A DNA stretch of 40,621 nucleotides from a virus, in the IMG/VR virus record IMGVR_UViG_3300027980_000057, positions 1 through 40,621 of that record. The stretch is one strand, 5' to 3'. The translations under genes and the position numbers were made by a program. This document shows positions 1 through 40,621 of this stretch, piece after piece. Every line of letters begins with the position of its first letter. Position 1 is the stretch's first letter. A model generated the notes under the pieces. The model worked only from the letters and a program-made list of their open reading frames with translations, was not told the origin of the DNA and did not search any database.

Positions 1-260
1 TGGACGATATCGGCCTGTGGGAACTGAACGAGGCCTTCGCGGTTCAGGTGGTCTATTGCCGGGACAAACTGGGCATTCCCGATGAAAAGCTGAATGTCAA
101 CGGCGGGGCGATCTCCATCGGTCATCCGTATGGCATGAGCGGTTCGCGGATGGTCGGCCACGCCCTGATCGAGGGCAAGCGCCGCGGCGTCAAATATATT
201 GTTGTGACCATGTGTGTCGGCGGCGGCATGGGCGCGGCGGGTCTGTTTGAAGTTTTGTAG
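1..260 (+). CDS. Thiolase (acetyl-CoA acyltransferase), C-terminal fragment
   Basis: This is the last ~86 residues of a host thiolase; the 5' part lies outside the window. The reading frame begins at base 3 and stops with TAG at 258-260. Visible family signatures are NEAFA, the GHPYGMSG histidine motif (active-site His) and the C-terminal [10 protein letters not shown] block that carries the catalytic cysteine. Thiolases condense or cleave acyl-CoA in beta-oxidation or acetoacetyl-CoA metabolism; which substrate class cannot be told from this fragment. It is a host gene that ends 24 bp before the prophage tip, so the insertion spared its coding region but split the hairpin just downstream of its stop codon. 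Confidence 0.95.
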
Positions 261-279
261 GTTTTATCGGCGAGGGCGG

Positions 280-284
280 ATTTT
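280..284. repeat. Target-site duplication, left copy (ATTTT)
   Basis: Five bases ATTTT directly precede the phage tip TGTAG and recur directly after the other tip at 40252-40256. A 5-bp duplication is the known hallmark of Mu transposition. Confidence 0.9.
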
Positions 285-333
285 TGTAGCGCGCCGTTTG
301 ATTTGGGACAGTTTTTAATCTAATTTGGCACAG
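285..333 (-). promoter_or_regulatory. Right-end (attR) transposase sites R1 and R2
   Basis: R1 ends in TTTGATTTGGGACAG at 297-311. A second copy, CTAATTTGGCACAG, sits exactly 22 bp further in (320-333). Tight 22-bp spacing of R1 and R2 is what is known for the Mu right end. The opposite prophage end has matching sites in inverted orientation. MuA binding is inferred from position and similarity. Confidence 0.75.
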
Positions 334-378
334 GGTAGTTATAGTACATAATCACTTTTGGGTTTGATAACTGGTTAC

Positions 379-404
379 TGTAGCGCGGCGCTTGTTTTTG
401 CAGT
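379..404 (-). promoter_or_regulatory. Possible R3 site: partial copy of the phage tip
   Basis: TGTAGCGCGGCG at 379-390 repeats the terminal TGTAGCGCGCCG (285-296) with one mismatch, and the likeness continues through TTG, TTT and CAGT up to about 404, with a 2-base gap. It may be a third transposase site or a relic of a former end. Confidence 0.45.
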
Positions 405-446
405 ACGCGCCACATAAAATTGCAGCAGAAAAAATGAACTAAACCC

Positions 447-470
447 GGCTTTAAATCCTCTTTAAAGGCC
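447..470 (-). terminator. Hairpin after the last late gene, possible terminator
   Basis: GGCTTTAAA (447-455) and TTTAAAGGCC (461-470) pair with a 5-base loop and one bulged base. In the - strand transcript a run of six T follows about 12 bases later. It lies just past the stop of the last phage gene, so it may end the late transcript before the phage tip. The distance to the T run makes this weak. Confidence 0.4.
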
Positions 471-481
471 GTGAGCATTGT

Positions 482-661
482 TCAATCATTTAACGCCAGC
501 TCGGCTTCTTGTTGCTGCCTCAGTTCATGGCCCCGTTCATATCCTTTTAACCAGGCTATGGCTTGAGCGACAAAGCGCGCATCCGTAGTATATAAATACG
601 GATTATTTGACATATGGAGGCCGTTTAGGGCGGCTTGCATTCCTTCTTGGTAATAATTCAT
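482..661 (-). CDS. Small Rmf/CrpP-like protein (59 aa)
   Basis: The ATG overlaps the methylase stop (ATGA, 658-661), so the gene is translationally coupled and real despite its length. The protein begins MNYYQEGMQAALNGL and continues through NNPY (19-22) to AWLKGYERG (36-44). The pattern G-x-x-A-A-x-x-G, then NPY, then W-x-x-G-Y resembles the ribosome modulation factor / CrpP family, whose best-known member Rmf dimerises ribosomes into a hibernating 100S state. Whether this protein binds ribosomes is inference from the pattern alone; CrpP-like proteins have also been given other roles. It is the last gene of the phage, about 200 bp from the transposable end, where Mu-type phages carry dispensable cargo. 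Confidence 0.7.
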   Translation of the reverse strand: MNYYQEGMQAALNGLHMSNNPYLYTTDARFVAQAIAWLKGYERGHELRQQQEAELALND

Positions 662-1488
662 AATTCGTCCTTTTGGTTAGTGATGATAAGTTCCTGGGCG
701 CGGGCGCCGGTGGAGTGTTTGCCCGCGATGCTGTAATGGAGATCGGCCTCGCGCAGCTCAAAACCCGCGAACAGCTGTCTGATTTCCGGCACATCATTGA
801 TGGACAGGATGAACTTGCCCTTGATGCCCTTCAGGGTCCTGGCCATAAGCGTGAATTGATCCTGGCTGAACATGCCCTCGCCATAGTCATCTTCACAGTT
901 GAAATAAGGCGGGTCGAGATAGAACAGCGTGCCGGGACGGTCATATTTATTGATAAAGTCCTTCCAGTCGAGGCATTCGATAACGACACCCGTCAGGCGC
1001 TCGTGAACGTCCTGCAGCATCGGTTCGAGCTTTGATATATTGAACCGCGCCGGGCGGTCCACAGAGGCCCCGTATGTCCGCCCGGAGACCTTGCCGCCGA
1101 AGTTAGTGCGCTGGAGATAGAGAAAGCGGGCCGCCCGCTGCAGGTCGGTCAGGCTGTCCGGATTTTGCGCCAGAAGACGGGCAAACTCATTGCGGCCTGT
1201 TACCTGGTAGCGGAACATATCAATAAAGGCGGCATAATGATTGTTCAGGATCCGGAAAAGGTTGGCCACATCATGCGCATAATCATTGATGATCTCGGCC
1301 TTGGGCGCCTTGTCCCGCCGGAAGAAGATGCCGCCCATGCCGACGAACACCTCGGCATAGGTCGCATGATCAATCTGATCAATCATATGAATGATCCGCT
1401 TCGCCAGCCGGATCTTGCCGCCTTGGTACGGCGCGACAGGCTTTACGGGGGTTACTTCTTTATATATAGACTCCATGTATAAACTCAT
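658..1488 (-). CDS. D12-class DNA N6-adenine methyltransferase (Dam-like)
   Basis: 276 aa, full length for the Dam/DpnM family. Motifs in order are PYQGGK (20-25, SAM-binding motif), VFVGMGG (47-53), NDYAHDVANLF (68-78), RTNFGGK (127-133) and the catalytic DPPY (192-195). The enzyme should transfer a methyl group from S-adenosylmethionine to adenine N6 in DNA; the recognition site (often GATC in this family) cannot be read from sequence. It occupies the same terminal position as Mu mom, whose product modifies phage DNA against restriction, so an anti-restriction role is likely. A multi-hairpin element sits 42 bp upstream (1530-1622). The ribosome binding site is poor; an alternative ATG lies four codons in. 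It overlaps the next gene by 4 bp. Confidence 0.92.
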   Translation of the reverse strand: MSLYMESIYKEVTPVKPVAPYQGGKIRLAKRIIHMIDQIDHATYAEVFVGMGGIFFRRDKAPKAEIINDYAHDVANLFRILNNHYAAFIDMFRYQVTGRNEFARLLAQNPDSLTDLQRAARFLYLQRTNFGGKVSGRTYGASVDRPARFNISKLEPMLQDVHERLTGVVIECLDWKDFINKYDRPGTLFYLDPPYFNCEDDYGEGMFSQDQFTLMARTLKGIKGKFILSINDVPEIRQLFAGFELREADLHYSIAGKHSTGARAQELIITNQKDEL

Positions 1489-1529
1489 ATATTGATAGCC
1501 CCATCGCGCCGTCTTTAAAGGGTGGCCGA

Positions 1530-1622
1530 TAAGTAGGGGGCCAGTTATCTGGTGTGGCCTCCCCCGGCCACGGTTTAGGTTGCTGGAACAACCTAACCCC
1601 CTGCCTACTTAAAGGCAGGGGG
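1530..1622 (-). other. Multi-hairpin (cloverleaf-like) element upstream of the methylase
   Basis: The 116-bp gap and the 3' end of the acyl-synthase gene hold nested inverted repeats. An outer arm TAAGTAGGGGG (1530-1540) faces CCCCC (1597-1601) plus CTACTTA (1605-1611). Inside are CCAG/CTGG (1541-1552), GTGGCC/GGCCAC (1554-1571) and TTAGGTTG/CAACCTAA (1575-1596). A competing 9-bp hairpin CCCCCTGCC/GGCAGGGGG (1597-1622) uses one side of the outer stem, so two folds exclude each other. It lacks tRNA hallmarks such as a GTTCGA loop. An RNA switch or attenuator controlling the methylase is inference. Confidence 0.55.
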
Positions 1623-2138
1623 AAGATCCGGATCATCATATTTCATCAGCCAGCGGATCCCGTCGCAATCAACGGCGGGTCCGACCTTGCCATAGCCATA
1701 GCCGGCGCGCGCCAGCACCCGCTGCACTGCGGGCCGCATCAACGCATAGACCGGCCGCCGGGCATAATATTGCCGCAAGGCGTCGAAGCCTTCAGAGAGG
1801 CATTTCATCACCTCTACCCGCCTGAAGACCTGTTCTGTCTTCGGCGCGGGGATGCAAAGCCGGCCGATTTCCATCGCGTTTTCCGGGCATTTATAATCGG
1901 GCAGATATTTTTGTAGCGGCAGATGCGGCCCCGGGCAGAGCCGGGCGGTGGCGATCGGATGATCGTGCCACAGGACAAGGACGTGGGCCGCCTTTCGGTC
2001 ATAGGCGTCTTTTTCGAGCTCCGCCATATCCATCGGCTCCCACGGCCGCTCCTCGGCGTAAACCCGGTGGCGCAAGTGATAACAGGCGTCAATCATTTCG
2101 GGCGTCAGCGCCAGTCTATATTGCAGAGCCGCGGCCAT
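1605..2138 (-). CDS. LuxI/FeeM-like N-acyl synthase (GNAT fold)
   Basis: 177 aa. The conserved set of autoinducer synthases is visible at almost the same numbers as in LuxI/EsaI: R23 and Y27 with W33 (R-x3-aromatic-x5-W), D44 and D47 (DAYD), R66 (ATARL), E90 and R93 (MEIGRLCI). Known relatives are acyl-homoserine lactone synthases, N-acyl amino acid synthases (FeeM) and the PEP-CTERM/exosortase-associated acyltransferases; all use acyl carriers to acylate a small amine. Which product is made here cannot be told. The ATG overlaps the tail-gene stop by one base (TGATG); a GTG one codon earlier is possible. Its stop lies inside a strong hairpin. No LuxR-like receptor gene is present in the phage. 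It is unusual cargo among late genes. Confidence 0.72.
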   Translation of the reverse strand: MAAALQYRLALTPEMIDACYHLRHRVYAEERPWEPMDMAELEKDAYDRKAAHVLVLWHDHPIATARLCPGPHLPLQKYLPDYKCPENAMEIGRLCIPAPKTEQVFRRVEVMKCLSEGFDALRQYYARRPVYALMRPAVQRVLARAGYGYGKVGPAVDCDGIRWLMKYDDPDLPPAFK

Positions 2139-2920
2139 CACGCCAGCCCCCTGATTTTAACCAGGGTTGAAAATTCACCCAGCCGCGTATTATAGACCGG
2201 CGCGCCGATCTCAAAAAAGCCGTAGGCCAGCTCCCGCTGGGCATAGGCGCTGTCCAGGTCCGGGATGACAAGCGCCGCCTGATTGCCACTGAGCGCATAT
2301 TTCAGGTCATAAAAGCCTTGCCAGGCTTCGGCGGGGGTTAGATAAAGAAGTTTGGCGGAATAGTCGGTGGTGTCAGGGCCGACATTGGCGTAAACGGCGC
2401 CGGACCTTGCCCGGTCGTATGTGGTGCCGGTGACGATCTGATACCCGCTGCCCCACGAATGACCATCCGCCGGCTCAAAGGTCGATCCAATGAACAGCCG
2501 TCCGATCCGGAGCTTGCCGCCGGCCACCGCGCCGCCGGTGATGGCGATCCGCCACCATCTGAATGTCTGGGCCGCCGCACTATGCCACAGCCCATGGCTG
2601 CGGCCGTCATGGCGCGGATAGCCATCCATTCGCACTTCGCCCACGGCCTTAATGACAGTACCTGTGGCGAGGCCGCCCTGGGTCGCCGCCGCCCGGATTT
2701 CCCATGTCGCCCCGACCGGCAGGTTGGTAAAAAGCAGTCCGATCAGGTTGATGGGCGTCGCAATCCCCAGATCAATTTCAAGGGTCGCATCGGCGGTCGG
2801 CGACTGAAAAATATCGCCGGGCTGGATCACATTCAAATGGCTTGCCGGCATATCCGCCGTTTCGCCGCCGGTCGCGGTGACGGTATAATCAAAGGCGCGG
2901 GCGATGATGAATTTAGCCAT
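2138..2920 (-). CDS. Tail-tip protein with discoidin-like N-terminus
   Basis: 260 aa. Residues ~40-140 look like a beta-sandwich (the stretch ATLEIDLGIATPINLIGL resembles the start of F5/8-type, discoidin-like carbohydrate-binding domains); the C-terminal half, with AWQGFYDLKYALSGNQAALV and FGSTFEP-type blocks, is rich in aromatic residues and resembles small siphovirus tail-tip proteins. It lies four bases downstream of the 117-aa tail gene and overlaps the acyl-synthase start, so it belongs to the late tail operon. A role at the tail tip or in adsorption is inferred from position and fold appearance; no catalytic motif is seen. Confidence 0.6.
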   Translation of the reverse strand: MAKFIIARAFDYTVTATGGETADMPASHLNVIQPGDIFQSPTADATLEIDLGIATPINLIGLLFTNLPVGATWEIRAAATQGGLATGTVIKAVGEVRMDGYPRHDGRSHGLWHSAAAQTFRWWRIAITGGAVAGGKLRIGRLFIGSTFEPADGHSWGSGYQIVTGTTYDRARSGAVYANVGPDTTDYSAKLLYLTPAEAWQGFYDLKYALSGNQAALVIPDLDSAYAQRELAYGFFEIGAPVYNTRLGEFSTLVKIRGLA

Positions 2921-2923
2921 GAT

Positions 2924-3277
2924 CTATCCCCATAATTTCAAGATGGTCTGATTGGTCCCGAATTGTTCGGAGACGCCGCTGATGATAAAGTCTTTGCCGC
3001 CCGACAGATTATAGCGGTCGTATTTAAGGATGATGGTCTGGCCCGGCTGATATGCGCCAGGCTGGCCGAGCACCGTCGCCTGATAGACATTGCGGGCGAC
3101 TTTCAGCAGATCGAACTGCCGCAGGTTTTCCGCATCCGCCGCGGCTTCCAGGTCAAGACCGGTCGCGGCCTCCAGCTCCCGCGCCCCGGCGGACAGGGTT
3201 TTGACGCCACCGTCCGAACGGGTGACGGTGCGCACGGCCTGAGTGATTTCGGCAATTCTTGCGGGCGTGGCTGACAT
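2924..3277 (-). CDS. Small tail-region protein (117 aa), function unknown
   Basis: The first 60 residues are helical and acidic (ITQAVRTVTRSDGG, LEAATGLDLEAAADAENLRQ); the rest looks like beta-strands (YQPGQTIILKYDRYNLSGGKDFIISG) ending in LKLWG. The C-terminal strand pattern is like that of small hub or baseplate-like virion proteins, but I do not recognise the family. The gene abuts the membrane-protein gene upstream (stop and start adjacent) and lies four bases before the discoidin-like tail gene, so it is part of the late operon. A virion role is inferred only from context. Confidence 0.55.
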   Translation of the reverse strand: MSATPARIAEITQAVRTVTRSDGGVKTLSAGARELEAATGLDLEAAADAENLRQFDLLKVARNVYQATVLGQPGAYQPGQTIILKYDRYNLSGGKDFIISGVSEQFGTNQTILKLWG

Positions 3278-3664
3278 TTAACGGCTCCTTAAAAGCTGGT
3301 CATCGCCTTCATCGGCCTCGACGGCTTTGGCGGCATGGTCATCTTCAAACAGGTTCAGAAACCAATTGAAGCCCCGCCAGTAAAGCGCGGGCGCGTCCGC
3401 CGTCATGGCCTTGCCGACCCGCGATGAGAATGTCTCATCCGGATCACCCAGATGCCAGATATTGAATTTCTGCGACCAGGACAGAAGGTGGTTCCAGCTC
3501 CAATCCCGAAACAGCGGGAAAGGCGAAAGCCAGCGCGCCAGAAAATGCGCCGGCACATCGATCAAGGCGATCACCATATGGATCAAAATCATCACCATGA
3601 TGACCATTGAAACGGCAACCCAGGCAAAAAATTTAAGGACAGATAAAAACGATTTTAAAACCAT
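3278..3664 (-). CDS. Membrane protein, prophage family of unknown function (128 aa)
   Basis: An N-terminal hydrophobic stretch (residues ~5-37, WVAVSMVIMVMILIHMVIALI) forms one or two membrane segments. The soluble part has LGDPDETFSSRVGKA (72-86), a motif that, from memory, recurs in small prophage membrane proteins of unknown role, followed by aromatic and acidic residues. No enzymatic motif is seen. The gene sits between a lipoprotein gene and tail genes in the late operon. Roles in lysis or in altering the envelope after infection are possible, but the sequence does not decide. Confidence 0.6.
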   Translation of the reverse strand: MVLKSFLSVLKFFAWVAVSMVIMVMILIHMVIALIDVPAHFLARWLSPFPLFRDWSWNHLLSWSQKFNIWHLGDPDETFSSRVGKAMTADAPALYWRGFNWFLNLFEDDHAAKAVEADEGDDQLLRSR

Positions 3665-3676
3665 ATTTAATCCTTT

Positions 3677-4006
3677 TTAAGGGTGGAAATTGCCATGAAC
3701 GCAATGGGCCAGCTCATGGCCCCATGTCGCCATTTGTTTGTTGTCATTTTCGGAATTAAGCCGCACCACATGAATATCGCACACACCTTCACCAGCCGCC
3801 GTCCAGGTCGCCCACCCCATTAAGGCCGGATCATTCATGCCGTCATGATCCTGACGCGCTCTACGCATGGATTTATAATCGGGATAGGTATGAACAGTAA
3901 CCGTCATTTGTTCACCAGATCGGTCAAAGTCCTGCGGCAAAGGTTTCTTTTCTTCCCCGCAGGCTGTTAATAAATGAGCTATAAATATGATGATGAAATA
4001 TCTCAT
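3677..4006 (-). CDS. Small lipoprotein with C-terminal HExxH motif
   Basis: 109 aa from the ATG that follows a good GGGAG ribosome site. Residues 1-15 are a lipoprotein signal with lipobox LTAC (Cys16), so the mature protein should be anchored in the envelope. The C-terminus reads HELAHCVHGNFHP: H97, E98 and H101 make a zincin HExxH, with H104 and H108 as extra candidate zinc ligands. C102 and C76 could pair. Small phage and plasmid lipoproteins ending in HExxHC...H are known to me as a recurring type without an established function. Metallopeptidase activity is inference; the protein is short for an enzyme. Envelope modification or superinfection exclusion are possible roles. Confidence 0.7.
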   Translation of the reverse strand: MRYFIIIFIAHLLTACGEEKKPLPQDFDRSGEQMTVTVHTYPDYKSMRRARQDHDGMNDPALMGWATWTAAGEGVCDIHVVRLNSENDNKQMATWGHELAHCVHGNFHP

Positions 4007-4019
4007 TTTCCCATCTCCC

Positions 4020-4343
4020 TTAAAAATTGGCATAAGGTGCAAGCCATATGGTGCCTTTTTTAATGACGCCCGTGGCTGTGGGATTAAAAGGGTCGGTCGT
4101 GGGGTCAAGGGCCTCAATATCGCTTTCCAGCAGAACGCGCACCGACCGCAGGACGGTGTACAGGCCGAGCAATTCGGCTTTTTCTTCGTCCGGAAGATTG
4201 ACAACCTCAGATGACGTTAAGAAGCCTTGGGCGTCGAACATGCGGTCGATTTTAACGATATCACTATAAATATCCTCAATCCCCGCCGCCATCGCCCGGC
4301 CCTTCTGGATCACCCGCTGCACATCACTGTTGGTTACTGCCAT
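4020..4343 (-). CDS. Late-operon protein, 107 aa, unknown
   Basis: A mainly helical, acidic protein (VIQKGRAMAAGIEDIYSDIVKIDRMF, then DEEKAELLGLYTVLRSVRVLLESDIEAL) with a short C-terminal tail GTIWLAPYANF. I do not recognise a family. It starts 2 bp after the end of the large tail-tip/adhesin gene and is followed by the lipoprotein gene 13 bp downstream. A small fibre-associated or chaperone-like role would fit a gene directly after an adhesin, but this is context only. Confidence 0.6.
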   Translation of the reverse strand: MAVTNSDVQRVIQKGRAMAAGIEDIYSDIVKIDRMFDAQGFLTSSEVVNLPDEEKAELLGLYTVLRSVRVLLESDIEALDPTTDPFNPTATGVIKKGTIWLAPYANF

Positions 4344-4345
4344 TT

Positions 4346-7300
4346 TTATGCTCCTATGCCTGAATTTGATCCTGAGCCTGACAAGCTCAGGGTATGACCA
4401 TTTTTCTTGATGCCGGCGCCCTTGCCGCCGCCAGTGCCACCGGCAAAAGTCGCGCCCTGACCCGCCGTACCCGCTTGCGGCGTGATGCCGGTCACCCCGC
4501 CGCCATCACGGCCTGCGCCGCCGCCCGCCGCGCCTGCGCCGCCCGCACCGCCGCCGGATATAGTGCCAGGACTGCCCGCCGAGCCGTCGTACGCATCGGG
4601 GACAGTGCCGCCGGACCCGCCCGCGCCATTGGGCCAGCCGCCGCCACCGCCGCCGCCGCCGCGATAAAAATATTCGCCGCTGGAAAAAAACCGGTATCCG
4701 CCGCCGCCGCCGCCGCCACCGGATCCGCCGGAAATCGTCCCGTTATTGACCAGGGTCAGGTCCTCATTGAGCGTCACGCCATGGCCCCCATTGCCGCCAT
4801 TGCCGCCGGCGCCCAGGCCGCCGCCGCCGCCGCCCGCGCCGCCAGCGCCACGGATTATGACGCCGCTATTGATATTGAGCGTAAGATTTATTGTCTGCGC
4901 CGCCGGCCATGATCCGGTGTCAATTGCACCGCCACTCGTTGCGGTGATGGACGAGGACACCGTAACCGTGAAATTGGCGTCCGATTGCCCGTCATATCCC
5001 ATGGAGTCCGCCAAATTGCGCATATTCACCGCCGAGCCCGACGAATGGGTCGCGGATGAGGTAAAGGCCGTCGGCGGATCGCCGCTGTCGCCCTTGCCGC
5101 TGATCAGGTCCCACACACTGTTTGAGGCGTTCGTGGCCGGCGGCGCGACGCCGCTGATGCCGGCCGAATTGGTGCTGGTGCAGATAAAAAAGCGATCCTG
5201 ATAGCTGACCGTCTGGCCCAGATAATAGGTCGCGACCGCCGAATAAACGCCGCGATAATCGGCTTTATACAGCTCCGGATCAGTCCAGGGCGTCTGGATC
5301 GTGCCGTCGCCGTTTTTAATCGCCCGGCTGACCCATGTGGTGCCGGCCCCCGGCACGTCCTGCCAGCCAACCGGCTGTTCGCCCGTCGGCGTCCCGGGCT
5401 TGGTTGCGGCGAGGTAAAATTTAAAATCGGTGTAGCGGCCGGGCCGGCCGGCGATAAAAAGAGACTGCAGGCTCGGTTCATTGCCGTTGAGTTCGTCAAA
5501 GCGGGGCCGGGAGAAATAGGCCGTGACGCCCGCCACCGTGGCGTAATACTGATAGGCCCTGTGGACCTGTGCCGTCGCCCCCACTGCATTTTTATATTCA
5601 GTCCCGGTGATCACTTTTTCGGCCGTTTCCGGGTCATAAACCCCGGCGTGGCCAGTATCGGCGCCGGTATAATCCGACCCGTGTATCACCCCGACAATCA
5701 GATACCATTTATTCAGCGTCGGCAGGTCGCCATTCCAAAAATAAGGATTGCCATTTACCGTACCCGATAAATTAAGCGTGCTGCCGCCGGCGGCGGAGCA
5801 TCCGAGGTATATCGTGCCGTTCGTACTTGTCTGCATCGCCCAGACTGTCAGGCGATATGACTTTTTATTATCTATCGGAATATTATTATGGTTCCAGCCG
5901 CCGTCGCCGTCATTCAGGCCATCGGATGACATCTTCCACAGCGGCTCGGTCGCGCCGTAAGGGCCGGCGCCAAGGACGATTTCATTTTCAGCATCAAGCC
6001 CATTCCGAAGGAAATCGCCCTGTGACCCCGTTGTGCCGACGGTCCACTGGGTCACATCAATCAGGTTCCCCTCGCCGCCGATGCGGCTCCAGTCATAATC
6101 CGCCGGATTGCTGCTTTCGGTCGATACGGTCTTGTTATAGGCGAGCCCGATATAGGTCCGGCCGCCCGGCGCGCCGTTGGTGAAATTGATGGTTCCGTCG
6201 GCGCTGTCGGCATAGGCGATCCAGGTGTAAAGCGATTGACCGTCCGATCCCGCCGGCCCTTGGATCCCCTGCGGGCCTTGCGCGCCGTCTGTCCCGTCCG
6301 CCCCTTTGACCAGCGACCAGGCATAATCCGCCGCATCCGCGCTCTCGGTCGATACGGTCTTGTTATAGGCCACGCCGATATAGGTCCGGCCGCCCGGCGC
6401 CCCGTTGGTGAAATTCGTCACCCCGTCGGCGCTGTCGGCATAGGCGATCCAGACATAGGTTGCCTGTCCTTGCGGCCCCGTCGGGCCCTGAATGCCTTGC
6501 GGACCTTGCGCGCCGTCCGCCCCTTGCGGGCCTTGTGGACCTTGTGCGCCGTCGAGCCCGGCGGCGCCGGAAACAAATGGTGTGATCGCGGTAAGGCCGC
6601 TGCTGACGCTTTCGGCCTCGACGACCGCGAGAATGCAATCCGTCGCGACAATGGCAAGAGCATAATCTGTGTCGTCATTGTCAAAGGCTTTCCAGACGCC
6701 GCCCACGACCCGAATGGGGACGATATTGGCCGCTCCACCCCAACTACCCGTTGGAAATCGGGTTGCGCGAACGGTATCTGTCCACATCAGATAAAACCGT
6801 CCGGCCGATAAGCCGTCACCATATGGGGTCCAAATACCGGAAGTAGCCTGGACTGAACGCTCAACTCCGTCGGGATGAATAAAGCGGCTGCCCTGAATGC
6901 GGATTTCTCCCGGATTTATAGTACCGTCAGCATTCATATCCAGTGTGATTATCATATCCGCCGCGCCGCCGACCACGCCCGGCGCGAAAGGGATCGGCAG
7001 ACTGGCGAGAGCATCCTTGCCATCAACGCCGTCCACGCCATCGGCGCCACTCGCCCCCGGCGCGCCGTCCTGCCCGGCATCGCCCTTTATATAACCCCGT
7101 GATGTCCAGGTCGTGAGAGCCGTTTTTTCAAAATATTCCTGGGAAGTAAGATCAATATAAAAATCGCCGAATTCACCCAGCGCGCCCAAAGGAGCGCCGG
7201 CGCCAGTGAGCCACTTAACGCCCGCCGGTCCTTGCGCGATTTCGCCGGAATTCTGAACCCGCCAGTTGGGATGATAGGTCGTTTTCAGCCGCCAGACCGG

Positions 7301-8362
7301 CGGCGGGGTTTCGAGGCGGACCAGGCTTTTGATATTGCGGGCGCTGATCTCCGCCTGTGGGGCCGTGAAATCGATGATGCCGACGGTGAGGCTGCCCAGC
7401 CAGTTAACCATCCAGTAGCCGCCTACCCCCCGCATCAGGGCGCTGAACAGGGTGCTGGCGTTTTCCGCTGATCTGGCATGCAGAGAACAGGCGGCGGAAT
7501 TTACGCCGTTTAATGCGGTAAAGGCCGCGGCGTCCACCGTAACCTGACTGCTGTCCGGAATAAAATCCAGCAGTCGTTTTATAATGTCGCCGGCGGTGGC
7601 GACATATCCGCCGGCGGCGTCGCCCTTAAGGTCCACGGTGACCAGCCCGGCGGGCTTGGCGCCAAGCCGGAACAGACCGCGGCTCAGGTCAGTTTTATAC
7701 CTCCCGGGGAGCGGCGACCAGGCAGCCAGGTCCGTCGTATCTCCGTCGGCCGTCAAGGCGACGCCCTGGTCAAAGACGCCGTCGATCGATTGCACCGCGC
7801 GGCAATGCGCCTGATAGACCAGATCGACGCTATCCACCAGCACCGGCTCCATATTGAAAATCGGCCCGAATGCCCAGGGTTTGACCGTGTCCTTCAGCTC
7901 CGCCGGCCCTTCATAGTCCCCCGCCGCATATCCGGCGCCCGTGTATGTGGGAAAATCAACCGGCTGGTCAAAGATATTGCTTTTATCGCCAAGCGCGAGC
8001 GTCAGGGTCGCTTCATCAAAACTCATATCCCTGACAAAGCCCTGGAACCGCAAGGTGAAGTCGGCGAAATTATCGCCCTCTCCGGTCCAGATTTTTATCC
8101 CGCGCTGGTCCCAGTGAAAGGCGGTGAGCTGATCCAGTTCGCCGTCGCCGATCGCCAGCTGCAGCGTCCCGGCCGTCCGCTGGGCCGAGGCCGAGATAAA
8201 TTCATTTTCAAAGATGCTGAGGCCGAGGGACAGGTTTGATTTAATCCGCGACCGCCAAAGCTTGCCATCAAACACCGGAACCGGACCCGCCGAGCTGAAG
8301 CGGAGCGTGATTTCCGCTGCGCCCACCGGATCATATGGCGTGATTTCGGCGAGGATGATCAT
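4346..8362 (-). CDS. Giant tail-tip protein with collagen-like and polyglycine adhesin segments
   Basis: 1338 aa; the ATG overlaps the tape-measure stop (ATGA) and has an AGGTG site. Residues 1-~420 are a globular hub-like domain with a YDP motif near the start. Three collagen-like Gly-X-Y stretches follow at ~426-451, ~601-632 and ~688-708; the last two flank a ~77-residue module that is duplicated (IAYADSADG...FTNGAPGG), visible also in the DNA at a 231-bp offset. Residues ~750-960 resemble a carbohydrate-binding jelly roll. The C-terminus (~1168-1322) is very glycine-rich with runs of up to eight or nine Gly, like the polyglycine lattice of some phage adhesins. It thus seems to join hub, shaft and receptor-binding tip in one chain. 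Host recognition is the inferred role. Confidence 0.8.
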   Translation of the reverse strand: MIILAEITPYDPVGAAEITLRFSSAGPVPVFDGKLWRSRIKSNLSLGLSIFENEFISASAQRTAGTLQLAIGDGELDQLTAFHWDQRGIKIWTGEGDNFADFTLRFQGFVRDMSFDEATLTLALGDKSNIFDQPVDFPTYTGAGYAAGDYEGPAELKDTVKPWAFGPIFNMEPVLVDSVDLVYQAHCRAVQSIDGVFDQGVALTADGDTTDLAAWSPLPGRYKTDLSRGLFRLGAKPAGLVTVDLKGDAAGGYVATAGDIIKRLLDFIPDSSQVTVDAAAFTALNGVNSAACSLHARSAENASTLFSALMRGVGGYWMVNWLGSLTVGIIDFTAPQAEISARNIKSLVRLETPPPVWRLKTTYHPNWRVQNSGEIAQGPAGVKWLTGAGAPLGALGEFGDFYIDLTSQEYFEKTALTTWTSRGYIKGDAGQDGAPGASGADGVDGVDGKDALASLPIPFAPGVVGGAADMIITLDMNADGTINPGEIRIQGSRFIHPDGVERSVQATSGIWTPYGDGLSAGRFYLMWTDTVRATRFPTGSWGGAANIVPIRVVGGVWKAFDNDDTDYALAIVATDCILAVVEAESVSSGLTAITPFVSGAAGLDGAQGPQGPQGADGAQGPQGIQGPTGPQGQATYVWIAYADSADGVTNFTNGAPGGRTYIGVAYNKTVSTESADAADYAWSLVKGADGTDGAQGPQGIQGPAGSDGQSLYTWIAYADSADGTINFTNGAPGGRTYIGLAYNKTVSTESSNPADYDWSRIGGEGNLIDVTQWTVGTTGSQGDFLRNGLDAENEIVLGAGPYGATEPLWKMSSDGLNDGDGGWNHNNIPIDNKKSYRLTVWAMQTSTNGTIYLGCSAAGGSTLNLSGTVNGNPYFWNGDLPTLNKWYLIVGVIHGSDYTGADTGHAGVYDPETAEKVITGTEYKNAVGATAQVHRAYQYYATVAGVTAYFSRPRFDELNGNEPSLQSLFIAGRPGRYTDFKFYLAATKPGTPTGEQPVGWQDVPGAGTTWVSRAIKNGDGTIQTPWTDPELYKADYRGVYSAVATYYLGQTVSYQDRFFICTSTNSAGISGVAPPATNASNSVWDLISGKGDSGDPPTAFTSSATHSSGSAVNMRNLADSMGYDGQSDANFTVTVSSSITATSGGAIDTGSWPAAQTINLTLNINSGVIIRGAGGAGGGGGGLGAGGNGGNGGHGVTLNEDLTLVNNGTISGGSGGGGGGGGYRFFSSGEYFYRGGGGGGGGWPNGAGGSGGTVPDAYDGSAGSPGTISGGGAGGAGAAGGGAGRDGGGVTGITPQAGTAGQGATFAGGTGGGKGAGIKKNGHTLSLSGSGSNSGIGA

Positions 8363-11300
8363 TCTGACACCTGCCGCAGATAAATTCTTCCACCTGACCC
8401 GCCACCGCCGCTGTAACCGCCGCCGAAGCCACCGCCGCTGTAACCACCGCCGAAACCACCGCCACCCCAACCGCCAAAGCCGCCGCCAAAGCCGGGGAAA
8501 CGACCTTCGCCCCATGTCGGCGCCGCCGGCCCGATCAGGTCGCGGATTTCGGTCAGCAGTTCGGCCGCGACGCTGTTGCCGGCGGCAATGGTGTCATTGA
8601 CCTGGTCAAGGCCCTGGGCGAGGTCCGGGAAGACATTTTCGATGGTCGCCGTCGGCACATTGGTCACGGGCGTTGTCGTTGATCCGGACAGCTGATTTTC
8701 CAGGTTGCGCAGGCTGTCGACGATAAAGGCTTCCCGGGTAAAAAACTGCTCTGAGCTGGCGAAGGCTGCAAGACTTAAATTGCGCAGGTCATCCGCCGCG
8801 CTGACAACCTCATTGATGGCCTCTTCATCGCCGCCTTGGGCGCGGGCATACAGATCGTTAAAGCGCGCCTCGGCGGCCTTTAACTGTTCGCCGGGGCTTA
8901 GCTGTGATGATCCACCGATGGTGATGTCATTGACAAAATTATTGATGTCATCATTCAGACCGAGCAGCACCCGTCCGGCGGTCTTGCCGAAATCCTCAAT
9001 CAGCTTCTGGCGCTCCAGCAGGTTCAGTTTTTCGACCGCCACCAGATCCGCGCCGAGGGCCTGGGCTTCCCTCAGCCGTTCGACCTGGGTGTCATATTGC
9101 CGCTGCAGCTGCGCCTCGAGCGGATTTTCAAAATCCATAATGCCGAGAGCGATCGTCTTGTCGAATTCATCCCTGAGCCGGTTCAGTTCCCGTTCGAACG
9201 CATCCCCCACCTTGCTCGCGTCAAGGCCCAGTTGTTTCGCCTTCTTCGCCACATCCTTGAAGCCCTTCGCCAGATCGCGGAGCTTCTTCTCGGCTTCGTC
9301 CATCCGGGGCGCGGTGACTTCGTCATAGACCTTGCCGAACTCGAGATTGGCGAGCACCACATTGGACGGCTTGTCGAGGCTGTTTTTTAAAATGGTTTTA
9401 AAGGTGTCTGAAACGTCAATTTTACCGCTATTCACCGCGTAGGCCAGCTGGGCGGCGATCGCGTCTTCGGCGGTTTTGAATTCCCTTCGTTTTCGGCCGG
9501 GGGCTTCAAAAATAAAGTCCTCTTTACGGATGCCGATATTGCCGATATTGCCTTTTAAGGATCCGCCCGCAATATCAAGAATGCTTTGAAAATACTGCAC
9601 CGTGGCGTTGGCGAGCTTGCCGGCCGCCGCCACATCGCCGGATCCGCGTTTCCGCACAGGGCCGGCCGAAACCCCGCCGTAGGCGTCGCCTGAGATCGCC
9701 GCCTTGGCTTCCGGCGTTTTTTTAAACAGGCCTACGACGGCGCCAATGATACCGCCAATAATGCCGCCGGTCGGGCCGGCGAGTTTCAGGCCGATACCGG
9801 CCCCGGTCAGCGCGCCCTTGCCCACTTTGCCGAGCCCCAGCATATCGGCGAGGATTGATCCCTGCGCCCCGCCGTCAAGCGCCTTGCCAAAGACCGTCGA
9901 CAGCTTGCCGATGCCTTTTTCCGTGAAGCCCAGCGCCTTGCCAACCTTATCCAGGGATTTGACCAACAGTCCCTGTTGCTGTACTTCGGGGGATGACTTG
10001 CCGTTATCATTGGCGGCTTTGTTGGTGCCGAACAGCACCCCGAAAAGATCAGTGCCGCCGGTCGTGCCCAGCCCTTTCAAGGCATATTGCGCCGCCCATG
10101 TTTCAGCCAGCGCCCGGCGCCCGATGGATTTATAGGCGTCCCAGAAGCCTTTGATCCCGTCCATATTGCCCTGGAGCAATTCATCAAAGGTGTCGGCCAG
10201 GGAGCGCTGGACATTTTCGCGCTGGTTATCCCAGACTTTTTTCCGGGCCTCTGCCGCGTCTTCTTCCGCAGCCACGCGTTTTTCGATTTCAGCCTTGGCT
10301 TTAACATGGGCGCGGGCTTCCTCGCCCAGCTGCTTTATTTCTTCTGCGGTCAGCTCAATGCCACGCCGTTTCGCCTCATTCAGTTTTTCGCGAACATAAA
10401 GCTCACCCTCGCGGGCCTCATCCGACAGGCCAAGCAGGCGGATTTCATCCGCCATTTGTTTATTGATTTCGGCGAGAAAATCCTTCGACTTAGGATAATA
10501 TTTATCCTGGGCCAAACCCAACAGCCGCTCATACTCAGTTAAACTTGGGATCAGCTTTTTTGAATATATTGCCGCAAGATCCTCTTTTATCTTGGCGTAT
10601 TCCCGTGATTTTGCCAGGGCAGGATCAAGTGCATTGGAAATGTCGAGATAGGATTTTTTAAGCTTTTCCATCTCTTCCGCCGCCAAGACGGCGGCTTTGA
10701 TCGTTTTTTCCCCGATATTTTCTTCTACCGCCTCGGCGACTTTTCCGGATTTTTCTTCTAAATCTGCCAATTCTTTATTAAGGGCAGCAATCTCAGCCTT
10801 TGTTTTTCGAATTGCGGACGTATTCTGATCCGCATGAAAACGCACTGTGCCCGTCTTTGAAAATACCGGACGGAAATCCTGTTGCTGCTCAGCGAGCAGC
10901 GCTTGCTTTGTTTTAAGCTCTTGTCGAATGCTGGCCTGGTTTCGTTTATTTTCTACCTGATACAGGCGTTCCACTTCTTTTGCCTGGTCGGCGGTCGCGG
11001 TCGCAATATCGGACAGAACTTTAAGATAGGCATCTGACCGGGCAATTTTTCTTTTTTCAAAGTCTTCCTGATCAGCGGTTTTTTTATTCAGCAAGGTCAA
11101 AGCCCCGACTAATGTCCCGATGGCTATGGCTGCAAGACCAAAGGCATTGGCGGAAAGTGCAGCTGTCAGGCCCTTCACCCCTGCGGTTACCGCGCCAATG
11201 ACGGGCGGTAGGAGGGCGGCGGCCACGCGATAGGTTCCATAACCTATAACCAGGGATTTAATCATGGCGATATTTTCACCCATAAAGCGGACCACATCGC

Positions 11301-12261
11301 CGAGGTCCCGGCCCAGCTCCTTTAATGTGCCGTCGTCGACCAGTCCCTGGATCACCGATCTGAATTCGCCGGCGCTCGTCGTCACCGGCTCTAAAAACCC
11401 GGACCCGAAGGCGATCTTCGCATCCATAAAGGCATTTTGAAGACGGTTCAATTCGGCCTGCGGGCTTTTCATGGCGGCGGGCAGGTCGGCGCCAAATTCT
11501 TTCCTGAGTTGGGCGGCAAAACGCGGGATAAATTCATCGGACAATAGCTCACCATTATCCAGCATTTTATTCAATTGCTGCGTTGTAACCCCCATGGCGC
11601 GCGCCGCAATTTGAAAAGCTCCCGGCAGCCGTTCCCCGAGCTGGCCGCGCAATTCTTCGGCTTGGACCTTGCCTTTTGACATGATCTGTTCAAGGGCGCG
11701 CGCCGCCCCTGACATCTGATCCTGATTAAAACCTAAAACGGTTGCGGCCTCGGCCAGACCGAGCCAAACCTCCCTGACTTGCTTGCCCTGAAGGCCGGTA
11801 CCCCGGGCCGCCGCCGTAAGTTTGGAATAAAGCCCGATCTGATCCAGAAAGACAAGGCCCAGTTCTTCGGATTTTGCCCGTAGGAAATCTTGCTCAAATG
11901 CCGCTTGACGAGTATCACCGGCGCCAAACTTCAAGGCGCGGTTAAACCGGTCCTGGGCCAGAGCGGCGCCGCCGGTTTGCTGGATCAGGTATTTAAGGGA
12001 AAATCCCGCGATCAAGGCCCGCATATCTGAAAAGCTATTATTCAGGCTTTTTGTGCTTCGGCGTAAATTTTTTGTGGACCTTGTCGCCTGGTCGCTTTCC
12101 CGGCCGAATTTATCGACGCCATGGGCGGATTTAAGCGCGGCGGAGGAAGCTTTATCAAGGCCTTTTGTGAGCTTATTCAACTCCGCCCTGGTGAGCTTAA
12201 CCTCACCCACCAGGCCCGAACCGTCCGCCTTGAATGTGATGCCTACGACTATATTGCTCAT
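8359..12261 (-). CDS. Tail tape measure protein
   Basis: 1300 aa. The N-terminal ~270 residues match the tape-measure domain style (RALIAGFSLKYL, then AEELRGQLGERLPGAF). Hydrophobic segments lie at ~370-395 (AFGLAAIAIGTLVGALTLL) and near 820-840 (GGIIGGIIGAVVGLF), between long coiled-coil stretches (~420-520, ~540-650 and ~1010-1110). The protein fills the tail tube, sets tail length and helps DNA cross the membrane. The last ~40 residues are an unusual Gly/Phe/Tyr run (FGGGFGGWGGGGFGGGYSGG). It follows the chaperone genes, as in most siphoviruses. I see no lysozyme-like motif in it. Confidence 0.92.
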   Translation of the reverse strand: MSNIVVGITFKADGSGLVGEVKLTRAELNKLTKGLDKASSAALKSAHGVDKFGRESDQATRSTKNLRRSTKSLNNSFSDMRALIAGFSLKYLIQQTGGAALAQDRFNRALKFGAGDTRQAAFEQDFLRAKSEELGLVFLDQIGLYSKLTAAARGTGLQGKQVREVWLGLAEAATVLGFNQDQMSGAARALEQIMSKGKVQAEELRGQLGERLPGAFQIAARAMGVTTQQLNKMLDNGELLSDEFIPRFAAQLRKEFGADLPAAMKSPQAELNRLQNAFMDAKIAFGSGFLEPVTTSAGEFRSVIQGLVDDGTLKELGRDLGDVVRFMGENIAMIKSLVIGYGTYRVAAALLPPVIGAVTAGVKGLTAALSANAFGLAAIAIGTLVGALTLLNKKTADQEDFEKRKIARSDAYLKVLSDIATATADQAKEVERLYQVENKRNQASIRQELKTKQALLAEQQQDFRPVFSKTGTVRFHADQNTSAIRKTKAEIAALNKELADLEEKSGKVAEAVEENIGEKTIKAAVLAAEEMEKLKKSYLDISNALDPALAKSREYAKIKEDLAAIYSKKLIPSLTEYERLLGLAQDKYYPKSKDFLAEINKQMADEIRLLGLSDEAREGELYVREKLNEAKRRGIELTAEEIKQLGEEARAHVKAKAEIEKRVAAEEDAAEARKKVWDNQRENVQRSLADTFDELLQGNMDGIKGFWDAYKSIGRRALAETWAAQYALKGLGTTGGTDLFGVLFGTNKAANDNGKSSPEVQQQGLLVKSLDKVGKALGFTEKGIGKLSTVFGKALDGGAQGSILADMLGLGKVGKGALTGAGIGLKLAGPTGGIIGGIIGAVVGLFKKTPEAKAAISGDAYGGVSAGPVRKRGSGDVAAAGKLANATVQYFQSILDIAGGSLKGNIGNIGIRKEDFIFEAPGRKRREFKTAEDAIAAQLAYAVNSGKIDVSDTFKTILKNSLDKPSNVVLANLEFGKVYDEVTAPRMDEAEKKLRDLAKGFKDVAKKAKQLGLDASKVGDAFERELNRLRDEFDKTIALGIMDFENPLEAQLQRQYDTQVERLREAQALGADLVAVEKLNLLERQKLIEDFGKTAGRVLLGLNDDINNFVNDITIGGSSQLSPGEQLKAAEARFNDLYARAQGGDEEAINEVVSAADDLRNLSLAAFASSEQFFTREAFIVDSLRNLENQLSGSTTTPVTNVPTATIENVFPDLAQGLDQVNDTIAAGNSVAAELLTEIRDLIGPAAPTWGEGRFPGFGGGFGGWGGGGFGGGYSGGGFGGGYSGGGGSGGRIYLRQVSE

Positions 12262-12265
12262 TGCT

Positions 12266-12604
12266 TTATTTCTCAGCCATTAAACTTAAAACCGCCTGTT
12301 CGCATATCCGCAACCTGTCAAACATGTCTTCGTCGATCTCAATCTTCGCCCATCGCGCCGCCGTCTCAACGCCTGAATAATCAAGCCCCATGCGCCGGCC
12401 ATCCATGCCGGCATGTCGCCATTGCGTCAGGCTTTTTAAAAACAGGGTAAACGCGGGCCAGTTGGCTTTCACCACGGCAAAGGGTTTATCCTGTTCCCTT
12501 TTTTCCAGGGACTGGATGAATTTCTCATCCAGCCCGCGTCGTTTGAATTCTGCGATCTTTTTTTGATCGACCCTGGATTTCGCGCCGGAAAACAAATGTT
12601 TCAC
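12266..12604 (-). CDS. Tail assembly chaperone, frameshifted 'T' part (DUF1799-like)
   Basis: 112 aa as an independent frame; the motif WPAFTLFLKSLTQW...GRRMGLDYSGV is typical of DUF1799 (PF08809). The only start is a GTG without a good ribosome site. The frame is open back through LDDA to a -1 slippery heptamer at the end of the preceding gene, so it is probably made chiefly as the C-terminal half of a 239-residue fusion. In lambda the matching pair is G and GT: the fusion bridges tape measure and tube subunits during tail assembly and is absent from the mature virion. Its place directly before the tape measure gene fits. Confidence 0.85.
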   Translation of the reverse strand: MKHLFSGAKSRVDQKKIAEFKRRGLDEKFIQSLEKREQDKPFAVVKANWPAFTLFLKSLTQWRHAGMDGRRMGLDYSGVETAARWAKIEIDEDMFDRLRICEQAVLSLMAEK

Positions 12605-12612
12605 GGCGTCGT

Positions 12613-12984
12613 CTAGTTTTTTGCCTCAATCCCCTGGCAGCACTCGGTATATGCCGGAAAGATCGCGGCAATGACAAAAGGCAGCTTCAACAGGTTTTCC
12701 AGGTTCGAGCTGTTGAACGGCAGGGCGGTTTTTTTCGCCCCCATCACATGTTTCCAGCCGGTGATCTTATCGGCCCACAGGGCCCGCACCTTGGCCGCGG
12801 CGGCCGCCTCGTCAATATCGCGGGCGATGCCCTGCAGCCTGTTTAAAAAATCCTCCGTCTCATCGGTCGAACCGACGATAAAGCGCAGCTCGATTTTATG
12901 CTGTTTTACCTTGCCGCCGTCGGCCGGCGTATTGATGATCACCGGCCAGTAGACCTGCAGGTTTTCTGTTAGAATGAATGACAT
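12613..12984 (-). CDS. Tail assembly chaperone, 'G' part
   Basis: 123 aa. Beta-rich N-terminus (LTENLQVYWPVIIN...HKIELRFIV) followed by helices (FLNRLQGIARDIDEAAAAAKVRALWADKITGW). It resembles lambda gpG-type chaperones in size, position and order: after the tube gene and before the tape measure. The last codons are GCA AAA AAC TAG, which places a canonical slippery heptamer in register directly before the stop. A four-copy repeat array lies just upstream of its start (13000-13152). Standard termination gives this short product; a fraction of ribosomes should shift into the DUF1799 frame. Confidence 0.85.
   Translation of the reverse strand: MSFILTENLQVYWPVIINTPADGGKVKQHKIELRFIVGSTDETEDFLNRLQGIARDIDEAAAAAKVRALWADKITGWKHVMGAKKTALPFNSSNLENLLKLPFVIAAIFPAYTECCQGIEAKN
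12616..12622 (-). other. Programmed -1 ribosomal frameshift site (A AAA AAC)
   Basis: In the 0 frame the codons are GCA AAA AAC TAG. A -1 slip on A_AAA_AAC gives CTA GAC GAC GCC GTG AAA, exactly the frame of the DUF1799-like gene. A CGCCG/CGGCG pair a few bases downstream could form a stimulatory stem. The heptamer, frame and genomic place match the G/GT mechanism known in siphoviruses. Confidence 0.85.
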
Positions 12985-12999
12985 TGGGTTTCCTTTTTT

Positions 13000-13152
13000 A
13001 TGCGCTATCGCCTATCGGCTACCTGAGCGCGGGTTTTTATGCGCTATCGCCTGTCGGCTACCTGAGCGCGGTTTTTATGCGCTATCGCCTATCGGCTACC
13101 TGAGCGCGGTTTTTATGCGCTATCGCCTGTCGGCTACCTGAGCGCGGTTTTT
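13000..13152. repeat. Four-copy 38-39 bp tandem repeat array
   Basis: Copies start at 13000, 13039, 13077 and 13115. Each holds GCGCTATCGCC, then (A/G)TCGGCTACC and TGAGCGCGG, followed by T5-6. Copies 1 and 3 have A and copies 2 and 4 have G at the variable site, which suggests doubling of a two-unit block. GCGCT and AGCGC can pair within a unit or across a junction. There are no unique spacers, so it is not CRISPR. It lies between the tail-tube and chaperone genes. Confidence 0.9.
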
Positions 13153-13154
13153 TA

Positions 13155-13227
13155 TTTTTTTAAGTGATGGGGGAACTACCGCTCCTCACGTCACTACTTG
13201 AGTTCCCCCGTTCGCGGGGGCGCGAGC
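13155..13227 (-). repeat. Dispersed palindromic element, copy A
   Basis: GGGGGAACT (13169-13177) pairs with AGTTCCCCC (13201-13209); a second hairpin CCCCCG/CGGGGG with a TTCG loop overlaps it (13205-13220). Read on the - strand it ends AGTTCCCCCATCACTTAAAAAA, as copy B does on the + strand at 29263-29367. A shorter third copy is at 38538-38575. A-runs, not T-runs, follow the hairpin, so it is not an ordinary terminator. Confidence 0.75.
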
Positions 13228-13229
13228 CC

Positions 13230-14159
13230 TTACTTCACGACCAGTTTGACATCGTCATCACCGGTATCTGGCAGGGGACGAACATTGCCCGAAATCATCA
13301 GGATGTTTTCGTCGTCCGCATAATCAGCGTCGCGGAATTCCGCTTTCGGGCAGCTGAGCTCGATGATATTGCCGGCGACAGCGCCGTGGGTCAGCAACAG
13401 GGCGCCGGTGAGGCTGCCTTTGTCGATGGCGAAGAAATCCTTGGTCGCCACATCCGGGGCCTCGAACTGGATGCTGCCGCCGGGCGTCCGTTCGGAAATG
13501 CGGATTTTCTTGGCGCCCGGCAGGTCCCGCAGTGTCGGGTTCCAGGACATGCCCATTTCAAGGGATTTCAGCACCGCTGAATAGCCGTGCAGGGTGAAGG
13601 CCGGCGTATTGTCGAAATTGACCTCGAGCGGCTCCTGATAGGCGCTGAAGTCAGGCGCCGCAATGGCCCCGCCCGCGACCGGCGACCAGAGCCCGGTGAA
13701 TTTGAACTTCATTTTCGGCAGATCATTGCCGGGAAAGTCAAAGGAAACATCGCCCCGGGCGCCGATAAATTTATGCAGGTCGCCGTCCTGCTCGGCATAA
13801 ATGGTGACACTCTCAAAATTGCCCGATACCGGCAGATAGGTGACGTCGGTCGCGACAACGATCGTCTCGGCAAACCCGCAGGCCCGCAGCAACGGGCCAT
13901 ACGCCGGCGCCGTGCCGGCCGCGCCGGATCCCGCCAGTTCGACCTCAAATTCGATGGTGTTATGCAGGCCGCTTTTAATCTGTGGCTTATTGCCGAGATA
14001 GGGTTGCGCGACATTGCGTTCTTTGTATTCACCCTGACCCTGGCCGATTTTGGCGTTCAGGGCGAAGATGGCGTCGGCGCCGGTCGGCGCGGCGTCCGTG
14101 CCATAGGCCGCTTCGATTTTTGCGGCGAGGATGATCTGGTCATATTGTCTTTCGGGCAT
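13230..14159 (-). CDS. Major tail tube protein (siphovirus type)
   Basis: 309 aa, similar to the Phage_tube_2 type (PF18906): an AAYGTDAAPTGADAI N-terminus, a middle beta-rich part (GLHNTIEFEVELAGSG, GDVSFDFPGNDLPKMKFKFTG) and a C-terminal set of strands. The protein polymerises into the hollow tail. No sheath gene accompanies it, which with the chaperone pair and tape measure argues for a long non-contractile tail, unlike Mu itself and like the B3/D3112 kind of transposable phage. A tandem repeat array and palindrome follow its stop, where a highly expressed mRNA 3' end would profit from protection; that is inference. Confidence 0.88.
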   Translation of the reverse strand: MPERQYDQIILAAKIEAAYGTDAAPTGADAIFALNAKIGQGQGEYKERNVAQPYLGNKPQIKSGLHNTIEFEVELAGSGAAGTAPAYGPLLRACGFAETIVVATDVTYLPVSGNFESVTIYAEQDGDLHKFIGARGDVSFDFPGNDLPKMKFKFTGLWSPVAGGAIAAPDFSAYQEPLEVNFDNTPAFTLHGYSAVLKSLEMGMSWNPTLRDLPGAKKIRISERTPGGSIQFEAPDVATKDFFAIDKGSLTGALLLTHGAVAGNIIELSCPKAEFRDADYADDENILMISGNVRPLPDTGDDDVKLVVK

Positions 14160-14161
14160 GA

Positions 14162-14353
14162 TTATTTCTCCTTGGTGTTCGCGCCAGATTTCTGATCAGA
14201 TTTCTGTGCTGTTTTTTCAACGGTTTCGGTCGGCGCAGCTTCCGCCACGTCTGGACGCGGCGCATTGCCGTCTTTCGTGCGGCTGAGCAGCTTTTCCTTG
14301 CCGCCGCGTTTCTCATAACTGCCGCCGGCGCGGCGTTTCATGGAACCTGTCAT
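14162..14353 (-). CDS. Small basic protein before the tube gene (63 aa)
   Basis: A short Lys/Arg-rich protein (MKRRAGGSYEKRGGKEKLLSRTKDG) with a disordered Ala/Glu/Lys tail. It overlaps the tail terminator gene by 4 bp (ATGA) and ends 2 bp before the tube start, so it belongs in the tail operon. Mu carries a similarly placed small gene (gp38-like), but I see no firm similarity. Function unknown. Confidence 0.6.
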   Translation of the reverse strand: MTGSMKRRAGGSYEKRGGKEKLLSRTKDGNAPRPDVAEAAPTETVEKTAQKSDQKSGANTKEK

Positions 14354-14757
14354 GATGTTTTCCTTAAGTTGTCAGTGGTTGAAAATTGGATTTCATAGAT
14401 CAGCTTGCCGGGATAGGGCACCAGCCGCCAGCCGATATAATCGCAGAGCGCGCCGGTGCTGCTGTCCGGATGTTTAAAACCCGCCAGGGCGGATTTTACC
14501 CCTTCGCGGTAAGCCTCACTTTCGTCATCCTTGCGGGCGTCGAGGACAATGACGACGGAAAAGCTGATCGTGAGTTTCTGGCGATAGCCGCCGGCGGCGC
14601 GGGCCGGCGCCGACGCCTTCTCCCCGGTCATCACGACAAAGCAAGCCGGTGACACCTTGAAGTCTTGCGATACCTGGGCCAGGGCTTCCGCCGCGCCCTT
14701 TTCCCGGAAATGCAGGCCGGATGTTTCAATCTGCGTTAAGATCGGTTCAGTTCGCAT
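14350..14757 (-). CDS. Tail terminator-like protein (Mu gp37 type)
   Basis: 135 aa from the ATG after a GGAGGC site, a start that overlaps the gpG-like gene by 11 bp. An N-terminal helix (ILTQIETSGLHFREKGAAEALAQV) precedes a beta-rich core (ACFVVMTGEKA, KLTISFSVVIVLDARKDDESE) and a final strand YPGKLIYEIQFST. Fold order, size and place between the virion morphogenesis gene and the tube gene match gp37/tail terminator proteins, which cap the tail and join it to the head. The family assignment is from context and pattern, not from a search. Confidence 0.72.
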   Translation of the reverse strand: MRTEPILTQIETSGLHFREKGAAEALAQVSQDFKVSPACFVVMTGEKASAPARAAGGYRQKLTISFSVVIVLDARKDDESEAYREGVKSALAGFKHPDSSTGALCDYIGWRLVPYPGKLIYEIQFSTTDNLRKTS

Positions 14758-15241
14758 GGACCGCCTCCTGATAAAAATCCTCGATAATGGCGCTGATTTC
14801 CGTCTCATCCTTGGCGTTGACCCCGAACATTGGCCGCGCAGGCATGGTCACTTGATCCAGAACGGCAAACCCGCCGCCGGGCGTGCGGAATTTAAGTTTT
14901 TTAGCGGTTTTGGGCTTGATCACCCCGCCGAACTGGTGGATGGCGGCATAGATCACATTGCTGCCGATCATGACCTCATCGGCGATGGCAAAATAAGTGA
15001 TGCTGTCCCGCAAGTGGCCGCGATCAACCAGCGTCTTGCCACCCGTCGCCGCCGCGCGCCGGGAAGGGCGCCAGGGTATGCCGTCCGGGCCTACGCCCGT
15101 ATCAAACCGTTCTTTGGTGGCGTTTTCCACATATGATCCGATCACCGCCATCACCGGCGTCAGGTCCTGACCCAGCCGGACCAGCGCCGCCAGGGCCTGT
15201 TGAAGATGTTTGTCGTCGGCCTTGATTTCAATCCGGGTCAT
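14747..15241 (-). CDS. Phage virion morphogenesis protein (Mu gpG family)
   Basis: 164 aa. The family pattern of PF05069 is plain: helical N-terminus (LQQALAALVRLGQDLTPVMAVIGSYVENATKERFDTG), then GPDGIPWRPSRRAA, LVDRGHLRDSI, VMIGSNVIYAAIHQFGGVI and C-terminal MPARPMFGV. In Mu this protein acts in head completion and head-tail joining. Start and preceding stop overlap (TAATG). The order gp36, gpG, gp37 in this phage is the usual Mu-type order. Confidence 0.9.
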   Translation of the reverse strand: MTRIEIKADDKHLQQALAALVRLGQDLTPVMAVIGSYVENATKERFDTGVGPDGIPWRPSRRAAATGGKTLVDRGHLRDSITYFAIADEVMIGSNVIYAAIHQFGGVIKPKTAKKLKFRTPGGGFAVLDQVTMPARPMFGVNAKDETEISAIIEDFYQEAVHAN

Positions 15242-15978
15242 TAAAAGTCCTTCAATGAATTACGGTCAAAGACGCGCGCGGGGCTGATAAAATCAGGCGC
15301 GCCGCTGCTGTCGGATGTTTTTTCCGGCGCCGGCAGCAAAACCCCGCCGGCGGAAATATCCTTCAGGGTGGATTTCGCCAGCTTGTAACGGCTATCCACC
15401 ACATCCGGAACATTCTCGCCGTGGAGTGAAAAACGGGCGAGGTCGGCGACGATCGCGCGGATCACCTCCGGCGCCGGATCAAGCGGCGTCGTGTAACGTT
15501 TGGCGACATAGCCGTCGACCAGGGCCGTCGCCTCAATCAGGCGCGCGCCCAGGCGGTCCTTGTCAATCCGCCCCACATCATGGGTGTCGGAAAGCAATTT
15601 TGTCTCTTCATAACCAAAACGGGTGACATATTCGGCCGGCGTCAGATAGATATGGCCCTGACCGTCCGGCACGCCCCAGGTGAAATCCTCGACCCGCAGG
15701 TCCGCGTCTTCCTCGAAGGTCTGTCCCAGGCTGTCGGTGACCGCGACGGCGATATGATAAATCTCGCCATCGGTGCCGCCGGACAGGCGGAACTGGATCA
15801 CATCGCCGGAAAACCCGGCATCCGCGCTGACAAGCGCCGCGAGCTCCGCAACCCGGCCGGCCGGCGTGATGACAACCGGGCCGATGCTCTGGATCGTCAC
15901 GCCGAGGCCGAGTGAGGCGCAGGGCAGATTGTAAAGCACATTGGCGTCATTCGGTTGCTTGGTGAGGGATGCAGTCAT
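15241..15978 (-). CDS. Fusion of fibre-tail adaptor-like domain and gp36 (DUF1320) connector
   Basis: 245 aa. Residues 1-~98 form a beta-sandwich (VTIQSIGPVV, VIQFRLSGGTDGEIYHIAVAVTDSLGQTFEEDADLRV) of the kind seen in separate phage 'fibre-tail adaptor' proteins. Residues ~108-225 are Mu gp36/DUF1320 (PF07030): YLTPAEYVTRFGYEE, DKDRLGARLIEATALVDGYVA, PEVIRAIVADLARFSLHG. The gp36 part belongs to the head-tail connector. No stop or start separates the two, so they are made as one chain. The gene starts directly after the stop of the upstream 250-aa virion gene. Confidence 0.8.
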   Translation of the reverse strand: MTASLTKQPNDANVLYNLPCASLGLGVTIQSIGPVVITPAGRVAELAALVSADAGFSGDVIQFRLSGGTDGEIYHIAVAVTDSLGQTFEEDADLRVEDFTWGVPDGQGHIYLTPAEYVTRFGYEETKLLSDTHDVGRIDKDRLGARLIEATALVDGYVAKRYTTPLDPAPEVIRAIVADLARFSLHGENVPDVVDSRYKLAKSTLKDISAGGVLLPAPEKTSDSSGAPDFISPARVFDRNSLKDF

Positions 15979-16731
15979 TTACGCGCCTTTCCCGCTGACT
16001 TTAAGGCTGAAAGTGTTTTCACCCGCCGCCGCGCCGGCCGCGAGCGTCCGTTCGATCCAGATGCCGATCTGCTCGGCGGGCGGAATATTGCCGCCAGGGA
16101 CGGCCTTTTCGGTCCCGTCAAACACCAGGGCGGCCGGCGCGACCAGGCGATCATTCCCCGCGCCGTTGGTCCCGCTGTCATTGAGCGCCGTCGCCAGCGC
16201 CAGGGCGTATTCATTGCCGGGGTTCACCGCATAAAGCACCGATGCGTCAAGCAATGCGTCAGTGGCGTTTTCGTTTTTATAAAAAACTTTTTCATAATAT
16301 TTTCGCGCCGCGCCGCCGGCGACATCGGCCGAAATATCAATCAACGGCCGGCGCACGGTGGTCACCCCCGCCGGAAATATCATCAGATCGCCCGCATTGC
16401 CCGCCTTGCGCACCGTAACCGCGCCCGCGGCCCCCGCCGCCAGTTCGGCCTTTAAAAGCCGTTTAAAGACGCCCGGCACGGCGACCGCCGCCGTGCCGGT
16501 CAGCGCCACGACCTCGACCTTTGCCGCGCCGGTGGCGTCGCGGCCGGTGATGGTGATATTCATAACGTCGGCGGCGTTGTCTGATATCACCTCAACCCCG
16601 CCGTTGGCCCCCATCGGCGTGAAGGATACGAGCGTGGTCAGATCGATCGCGCCGCCGATCGCCAGCGTCGCGTCATCTTCGGCCATGACTTGAGAGCCAT
16701 AAAGTTTAAGGTCATCAGCTGCGAAAGCCAT
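15979..16731 (-). CDS. Putative virion (head-decoration or fibre-base) protein, 250 aa
   Basis: Ala/Gly/Val-rich, apparently all-beta: a first half with TSD-type strands (VMNITITGRDATGAAKVEVVALTG, AAGAVTVRKAGNAGDLMIFPAG) and a second half with YALALATALNDSGTNGAGND and WIERTLAAGAAAGENTFSLKVSG. It resembles virion surface proteins in composition, but I do not recognise a family. It stands between the repeat protein and the gp36 fusion, both presumably structural, with stops and starts adjacent. A partner of the repeat protein on the head surface is one possibility; this is inference from order. Confidence 0.6.
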   Translation of the reverse strand: MAFAADDLKLYGSQVMAEDDATLAIGGAIDLTTLVSFTPMGANGGVEVISDNAADVMNITITGRDATGAAKVEVVALTGTAAVAVPGVFKRLLKAELAAGAAGAVTVRKAGNAGDLMIFPAGVTTVRRPLIDISADVAGGAARKYYEKVFYKNENATDALLDASVLYAVNPGNEYALALATALNDSGTNGAGNDRLVAPAALVFDGTEKAVPGGNIPPAEQIGIWIERTLAAGAAAGENTFSLKVSGKGA

Positions 16732-17712
16732 TTAGTGTCTCCTGCTTTTGGGGAAGGATTGCTCCCGCGCTGAAGTGCGCGGGAAGATCAGTCCCCGCCC
16801 TGATGCGCGCGGGAACAGGGTGCCCCGGGTTGATTGCCTGAAAATATTGACGACGCCCGCGACAAGTCCGGTGCGCCCGCCCCATTCGACGGGAATAAGG
16901 CTGCTGGCCTCGACGGTCGCCAGATACTCCGTCGTGATTTGACGTGAAGCGCTGACCTCCGCCAGATTTTCCGCGGTGAGCGGATCCTTGGAAATCACGA
17001 CCGTCATGTTTTCGCTCGCCAGGATATGATTTGCCGCTTCATCCGCAAGCCATTCCCCCGGCAGATCATCGGTCACCTGAGCCGCCAGCAGCCATTCCCC
17101 CGGCGCCATCGTCGTTGTTTCCACAGGGGTCAGGCTTTCAACCGGGACGGCGGCGGCGCGGGAAAAGTCGCTCAACCATTCGACCGGCAGATCATCGGCG
17201 AATTCCAGCAGGACTTCACCCAGCCAGTTCGCTGGCAGGGTGATTTCCCGGCCATAATCGGCCAGATGTTCGGCGGGTAGATTTTGATCTGCCGCGTGAT
17301 TTGTCAGGCTTTCGGCGGATATTGCCGCAGACCGGCCGTAATCCGTGAGCGCCTCGATCGCAATGGCGAACTGGCGCTGACCGGCGGCCATCGTCTCGGC
17401 CGCAATGGCGGATGCATGACCAAAGCGCAGAATGCTTTCCGCCGGGACAAGATCAGAGGCGGCGGCATCCGCCAGCCACTCCACCGACAGGTCATCGGCG
17501 AATTCCAGCAGGACTTCACCCAGCCAGTTCATCGGCAGGGTGATTTCCCGGCCATAATCGGTGAGATGTTCGACGGGCATCAGGGCTTGGTCGGTCATCG
17601 CCGCCAGATTTTCGACAACAATATTCGCCGCCGCCGAATAAGGTGTGCCGGTTGAGGTCAGGTTAACACTGCGCCCGATCGGCGTGCGGCCCATGCCGCC
17701 GCGACCGATCAT
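16732..17712 (-). CDS. Repeat protein built of ~14-residue 'ExL' units
   Basis: 326 aa. From residue ~27 to ~280 it is nearly all tandem repeats of period 13-17, of form L-P-x-E-x-L-x-D followed by 6-8 variable residues (for example LMPVEHLTDYGREI, LPVEWLSDFSRAA, NLPAEHLADYGREI); I count about 17 units. Two blocks near 17180-17280 and 17487-17580 are almost identical in DNA, which shows recent duplication. The C-terminus has a different repeat, (R)GxxFPRxS, three to four times. No known fold is obvious; a solenoid or fibre is likely. The start overlaps the upstream stop (ATGA). It is probably a virion surface protein, by neighbours only. Confidence 0.72.
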   Translation of the reverse strand: MIGRGGMGRTPIGRSVNLTSTGTPYSAAANIVVENLAAMTDQALMPVEHLTDYGREITLPMNWLGEVLLEFADDLSVEWLADAAASDLVPAESILRFGHASAIAAETMAAGQRQFAIAIEALTDYGRSAAISAESLTNHAADQNLPAEHLADYGREITLPANWLGEVLLEFADDLPVEWLSDFSRAAAVPVESLTPVETTTMAPGEWLLAAQVTDDLPGEWLADEAANHILASENMTVVISKDPLTAENLAEVSASRQITTEYLATVEASSLIPVEWGGRTGLVAGVVNIFRQSTRGTLFPRASGRGLIFPRTSAREQSFPKSRRH

Positions 17713-18587
17713 GTCAGTTCCTTAAACCGTGGAAGACACCAATACGCATTACCCCGGCGAAACCCTGTATGATTAAACACTGCGGGAAACCCCCCTGCAT
17801 ACGACGATGTTGTATCTGCAAAGCTGCCATGATGGACGCTGGTTATCCCACCACTGTCATCGCTTTTGGTAGCCGACCCCATATTGGCGATCCTGTAATC
17901 ACCGGCGCCATTGCCGGAAAACTTTAAATTTCCGTCTTCCGCCATAATGGCTGTTGCGTATAGCCCAGGCTCTTTTATTACATGATTGATCCCGACAATT
18001 GATTTTGCACCAGAAAGAGAGCAATCTACAGCCCCGGCATCCTTTTCCAGCGCCTTTGGCACCCCACCGAACGCTTGATAAAGCGCCAGTTTCGCTGATT
18101 TGCCCGAGATACCGGTAGAGCAATAAGCTCCAAGCCCATCGAGAATACAGGGTCGGGGAACATAGATTAAATTTGCAATAGCATATGTTGTGGCCCATGA
18201 CGTGCCTGATCGTGCATCGCTGAAATCAGGCCAGACCCACTCATTATCATAGAATAAGCCCCCGTTGTTTGCTGCCCCTTTTGGACTTACACATTCGATG
18301 GTTGGGGCGGATGCCTCACCAGACCAATCAATCCATGACCCGGTACTACTCTCAATCAAATAGTCCTGTGATAATGTATCCGGAGCCCCGTCTGTAACGG
18401 TGCCGATAAAGGTCTGCCATGCGCTGTCGGCAACATAGGCTGTGAATATGGATTTCTTACTTGCCAGCCCGCCAGAAACGAATGTCTGGAACCCGGCTTC
18501 CGCTCCGGCAAGACTGAATGCTGTCGCTTCGCTCACGGGCTTGTTGGATGCCGTCTCCTTGGCGCTATATGCATAATCAAAAGCCAT
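17709..18587 (-). CDS. Putative head-fibre-like virion protein (292 aa), lower GC
   Basis: Ser/Gly/Ala-rich with many aromatic residues and a predicted beta-sandwich: AWQTFIGTVTDGAPDTLSQDYLIESSTGSWIDWSGEAS, then YVPRPCILDGLGAYCSTG and a C-terminal FNHTGFRRGNAYWCLPRFKEL. The first ~40 residues suggest a helical or anchoring segment. It looks like a capsid or tail fibre domain that exposes a binding surface, but the family is not recognised. Start and previous stop overlap (TAATG). GC content is visibly lower than in the surrounding late genes, as in the gene before it, which suggests a swapped-in cassette. Confidence 0.6.
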   Translation of the reverse strand: MAFDYAYSAKETASNKPVSEATAFSLAGAEAGFQTFVSGGLASKKSIFTAYVADSAWQTFIGTVTDGAPDTLSQDYLIESSTGSWIDWSGEASAPTIECVSPKGAANNGGLFYDNEWVWPDFSDARSGTSWATTYAIANLIYVPRPCILDGLGAYCSTGISGKSAKLALYQAFGGVPKALEKDAGAVDCSLSGAKSIVGINHVIKEPGLYATAIMAEDGNLKFSGNGAGDYRIANMGSATKSDDSGGITSVHHGSFADTTSSYAGGFPAVFNHTGFRRGNAYWCLPRFKELT

Positions 18588-19069
18588 TATACCGCCTCCA
18601 GTTCTGTTGGCACAGAAGCGACAATTGCGTCAACGGCTTCCGGCGTTGTCGCCGCCATGACATCCGCCTCAAGCTCATCGGATCGGGTTCTCACAGCGAT
18701 TACCCACAATCTCACATTTTTCAGATATTCAGACCTCGCTGTAAGCTCCGGCGTCCAGCCAGTGGCCTGGACTGCCTCAAGGATTGCGGCCGCCTCGGCT
18801 GTTTTGTTAAGCTGATCAATAATTGTGTGTCTTGCCGTAATTACCCGACCTGCATCCTGCTTGATAAAGGCAATCGCCTTTTCCTGCGCCTCAGCAAGCG
18901 GGTCATATGCCGCGGCAAACGCCTGTGCTGCTACAAGGTCTTTGGTCTTGGCAATTGGCGTAGTCGTACTATAAACAGTCTCATGGAAAACATGACCACG
19001 ATCTAAAAGCGCAGACTGTGTGCGTGACGGCAATGAGGTGAAATTCGGATATTCAGATGACATCATCAT
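18587..19069 (-). CDS. Late protein of 160 aa, lower GC, unknown
   Basis: Mainly helical: an extended start (SEYPNFTSLPSRTQSALLDRG) then DLVAAQAFAAAYDPLAEAQEKAIAFIKQDAGRVITARHTIIDQL and a WTPELTARSEYLKNVRLWVIAVRTRSDELEAD block. I do not recognise it; a fibre-assembly chaperone or fibre-bound protein would fit its coupling to the next gene (TAATG overlap). Three ATG codons lie in a row; the AGGA site favours the second or third (19066 or 19063). It begins right after a terminator hairpin, so expression must come from read-through or a promoter hidden there. Confidence 0.6.
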   Translation of the reverse strand: MMMSSEYPNFTSLPSRTQSALLDRGHVFHETVYSTTTPIAKTKDLVAAQAFAAAYDPLAEAQEKAIAFIKQDAGRVITARHTIIDQLNKTAEAAAILEAVQATGWTPELTARSEYLKNVRLWVIAVRTRSDELEADVMAATTPEAVDAIVASVPTELEAV

Positions 19070-19079
19070 GTTCCTGGTT

Positions 19080-19121
19080 AAAAAAGCCCCGGCCCCCTGA
19101 ACCCAATCAGGCGCCCGGGGC
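19080..19121 (-). terminator. Intrinsic terminator after the FluMu_N-like gene
   Basis: On the - strand GCCCCGG (19121-19115) pairs with CCGGGGC (19092-19086), with an inner CCTG/CAGG pair, and six T follow at 19085-19080. It would trim transcription after the capsid genes. The T-run abuts the ribosome site of the next gene. Confidence 0.8.
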
Positions 19122-19142
19122 AGTCCTCATCGGCGAGAATTT

Positions 19143-19373
19143 CTATTTCGCGGCGGCGTCGATTTCGATCGGGACTTCCCGAACCGTCACCACCAGCATC
19201 GGCTCGGCCATCAGGATTTCAAGATCATTCTCGCTGAACGGGAAATCCTTATCCTGTGGGTCATAGGTCGTTTCCGCCTCCGGATGGGCGACGCCGCAGC
19301 GCCGGAAGCCGTCCCGTCTGGATGCGATTGTGACGACTGTTTTTGTGTCAGATGCTTGCTTTGTTTTGGTCAT
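19143..19373 (-). CDS. FluMu/HI1506-like small head protein (76 aa)
   Basis: Residues 14-35 (VTIASRRDGFRRCGVAHPEAET) followed by FSENDLEILMAEPMLVVTV match the N-terminal type seen in Mu-like HI1506 (FluMu_N, PF17891). It has an AGGAGG site eight bases before this ATG; an out-of-frame ATG seven bases upstream is too close to it. Position directly after the gpT capsid gene is as in other Mu-type phages. The biochemical role is not known to me. Confidence 0.8.
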   Translation of the reverse strand: MTKTKQASDTKTVVTIASRRDGFRRCGVAHPEAETTYDPQDKDFPFSENDLEILMAEPMLVVTVREVPIEIDAAAK

Positions 19374-19388
19374 TGGTCATCCCTCCTG

Positions 19389-20282
19389 TTATGCGAGCCA
19401 TGAGCAGACAACGACTTCCGTCGTGTCGCGGTTGACATTGGTGGCGCCGTTGGCGTCCCGCTCGGCCTTGACCATTTCGAGGGCCGTGGCGCGCAGGCTC
19501 GGCGGCACCAACAGCATTTTCGGCGTCACATTCAGCGGCTTGCCGTCATCGCCTTTCAGGCCCTGCATGGCGGCGAAGGCCGCGTCATAATTGGCCTTGT
19601 CGAGGGTCGCTTTTGAGCCAAAGGCCAACTGCCACAGACCAAAGCCCGCATTCACCCGGGCATCAACGCCGTAGCGATATTCCTTGGCGGTGAAGACCTG
19701 TTCATCGTCCTTTTTATCCATGGCGACAAAATCATAATTGCGGCGCTTCTGGAAAATGATCGGCATCAGGGCCTTGGACGTGTCAATCAGGTACCAGGGC
19801 GTCCCGGCCCCCGCCTGCATATTTGATACGCTGACTTCGTTGCCGTTTTCGTCCATAACCGGATGATCGGTGTCGAAGAAATACTGGCCGTCATAGCATT
19901 TTTCCGTAAAACCCTTCTTTAACAGGGCGAATACCAATTCGTCCGGATGGTTGGCCGTATCCATGCCCAGTTGCCGGAACAGCGGGCCGTATAGACCAAG
20001 GCTGTCATCTTCGATATCGTCGCGGTCGACGCCAACGCTGTTTTCATAGGGCTCGTTTTTGATCGTGAAGTCATGGGTTTTCAGGTTCTGAATAACCCGG
20101 TCGCCGAGCCATTTGCGGAAGCGGGTGGTCTTGCCGAGCCAGCCATAGACTTCAGCGCCTTTGGTGCTGTTGACGTCCATGGCCACTTTTTTATACTGGC
20201 TTTCCGCCGTATCGAGGCCGTTCTTGAATTCGGATTTAAATCCGACCATCAAGGCGGCGAGGGAGGTTGATGTGATCTGCAT
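19389..20282 (-). CDS. Major capsid protein (Mu gpT family)
   Basis: 297 aa, matching PF10124 in length and features: LAALMVGFKSEFKNGLDTAE near the N-terminus, YGWLGKTTRFRKWLGDR, YENSVGVDRDDIEDDSLGLYGPLFRQLG, the YFFDTDHPV block and a C-terminal PPSLRATALEMV. The fold should be HK97-like. It forms the icosahedral shell after protease-driven maturation. Upstream are the decoration and protease/scaffold genes, downstream the FluMu_N-like gene, the usual Mu order. Confidence 0.95.
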   Translation of the reverse strand: MQITSTSLAALMVGFKSEFKNGLDTAESQYKKVAMDVNSTKGAEVYGWLGKTTRFRKWLGDRVIQNLKTHDFTIKNEPYENSVGVDRDDIEDDSLGLYGPLFRQLGMDTANHPDELVFALLKKGFTEKCYDGQYFFDTDHPVMDENGNEVSVSNMQAGAGTPWYLIDTSKALMPIIFQKRRNYDFVAMDKKDDEQVFTAKEYRYGVDARVNAGFGLWQLAFGSKATLDKANYDAAFAAMQGLKGDDGKPLNVTPKMLLVPPSLRATALEMVKAERDANGATNVNRDTTEVVVCSWLA

Positions 20283-20294
20283 GATATTTATCCT

Positions 20295-20696
20295 TTAAAA
20301 CTCGACCCAGACACCGGCAGGCGTCACTTCATGGACTTTCCCCGCCACGCTTCGGGTATTGACGCCATCGGTCTTCGCCACCGTCTGGTCATCGACGATG
20401 TAACAATCATTGCCGATATCGGCGTTGGTGATCAGATCCGTCGCCTCATTGCCGTACAGGAAAATACCGCGTTCGATTTCAACGGTGATGTCGCCATTGG
20501 CGCCGCCCGAATTATCGGCCGTATGCTTGGCCCGGCCCAGGCCTTTTAAGCCAAGGGCCGTTTTGCCTGGGATGGCGTAGGCGGCCTCCAGCGCCACCAG
20601 GGCGCCGGCGTAAATTGTGACAGCCCCCCCGACGAGCAGGCCAAGATTGCGGCCGGCGCGGGCCTGTGTGTCACGTTCTTTCGCGAGAGCGGTCAT
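20295..20696 (-). CDS. Head decoration-type protein (133 aa)
   Basis: A short N-terminal arm (MTALAKERDTQARAGRNLG) precedes a beta-rich body: VTIYAGALVAL, AKHTADNSGGANGDITVEIERGIFLYGN, IGNDCYIVDDQTVAKTDG and TPAGVWVEF. This is the pattern of the small proteins that lie between protease and major capsid genes in Mu-like phages and related DUF2190-like decoration proteins. It should bind the outer capsid. The start overlaps the protease stop (ATGA). Confidence 0.75.
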   Translation of the reverse strand: MTALAKERDTQARAGRNLGLLVGGAVTIYAGALVALEAAYAIPGKTALGLKGLGRAKHTADNSGGANGDITVEIERGIFLYGNEATDLITNADIGNDCYIVDDQTVAKTDGVNTRSVAGKVHEVTPAGVWVEF

Positions 20697-21295
20697 GATT
20701 TGTCTCCCTGTGTTTGATCGCCGCGGGATTTAATAAAGTCTTCTTCAGACATGCCGAGTTGTGAACAGACGGCTTTTTCAGCCGCATTGAGCGCGCTCCC
20801 GCCGCCTTTTGGATCATTTTGATCGACAATGGCGCTGTCGATGTTCAAAGCCGGGGCCTTGGCGATAAAGTCATCAAAGCCCTTTGGATCAGCCTTATGA
20901 TAGGACCGCGCCCAGTCGGCCTGGGCGGGCGTGATCTTCTTGTCGGCCAGGGCTTTTTCCACGGCGCTGTCCGCCGCAGCCCCCAGGCTCTGCGATTGCA
21001 GGGATTTCACCGTGTCCTGAAGATCGCGAAAAGCCTGCATCGGTACAAACTTTGCCGGATCCGGATCATCCTTGGCCGCGGCGTCCTTTGACGCGACAGC
21101 GGATTGAACCGCCTTGACGACATCATCGGCAGATGCGTCTTCTTTTATGCCCAGCGAACCGCTCAATGAAGACATCAGGGTTTTGATTTCCTGATTTCCA
21201 TCGATCAGCTTCTGGGCATGGGCGGAAATTTGTTCGGCCGTGGCGTCATCCGCCATGCCGAACAGCTTGATTAAAAGCTTTTGCAATTCGTCCAT
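20693..21295 (-). CDS. Nested capsid scaffold protein (Mu gpZ-like)
   Basis: An in-frame ATG at 21295 (MDELQKLLIKLFGMADD) has an AAGGA site six bases before it, inside the protease gene. Translation from it gives a 200-residue acidic, helical protein equal to the scaffold half. In Mu, scaffold gpZ is known to be made in this way from the 3' part of gene I. The protein should template the prohead and then be degraded. Confidence 0.7.
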   Translation of the reverse strand: MDELQKLLIKLFGMADDATAEQISAHAQKLIDGNQEIKTLMSSLSGSLGIKEDASADDVVKAVQSAVASKDAAAKDDPDPAKFVPMQAFRDLQDTVKSLQSQSLGAAADSAVEKALADKKITPAQADWARSYHKADPKGFDDFIAKAPALNIDSAIVDQNDPKGGGSALNAAEKAVCSQLGMSEEDFIKSRGDQTQGDKS

Positions 21296-21766
21296 GTCAT
21301 GTCCTTGGTGTTGGTTTTGTTGCGAAGAAAGCGCCTTCATCTGAAGGTTTGGTTGATTGGTCAGGCCCGCGCTGACAATCCGTTTGATCTGGCCGGCGCG
21401 GCTATGGATAAAAACGGGTGATATATAGCGAAACTCTTTTGACTGGATCGCGGCCAGGGCTTTGTCCGTCCACTCAATGCGGCCGTATATGCCGTCGGCG
21501 CGCGCCTCGAACTGTTTGATCCAGCCGGCCGCGGGCGCGGGCTTGCCGTTCTTTTCGGAAAATTCGCTCTGATGATCATAATCGACCGGCAGATCCCGAC
21601 CGATTGAATTCCGCGCCGTCAGGTCAATGACGCCTTGGGCGTCCTGCAGCACATAGGGGCCGCGTCCGTCATAGCCGGAAAATTCCCCTGCGGGCAGAAG
21701 CTGCACCCACTGGGAATTCCCGGCAGTGGCGGAGAGCAGCTCTATGGAGTGAAAAGCACGTAGCAT
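20693..21766 (-). CDS. Head maturation protease with C-terminal scaffold (Mu gpI family)
   Basis: 357 aa, close to the 361 of Mu gpI. The N-terminal half carries the PF10123 signatures: WVQLLPAGEFSGYDGRGP, LPVDYDHQSE (catalytic-type His) , PAAGWIKQFEARADGIYG, KEFRYISPVF and SAGLTNQPNL. The C-terminal half is helical and charged (scaffold), and an internal ribosome site and ATG at 21295 allow its separate production. The frame is open for 48 more codons upstream, but those cross a terminator and look unlike protein, so ATG 21766 is preferred. The protease removes scaffold during head assembly. Confidence 0.9.
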   Translation of the reverse strand: MLRAFHSIELLSATAGNSQWVQLLPAGEFSGYDGRGPYVLQDAQGVIDLTARNSIGRDLPVDYDHQSEFSEKNGKPAPAAGWIKQFEARADGIYGRIEWTDKALAAIQSKEFRYISPVFIHSRAGQIKRIVSAGLTNQPNLQMKALSSQQNQHQGHDMDELQKLLIKLFGMADDATAEQISAHAQKLIDGNQEIKTLMSSLSGSLGIKEDASADDVVKAVQSAVASKDAAAKDDPDPAKFVPMQAFRDLQDTVKSLQSQSLGAAADSAVEKALADKKITPAQADWARSYHKADPKGFDDFIAKAPALNIDSAIVDQNDPKGGGSALNAAEKAVCSQLGMSEEDFIKSRGDQTQGDKS

Positions 21767-21823
21767 GATGGTCCCGAGTAAATAATCACTGTTTGATCCG
21801 GAGATTAGGGGACGCGGGACAAC

Positions 21824-21850
21824 AAAAAGCCCCGGAAAGCTTTCCGGGGC
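21824..21850 (-). terminator. Perfect 22-bp palindrome terminator before the protease gene
   Basis: A perfect palindrome at 21829-21850, centred on AAGCTT, is followed on the - strand by five T (21828-21824). It should stop read-through from the terminase/portal operon, so the protease and capsid genes need their own promoter in the 58 bp between it and ATG 21766, where Mu has the late promoter PI. I cannot identify that promoter. The core recurs at 29218-29235. Confidence 0.8.
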
Positions 21851-22055
21851 CGTGTGATTTCTGATCGGGGGAATTGACAGAAGCCTAGCGCAAATATCCG
21901 GACAGGGCAACTGGTGATCGGCGGCCCGGGTTAAATAATGATTTCCCGCGTCGTTAAAGGGGGCTTAAAGGGGTGGAATTGATTTTAAGGTGCCTTTACG
22001 CCGTTTCGACGCTCACGAGCGCTCTCAGGGCCATTTCAGGGGATAATCAATTTTA

Positions 22056-22084
22056 TTGGAAAGTAAACTATTTTCAGCTATAAT
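22056..22084 (+). promoter_or_regulatory. Consensus sigma-70 promoter for a + strand small RNA
   Basis: TTGGAA (22056-22061), a 17-base spacer and a perfect TATAAT (22079-22084) lie in a gap without genes. It points opposite to the lytic genes, so it could be active in the lysogen. Confidence 0.7.
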
Positions 22085-22090
22085 ATGACT

Positions 22091-22170
22091 TGATCAGCTG
22101 CGGTCGTGGATGGCCCTTGGTAGGTTGGTCTAATGGCGGAGCGACCACGCGCATCCGCCTTTATTTTTTT
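22091..22170 (+). ncRNA. Candidate ~80-nt phage small RNA
   Basis: Transcription from the promoter at 22056-22084 should begin near 22091 and meet a strong intrinsic terminator: GGCGGA (22135-22140), a 13-base loop, TCCGCC (22154-22159), then TTTATTTTTTT. A GGTCG/CGACC pair (22102-22106 with 22142-22146) offers a rival fold. There is no ORF of note in it. Its last ~10 bases are antisense to the end of the gpF-like gene, whose stop codon lies in the T-run. A lysogeny-expressed regulator or an Hfq-type sRNA is inference; the promoter-terminator pairing is what the sequence shows. Confidence 0.6.
22135..22170 (+). terminator. Intrinsic terminator of the + strand small RNA
   Basis: Six-base-pair G/C-rich stem GGCGGA/TCCGCC followed by TTTATTTTTTT. 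It faces against the phage's late transcription and would also protect gpF from antisense reading. Confidence 0.75.
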
Positions 22171-23453
22171 CCTCCCTCATCTCGCTTCTTGTAAATCAGC
22201 ATGCCGCTTCTGTAACGTTCAATATAATTGAGTGTTTTGGGGCTAAAGGCCGTCAGGCCGTACCATTGATCATTATTCTTTTCGAACAGGGCAAATCCGT
22301 CCCGGAGTTTGTTACCGTGACGGATCTGAAACCGCGCCAGGTATCGGCGATGCAGAATATATTGCTGACGCTTATGGTGGAAAACAAAATCTTCCCATAT
22401 TTCATCCGGCGTCTTGATCACGTCCGCCATCAACAAGGTATATATTTCCCGGCCGCGCTTCTTGATCTTCCAGTTGCCATAACCGTCCCGGAACAGATGC
22501 TCGTTGATGGCGATCGGCGTGCCCGTGACATCCATGAAGAAACCACCCTTTTCCGGCGGTAAGTTAAATTCGGCGACAAATTTTTGATAATATTCTTCAT
22601 CGGGAAGGTTACCAGGTAATATTCTATTTGCCGGGACTTGGCGCACGGGCAACGGGTCGAGGGGCGCCTTGACACGCACCGGCAACGAAGCGCCACCCTG
22701 CGACAATGGCCCGCTGGACGGCGTCGGGGTAAGCGGCCTTAAGTAATGTTTGCCGACATTATAACCGAACCCCGGATCAATGCCTTCCGGCAGGCTGAGC
22801 TTTTTACCCGTGCGCGGGTTTGTCCAGGGCCGGGTGTTTATCGTCGGCGGCGGCGATGTGACGGACAGCCCCTTGCGTTCCAGGTCCCGCGCCGACCATT
22901 GCAGGACCGTGCAGCGACACCGCCATCCGTTCGGCGGATAATGGGTGTCCCACCAGGGATCGTCCACCGGCAGGACGGTATGATGCCAGGATCGGTGCAA
23001 GGGCCGTGTCCGGCCATCCAGCACCGCGCTGTACGCCAGGTAGGGGCGATATTTCTTGACGCTCTCAATCCGTTCCCATTGCCCGGCGGCCCGCGCCATG
23101 CGCAAATTGGTGTCATAGATAATCTTCAAACGCCTGCGGGAGCCGAGCTGAGCCTTCTTGACTTCGCCGGTCAACGGGTCAACCGTTTCCTTGACGCCCC
23201 ACCAGCCTTTTTTGATTAACAGTGGTTCCAGATTGCGCCGGAATGTTTCAAAGGTGGTGCCATTTTCAAGGGCGGTTTTAACCTCCCCAAATATATCGCC
23301 CAATATGTCATAGCCTGCGGATTTGGCTACGGTGAAGGCCCGGACATGCTCCTGCTGCCACATGTCCTGCCAGGCGTAGCTTGAGGTCAGTCCCTTACGG
23401 GAAAAAAAGCGAATGGCCTCCGCCGGCGCCAGGGGCTGGAAGGTGACCGCCAT
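22161..23453 (-). CDS. gpF-like minor head protein with C-terminal PBECR2-type nuclease domain
   Basis: 430 aa. Residues ~25-185 are the Mu gpF / SPP1 gp7 family (PF04233), ending in the signature DGRTRPLHRSW...HYPPNGWRCRC (146-181). A Pro-rich linker (240-285) leads to a second domain at ~285-425 with GTPIAINEHLF, KIKKRGREIYTLLMADVIKTPDEIW and LHRRYLARFQI, which matches the PBECR2-type (phage Barnase-EndoU-ColicinE5/D-RelE-like) nuclease domains found on phage head proteins. The first domain works in prohead assembly; the second may be injected or act on nucleic acid, which is inference. Adjacent to the portal gene. Its stop lies in the T-run of a + strand terminator. Confidence 0.85.
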   Translation of the reverse strand: MAVTFQPLAPAEAIRFFSRKGLTSSYAWQDMWQQEHVRAFTVAKSAGYDILGDIFGEVKTALENGTTFETFRRNLEPLLIKKGWWGVKETVDPLTGEVKKAQLGSRRRLKIIYDTNLRMARAAGQWERIESVKKYRPYLAYSAVLDGRTRPLHRSWHHTVLPVDDPWWDTHYPPNGWRCRCTVLQWSARDLERKGLSVTSPPPTINTRPWTNPRTGKKLSLPEGIDPGFGYNVGKHYLRPLTPTPSSGPLSQGGASLPVRVKAPLDPLPVRQVPANRILPGNLPDEEYYQKFVAEFNLPPEKGGFFMDVTGTPIAINEHLFRDGYGNWKIKKRGREIYTLLMADVIKTPDEIWEDFVFHHKRQQYILHRRYLARFQIRHGNKLRDGFALFEKNNDQWYGLTAFSPKTLNYIERYRSGMLIYKKRDEGGKK

Positions 23454-25031
23454 TTATTCCCCCGCGCCGTTTTTCGTCAGCCCGGCAAGCCGGGCGTTAA
23501 AGGTTGATCGCGCCAAAAGGTCGGTCAGCCCCGGCATATTCATGTCCGGCAGCGTCGCGAGCAGGTTTTCAACAAAATCATCATAATCCGTTGACCGCGC
23601 GGCGACCTCTTTAATCGCGCCGATAATATCGACGTCGATGGCGGCCTGCAGATCGTCAATATTCTCATCGACGAAATCATCAACATCATCCCGGCGATGA
23701 ACATGGACGCCGGGGTTATCTGGCCGCCCGCTGCGCTGCGCCGCCTTCTTTTCGCCAGATGCCCGGTCTTCATCCGGCCGCTCGATTTCCGCCGTCGCCC
23801 CTGGCGGCGCTAACAGGTCATCTTCGCTGTCCGGTTCTTTAAGACCCATTTTACTGCGGATTTCATTCTGGCTGACCTTAAGGCCCATGGGGATCAGGGC
23901 GCCGAGCGCCGCGCTCAGCTCCGGAATGTTGGTATATTCGGACCTTCCCAGGCGGATCTTCGGGTACCGTCTTTGCGGCCCGCGGTTCAGGTCGATGATC
24001 GGTCGCACCAGATATTCATTTAAGCTGCCGCACAGCTGCTTGGCGTCGGCGCGCTCAATATCTTCGCGGACCTCGTTATGCTCTTTTGAAACCGCATGCC
24101 CGCCGGATATGGCGTCCGTCGTCGTCGTCTGACCCAGCACCGCCTTCGACATCTGCTGGTCCATCCAGTTGCACAGACGTTCATACATGTCCGAACTGGC
24201 TTTACCGTCGGATTTGATAAACTCGATCATCATGCTTTCGGGGATGGTGGCCGCCGCGTCGGTGCCGATGTTGGACACGGCGCGCAGCAGGGTTTTCTTT
24301 TCCTCCTCCGTCGCGCCATTGCCATATTTACCGACCCGCAGCGGCTGGCCGTAGACCTCGGCGAAGATCACCCAGTCCTTGACCCCGAAATTCTTGAACA
24401 TCCAGGCCCAGGCGACGGACCTCGCAACCCCGCCCCGGATCGGCAGGCCCGACTTGGCTTTATGGGTATGATAGATGAATTTGAACGGTTGCAGCGGCAC
24501 AAGCGCGGCGCCTTCCCGCAGCAACAATGTCCGGCCATCTTCCCGGTCGAACCCGAACCAGCGCGGATCGCGCCAGATAATGTCTTTCGGCAGCCACTGG
24601 TTTTCCGAGGTGTCCCACATGATTTCCGAGACGCTGAAGCCTTTGCCGACCGCGTCCAGTATGTCAAACAGCTTGTCTTCAATATCGTCGCGGGAAAGGA
24701 ATTCCCGCACCAGGTCGGCGTTGGCTTCGTCATTCTTGTCATCGCTCGCCGGCTCGACAGTGACCTCCAGCTGACTGACCGCGCGCTTGCGGGTGCCCAT
24801 GATCGCCTGATAATGCAGATCCTTTTCTTCGATCTCCTCAGCCATGCCCAGATAGTCATGAGGATCGCCCACTTCGGCGGATCTTAATATCCGGGCCAGC
24901 CGTATCGGGGTCAGGCCGTGGGTTACATGGTCAGTAAAAAGCTGCCGGACACTGGCGAGGCCAGGGGCTGCGATTTCTTCTTTCAGTTTCCGGGTTTCCA
25001 CCGGCTTGCCAAATTGATCCAATATTGCCAT
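23454..25031 (-). CDS. Portal protein (DUF935, Mu gp29)
   Basis: 525 aa. DUF935 features include HGLTPIRLARILRSAEVGDPHDYLGMAEEIEEKD, the FSVSEIMWD and GFDREDGRTL blocks, FGVKDWVIFAEVYGQPLRVGKY and TTTDAISGGHAVSKEHNEVREDI. The portal ring is the DNA entrance of the head and docks the terminase and later the tail. The ATG at 25031 has AAGGA eight bases upstream and overlaps the terminase stop; an ATG six bases earlier is less well placed. The C-terminal ~100 residues are acidic and include a Mu-typical adhesion to gpF. Confidence 0.92.
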   Translation of the reverse strand: MAILDQFGKPVETRKLKEEIAAPGLASVRQLFTDHVTHGLTPIRLARILRSAEVGDPHDYLGMAEEIEEKDLHYQAIMGTRKRAVSQLEVTVEPASDDKNDEANADLVREFLSRDDIEDKLFDILDAVGKGFSVSEIMWDTSENQWLPKDIIWRDPRWFGFDREDGRTLLLREGAALVPLQPFKFIYHTHKAKSGLPIRGGVARSVAWAWMFKNFGVKDWVIFAEVYGQPLRVGKYGNGATEEEKKTLLRAVSNIGTDAAATIPESMMIEFIKSDGKASSDMYERLCNWMDQQMSKAVLGQTTTTDAISGGHAVSKEHNEVREDIERADAKQLCGSLNEYLVRPIIDLNRGPQRRYPKIRLGRSEYTNIPELSAALGALIPMGLKVSQNEIRSKMGLKEPDSEDDLLAPPGATAEIERPDEDRASGEKKAAQRSGRPDNPGVHVHRRDDVDDFVDENIDDLQAAIDVDIIGAIKEVAARSTDYDDFVENLLATLPDMNMPGLTDLLARSTFNARLAGLTKNGAGE

Positions 25032-26617
25032 CACCATGTTCCTTTCAGGCCGGCAATGGAGCCGCCGACAAAATCACCCGCCATCTCTAAATCATCCTCG
25101 CTCGCATCAGCGCCTTTTACGCTGTCATAGGCATATTCCGTGACATCCATCAGACTGGCGGCGTAGGCCAACACGCCCGCAATGGCGCTGTCACCGTGAC
25201 GCTGTTTGCCGTCCACACCCTTTTTACGGCCGCCTTTTTCAGGCAAGCGAATGACACCCTTGTCGTAGACCAGGTCACGATGGTCGCTCATGATGTCCTC
25301 GTCCCTGGGCAGGGTGATGGTCGTGTCCTCAAACGCGGCTTTATATTGCGCCATATTTTCCCGGTACCAGCTGACGGAAAGCATGACCTGTTCAATATAG
25401 CCGGAGCCATAACGCTGCATGGCGAATTCCGCCAACGCCTGGCCATTGCCTCTGGCGTCCATCTGGGCGCCCGAGAATTTCGGCAAGCGGTCGACAATAT
25501 AAAACAGGATCTGTTCCTGCTGGCGAAAAGGGATGTTCCGCAGTTCCACAGTGAACGGGGTATGGCGTATCAAGTTGGGCAGCACCTGAAGCGGCCAGAT
25601 CACGGTCAGGTCACCGGACCGTCCGAAGTCTTCCCCCAAATGGGTTCTATATAAGGGATGTAATTTGGCCAGCAGCGGTTTCAGTTCGCGGGCGCAGAAA
25701 TCCCGACAGTCCGCCTCACGGATATGATCCGGCTCTTCCGCATAGCTTGACGGCCTTTCCCAGCGCACAACGGGCGCGTCATCCATGCACCGTTCGATCA
25801 AGGCCCGACTGAGCGCAGATCCGGCGCCGTCCTTCGGCACACAATAAAGTTCTTCTTCAGCGTCGTCGCCGTAGGTGGCCACCAGCTCCTGCCGCCACTG
25901 ATCCTGCTTTTCCAGCGACCATTCCTGTTTGGTCACTTCGCAAATGCGTTTATAAAGACCGTCCCGGATGGCGTCGTCCAGATCAACCCTCACCACGTTA
26001 CCGGGGCGGCGGCCGCTGCGGATCTCATTGATCAGCTGGTGATATGGATTTTCAAAGCCGTTATGGGTGGAGATCACGACAACCTTGCCGCCCCAGATTG
26101 TCAAGGCGATCGCCGCCTTCAAAACTTCATCCAGTTCATCATGGAATGCGGCTTCATCGATAATCACCAGGCCCTGACGGCCGCGCAGGGAACGGGCGGC
26201 CGAGCTTAGGGCGATGATCTGCTGACCTGATGCAAACTTGATCCGGAACGCCAGAATGTCTCGGTCTTCACCGCCGTCTTTCGCCTGGTCTTTAAAGATA
26301 AATTCTTCCAGCTCAAATACGGCGGGCATCAGGGCCCGCGCCCAGTCGGCGCAGGCGTCAATAAATTCACGCGCCATATCGAGCGAGGTGCCCAGATAAA
26401 GCGTGTCCATGCCGCCTTCATCCCTGGCGGTCGCCGACATCAGCACGGCTTCCGCCGCAAGCCCCCAGGTGGCCCCGATCCGCCGCGATTTCTCAACGAC
26501 GGTTAAGGCAAATTTACTTACACTTGAATTGAGTTCGATCTGGTAGCCCAACAGGATACTTTTAGGGTCGACGATCTCGCCCTCAGTAAAGCTGTATAGC
26601 TCGCGGAATTTTGACAT
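25031..26617 (-). CDS. Terminase large subunit (Mu gp28 family)
   Basis: 528 aa. ATPase part: Walker A-like KSRRIGATW (43-51), Walker B VIIDEAAF (151-158, D154 and E155), and VVVISTHNG (179-187) as coupling motif. Nuclease part: acidic residues in GEDFG (D330), QMDARGNGQ (D387) and RHGDSAIAG (D476), the RNase-H-like trio. The enzyme packages phage DNA into proheads and, in Mu-type phages, cuts in flanking host DNA (headful). It overlaps the small subunit gene by one base (TGATG). All expected motifs are intact. Confidence 0.95.
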   Translation of the reverse strand: MSKFRELYSFTEGEIVDPKSILLGYQIELNSSVSKFALTVVEKSRRIGATWGLAAEAVLMSATARDEGGMDTLYLGTSLDMAREFIDACADWARALMPAVFELEEFIFKDQAKDGGEDRDILAFRIKFASGQQIIALSSAARSLRGRQGLVIIDEAAFHDELDEVLKAAIALTIWGGKVVVISTHNGFENPYHQLINEIRSGRRPGNVVRVDLDDAIRDGLYKRICEVTKQEWSLEKQDQWRQELVATYGDDAEEELYCVPKDGAGSALSRALIERCMDDAPVVRWERPSSYAEEPDHIREADCRDFCARELKPLLAKLHPLYRTHLGEDFGRSGDLTVIWPLQVLPNLIRHTPFTVELRNIPFRQQEQILFYIVDRLPKFSGAQMDARGNGQALAEFAMQRYGSGYIEQVMLSVSWYRENMAQYKAAFEDTTITLPRDEDIMSDHRDLVYDKGVIRLPEKGGRKKGVDGKQRHGDSAIAGVLAYAASLMDVTEYAYDSVKGADASEDDLEMAGDFVGGSIAGLKGTW

Positions 26618-27177
26618 CAGCCGTTCCCCAGAATTCTATCCCGGATAGCCTGTACTGTTGCTTGTGTTAGACCATTTTTACGGGCCATGGTGTCAACCGC
26701 CTCGGCCGCTTGCGTTAAGGCGACCTTGGCCGCTTCCGCCCGTTCGGCCAGGATGCTGTCCGCATCATAACGGGCGGCCTTCGCCAGGTGATCCAGCGAC
26801 TTGGCGAGGAACATCGCGTCGGCCGGCTTCAGGATAATATTTTCCGCGCCGCCGCCCTCATTGTCATCCACCTGGCTGATAATATCCATGATCACCCCGT
26901 GCATCATTTCGATGTTGAGCCGCATCACCTTGTTTTCCGGGGCGGAGCCGAATTTCTTGACCAGGCTTTCGGCAATATGGCGCGATCGGCGGAGACGTTC
27001 GGTAATCTTGTCCAGGCCCTTGACATGGCGATGCAACCCGGATCGGGAGACATCCTCCACGTCCAGTTCGGCAAGTTTCGCCATGATCTGGTCAAGGGTC
27101 CGGCCATTATGATGAAGATCCGCGATCTTCTCGCGGATCTCTGCCGGCAGTTGCGCGAATTTGGATTTCCGGCCCAT
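26617..27177 (-). CDS. Terminase small subunit-like protein (DUF3486, Mu gp27)
   Basis: 186 aa matching DUF3486 (PF11985): MGRKSKFAQLPAEIREKIADLHHNGRTLDQIMAKL, SRSGLHRHVKGLDKI (HTH-like), then a long helical part (RRSRHIAESLVKKFG, IIMDIISQVDDNEGG, ADAMFLAKSLDHLAKAAR). Such proteins bind the pac region and regulate the large terminase. Location directly before gp28 supports this. Confidence 0.9.
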   Translation of the reverse strand: MGRKSKFAQLPAEIREKIADLHHNGRTLDQIMAKLAELDVEDVSRSGLHRHVKGLDKITERLRRSRHIAESLVKKFGSAPENKVMRLNIEMMHGVIMDIISQVDDNEGGGAENIILKPADAMFLAKSLDHLAKAARYDADSILAERAEAAKVALTQAAEAVDTMARKNGLTQATVQAIRDRILGNG

Positions 27178-27180
27178 GGA

Positions 27181-27480
27181 TCAATCTCCCGGGCCCGGTC
27201 TTTCAATCCCGGGCACCGTCAGGCGGCCCGTGGCCACGTCGTTGCCGCGCCGGGTCAGTTTCGCCACGGTGATGCCCCGACCGATGTCTTCCATGGTGAG
27301 CAGGTCAATATCATTGAGCCAGGCGACATCGGCCTGGACGACATCATAGCCGGCGCCATGACCGATCTGATACAGCGCCTTTTGCATTAAATTCAAATTA
27401 AGGCTGTAGTCTTTCTGCTCGCACAACAGGCGTAAAATACAAAGCCGCCGATCTTCGGTGATTACTTTTTGCAAACTCAT
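27181..27480 (-). CDS. VpaChn25_0724-type phage protein (winged-helix-like, 99 aa)
   Basis: RRLCILRLLCEQKDYSLNLNLMQKALYQIGHGAGYDVVQADVAWLNDIDLLTMEDIGRGITVAKLTRRGNDVATGRLTVPGIERP contains the typical helical start, a hinge and the wing-like TVAKLTRRGNDVA. Small proteins of this kind stand between DUF2730 and DUF3486 genes in Mu-like phages (Mu gp26 position). DNA binding and a role in packaging are suggested by the fold only. Confidence 0.8.
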   Translation of the reverse strand: MSLQKVITEDRRLCILRLLCEQKDYSLNLNLMQKALYQIGHGAGYDVVQADVAWLNDIDLLTMEDIGRGITVAKLTRRGNDVATGRLTVPGIERPGPGD

Positions 27481-27483
27481 TTC

Positions 27484-27813
27484 TTAATCCTTCAGCTGGT
27501 TTTTCAGCAATAAATCAAGCGGCTTTTCGACCCGGGCCAACAGATCGTTTGTGCTTTTGATCTTGACATCCAGGGTATTCACATCGCCGCTGAGCCGGGC
27601 GATGCTTTCCGCCAGCGAACTCAGCTTCCGCCCGTCCGGCATCCGGGCGATCGCCGTTTCAATCCCGTTAACCCGGGTCGATAATTTCTCATGGTCGCGC
27701 TTCGATACAAAGCGCGTTGCGCCAAGCAGCATAAAAAAGGTCCCCACAAGACCCAGTATGGTGGCGACAATCGGCCACAACACATCGACTATTTTAATAA
27801 ACTGGTCCATCAT
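27484..27813 (-). CDS. DUF2730 membrane protein (Mu gp25-like)
   Basis: 109 aa: one N-terminal membrane helix (IVDVLWPIVATILGLVGTFFMLLGA, ~8-32) and a long coiled coil (EKLSTRVNGIETAIARM ... IARLSGDVNTLDVKIKSTNDLLARVEKPLDLLLKNQ). This is DUF2730 (PF10805). Its place after holin and endolysin and its shape (anchor plus periplasmic coiled coil) would also suit an inner-membrane spanin-like role in lysis, but that is not established for the family as far as I know. ATGA overlap with the zinc-finger gene. Confidence 0.82.
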   Translation of the reverse strand: MMDQFIKIVDVLWPIVATILGLVGTFFMLLGATRFVSKRDHEKLSTRVNGIETAIARMPDGRKLSSLAESIARLSGDVNTLDVKIKSTNDLLARVEKPLDLLLKNQLKD

Positions 27814-28010
27814 ATCCCCTCAAAATCCGCCTGACAGTCGGCGCAGCGGGCGCAGCCGGGCAGTATCGCCCGCCGGTTCGCCGGGATCGCCTCACTGCAA
27901 TCCAGACAAAGGCCCGATTGATTATGGCCTTTAAGGCGCGCGCTGATCACCGCAATCATCGTGTCGATTTCCTTGACCACAAGGATTTCGGCTTTATCGG
28001 CCAAATCCAT
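27810..28010 (-). CDS. TraR/DksA-type zinc-finger protein
   Basis: 66 aa. An N-terminal helical hairpin start (ADKAEILVVKEIDTMIAVISARL) leads to the C4 finger CLDCSEAIPANRRAILPGCARCADCQ. TraR and DksA bind the secondary channel of RNA polymerase and mimic or aid ppGpp effects; TraR-like proteins are common in Mu-type phages between lysis and packaging genes. It starts two bases after the holin stop and couples into DUF2730. All four cysteines are present. Confidence 0.9.
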   Translation of the reverse strand: MDLADKAEILVVKEIDTMIAVISARLKGHNQSGLCLDCSEAIPANRRAILPGCARCADCQADFEGI

Positions 28011-28012
28011 TT

Positions 28013-28612
28013 TTAACTCTTTCCGCCACGGATCAATTGACTGACCCCCTGAATTATGCCTGCCGGCGCGCCGCCGGATTGCACCTGTTTATCCTGGGAT
28101 CGTTTAACCACATTGATGCCCAGCACCGACAGGGCGATACCCCACAGTACGCTTGTGGACCCGTTGAAGTTGGCCACCATGTTAATGATATTCCCGGCTT
28201 TCGCCGCATCGGCGAACACGGCATAGATCAGGGTCGCGGTTGATCCCGTGATCTGGACCAACCAGGCAAGGCTTACCACATAGCCAAAAGTGGGCCGCCA
28301 CCGTCGCACGTAGGCGTCCGCGCTTGCGATTTCATCGCGCATGGTCTTGTTGATTTCGCTGATCTTCTGGGTTTCCGCTTGGATCGCGAGACTTTCAAGA
28401 TGCGCTTTATTGTTTAATTCCAGTTCACGCAAGCGGGCCAACTGAGCTGGATCCTGAATTGCGGTGAGCACCGCGTCCGGATCATTGCCGTCGACGCCCA
28501 GGGCGGATCCGATCAGGCCGCCGACAAGCGTGCCGGCCGGGCCGCCGACAATGGTGCCGAGGATCGGCGCCACCCCGCCGATGGTTTTGCCGATTGTTTT
28601 CCAGATGCTCAT
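28013..28612 (-). CDS. Holin, 3TM family
   Basis: 199 aa matching PF11351 (Holin_3TMs). An N-terminal Gly-rich segment (IGGVAPILGTIVGGPAGTLVGGLIGSALG) and two further membrane helices: RRWRPTFGYVVSLAWLVQITGS...LIYAVFA and TSVLWGIALSVLGINVV; the RWRPTFGYV motif is the family's best mark. Between them is a helical acidic arm. The protein should form membrane lesions that release the endolysin. It overlaps the endolysin gene by 4 bp (ATGA). Confidence 0.92.
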   Translation of the reverse strand: MSIWKTIGKTIGGVAPILGTIVGGPAGTLVGGLIGSALGVDGNDPDAVLTAIQDPAQLARLRELELNNKAHLESLAIQAETQKISEINKTMRDEIASADAYVRRWRPTFGYVVSLAWLVQITGSTATLIYAVFADAAKAGNIINMVANFNGSTSVLWGIALSVLGINVVKRSQDKQVQSGGAPAGIIQGVSQLIRGGKS

Positions 28613-29181
28613 AGATAAGCCCTTTTTAACCAGCCTTTAAGGAATTGTTCAGCCTGTGGATTTTGGCTCGCCAGCAGCCGGTAAAAGCCGGCGGCTTCGG
28701 ACCGCATGGCGGGGACCAGACGTTCGGGGGCGCAGGTGCCGATTAACGTCCGGGTGATATTGCCGAGGATGCCGTCATCCTTCAGGTAGTTGCCATTGGT
28801 CCGCAGCGCCCGTTGCAGGATTTTATGGGCCTGGCGCGGCCCCATATTGACGGCGAAATCAAAGGTCTTGATCGCCACATTTGTCGGCAAGCCGCCGTAT
28901 GAATATTTATGCCAGAATTCATGATAATAGAATTGGCGGACCTGCGTTTCCGACATATCCCGTATATCGTCCGCGTCAATCGCGCCGTCGCCATTGAAAT
29001 CATAATCGGCAACCCCGTCATGATCATTATCCACATGGCCAAGACGGGACAGGGTCCTGAGCGAGACGCCATAGTTGGTGATCCCCCCCGGATCATCCGG
29101 GTTGTCGACGAGCCCGCCCTCAAGGGCCAAAAGCGCCCTTAAAGCATGGTTGAATTTTTCATAATCCGTGTCATTCATCAT
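28609..29181 (-). CDS. Endolysin, GH108-type muramidase with EF-hand-like insert
   Basis: 190 aa from the ATG chosen (another ATG follows directly; a GTG nine codons earlier, at 29208, crosses a weak terminator). The catalytic start is ALEGGLVDNPDDPGGITNYGVS with Glu21; the C-terminal PG-binding part has TFDFAVNMGPRQAHKILQRAL and DGILGNITRTLI. In between stand two calcium-loop patterns: D51-x-D-x-D-G-x-x-D and D61-x-N-x-D-G-x-I-D-x-x-D72, like EF-hand/dockerin loops. The enzyme cleaves peptidoglycan for lysis; no signal peptide is seen, so it relies on the holin. Calcium control is inference. Confidence 0.9.
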   Translation of the reverse strand: MMNDTDYEKFNHALRALLALEGGLVDNPDDPGGITNYGVSLRTLSRLGHVDNDHDGVADYDFNGDGAIDADDIRDMSETQVRQFYYHEFWHKYSYGGLPTNVAIKTFDFAVNMGPRQAHKILQRALRTNGNYLKDDGILGNITRTLIGTCAPERLVPAMRSEAAGFYRLLASQNPQAEQFLKGWLKRAYL

Positions 29182-29215
29182 AGCGAAGAGACTAAATCGC
29201 CGCGCCACAGATAAA

Positions 29216-29236
29216 GCCCCGGAAAGCTTTCCGGGC
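29216..29236 (-). terminator. Second copy of the AAGCTT-centred palindrome (weak terminator)
   Basis: An 18-bp perfect palindrome at 29218-29235 equals the core of the one at 21829-21850; on the - strand GCTTTAT follows, on the + strand GGTTTTT some bases later. It lies between the Mor gene and the endolysin, where Mu has the late lysis promoter. It may end the middle transcript, or be a regulator site. Confidence 0.55.
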
Positions 29237-29262
29237 TGGCGGTTTTTAAACTTGAAGGGGGA

Positions 29263-29367
29263 GCGACGCGAGGAGCGGGGGAACTCAAGCAGTCGCCCGA
29301 GTTTTAGCTTTGCTAAAGCGGAGAATCAAAAAAACCGAGCGGTAGTTCCCCCATCACTTAAAAAACG
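29263..29367 (+). repeat. Dispersed palindromic element, copy B (longest)
   Basis: GGGGGAACT (29277-29285) faces AGTTCCCCC (29344-29352), followed by ATCACTTAAAAAA. Between them is an insert with its own TTTAGC/GCTAAA hairpin (29303-29317) that copy A lacks. GAGCGGTAG and GGGGAACTCAAG are shared with copy A at 13155-13227. Confidence 0.75.
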
Positions 29368-29389
29368 CATAATGGCACAGTAATTTTAA

Positions 29390-29785
29390 TCAGTCAAACA
29401 GGCCGGGTTCACCGTCATCTTTTCGGCCGTTTTTGTGATTTCTGACCGTCCGCACGCTGCAGGCCAGATCCCGCGCGATCTCGACATTGTTCTTGCCGGA
29501 TTTTAAACCCTGCGCGATCCGTTTCGCCTGGCCGCGGATGAACTGATTATAGCTGGCCGCCGGGCCCAGCGGTATTTCAAGCCGACCCGTGCCGTAATGA
29601 TCGGTCATCCTCTGCGCCGCCGCCAGACCGATACAGTCGACCAGCTGCTGACCCGGCCGCGGGTTTTTAGGTATTTTAATCTCGCGACCGCCAAACTCAT
29701 GGACCAGCCGCAGCGCCGCGCCATAGCCGATAATCTCGACGATGCGGGCAAGTTCTCCTGACAATTGGACTTTATGCGGGATCAT
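29390..29785 (-). CDS. mor: Mor/C-family transcription activator
   Basis: 131 aa, the length of Mu Mor (129). The N-terminal half has two Mor-type repeats: IVEIIGYGAALRLVHEFGGREIKIP and CIGLAAAQRMTDHYGTGRLEIP; the C-terminal helix-turn-helix is NNVEIARDLACSVRTVRNH. Mor and C dimers activate middle and late promoters of Mu together with host sigma-70. Here it is the only member I find, so it may serve both steps. It sits last in the early/middle region, directly before the lysis genes. Its start is divergent from the + strand moron promoter at 29800. Confidence 0.92.
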   Translation of the reverse strand: MIPHKVQLSGELARIVEIIGYGAALRLVHEFGGREIKIPKNPRPGQQLVDCIGLAAAQRMTDHYGTGRLEIPLGPAASYNQFIRGQAKRIAQGLKSGKNNVEIARDLACSVRTVRNHKNGRKDDGEPGLFD

Positions 29786-29799
29786 AAATGCCCCCCGCT

Positions 29800-29827
29800 T
29801 TGCAAATTTTGTGATTTAGGATAATAT
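29800..29827 (+). promoter_or_regulatory. Moron promoter
   Basis: TTGCAA (29800-29805), 16-base spacer and TATAAT-like TAATAT (29822-29827) point away from mor into the + strand moron. Independent of phage regulators, it should work in the lysogen. Confidence 0.65.
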
Positions 29828-29838
29828 ACCCCGCAACG

Positions 29839-29873
29839 GATGCGGAGGCGCAGCACAAATGCGCCCCCGCATC
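29839..29873 (+). other. Leader hairpin of the moron transcript
   Basis: GATGCGGAGGCGCA (29839-29852) and TGCGCCCCCGCATC (29860-29873) pair with one mismatch over 14 bp around a 7-base loop. It would lie at the very 5' end of the transcript, ~40 bases before the start codon, and there is no T-run. A 5' stabiliser or a binding site is inference. Confidence 0.7.
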
Positions 29874-29913
29874 TATCACCCCCTCATGACGCAACCACAA
29901 GGAGATGATTGAA

Positions 29914-30069
29914 GTGAGCGATAAGAAAAAGGAACCATCCATCGCCCAAAACAGCATGGGCGTTCGACAACCCGCAGACAGGGATGACAACGCCACAGGA
30001 AGAGATGAAAGATCATTAGGCGTGCGGCAACCCGCAGACAGGGAGCCACCACAACCAAAAAAGGAATAG
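29914..30069 (+). CDS. 51-residue protein with two GVRQPADR repeats
   Basis: A GTG start follows an AAGGAG site by nine bases (an in-frame ATG at 29905 is too close to it). The protein is hydrophilic, starts MSDKKKEPSIAQNSM and contains the same eight residues GVRQPADR twice, 20 residues apart; the DNA behind them (29959-29984 and 30019-30044) is 26 bp with few mismatches. It has no hydrophobic core and is probably disordered. Its stop is two bases before the ATG of the membrane protein, so the two form an operon on the + strand. Unknown; a partner or antidote of the membrane protein is possible. Confidence 0.62.
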   Translation: MSDKKKEPSIAQNSMGVRQPADRDDNATGRDERSLGVRQPADREPPQPKKE

Positions 30070-30071
30070 TC

Positions 30072-30593
30072 ATGGAAACCGCTGAAAATATCCGTTTCAA
30101 TGTTATAAGGAACGCCCTGTACCACACCGCCCGCCGCCGCAGTGCAGAGCTGTGGAGCCGTATTTTCAGTTTTATCATTATTGCGCTTGGGACAGCGGCC
30201 ATGTCGGATCTGGCGGGCGGCATCGGTATCCCCGCCATTGTACCGGGGGCGCTGGTCGCCCTGGCGGGGGCGGCGCAACTGGTTTTCGATTTCGCCGGAC
30301 AGGCGCGAACGCACCAGCAATTGCAACGGCAATATTATGAATTGCTGGCGGACATGGAGGAGAGCCTTGACCCCGCCGAGCAGGACCTGGCCAGATGGCG
30401 GGCCGACATGATCCGGATTACCAGCGACGAACCCCCAATCTACCGCGCCATTGACGCCAAGGCCTATAATGACGCCATCGACGCCGCCGATTTTGACGCG
30501 GGTGAACGATTGACCATCCCCTGGCATCATAACATCCTCGGCCACTTGTGGCACTTCGACGGCCACAGATATGTGAAGCTCTGCGAAAAATGA
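30072..30593 (+). CDS. SLATT-like two-helix membrane protein (moron)
   Basis: 173 aa. Layout: an amphipathic start (RNALYHTARRRSAELWSR), membrane helix 1 (IFSFIIIALGTAAMSDLAGG, ~31-52), helix 2 (IVPGALVALAGAAQLVFDFAGQ, ~57-78), then a helix with HQQLQRQYYELLADMEE and a motif ITSDEPPIYRAID. This order, with short loop between the two helices and an EPP motif after the helical arm, resembles SLATT-type proteins, which are thought to be membrane effectors in antiphage and nucleotide-signalling systems. It is the only multi-gene + strand unit in the phage besides the repressor. Superinfection exclusion is the inferred role; similarity needs a profile search. Confidence 0.68.
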   Translation: METAENIRFNVIRNALYHTARRRSAELWSRIFSFIIIALGTAAMSDLAGGIGIPAIVPGALVALAGAAQLVFDFAGQARTHQQLQRQYYELLADMEESLDPAEQDLARWRADMIRITSDEPPIYRAIDAKAYNDAIDAADFDAGERLTIPWHHNILGHLWHFDGHRYVKLCEK

Positions 30594-30619
30594 TTTAATG
30601 TAACAGGGCGGCTTAATGT

Positions 30620-30823
30620 TCATACCATGCCCTTATCAATGGCCCACTGCTCAGGCAGGGTAATCACGCCATCATAAGACCCTGTCTCTGAATAAAATTC
30701 GGCAACTGATTTAGGCAGCCAGACATTCACCGAACCGCCATGATCCACCAGCCAGGCGTCAATACTTTCATAAATCACCCGAACTTCAATATCGACCAGA
30801 TCACTTTTCATTATATTTCCCAT
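30620..30823 (-). CDS. Small early/middle protein (67 aa), unknown
   Basis: MKSDLVDIEVRVIYESIDAWLVDHGGSVNVWLPKSVAEFY resembles a compact alpha/beta protein with a WLP motif, but I do not recognise it. Its start overlaps the stop of the 38-residue frame upstream (TAATG), which speaks for real translation. It converges with the + strand moron, whose stop lies 26 bp away. A GGGC/GCCC pairing in the gap is too weak to call a terminator. Confidence 0.55.
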   Translation of the reverse strand: MGNIMKSDLVDIEVRVIYESIDAWLVDHGGSVNVWLPKSVAEFYSETGSYDGVITLPEQWAIDKGMV

Positions 30824-30939
30824 TAATCTTTGTATGCCTTTGGATGCTCATCCGGCAGGTTTTCCATCAAATAGGCAATTGCGCCCTTGCTCATTCCCCT
30901 GGGGGGGCGGAGCTGGTCTAGTGGCACTTTCGGCTCCAT
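30823..30939 (-). CDS. 38-residue frame, possible frameshift extension
   Basis: MEPKVPLDQLRPPRGMSKGAI... ends in HPKAYKD and overlaps the next start (TAATG). It lacks a ribosome site. The same frame is open backward to a nine-A run at 31010-31002 in the upstream gene, so it may be reached by -1 slippage instead of by its own start. Confidence 0.45.
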   Translation of the reverse strand: MEPKVPLDQLRPPRGMSKGAIAYLMENLPDEHPKAYKD

Positions 30940-30971
30940 TGTGTCAGGGGCGCGCAGTTTGGCCTGCTTGC

Positions 30972-31370
30972 TTATTTTCTTGGCCGGGAAGCGGAGGGAA
31001 CTTTTTTTTTAGGTTCCAGTTTCGGAATGCTCACCACAAGGCCGCCATCGACAATTTCATGTGTTGTTGGCGTAACTGAACAGGTCTCAGTCGGAATTCC
31101 GTCCAGCAGGGGAAGATCAATACGGGCATCAGCTTTGCCATTTTTCGATAAAGAAAAGCTGTCCCCCAACATTATCATAATTTTGCCCTTATCATCATCC
31201 TCACCAATAAGGCAATTAAGCCGGTCGCCAATATTCATCCCCGTACTCTCAAGGAGCTCTCTCTTGATATGAACCCGCAATTTCAAGTTATTCCCCGCCG
31301 GGGTTACGGAAATGGCGCAACCTTGCCAGCCACGGCGCGGCATATAGGGTTTAATTTCAACAAATGACAT
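30972..31370 (-). CDS. Early/middle protein of 132 aa with A9 run near its end
   Basis: Beta-rich (GCAISVTPAGNNLKLRVHIKRELLESTGMNIGDRLNCLIGEDDDKGKIMIML), somewhat like swapped-hairpin AbrB/MraZ-type DNA-binding proteins, then a disordered Lys-rich tail. A good AAGGAG site precedes the ATG. The tail codons CCT AAA AAA AAA GTT hold nine A in a row; slipping back one base there leaves this frame and opens one that continues for ~60 residues to 30823. Not a recognised family; a DNA-binding or regulatory role is a guess from shape. Confidence 0.6.
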   Translation of the reverse strand: MSFVEIKPYMPRRGWQGCAISVTPAGNNLKLRVHIKRELLESTGMNIGDRLNCLIGEDDDKGKIMIMLGDSFSLSKNGKADARIDLPLLDGIPTETCSVTPTTHEIVDGGLVVSIPKLEPKKKVPSASRPRK

Positions 31371-31371
31371 T

Positions 31372-31791
31372 TTATTTCTCCTTCCTGTTTTTCATCGCCT
31401 TCAGGGCCTCGATGACTTTCCGGGCCTCATCGCCCGAAATCCATTCCGGGTTTTCAATTCCGGTCATGCGGACGACAAATTTCTGCAGAGCCGCCCGCAA
31501 CTGGCTTTTATCGCAGTCGAGCTTGCCTTTCGCATGCAGATCCCACCACAGGGCATAGATCAGCCGGACATCGGCATTTTTCGATGATCGGCGAAAGGAT
31601 TTCTTCTTTTTGGCTTTCCAGCCTTTGCTTTTAAAATGATCCAGCGCCTGATGCAGCTGCGTCAGGGTCATGACGGCGGCGCTGTCCTTGCCCGTGGCGG
31701 CCATCAGACAATCCTGATAGGCGTCATCGTCCAGGCATAAGTCTTTCTTGGCGATATGGATCCGGGCCAAAAGGCCGTTACGAGAGGTCAT
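31372..31791 (-). CDS. gemA: GemA-like regulator (Mu gp16 family)
   Basis: 139 aa. DUF1018/GemA features: RIHIAKKDLCLDDDAYQDCLMAATGKDSAAVMTLTQLHQALDHFKSKGWK, a Lys-rich linker, then LIYALWWDLHAKGKL and FVVRMTGIENPEWISGDEARKVIEALKAM. In Mu, GemA is known to influence host gene expression and DNA supercoiling. It overlaps the preceding gene by 4 bp (ATGA), as most genes in this region do. Confidence 0.88.
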   Translation of the reverse strand: MTSRNGLLARIHIAKKDLCLDDDAYQDCLMAATGKDSAAVMTLTQLHQALDHFKSKGWKAKKKKSFRRSSKNADVRLIYALWWDLHAKGKLDCDKSQLRAALQKFVVRMTGIENPEWISGDEARKVIEALKAMKNRKEK

Positions 31792-31985
31792 AATCTTCCC
31801 TCCTGTCGCTCAAAAAAAGCAATGGCCTGGGCCGTGGCGTCCCGCAGGCTCATCGGCGCATTATTAAACCGGGCGTTCATTAACGGTCGCTTGACGGCTT
31901 TCGGCATCTGCCGCCAGTGATAGCGACAGGCGTGTTTTCCTTTCGGGATTTCTTCATCGCAGTGGGGATGCAGGCACACAGGCAT
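31788..31985 (-). CDS. Small zinc-finger-like protein (65 aa)
   Basis: N-terminal ligands C4, C9, C20 and H23 in CLHPHCDEEIPKGKHACRYHW make a short treble-clef-like finger, followed by a helix (MNARFNNAPMSLRDATAQAIAFFERQEG). Related small Cys/His proteins accompany GemA in transposable phages. DNA or RNA binding is inferred. Confidence 0.62.
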   Translation of the reverse strand: MPVCLHPHCDEEIPKGKHACRYHWRQMPKAVKRPLMNARFNNAPMSLRDATAQAIAFFERQEGRL

Positions 31986-31998
31986 GATTTTTCCTTTT

Positions 31999-32199
31999 TT
32001 ACAGTGATGTTACTTTTTGATTTCTGACCTGGATCAGCCGTTCGGCCACCCGAACCATCATGTCGATTTCGATCGTCGCCTCATCCGGCGTCATGCTGCC
32101 TTCCGCGACCAGTTCGGGATACAGGCTTTCGCGCATCCGCACTTCGCGCTGAACGCAGCGGATCAGGGTGTCAATATCATAGTGATACAGCGGGTCCAT
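31999..32199 (-). CDS. Small helical early protein (66 aa)
   Basis: Starts MDPLYHYDIDTLIRCVQREVRMRESLYPELVA and ends MMVRVAERLIQVRNQKV: two long amphipathic helices, probably a hairpin. A strong AAGGAG site stands six bases before the ATG. It overlaps the gene upstream by ~23 bp, typical of this densely packed early operon. Not recognised. Confidence 0.58.
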   Translation of the reverse strand: MDPLYHYDIDTLIRCVQREVRMRESLYPELVAEGSMTPDEATIEIDMMVRVAERLIQVRNQKVTSL

Positions 32200-32578
32200 G
32201 ATGGTCTCCTTGTGATGTTTTGCTTGTTTCGGGGGTCAAATATTCGCGCCGGGTCTGTCCGGACCGGCCGCGTGATGTAATGGCGGCGATCAATGCCGCC
32301 CAATCGCCGCCCGCCGCCACATATTGCGCCACCAGGCGCACGGGGTCGGCCAGATTATTATCAATTTCGGCCCCGCCGTCCGGATCCGCAGGCGCCGGGC
32401 ATTCATTAATGGGTGATTTAAGAATTTTTAAAGTCCGTGAAAGAGCGACCCGCAGATGGGCGCGTTCAGACAAGGATGGCTTTGCCTTCATGCACCCACC
32501 GGCCGCCAGAGCCAGATCCTGAAGCTGATCCTTCAAGTCCTGGGTGGTGATCTTCTCTGGTGGGTGCATGAAGGCCAT
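32177..32578 (-). CDS. Early protein of 133 aa, unknown
   Basis: Starts MAFMHPPEKITTQDLKDQLQDLALAAGG; a helical middle (LSERAHLRVALSRTLKILKSP) and C-terminal DPVRLVAQYVAAGGDWAALIAAITSRG follow. A TTG two codons before this ATG overlaps the upstream stop and is the other possible start. No family recognised; the pattern of helices gives no motif. Its last 23 bp overlap the 66-aa gene. Confidence 0.5.
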   Translation of the reverse strand: MAFMHPPEKITTQDLKDQLQDLALAAGGCMKAKPSLSERAHLRVALSRTLKILKSPINECPAPADPDGGAEIDNNLADPVRLVAQYVAAGGDWAALIAAITSRGRSGQTRREYLTPETSKTSQGDHHGPAVSL

Positions 32579-32580
32579 GA

Positions 32581-32796
32581 TCAATATTCCGGCTTTTCGT
32601 AACGCAGTTTATCCCCGAATTCCTCCCGGAATTTATCGACGTCCAGTCCTTTATATTCCGCATAGGCCTCGGTCAGGCGGGCGTATGCCTCCGTGCCAAA
32701 GCCCAGAAAATAGGCCAGACGCGGGTCATGCATCATCCGTTTGAGAATATAAGCGACAGCGGCTTCGGCCTTGGTCGGTGTGCGAACATCTGTCAT
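32581..32796 (-). CDS. Small early protein (71 aa), unknown
   Basis: MTDVRTPTKAEAAVAYILKRMMHDPRLAYFLGFGTEAYARLTEAYAEYKGLDVDKFREEFG is Ala/Tyr-rich and helical. The HDPRLAYFLGFGTEAYARLTEAYA block, with two ARL/EAYA turns, looks like a short helical repeat. It is spaced three bases from the gene before it. Family not recognised. Confidence 0.57.
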   Translation of the reverse strand: MTDVRTPTKAEAAVAYILKRMMHDPRLAYFLGFGTEAYARLTEAYAEYKGLDVDKFREEFGDKLRYEKPEY

Positions 32797-32799
32797 GAC

Positions 32800-33012
32800 T
32801 TAGCCCTCCGCCTTATGGTTGATGGCGCGGCGCGCCATATCTTTCGTATGCTCCGGGAATTCTTCAAAAACCGCATCACGGCTGATGTCCTCCCGGTCCA
32901 GATGTTCCCGGGCGACGGATTTCGCGCCCTTGCAATGCCGCGCCAGGACATAAAAATCATCCCCGGACAGCGTTTTGACTTTAAAGAGCTTTCCCGCTTT
33001 CTTTTTGCTCAT
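32800..33012 (-). CDS. Small early protein (70 aa), basic, unknown
   Basis: MSKKKAGKLFKVKTLSGDDFYVLARHCKGAKSVAREHLDREDISRDAVFEEFPEHTKDMARRAI: a basic start, a beta hairpin with DDFYVLA and a helical end. ATGA overlap with the DUF3164 gene shows translational coupling. It resembles small phage nucleic-acid-binding proteins in charge, nothing more. Confidence 0.57.
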   Translation of the reverse strand: MSKKKAGKLFKVKTLSGDDFYVLARHCKGAKSVAREHLDREDISRDAVFEEFPEHTKDMARRAINHKAEG

Positions 33013-33656
33013 GACGACACCTGTGTCGCCTTCGCGATGTCGATGGTCACGGGCGTAAATTTATCCTCCACCGTGGCGCGGCGAAAAAACCGGACGTATG
33101 ATTTACTGCCCATCGTCCGCATGCTGTCATTGATGGCTTCGACCGCCTTTTTCCAGCGGGGATCGTCAATTTCCAGCCGGCGCAGGGAAAAGAGCGCTTC
33201 CCGGTTCACCTGACCCGTCTTGCCCACATTGAAGGCGTGGTTGACCAGCGCGCTGATCTCGGCGGCGCTTGTCGCCGACCAGTCGGCGATACATTCGTCA
33301 ATCAGTTGCTTGGCGACCTGCAGTTCCGGCCCGAATGTGATGAAATCCTGGATTATGATCTGAACCTTCATCAGGCCGTCAAATGACTGGAAGGTCACAT
33401 TGCCTTTCCTGCCGCCTTTCGTCAGGCCGTATTTTTCCTCAAGCAACTCCATGAAGGTCGCGACATCGCTGTATGTATGGGCCTGAAAGCGGGCGATCTG
33501 GTCACTGAGATCGCTGGCGTAGGCCATGATCTTCTTGACCAGATCATCTTCCATTTTTTCATGATCTTTAATCAGGTTTTCCGGCACCAGCCGGCCTTTG
33601 CTGTCCTGTAAATATCCGGCGGGGACGCCGGTCGTATCGTTTGCTTCGCTATTCAT
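33009..33656 (-). CDS. DUF3164 protein
   Basis: 215 aa, clear DUF3164 (PF11363): GYLQDSKGRLVPENLIKDHEKMEDDLVKKI near the start, IARFQAHTYSDVATFMELLEEKYG, GGRKGNVTFQSFDGLMKVQIIIQDFITFGPELQVAKQLIDEC, then LVNHAFNVGKTGQVNREALFSLRRLEIDDPRWKKAVEAINDSM and a final SKSYVRFFRRAT. Such proteins stand in the early operon of many transposable phages; the function is not known to me, and I see no Gam here whose place it could fill. Confidence 0.9.
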   Translation of the reverse strand: MNSEANDTTGVPAGYLQDSKGRLVPENLIKDHEKMEDDLVKKIMAYASDLSDQIARFQAHTYSDVATFMELLEEKYGLTKGGRKGNVTFQSFDGLMKVQIIIQDFITFGPELQVAKQLIDECIADWSATSAAEISALVNHAFNVGKTGQVNREALFSLRRLEIDDPRWKKAVEAINDSMRTMGSKSYVRFFRRATVEDKFTPVTIDIAKATQVSS

Positions 33657-33657
33657 T

Positions 33658-33951
33658 TCAAGCTCCGTTAAACAGGTTGATAATCGGGGTTAAAAAGGTC
33701 TTTTTCCTATGGGTCTTGATCGCCCCGCCGCGGGCGAGCAGCACCGGATCAAGCTTCACAACATTGTTTGGCCGCGCGCCGACCCGCCTGTTCACGCCCG
33801 GGCTGCTCTCCAGGATGGCGATGCTGGTGTGGATGCTGACCAGTTCATCCAGGAGATGTTCGGTCTCACCAGGCATTAATTTACAGCCGTGCCGTGATCT
33901 GGCGGCCGTGACATATTCGACCAGGTCGCGCACGCGTTCACTGATTTCCAT
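33658..33951 (-). CDS. Early protein of 97 aa, unknown
   Basis: From ATG 33951 (GAGG eight bases before; one base after the upstream stop) the protein reads MEISERVRDLVEYVTAARSRHGCKLMPGETEHLLDELVSIHTSIAILESS, then a basic C-terminus VNRRVGARPNNVVKLDPVLLARGGAIKTHRKKTF. A TTG start further upstream would overlap the previous gene. A coiled-coil first half and a basic tail may point to DNA association; no family recognised. Confidence 0.58.
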   Translation of the reverse strand: MEISERVRDLVEYVTAARSRHGCKLMPGETEHLLDELVSIHTSIAILESSPGVNRRVGARPNNVVKLDPVLLARGGAIKTHRKKTFLTPIINLFNGA

Positions 33952-33952
33952 T

Positions 33953-34306
33953 TCATTGTCCTCGTTCAATACAGGTTAAGCAGGCGCGGCAATGCTGAAA
34001 CGCTTTCGGATTTGCCGTGGTGAGCGGCGCATTCTGATACTCCACACAGGCGCGCCGGGTGATTTCCTTGTCCAGATACGGACAATTGACAGTTTCGTGC
34101 ATCAGTTCGGTTCTAATCTTCCTTTCAACTCCATCGAGTTTCGCGGGATATTTATTGCCGAGCAGCAGATTGACCGCAGTAGAACTGATACCGATAAGTC
34201 GGGCGGTTGCCGATTGGTTGGTTCGATCAACCTCTTCCGCCAGAGCGGTGATGAAGCCAGGCGGATTTTCGCCCCATGACTTGCGGACGCGATTACAGGC
34301 TGTCAT
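33953..34306 (-). CDS. HTH protein with C-terminal cysteine cluster (117 aa)
   Basis: An N-terminal helix-turn-helix of the Cro/repressor kind (TNQSATARLIGISSTAVNLLLGNKYPAKLDGVERKI) is followed by six cysteines in CPYLDKEITRRACVEYQ and HCRACLTC, enough for a zinc or Fe-S site. Similar 'regulator with Cys tail' proteins occur in early regions of transposable phages. It is probably a transcription regulator; the target is unknown. ATGA overlap with the gene before it. Confidence 0.75.
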   Translation of the reverse strand: MTACNRVRKSWGENPPGFITALAEEVDRTNQSATARLIGISSTAVNLLLGNKYPAKLDGVERKIRTELMHETVNCPYLDKEITRRACVEYQNAPLTTANPKAFQHCRACLTCIERGQ

Positions 34307-34893
34307 GATCGGTCTCCCTTGATTAGAAATGGTTTTTTGATATTCGGATCAAATATTTCTTTTTTTGCTGTGCGGACCACTGGCGCCATTGGCCCATGAT
34401 CACGGTCCAGGAGATATTGCTTCATGCCGTTTGAGGTGAGTTTGCCGTCCGGGATCCGGCGGGGCATTTCCAGTAAATAACCCGCGCGCCGGAGATAATT
34501 TAAATATTTGTATGCGTTGGACTTTGGGGATTTTTCATCGCCTCTGGACGCCAGCATAACCAAATCATCCGCAGTGAATTTCTTGCGTATCCGCATGGCG
34601 CGCCACAAGCGCTCGCGGTATGTGTTTCTATACCTCTTTACCGCGGTCAGCTTGTCATTTGGGCCGGACGTCAATGGCGCACCAGATTTTTTGGCGGTCA
34701 GCCCGCATTCGGTCAACTGGTAGCAGCCGGCCTCCACCCGCTCCACCATGCCGCGCCGCATTAACCCGGCCGCGCCATTCACCAGCTTCCGACGTTCGCT
34801 TCCGGAAACTTGCTCCATCTCCGCAATGGTCAGGCATTGGCCCGGCTCAAGAATATTCAGAACGACCATCTGGGTGCTTGCTTCACCTGGCAT
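34303..34893 (-). CDS. Winged-helix early protein (196 aa)
   Basis: Two winged-helix-like units: residues ~10-60 (LNILEPGQCLTIAEMEQVSGSERRKLVNGAAGLMRRGMVERVEAGCYQLTECGL) and ~85-150 (ERLWRAMRIRKKFTADDLVMLASRGDEKSPKSNAYKYLNYLRRAGYLLEMPR). It lies one base after the MuB stop, so it is coupled to the transposition genes. DNA binding is likely; its part in transposition or regulation is unknown. Confidence 0.7.
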   Translation of the reverse strand: MPGEASTQMVVLNILEPGQCLTIAEMEQVSGSERRKLVNGAAGLMRRGMVERVEAGCYQLTECGLTAKKSGAPLTSGPNDKLTAVKRYRNTYRERLWRAMRIRKKFTADDLVMLASRGDEKSPKSNAYKYLNYLRRAGYLLEMPRRIPDGKLTSNGMKQYLLDRDHGPMAPVVRTAKKEIFDPNIKKPFLIKGDRS

Positions 34894-34894
34894 C

Positions 34895-35647
34895 TTACGC
34901 CTCCACCTTTATCGGCCGCCCATTTTCCCGGCTGTTAAGCAAAACCTTGCCAGTCATCGACTTGCAGGTGACTTTCTCCGCATTGTGCTTGCCAAAACGT
35001 TCTATCGCCATCAAACCTTCCTTGACTTCGCGGATCCGCCCTTTAGAAACCCTATGCAGGAACTCAACAAGATCCTCGGCGACTTCGACCTCGCAAAGCT
35101 CGCTTACCAATTTCCCAACATCGGCGCGGTTGGCAGGTTGGAACTCTACATATTGCCCGACGCGGCTGGCGATCTGGGGGAAGCGTGTCAGGTTGGCCCT
35201 GACTTTTCCCATCCCGACAAATACGAAAGGAATCTCAAGCAGGTCTGACAGATCACGCAGGGTTTCAAGTATTTTGGTGTTGCGACTGATATGATCGACT
35301 TCATCAACGATCACCGCAAAGGGGCGGCGCTCTATTACCGCTTGCCGGTGCCGCTCCATCAGTCCGTCAATGGCTTGTTTAAACCTGTCCTGAAACGAAT
35401 GGCGCGGAACGATGCTCATCACCTCAAGTAATTCCTGCATCATCCAGCGCGGCGTCCATTCTGCCTTCGCCCGAATAAACACGGCGTCATGCTGTGTCGC
35501 CCACCAATCTGTTACGGATGTTTTGCCGTGGCCGGGATAGCCATCAATCACCATCAGGCAGGCCTCGCCAGCCCCACGCTCTTCCAGGGCAGTGAAGGCC
35601 GCAAGGAAGCGCGCCACATTTGAGGTGGTGACAAATTTATTACGCAT
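34895..35647 (-). CDS. MuB-type AAA+ ATPase (target DNA activator)
   Basis: 250 aa. Walker A GYPGHGKTS (36-44), Walker B PFAVIVDEVDHI, and a C-terminal helical part with IREVKEGLMAIERFG. MuB forms ATP-dependent filaments on DNA, brings target DNA to MuA and gives target immunity. Mu MuB is 312 aa; this one lacks the N-terminal HTH part, as do other short transposable-phage versions. The ATG follows a GGAG site and lies one base after the MuA stop; the frame is open further upstream only inside MuA. Confidence 0.93.
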   Translation of the reverse strand: MRNKFVTTSNVARFLAAFTALEERGAGEACLMVIDGYPGHGKTSVTDWWATQHDAVFIRAKAEWTPRWMMQELLEVMSIVPRHSFQDRFKQAIDGLMERHRQAVIERRPFAVIVDEVDHISRNTKILETLRDLSDLLEIPFVFVGMGKVRANLTRFPQIASRVGQYVEFQPANRADVGKLVSELCEVEVAEDLVEFLHRVSKGRIREVKEGLMAIERFGKHNAEKVTCKSMTGKVLLNSRENGRPIKVEA

Positions 35648-35648
35648 G

Positions 35649-37748
35649 TTATACTTCTCCTTGATTGGTGATATCTTCATCGGCGAGTTTTTGCAGAACA
35701 GCGATGTCGACATCATTGATTTCCAAGAGCATTCTCTTGGTTGAGTTACGGAGCACCTCAAGGAGGTGCTCCTTATCTTTTTCGGTGGCCAGCGCCGGGT
35801 TAACAGATAACCATTTCGCCCAGTCTTCATCCCCGGAAAATGTCGGGCGTCCGCCGCCTTCGATGACGGTAAATTCCGGCTTCGCATTTTCCGAATATTG
35901 AGCCTCGATCGCCGCCACTTGCATCCCCGCCCGGTCCATCTGATCTATGGAAATAACGTCCGCAGGATCATGCTCTATCAACACATCCGGGTTCAGTTCG
36001 GCCTCTGCCTCAAGCCGCTTCTGATTGATGCGGCCCAGGCGGCCTTTAGTTCTTTTTTCGGCCGCCTGCTCCATGAAGGATGCCGGGAAGTAGCCTGTTT
36101 TGTTACCGCCCCACTGCGCAACACAGATAAACTGGCCCTCCATGTTTCTGACCCACACATGCTCAGGCTTATGAATGTCGTAACCGACATAGACATCCTC
36201 GTCATGGAAGAATTCAAGGTCATGGTTGAAATAGATATTGTTGAAAAGCTGAATTTCCCCACGCTTGGTGCGCCGGATTTCATATGGCCGGAAAATATCC
36301 TCATCCATGGGATGCGCCGTTTCAATTTCGATGCCCTTGCCAATATTGTTTTTCCACATTTCCATTGGCGTGGTGTGGCGTTTTTTCCCCGTTTCCATGT
36401 CGCGGATTTTTGCCAATGATGTGTGGGGTTTGGCGTTGTACTCATCAATACCTTGTTGGATCGATGCAATAAAATCAGGCCATTCAATTAACCGATTACT
36501 GCGGCCAAATTCCTTAATATCCTTGCGAGTTATTTTAAAGGCTTTTTGTTTGGCTTCCGGATCCATATCCGCCCCGATATAAGTCGGTAATTTCTTGGCA
36601 GATCGAATGTGAACTTGGTGAATACGCTCGCCTATACCGCGCGCCTGAGAATTATAGGGTAAAGAATGGGTCTTGGTGACACCCAGACGCCCGAATAACG
36701 ACATGCATTTCACATCATCGAAATGCTCGTTTTTGAAACCGCTCCCGTTATCCACATACCAGACGGTGCATATGCCGCAATCAGTGAAGGCGGCGCGGAT
36801 CGCATCCAGCGTGCCCCATGTCTGCTCGGAAAGGGCGGCGGACCAGCCGACAATGCGGCGGGTAAATACATCGATGATCGTTGTGATTTCAGGGCGGAAA
36901 GGTTGCCCGTGGACCGGGTGCGCGACTTCGGCGTCAAAGGTGTGGCCGTCGGCTGTATATACGGCGGAGGGCCATAAATCAGATACATCCCGACGATGAA
37001 ACGCCATGATTTTCTTAAGCTCGCGCGGCCCCATGCGGCCCTTGTTCTGGGTGACAGGGTCAAGTTTTTTTAAAAAGCGGCGGACTTGCCCGTAGCTCGG
37101 GCATAGAATGCCCAGTTCTGTCTGCATTTCCGCCACGACGTCGGTCAGAGCAGGTTTCTGCGGCTGCGCCCAGAGCTTGATAAACAGCCCGGCCCATTGC
37201 GGCACAGTCAGCATCTCGCGTGACTTGGGGGCAAGGGCCTTATGGCCGCGTTTGGCCGCCTCAAGCCAGCGATAAAGGCTTGTCCTGGAGAGGGTTCTTT
37301 TTCCGCGCTCTTGCCCCGACCTTGCATTGGCCACCGGGATCAGATCGGCGACCTTACCGCTCAGATCGCCGGACTTGGCGAGCAGAACCAGCTCCTTTGC
37401 GGCGCGGGTCCGTGAGAGGGATAAATCATCCATAATACGCGCCCATTCGTTCAGGATCACGATCCGCGCCTGCATGGTTTCCTGCTGATAATCTTTCAGG
37501 TTTTCCACCTCATTAAGAAGTGGTGTTTTAACAACAACGTCACTCCGGTTGATGGAGCGTCGGATCAGCGCCTTTCGCGCCTTTTCGGGCAACGCGTCGA
37601 CGGGGTATATTTTGCCGCCGCCACGGCCTTTTCGCGGCTTAAAAGCCCAGCCCTCATTTTTGGCTTTTCGCTGAATATTCCGCTCCGTACCCGGCAGATC
37701 CGGCAGCTTCATTTCGGCCAGTTGCGATGCGGTGTAAAACCTGCTCAT
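35649..37748 (-). CDS. MuA-type DDE transposase
   Basis: 699 aa. The N-terminal winged helix (FYTASQLAEMKLPDLPGTERNIQRKAK, residues 2-60) is the enhancer/end-binding part; middle HTH domains (~100-230) bind the end sites. The catalytic trio is D267 (YTADGH), D333 (WYVDNGSGF) and E374 (ARGIGERIH), close to Mu's D269, D336, E392. A beta-barrel domain follows (YEIRRTKRGEIQLFNNIYFNH...), then an acidic/helical C-terminus expected to contact MuB and ClpX. It drives integration and replicative transposition at the TGTA ends. ATGA overlap with the 87-aa gene fixes the start at 37748. Confidence 0.96.
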   Translation of the reverse strand: MSRFYTASQLAEMKLPDLPGTERNIQRKAKNEGWAFKPRKGRGGGKIYPVDALPEKARKALIRRSINRSDVVVKTPLLNEVENLKDYQQETMQARIVILNEWARIMDDLSLSRTRAAKELVLLAKSGDLSGKVADLIPVANARSGQERGKRTLSRTSLYRWLEAAKRGHKALAPKSREMLTVPQWAGLFIKLWAQPQKPALTDVVAEMQTELGILCPSYGQVRRFLKKLDPVTQNKGRMGPRELKKIMAFHRRDVSDLWPSAVYTADGHTFDAEVAHPVHGQPFRPEITTIIDVFTRRIVGWSAALSEQTWGTLDAIRAAFTDCGICTVWYVDNGSGFKNEHFDDVKCMSLFGRLGVTKTHSLPYNSQARGIGERIHQVHIRSAKKLPTYIGADMDPEAKQKAFKITRKDIKEFGRSNRLIEWPDFIASIQQGIDEYNAKPHTSLAKIRDMETGKKRHTTPMEMWKNNIGKGIEIETAHPMDEDIFRPYEIRRTKRGEIQLFNNIYFNHDLEFFHDEDVYVGYDIHKPEHVWVRNMEGQFICVAQWGGNKTGYFPASFMEQAAEKRTKGRLGRINQKRLEAEAELNPDVLIEHDPADVISIDQMDRAGMQVAAIEAQYSENAKPEFTVIEGGGRPTFSGDEDWAKWLSVNPALATEKDKEHLLEVLRNSTKRMLLEINDVDIAVLQKLADEDITNQGEV

Positions 37749-38008
37749 ACCAATTCCCCCGTTTTTGTCTGGCGACGGGCGGTAAGACACTTCTTTATTT
37801 TTTCAATGAAGGCGTCTAAAGCTTCCATCGCTTCAATATCAGTGTCCGCTTCGGGAATGCCAGGAACGATAAGGTCGTCATTGACCCTGCTATGGCGGGC
37901 CAATACTTCAATTATTGATTTTCGTGCGGAAGGTAGTTTTAAGGCCCCTCTTGGCATATAATTACCAAACTCGATAAGGCCTGATCTCCATACATATGCA
38001 TATCTCAT
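37745..38008 (-). CDS. Small early protein before transposase (87 aa)
   Basis: MRYAYVWRSGLIEFGNYMPRGALKLPSARKSIIEVLARHSRVNDDLIVPGIPEADTDIEAMEALDAFIEKI. The first part is a beta hairpin with YVWRSGLIEFG, the rest helical. Coupled at both sides by ATGA overlaps (with the 157-aa gene and with MuA). Similar short proteins stand before MuA in related prophages, to my memory; function unknown. Confidence 0.65.
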   Translation of the reverse strand: MRYAYVWRSGLIEFGNYMPRGALKLPSARKSIIEVLARHSRVNDDLIVPGIPEADTDIEAMEALDAFIEKIKKCLTARRQTKTGELV

Positions 38009-38478
38009 TGCCCGACCCTCCTGATCAGGGGCAGGTTATTTATTTCCTGCTCCATTTCTTGCCGGACTTGCTGCTGGATCATGAAAAACTGGCCGATCCG
38101 GGCCAATTGCATTTCACGGCGTTCGGCGAGCGCGCATCCGGCGGCTTCGGCGATAACTTTTAATATGGACGGCCCCAAAACAATGGCCATTGGGGCCAGA
38201 AGGTCGCTCGGCACTTGATGCGTGGTTCGTGATTGGGAGGTGTAGGCGTTCAGCATCGCCACCGTCACCGGCCGTCCGGCGAGTTCGCCGATCTGGCGGC
38301 AAATTTCCTCGCGGTCAAAATGACTGCGCTTGATCGCCTCTGATATCGCCAGCTTGATCTTGTTGGCGTTGATCGGTCCCCGGGCCGGTTCGGCCGGAAC
38401 ACGCACATCGGCCTCCCGCTCCAGGGCGTTGAAAAAATCAATTTGGTTGGGGTCAGGTTTTCTTGATTTTCGGGTCAT
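38005..38478 (-). CDS. Early regulatory-type protein of transposable phages (157 aa)
   Basis: From ATG 38478, with AGGA seven bases upstream, it reads MTRKSRKPDPNQIDFFNALEREADV, then KIKLAISEAIKRSHFDREEICRQIGELAGRPVTVAMLNAYTSQSRTTHQVPSDLLAPMAIVLG and a helical end MQLARIGQFFMIQQQVRQEMEQEI. The middle is an HTH-like arrangement seen in proteins encoded between Ner and MuA in B3/D3112-like phages. The frame runs open for 94 codons upstream through structured non-coding DNA, which does not look like protein. It is likely an early DNA-binding protein. Confidence 0.72.
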   Translation of the reverse strand: MTRKSRKPDPNQIDFFNALEREADVRVPAEPARGPINANKIKLAISEAIKRSHFDREEICRQIGELAGRPVTVAMLNAYTSQSRTTHQVPSDLLAPMAIVLGPSILKVIAEAAGCALAERREMQLARIGQFFMIQQQVRQEMEQEINNLPLIRRVGQ

Positions 38479-38537
38479 CGCAATATCCTTGGATTTGATT
38501 TTTTGATTGTCATTTAAGGCGCCGAGCCACATGGCGC

Positions 38538-38575
38538 GGGGGAGCTCATGTAGCGCAAAGCGCGATAGTTCCCCC
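38538..38575 (+). repeat. Dispersed palindromic element, copy C (short)
   Basis: GGGGGAGCT (38538-38546) faces AGTTCCCCC (38567-38575), with an inner GCGC/GCGC turn, and continues ATCAAACAAAGG, like the start of the tail in copies A and B (ATCACTTAAAAAA). Confidence 0.65.
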
Positions 38576-38587
38576 ATCAAACAAAGG

Positions 38588-38638
38588 TTGGAAAAGACCT
38601 GCGGGCCAGCTGTAGGCGCCCGCAGGCAAGTTTTCCAA
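38588..38638 (-). other. Two-tier hairpin in the ner-to-operon leader (possible attenuator)
   Basis: An outer pair TTGGAAAA (38588-38595) / TTTTCCAA (38631-38638) encloses CCTGCGGG (38598-38605) / CCCGCAGG (38619-38626). In the early (-) transcript the inner stem is followed by TCTTTTCC. Next to it are ACGGCG/CGCCGT (38643-38659) and CATGCC/GGCATG (38664-38691). The whole 284-bp gap between ner and the 157-aa gene has no ORF that looks coding; it is full of such stems. Attenuation or a structured RNA is inference. Confidence 0.6.
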
Positions 38639-38762
38639 GTTGACGGCGGGGTTCGCCGTTTTCCATGCCCCGACCCAAACTGTGAGGCATGAAACTCTAC
38701 TCGGTCAGATCGAATGTCTGACGCGTCGTTAGGGATTAGACAGTGATTTGAGTGTGCCATGT

Positions 38763-39062
38763 CTATACCGCATCCGTTTTTTGGGCTTTGCGACGGGGAT
38801 AAAATTCTTTATAGTTGGCGCTGGGTTGAGGTTTAAGACGCACACCGTCTTCCGTGTATCTGGATGGCCAGATTTGCTCAGGGCGCTTGCCCAGGACTTC
38901 GGCGATGGCTTTTTCGCCGGCGGCATGAGGATATACGGTGGCTTTGCGGACGACGGTTTCGGGTAAGTCATATTCCCGTTCAATCTGCGCGTATGTCCAT
39001 CCTTTAATGGATAACATATATTTAATACGGGAAGAGGACATATTACGTTTGCGACGAGCCAT
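38763..39062 (-). CDS. ner: Ner-like early regulator
   Basis: 99 aa. It has the Ner/Nlp hallmark: IKYMLSIKGWTYAQIEREYDLPETVVRKATVYPHAAGEKAIAEVLGKRPEQIWPSRY, where the ending IWPSRY is nearly identical to that of Mu Ner; the C-terminus here is longer (~20 residues). An AAAGGT site stands before the ATG. Mu Ner turns down early and repressor promoters to time lytic growth; the same is expected here from its place as first early gene opposite the repressor. Confidence 0.92.
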   Translation of the reverse strand: MARRKRNMSSSRIKYMLSIKGWTYAQIEREYDLPETVVRKATVYPHAAGEKAIAEVLGKRPEQIWPSRYTEDGVRLKPQPSANYKEFYPRRKAQKTDAV

Positions 39063-39131
39063 AAATCTTGACCTTTAATAACCGGGCGGCAACCCGGTGT
39101 TTTTTGAATGGTTGATGTACAATACTGGACG

Positions 39132-39160
39132 AACATAGATGGTAAAATCACAAATGTCAA
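39132..39160 (-). promoter_or_regulatory. Early lytic promoter (Pe)
   Basis: On the - strand: TTGACA (39160-39155), 17-base spacer, TATGTT (39137-39132), leading to ner at 39062. The -35 box overlaps an arm of the inverted repeat at 39157-39192, so a bound repressor would cover it. Confidence 0.75.
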
Positions 39161-39192
39161 CAAATTCAAGTTAGAAAGTTCATATTTGTTGA
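39157..39192. promoter_or_regulatory. Operator candidate 1
   Basis: Perfect 9-bp inverted repeat TCAACAAAT (39157-39165) / ATTTGTTGA (39184-39192). It covers the -35 box of the early promoter. Binding by the repressor or Ner is inferred. Confidence 0.65.
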
Positions 39193-39233
39193 TAAAAACT
39201 GAGTAAGTCTATGGATTATCTAGTGAATTTTAA

Positions 39234-39274
39234 ACATGAACGTTGATATGCATAAAAAACATCAATGTTCATGT
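39234..39274. promoter_or_regulatory. Operator candidate 2
   Basis: Inverted repeat ACATGAACGTTGAT (39234-39247) / ATCAATGTTCATGT (39261-39274), one mismatch in 14 bp. It lies just before the repressor start and could serve autoregulation. It differs in sequence from candidate 1, so repressor and Ner may each own one. Confidence 0.65.
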
Positions 39275-39287
39275 ATTGATTGGAAAG

Positions 39288-40004
39288 ATGAACGTGGACG
39301 ACTTTGCTGATAGAATGAAAGAGGTAGTAGAACTTGCAGGCGGCATCACAGCGCTTTCAAAGAAATCTGACCTTTCAAAAGGTGTCTTACATAAATATCT
39401 AAAGGGGGAATCTGACCCGTCCAGGCTTCGCATGATTGCTATGGCCGAGGTGACTGGTGTCTCTATGGAGTGGTTGGCCACAGGTGACGGCCCGATGATG
39501 AAGGCGGATTTGCGCCCCGCGCCAAAAAGCGCGGAAGAGGATGATTTTATCTATGTCGATCAGATGGTGATCGAAGCGTCGGCTGGGCATGGCGCGGAAA
39601 ATGGTGAGGAAAATGTCAAGTCCCGTATGGCTTTTCGCCGTGACTGGCTACGGGAAAAAGGATTGGATTACAAAAGGTTATCAGTAATCCGTGCACGCGG
39701 GGACAGCATGGAGCCCAGCATATTCAACGGTGAGAATATCTTAGTGGAAACCTATTTTCGTAAAGAAAAAGATGGCCACAGACAAAGCTATGTCTTGGGT
39801 TTGGCTGAACTCATCCCTCGTGATGGCATTTATGTTGTCCGTCTCGACAATCACCTGAGCGTAAAACGTCTGCAGCTTGACATGAAAGGTGGCATATATA
39901 TAAAGAGTGATAATCCGGCTTATGAAACACTGCATATCACTAAAGACCAGATGAACGATATTACTGTCGTTGGTCGTGTTGTCTGGGTCGGGCGGGTCTT
40001 GTAG
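39288..40004 (+). CDS. Phage repressor, HTH plus S24 (LexA/CI-like) domain
   Basis: 238 aa from the ATG at 39288; an ATG 45 bp earlier lies in the operator repeat and is less likely. N-terminal HTH: MKEVVELAGGITALSKKSDLSKGVLHKYLKGESDPSRLRMIAMAEVTGVSMEWLATGDG (10-68). The S24 domain (~92-235) has the nucleophile in RARGDSMEPSIF (S140) and the general base in SVKRL (K193), so RecA-stimulated self-cleavage and SOS induction are expected. That differs from Mu c. It keeps the lytic operon silent and is the lysogeny gene. The only other + strand coding unit is the moron. Confidence 0.93.
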   Translation: MNVDDFADRMKEVVELAGGITALSKKSDLSKGVLHKYLKGESDPSRLRMIAMAEVTGVSMEWLATGDGPMMKADLRPAPKSAEEDDFIYVDQMVIEASAGHGAENGEENVKSRMAFRRDWLREKGLDYKRLSVIRARGDSMEPSIFNGENILVETYFRKEKDGHRQSYVLGLAELIPRDGIYVVRLDNHLSVKRLQLDMKGGIYIKSDNPAYETLHITKDQMNDITVVGRVVWVGRVL

Positions 40005-40061
40005 GTCTTGCAAGATTTATTAAATTTCAAATGGTGAGCAGTTATAATCCGCGCCCCATAC

Positions 40062-40242
40062 TCCCATGTTCCAAACAAAGTGTATAATCGGCCCAAATTT
40101 ATTTTTTGCCTGTCCCAAAAGAAAAATTTTAACACCACTACTAAAAAACCAAAAAAATCCCGGACTTCTGCGGTTTTTGTTCCGTTATATTTCATTAAAT
40201 CCCCCTATATCCCGCTTTGCAAATCTGTCCCATACCAAACAG
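40062..40242 (+). promoter_or_regulatory. Left-end (attL) transposase sites L1, L2, L3
   Basis: Read inward from the tip (complementary strand): L1 GTTTGGTATGGGACAG (40240-40225), L2 TTTCTTTTGGGACAGG (40124-40109), L3 TTTGTTTGGAACATG (40079-40065, weakest). L1-L2 spacing is ~115 bp and L2-L3 ~44 bp, near the wide spacing known for Mu attL (about 105 and 40). A sequence search against a MuA site model was not possible. No ORF in this gap looks coding. Confidence 0.65.
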
Positions 40243-40251
40243 TAACTTACA

Positions 40252-40256
40252 ATTTT
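40252..40256. repeat. Target-site duplication, right copy (ATTTT)
   Basis: Directly follows the tip TTACA of the prophage and equals 280-284. See the left copy. Confidence 0.9.
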
Positions 40257-40299
40257 CCGCCCCTTTCACGGGGGATATTCTGGCTTTATGGAGTGTGAT

Positions 40300-40376
<77 letters not shown>

Positions 40377-40415
40377 CCATAATTGCCTTGTCTGTGCTAG
40401 ATCCTGTTGATGTGA

Positions 40416-40621
40416 TTATCCGCGATAGGCGAACACGTCAGCATAGGATTTAATTTTTCTTTTCCTGATCTTCGGCTCCGTGACCACAAAATCAATCTTC
40501 TGCCGTTTGGCGTAGGAAATCGCTTCCTCCTTCGAAGAAAAAGTCAATCTGACCTGGCCGGACATGTCCGATGTTCCGGTCCAGCCCATCAGCGGGTCCA
40601 GGGTTTTCTTCTTTTTCGCGC
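40416..40621 (-). CDS. Complex I accessory subunit, NDUFS4-like (ETC complex I family), 3' part
   Basis: The last 67 codons are in the window; the start lies beyond base 40621. Visible: LDPLMGWTGTSDMSGQVRLTF, SSKEEAISYAKRQKIDFVVTEP, then a Lys/Arg-rich KIRKRKIKSYADVFAYRG end. This is the PF04800 family; in alphaproteobacteria and mitochondria it is an accessory subunit of NADH:quinone oxidoreductase. It is one of the better hints that the host is an alphaproteobacterium. It is a host gene lying just upstream of tRNA-Arg on the same strand. Confidence 0.92.
   Translation of the reverse strand, partial: AKKKKTLDPLMGWTGTSDMSGQVRLTFSSKEEAISYAKRQKIDFVVTEPKIRKRKIKSYADVFAYRG

Follow-up and report, generated by a model that had tools for sequence, protein, structure and literature searches.

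A Mu-type prophage integrated in an alphaproteobacterium carries, at the end of its tail operon, an intact gene whose product looks like a working N-acyltransferase of the autoinducer-synthase superfamily, apparently on a branch of its own. The window analyzed here is an entire viral contig of 40,621 nucleotides (IMG/VR record IMGVR_UViG_3300027980_000057), and the features discussed are collected in Table 1. Enzymes of this superfamily, which includes LuxI and FeeM, acylate an amine with a fatty-acyl group taken from acyl-ACP or acyl-CoA. We favor, with a probability of roughly 0.6, a reading in which the protein (hereafter, the synthase) would be an acyl-ACP- or acyl-CoA-dependent N-acyltransferase of a phage-borne branch, carried as tail-operon cargo, made late in infection and yielding an N-acyl amino acid or an N-acyl homoserine lactone (AHL). 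The intact gene is kept at the same site of the tail operon in a second virus species, so it is likely that the virus produces its own fatty-acyl compound in the late stage of infection.

Table 1. Coordinates of the features discussed, in positions of the window
Feature	Position	Strand	Basis
Target-site duplication ATTTT (5 bp), left copy	280..284	.	
Complete Mu-type prophage, TG...CA ends	285..40251	.	shared terminal motif GTTTGATTTGGGACAG / GTTTGGTATGGGACAG
D12 class N6-adenine DNA methylase, next downstream of the synthase gene	658..1488	-	PF02086 E 6e-26, PHROG 56 E 2e-84
Tandem pair of RNA hairpins at the 3' end of the synthase gene	1575..1622	-	z -4.9 (window), -2.0 (related virus L091)
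N-acyltransferase, autoinducer-synthase superfamily (putative)	1605..2138	-	177 aa; profiles and fold match
Tail-region gene (260 aa), directly upstream of the synthase gene	2138..2920	-	PHROG 8610
Mor/C-type late transcription activator	29390..29785	-	PHROG 836 (late transcriptional activator), E 2e-24
MuB-like AAA ATPase	34895..35887	-	PF13401, PF05621
MuA-type transposase	35649..37790	-	PF09299, PF02316, PF00665
CI-like repressor with S24 peptidase domain	39243..40004	+	PF00717, PF01381
Target-site duplication ATTTT (5 bp), right copy	40252..40256	.	

The element is a Mu-type temperate phage, as an earlier reading made from the sequence only had proposed, because it encodes a MuA-type transposase, a MuB-like ATPase, a DUF3164 protein, a Mor/C-type activator, a GH108 endolysin, a Mu gp29-type portal and an S24/CI repressor. 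Its ends (TGTAGCG... at 285 and ...CTTACA at 40251) are exact, being bounded by the 5-bp duplication and sharing an inverted terminal motif that is identical at 14 of 16 positions (0 of 500 shuffles). Outside these ends lie a tRNA-Arg gene and a fragment of an acetyl-CoA C-acyltransferase gene whose product is closest to proteins of alphaproteobacteria. The synthase gene is located 1.3 kb inside one end, within the tail operon, and, since the exact ends and the duplication enclose it, it is phage cargo, as that reading had also held; a host gene at the contig edge is thereby ruled out. The S24/CI repressor is a conventional lysogeny switch, and the Mor/C-type activator presumably drives the late operons. 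A profile search with PF03472 matched nothing in the window or in the record of the related virus described below, and the only GerE-like match in the window is the Mor-type late activator. A LuxR within the window was accordingly rejected, and the claim that no cognate LuxR is encoded was confirmed.

The synthase ORF extends from an ATG at 2138 to a TAG at 1607-1605, with zero internal stops and an in-frame GTG one codon 5' of the ATG. In profile searches, the PF13444 model (Acetyltransf_5, N-acyl synthase domain) matched above its gathering score (31.3 bits, E 3.4e-7, against 22.4), and three further models matched below their cut-offs: the exosortase-associated TIGR03694, the best-scoring of all (63.4 bits, E 2.1e-17; cut-off 111.95), PF00765 (LuxI/Autoind_synth; 19.1 bits, E 0.001; cut-off 24) and FeeM (PF21926; 15.5 bits; gathering score 27). 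The PHROG search with the synthase produced no significant match. Going by these statistics, the family matches lie far beyond chance. By sequence, the first PDB match of the synthase was LasI, aligned over residues 14-156, with SACOL1063 as a further match over residues 13-70.

All eight landmark residues listed in the sequence-only reading (R23, Y27, W33, D44, D47, R66, E90 and R93) are present, along with E42, G146 and G160. The near-identical spacing also claimed there applies to part of the protein: the first five bear the same numbers (23/27/33/44/47) in what we take to be the LasI numbering, and R66, E90 and R93 presumably correspond to about 70, 101 and 104 of LasI, the middle being shorter. 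In an alignment of 11 sequences (5 LuxI proteins, 3 exosortase-type proteins, an Alteromonas N-acyltransferase, the synthase and its phage ortholog), six residues of active-site type (R23, E42, D47, R66, E90 and R93) are invariant. Position 33 is a tryptophan in both phage proteins and all five LuxI controls, but in only one of the four non-LuxI controls, the other three having phenylalanine. Given that the exosortase-associated acyltransferases possess the same landmarks (W33 apart), these residues are best taken as marks of the superfamily and would not, on their own, be diagnostic of an AHL synthase.

The profile scores separate the two phage proteins from the characterized families. With TIGR03694 the pair scored 56-63 bits, compared with about 15-16 for TraI-type models, and proteins above the TIGR03694 cut-off examined here scored 136-232. 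For the LuxI controls, the TraI models gave 24-94 bits and TIGR03694 gave 37 or less, and in four of the five the TraI models came out ahead. For the phage ortholog, every score was under cut-off (TIGR03694 55.7, PF00765 18.2, FeeM 18.0 and PF13444 18.1 bits). In a maximum-likelihood tree of the 11 sequences, the phage pair (support 100) grouped separately from two clades, one of exosortase-type proteins (90) and one of LuxI proteins (88), and the long branches make all three groups tentative. The phage proteins may, then, form a separate branch beside the LuxI and the exosortase-associated N-acyl synthases, and, on the scores under curated cut-offs and the tree placement, we would file the synthase under none of LuxI, FeeM and exosort_acyl. 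Superfamily membership with active-site residues, as initially suggested, is corroborated by the PF13444 match above cut-off, the TIGR03694 E-value of 2e-17 and the eight landmarks; the label LuxI- or FeeM-like in the narrow sense fails, the protein missing the PF00765, FeeM and TIGR03694 cut-offs and lying outside the LuxI and exosortase-type clades. When the LuxI, FeeM and exosortase-associated models are compared directly, as had been proposed, the last scores far better than the other two, and all three remain below cut-off.

Of known enzymes, the exosortase-associated N-acyltransferases (TIGR03694, Neisseria NmNAT) resemble the synthase in giving the best-scoring profile and in sharing the landmarks and a GP-x-VD-x-x-G-x-R-like C-terminal motif. 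They differ in length (about 240 aa, compared with 177), in the residue at position 33 (phenylalanine in most of them) and in setting (a cellular locus rather than a phage tail operon), and the synthase reaches 63 of the 112 bits required. An exosortase-type N-acyltransferase was also observed on plasmid pRlX5 of Rhizobium leguminosarum TP16 (1516-2223; TIGR03694 136 bits); it is directly followed by an apparent ThiF/E1-like protein (2250-3080), and an N-acyl pathway is possible there.

An AlphaFold2 model of the synthase, built on an alignment of two sequences, reached a pLDDT of 70 and a pTM of 0.67 and was weakest at residues 28-36 and in the C-terminal tail. Among the PDB matches listed, the best TM-scores belonged to AHL synthases (TofI 0.63, LasI 0.62, EsaI 0.61, MesI 0.61, BjaI/RpaI 0.59), compared with about 0.47-0.57 for other GNATs. 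The top Foldseek E-value went to a generic GNAT, 3efa (TM 0.51), which, together with the SACOL1063 match over residues 13-70, would fit a generic acetyltransferase, acting on small molecules or on proteins, that resembles N-acyl synthases only superficially. That explanation seems improbable in view of the best profile, which is an N-acyl synthase model and not a generic GNAT, the nearly full-length alignment to LasI and TofI, the presence of all landmarks, with D44, D47 and E90 fitting, and the TM-scores; we disfavor it.

The same comparisons bear on whether the synthase is a true AHL synthase, which would use S-adenosylmethionine and acyl-ACP to make a lactone acting on LuxR of the host or a neighbor, priming quorum sensing or the lysis/lysogeny decisions of other phages. 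W33 follows the LuxI pattern, a profile of the two phage proteins searched against the PDB finds LasI and TofI first and nearly full length, among viral proteins the closest fold match is the annotated AHL synthetase of Roseobacter phage RDJL Phi 2, and an active LuxI is known from a Mu-family prophage (PMC13345283). We nonetheless consider this rather unlikely: both orthologs stay under the PF00765 cut-off (19.1 and 18.2 against 24), the balance of TraI-type and TIGR03694 scores is opposite to that of four of the five LuxI controls, the phage pair is placed outside the LuxI clade (in a small tree), and the gene is accompanied by no LuxR and lies outside any regulatory module.

In the tail operon, the stop codon of the upstream tail-region gene shares one base with the start codon of the synthase gene (TGATG), and the D12 methylase gene comes next, so that the coupling to a tail gene and the methylase neighbor described earlier were both borne out. 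The stop codon of the synthase gene is inside the first of two tandem hairpins, which have no U-tract and are therefore no plain terminator; possibly they form a barrier to transcription or RNA decay. Tandem hairpins are found in the related virus as well (L091 10506-10552), the second with another stem sequence and a similar shape. No promoter-like sites above chance were detected in the synthase region. The end position in the tail operon, the upstream overlap, the Mor/C activator and this lack of promoter-like sites suggest, from gene order, late lytic expression of the synthase. Two other features of the tail region were observed: a small putative lipoprotein (3677-4204) with a GHELAHCVHG zinc-peptidase-like motif and no family match, and a large tail protein (4346-8515) with internal repeats of ~220 bases (80% alike, about 6089-6534) and collagen-like G-x-y stretches.

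This arrangement invites two further explanations. The synthase could acylate a phage structural protein (the product of the coupled gene or another tail protein), in the manner of acyl-ACP-dependent lysine acyltransferases, and the one-base overlap with the tail-region gene in both phages would, through co-expression, unite enzyme and substrate. We regard this as very improbable, considering that EBPR siphovirus 2 has a homolog of the upstream gene but no synthase, and that cargo of unrelated kinds would likewise be expected in the slot separating the tail genes from the right-end methylase. Alternatively, the synthase could modify DNA together with the neighboring methylase, protecting against host restriction, as does the GNAT-fold Mom. 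The com/mom genes lie at the right end of phage Mu; the synthase is likewise a GNAT-fold protein in the right-end late region of a Mu-type phage, beside a DNA methylase, and Mom is among its viral fold matches. The similarity is, however, limited to the general fold (TM 0.51, far lower than the RDJL Phi 2 match and no better than many other GNATs), the N-acyl synthase profiles are strong instead, and Pfam, PHROGs and NCBIfam gave no Mom-type family match for the synthase; Mom-type DNA modification was accordingly rejected as extremely improbable.

The second virus species (L091, IMGVR_UViG_3300020439_002420, 33.8 kb) is also a Mu-type phage and is colinear with the window from the methylase to MuB, with amino acid identities of 75% for the terminase, 67% for the portal, 70% for the capsid, 68% for the methylase and 47% for the upstream tail-region gene. 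Its synthase ortholog is 55% identical and occupies the same slot, between tail gene and D12 methylase, again with a one-base overlap (TAATG). Between the two viruses, pN/pS was 0.43 for the synthase, 0.27 for the methylase and 0.54-0.60 for the neighboring tail-region genes. The shared slot, the overlap and the pN/pS of 0.43 argue, at the level of sequence comparison, for a maintained gene under purifying selection; a decayed copy was rejected on the absence of internal stops and the same ratio.

A survey of related prophages, as suggested in the sequence-only reading, thus yielded one same-slot ortholog, in L091, and none elsewhere: PF13444 had no match in 80 terminase-related viral records or in EBPR siphovirus 2, with a viral contig identical in sequence to the window (L001) as the positive control. 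Many of those records are fragments, and the pattern pre-filter was lossy, missing L091 despite its 75% identical terminase. No match was produced by tblastn with the synthase across 50,697 phage records, or by searches of genome contigs with the synthase and with the two-protein alignment. A related methylase is also present at the right end of two annotated alphaproteobacterial phages, in which the synthase slot holds other genes or none. We disregarded a lasI recorded for "Acinetobacter phage MD-2021a", because fatty-acid metabolism genes surround it and the contig is probably bacterial. Given the fragmentary state of many records and the lossy scan, the rarity of the synthase is uncertain, and counts among viral records are a weak guide to it.

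Under the favored reading of phage-borne N-acyltransferase cargo, the synthase would be co-translated with the last gene of the tail region, at a late lytic stage, and would attach a fatty-acyl group of the host to either an amino acid or an acceptor derived from S-adenosylmethionine. The product, which would leave with lysis or stay in the membrane, would be an N-acyl homoserine lactone or, with somewhat greater likelihood, an N-acyl amino acid; we infer acyl donor, product class and release alike. As for the benefit to the phage, our guess is signaling to neighboring cells via host receptors or a surfactant aid to lysis. As no LuxR is encoded, any signaling would proceed via receptors of the host or of other cells, and it is just as conceivable that the product acts like a surfactant at lysis. 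The effect on lysis decisions that had been suggested found no support, the synthase lying in the tail operon of a phage with its own S24/CI repressor, an arrangement that argues against a lysogeny-control role of the prophage LuxI/LuxR kind.

Phages that use bacterial chemical language are known, either with LuxI/LuxR pairs in a lysogeny switch or with LuxR receptors alone. Parallels are provided by the xre-luxR-luxI modules of Roseobacter prophages, one of them Mu-family, which make AHLs and promote lysogeny (Bunsick et al. 2026 preprint, PMC13345283). In that study, luxI systems were found in 53 of 93 Roseobacter prophages, the prophage LuxI enzymes of Phaeobacter make AHLs, luxI is beside luxR in the regulatory region, and neither studied prophage has recognizable CI-type regulators (PMC13345283). 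Because these modules make AHLs (PMC13345283), a phage-made acyl signal is already known. The present phage resembles their carriers (PMC13345283) in being temperate, alphaproteobacterial and, as in one case there, Mu-type, with an enzyme of the same superfamily. What differs is the operon, the absence of a receptor, the branch and the repressor: the modules consist of a luxI, xre and luxR operon opposite an hth gene, whereas the synthase gene is in a structural operon, without LuxR, on another branch and in the presence of S24/CI. Superfamily genes are also carried by RDJL Phi 2 and by the isolated Rhodobacter capsulatus phage RcCWillis, whose gp81 is a LuxI by PF00765 (41 bits), unlike the synthase. 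This gp81 (OP009268.1, 2914-3423) is annotated as a hypothetical protein, with no LuxR among the neighboring annotations. Separately, the 41-kb Phaeobacter inhibens plasmid pP24_g (NZ_CP010703.1) is a phage-plasmid, combining repAB with portal, terminase and tail genes, and contains an HTH-LuxR-LuxI-HTH stretch (35658-37973) that resembles the prophage quorum-sensing modules (PMC13345283).

Small, intact and easy to assay, the synthase is a solid lead, the function, product and benefit of which we infer. A tentative but possible extension is that a phage-specific, receptor-less branch of N-acyl synthases makes a new signal or surfactant only while the cell is being killed, so that lysis itself would message the neighbors; such lysis-timed output would set it apart from the LuxI/LuxR switches of prophages, whose signaling takes place during lysogeny. 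Should the product prove to be an N-acyl amino acid and not a lactone, lipid-signal or surfactant chemistry would be added to phage cargo. A conserved synthase without a receptor at the end of a tail operon would turn these known arrangements around, giving an output that has no input and is timed to lysis.
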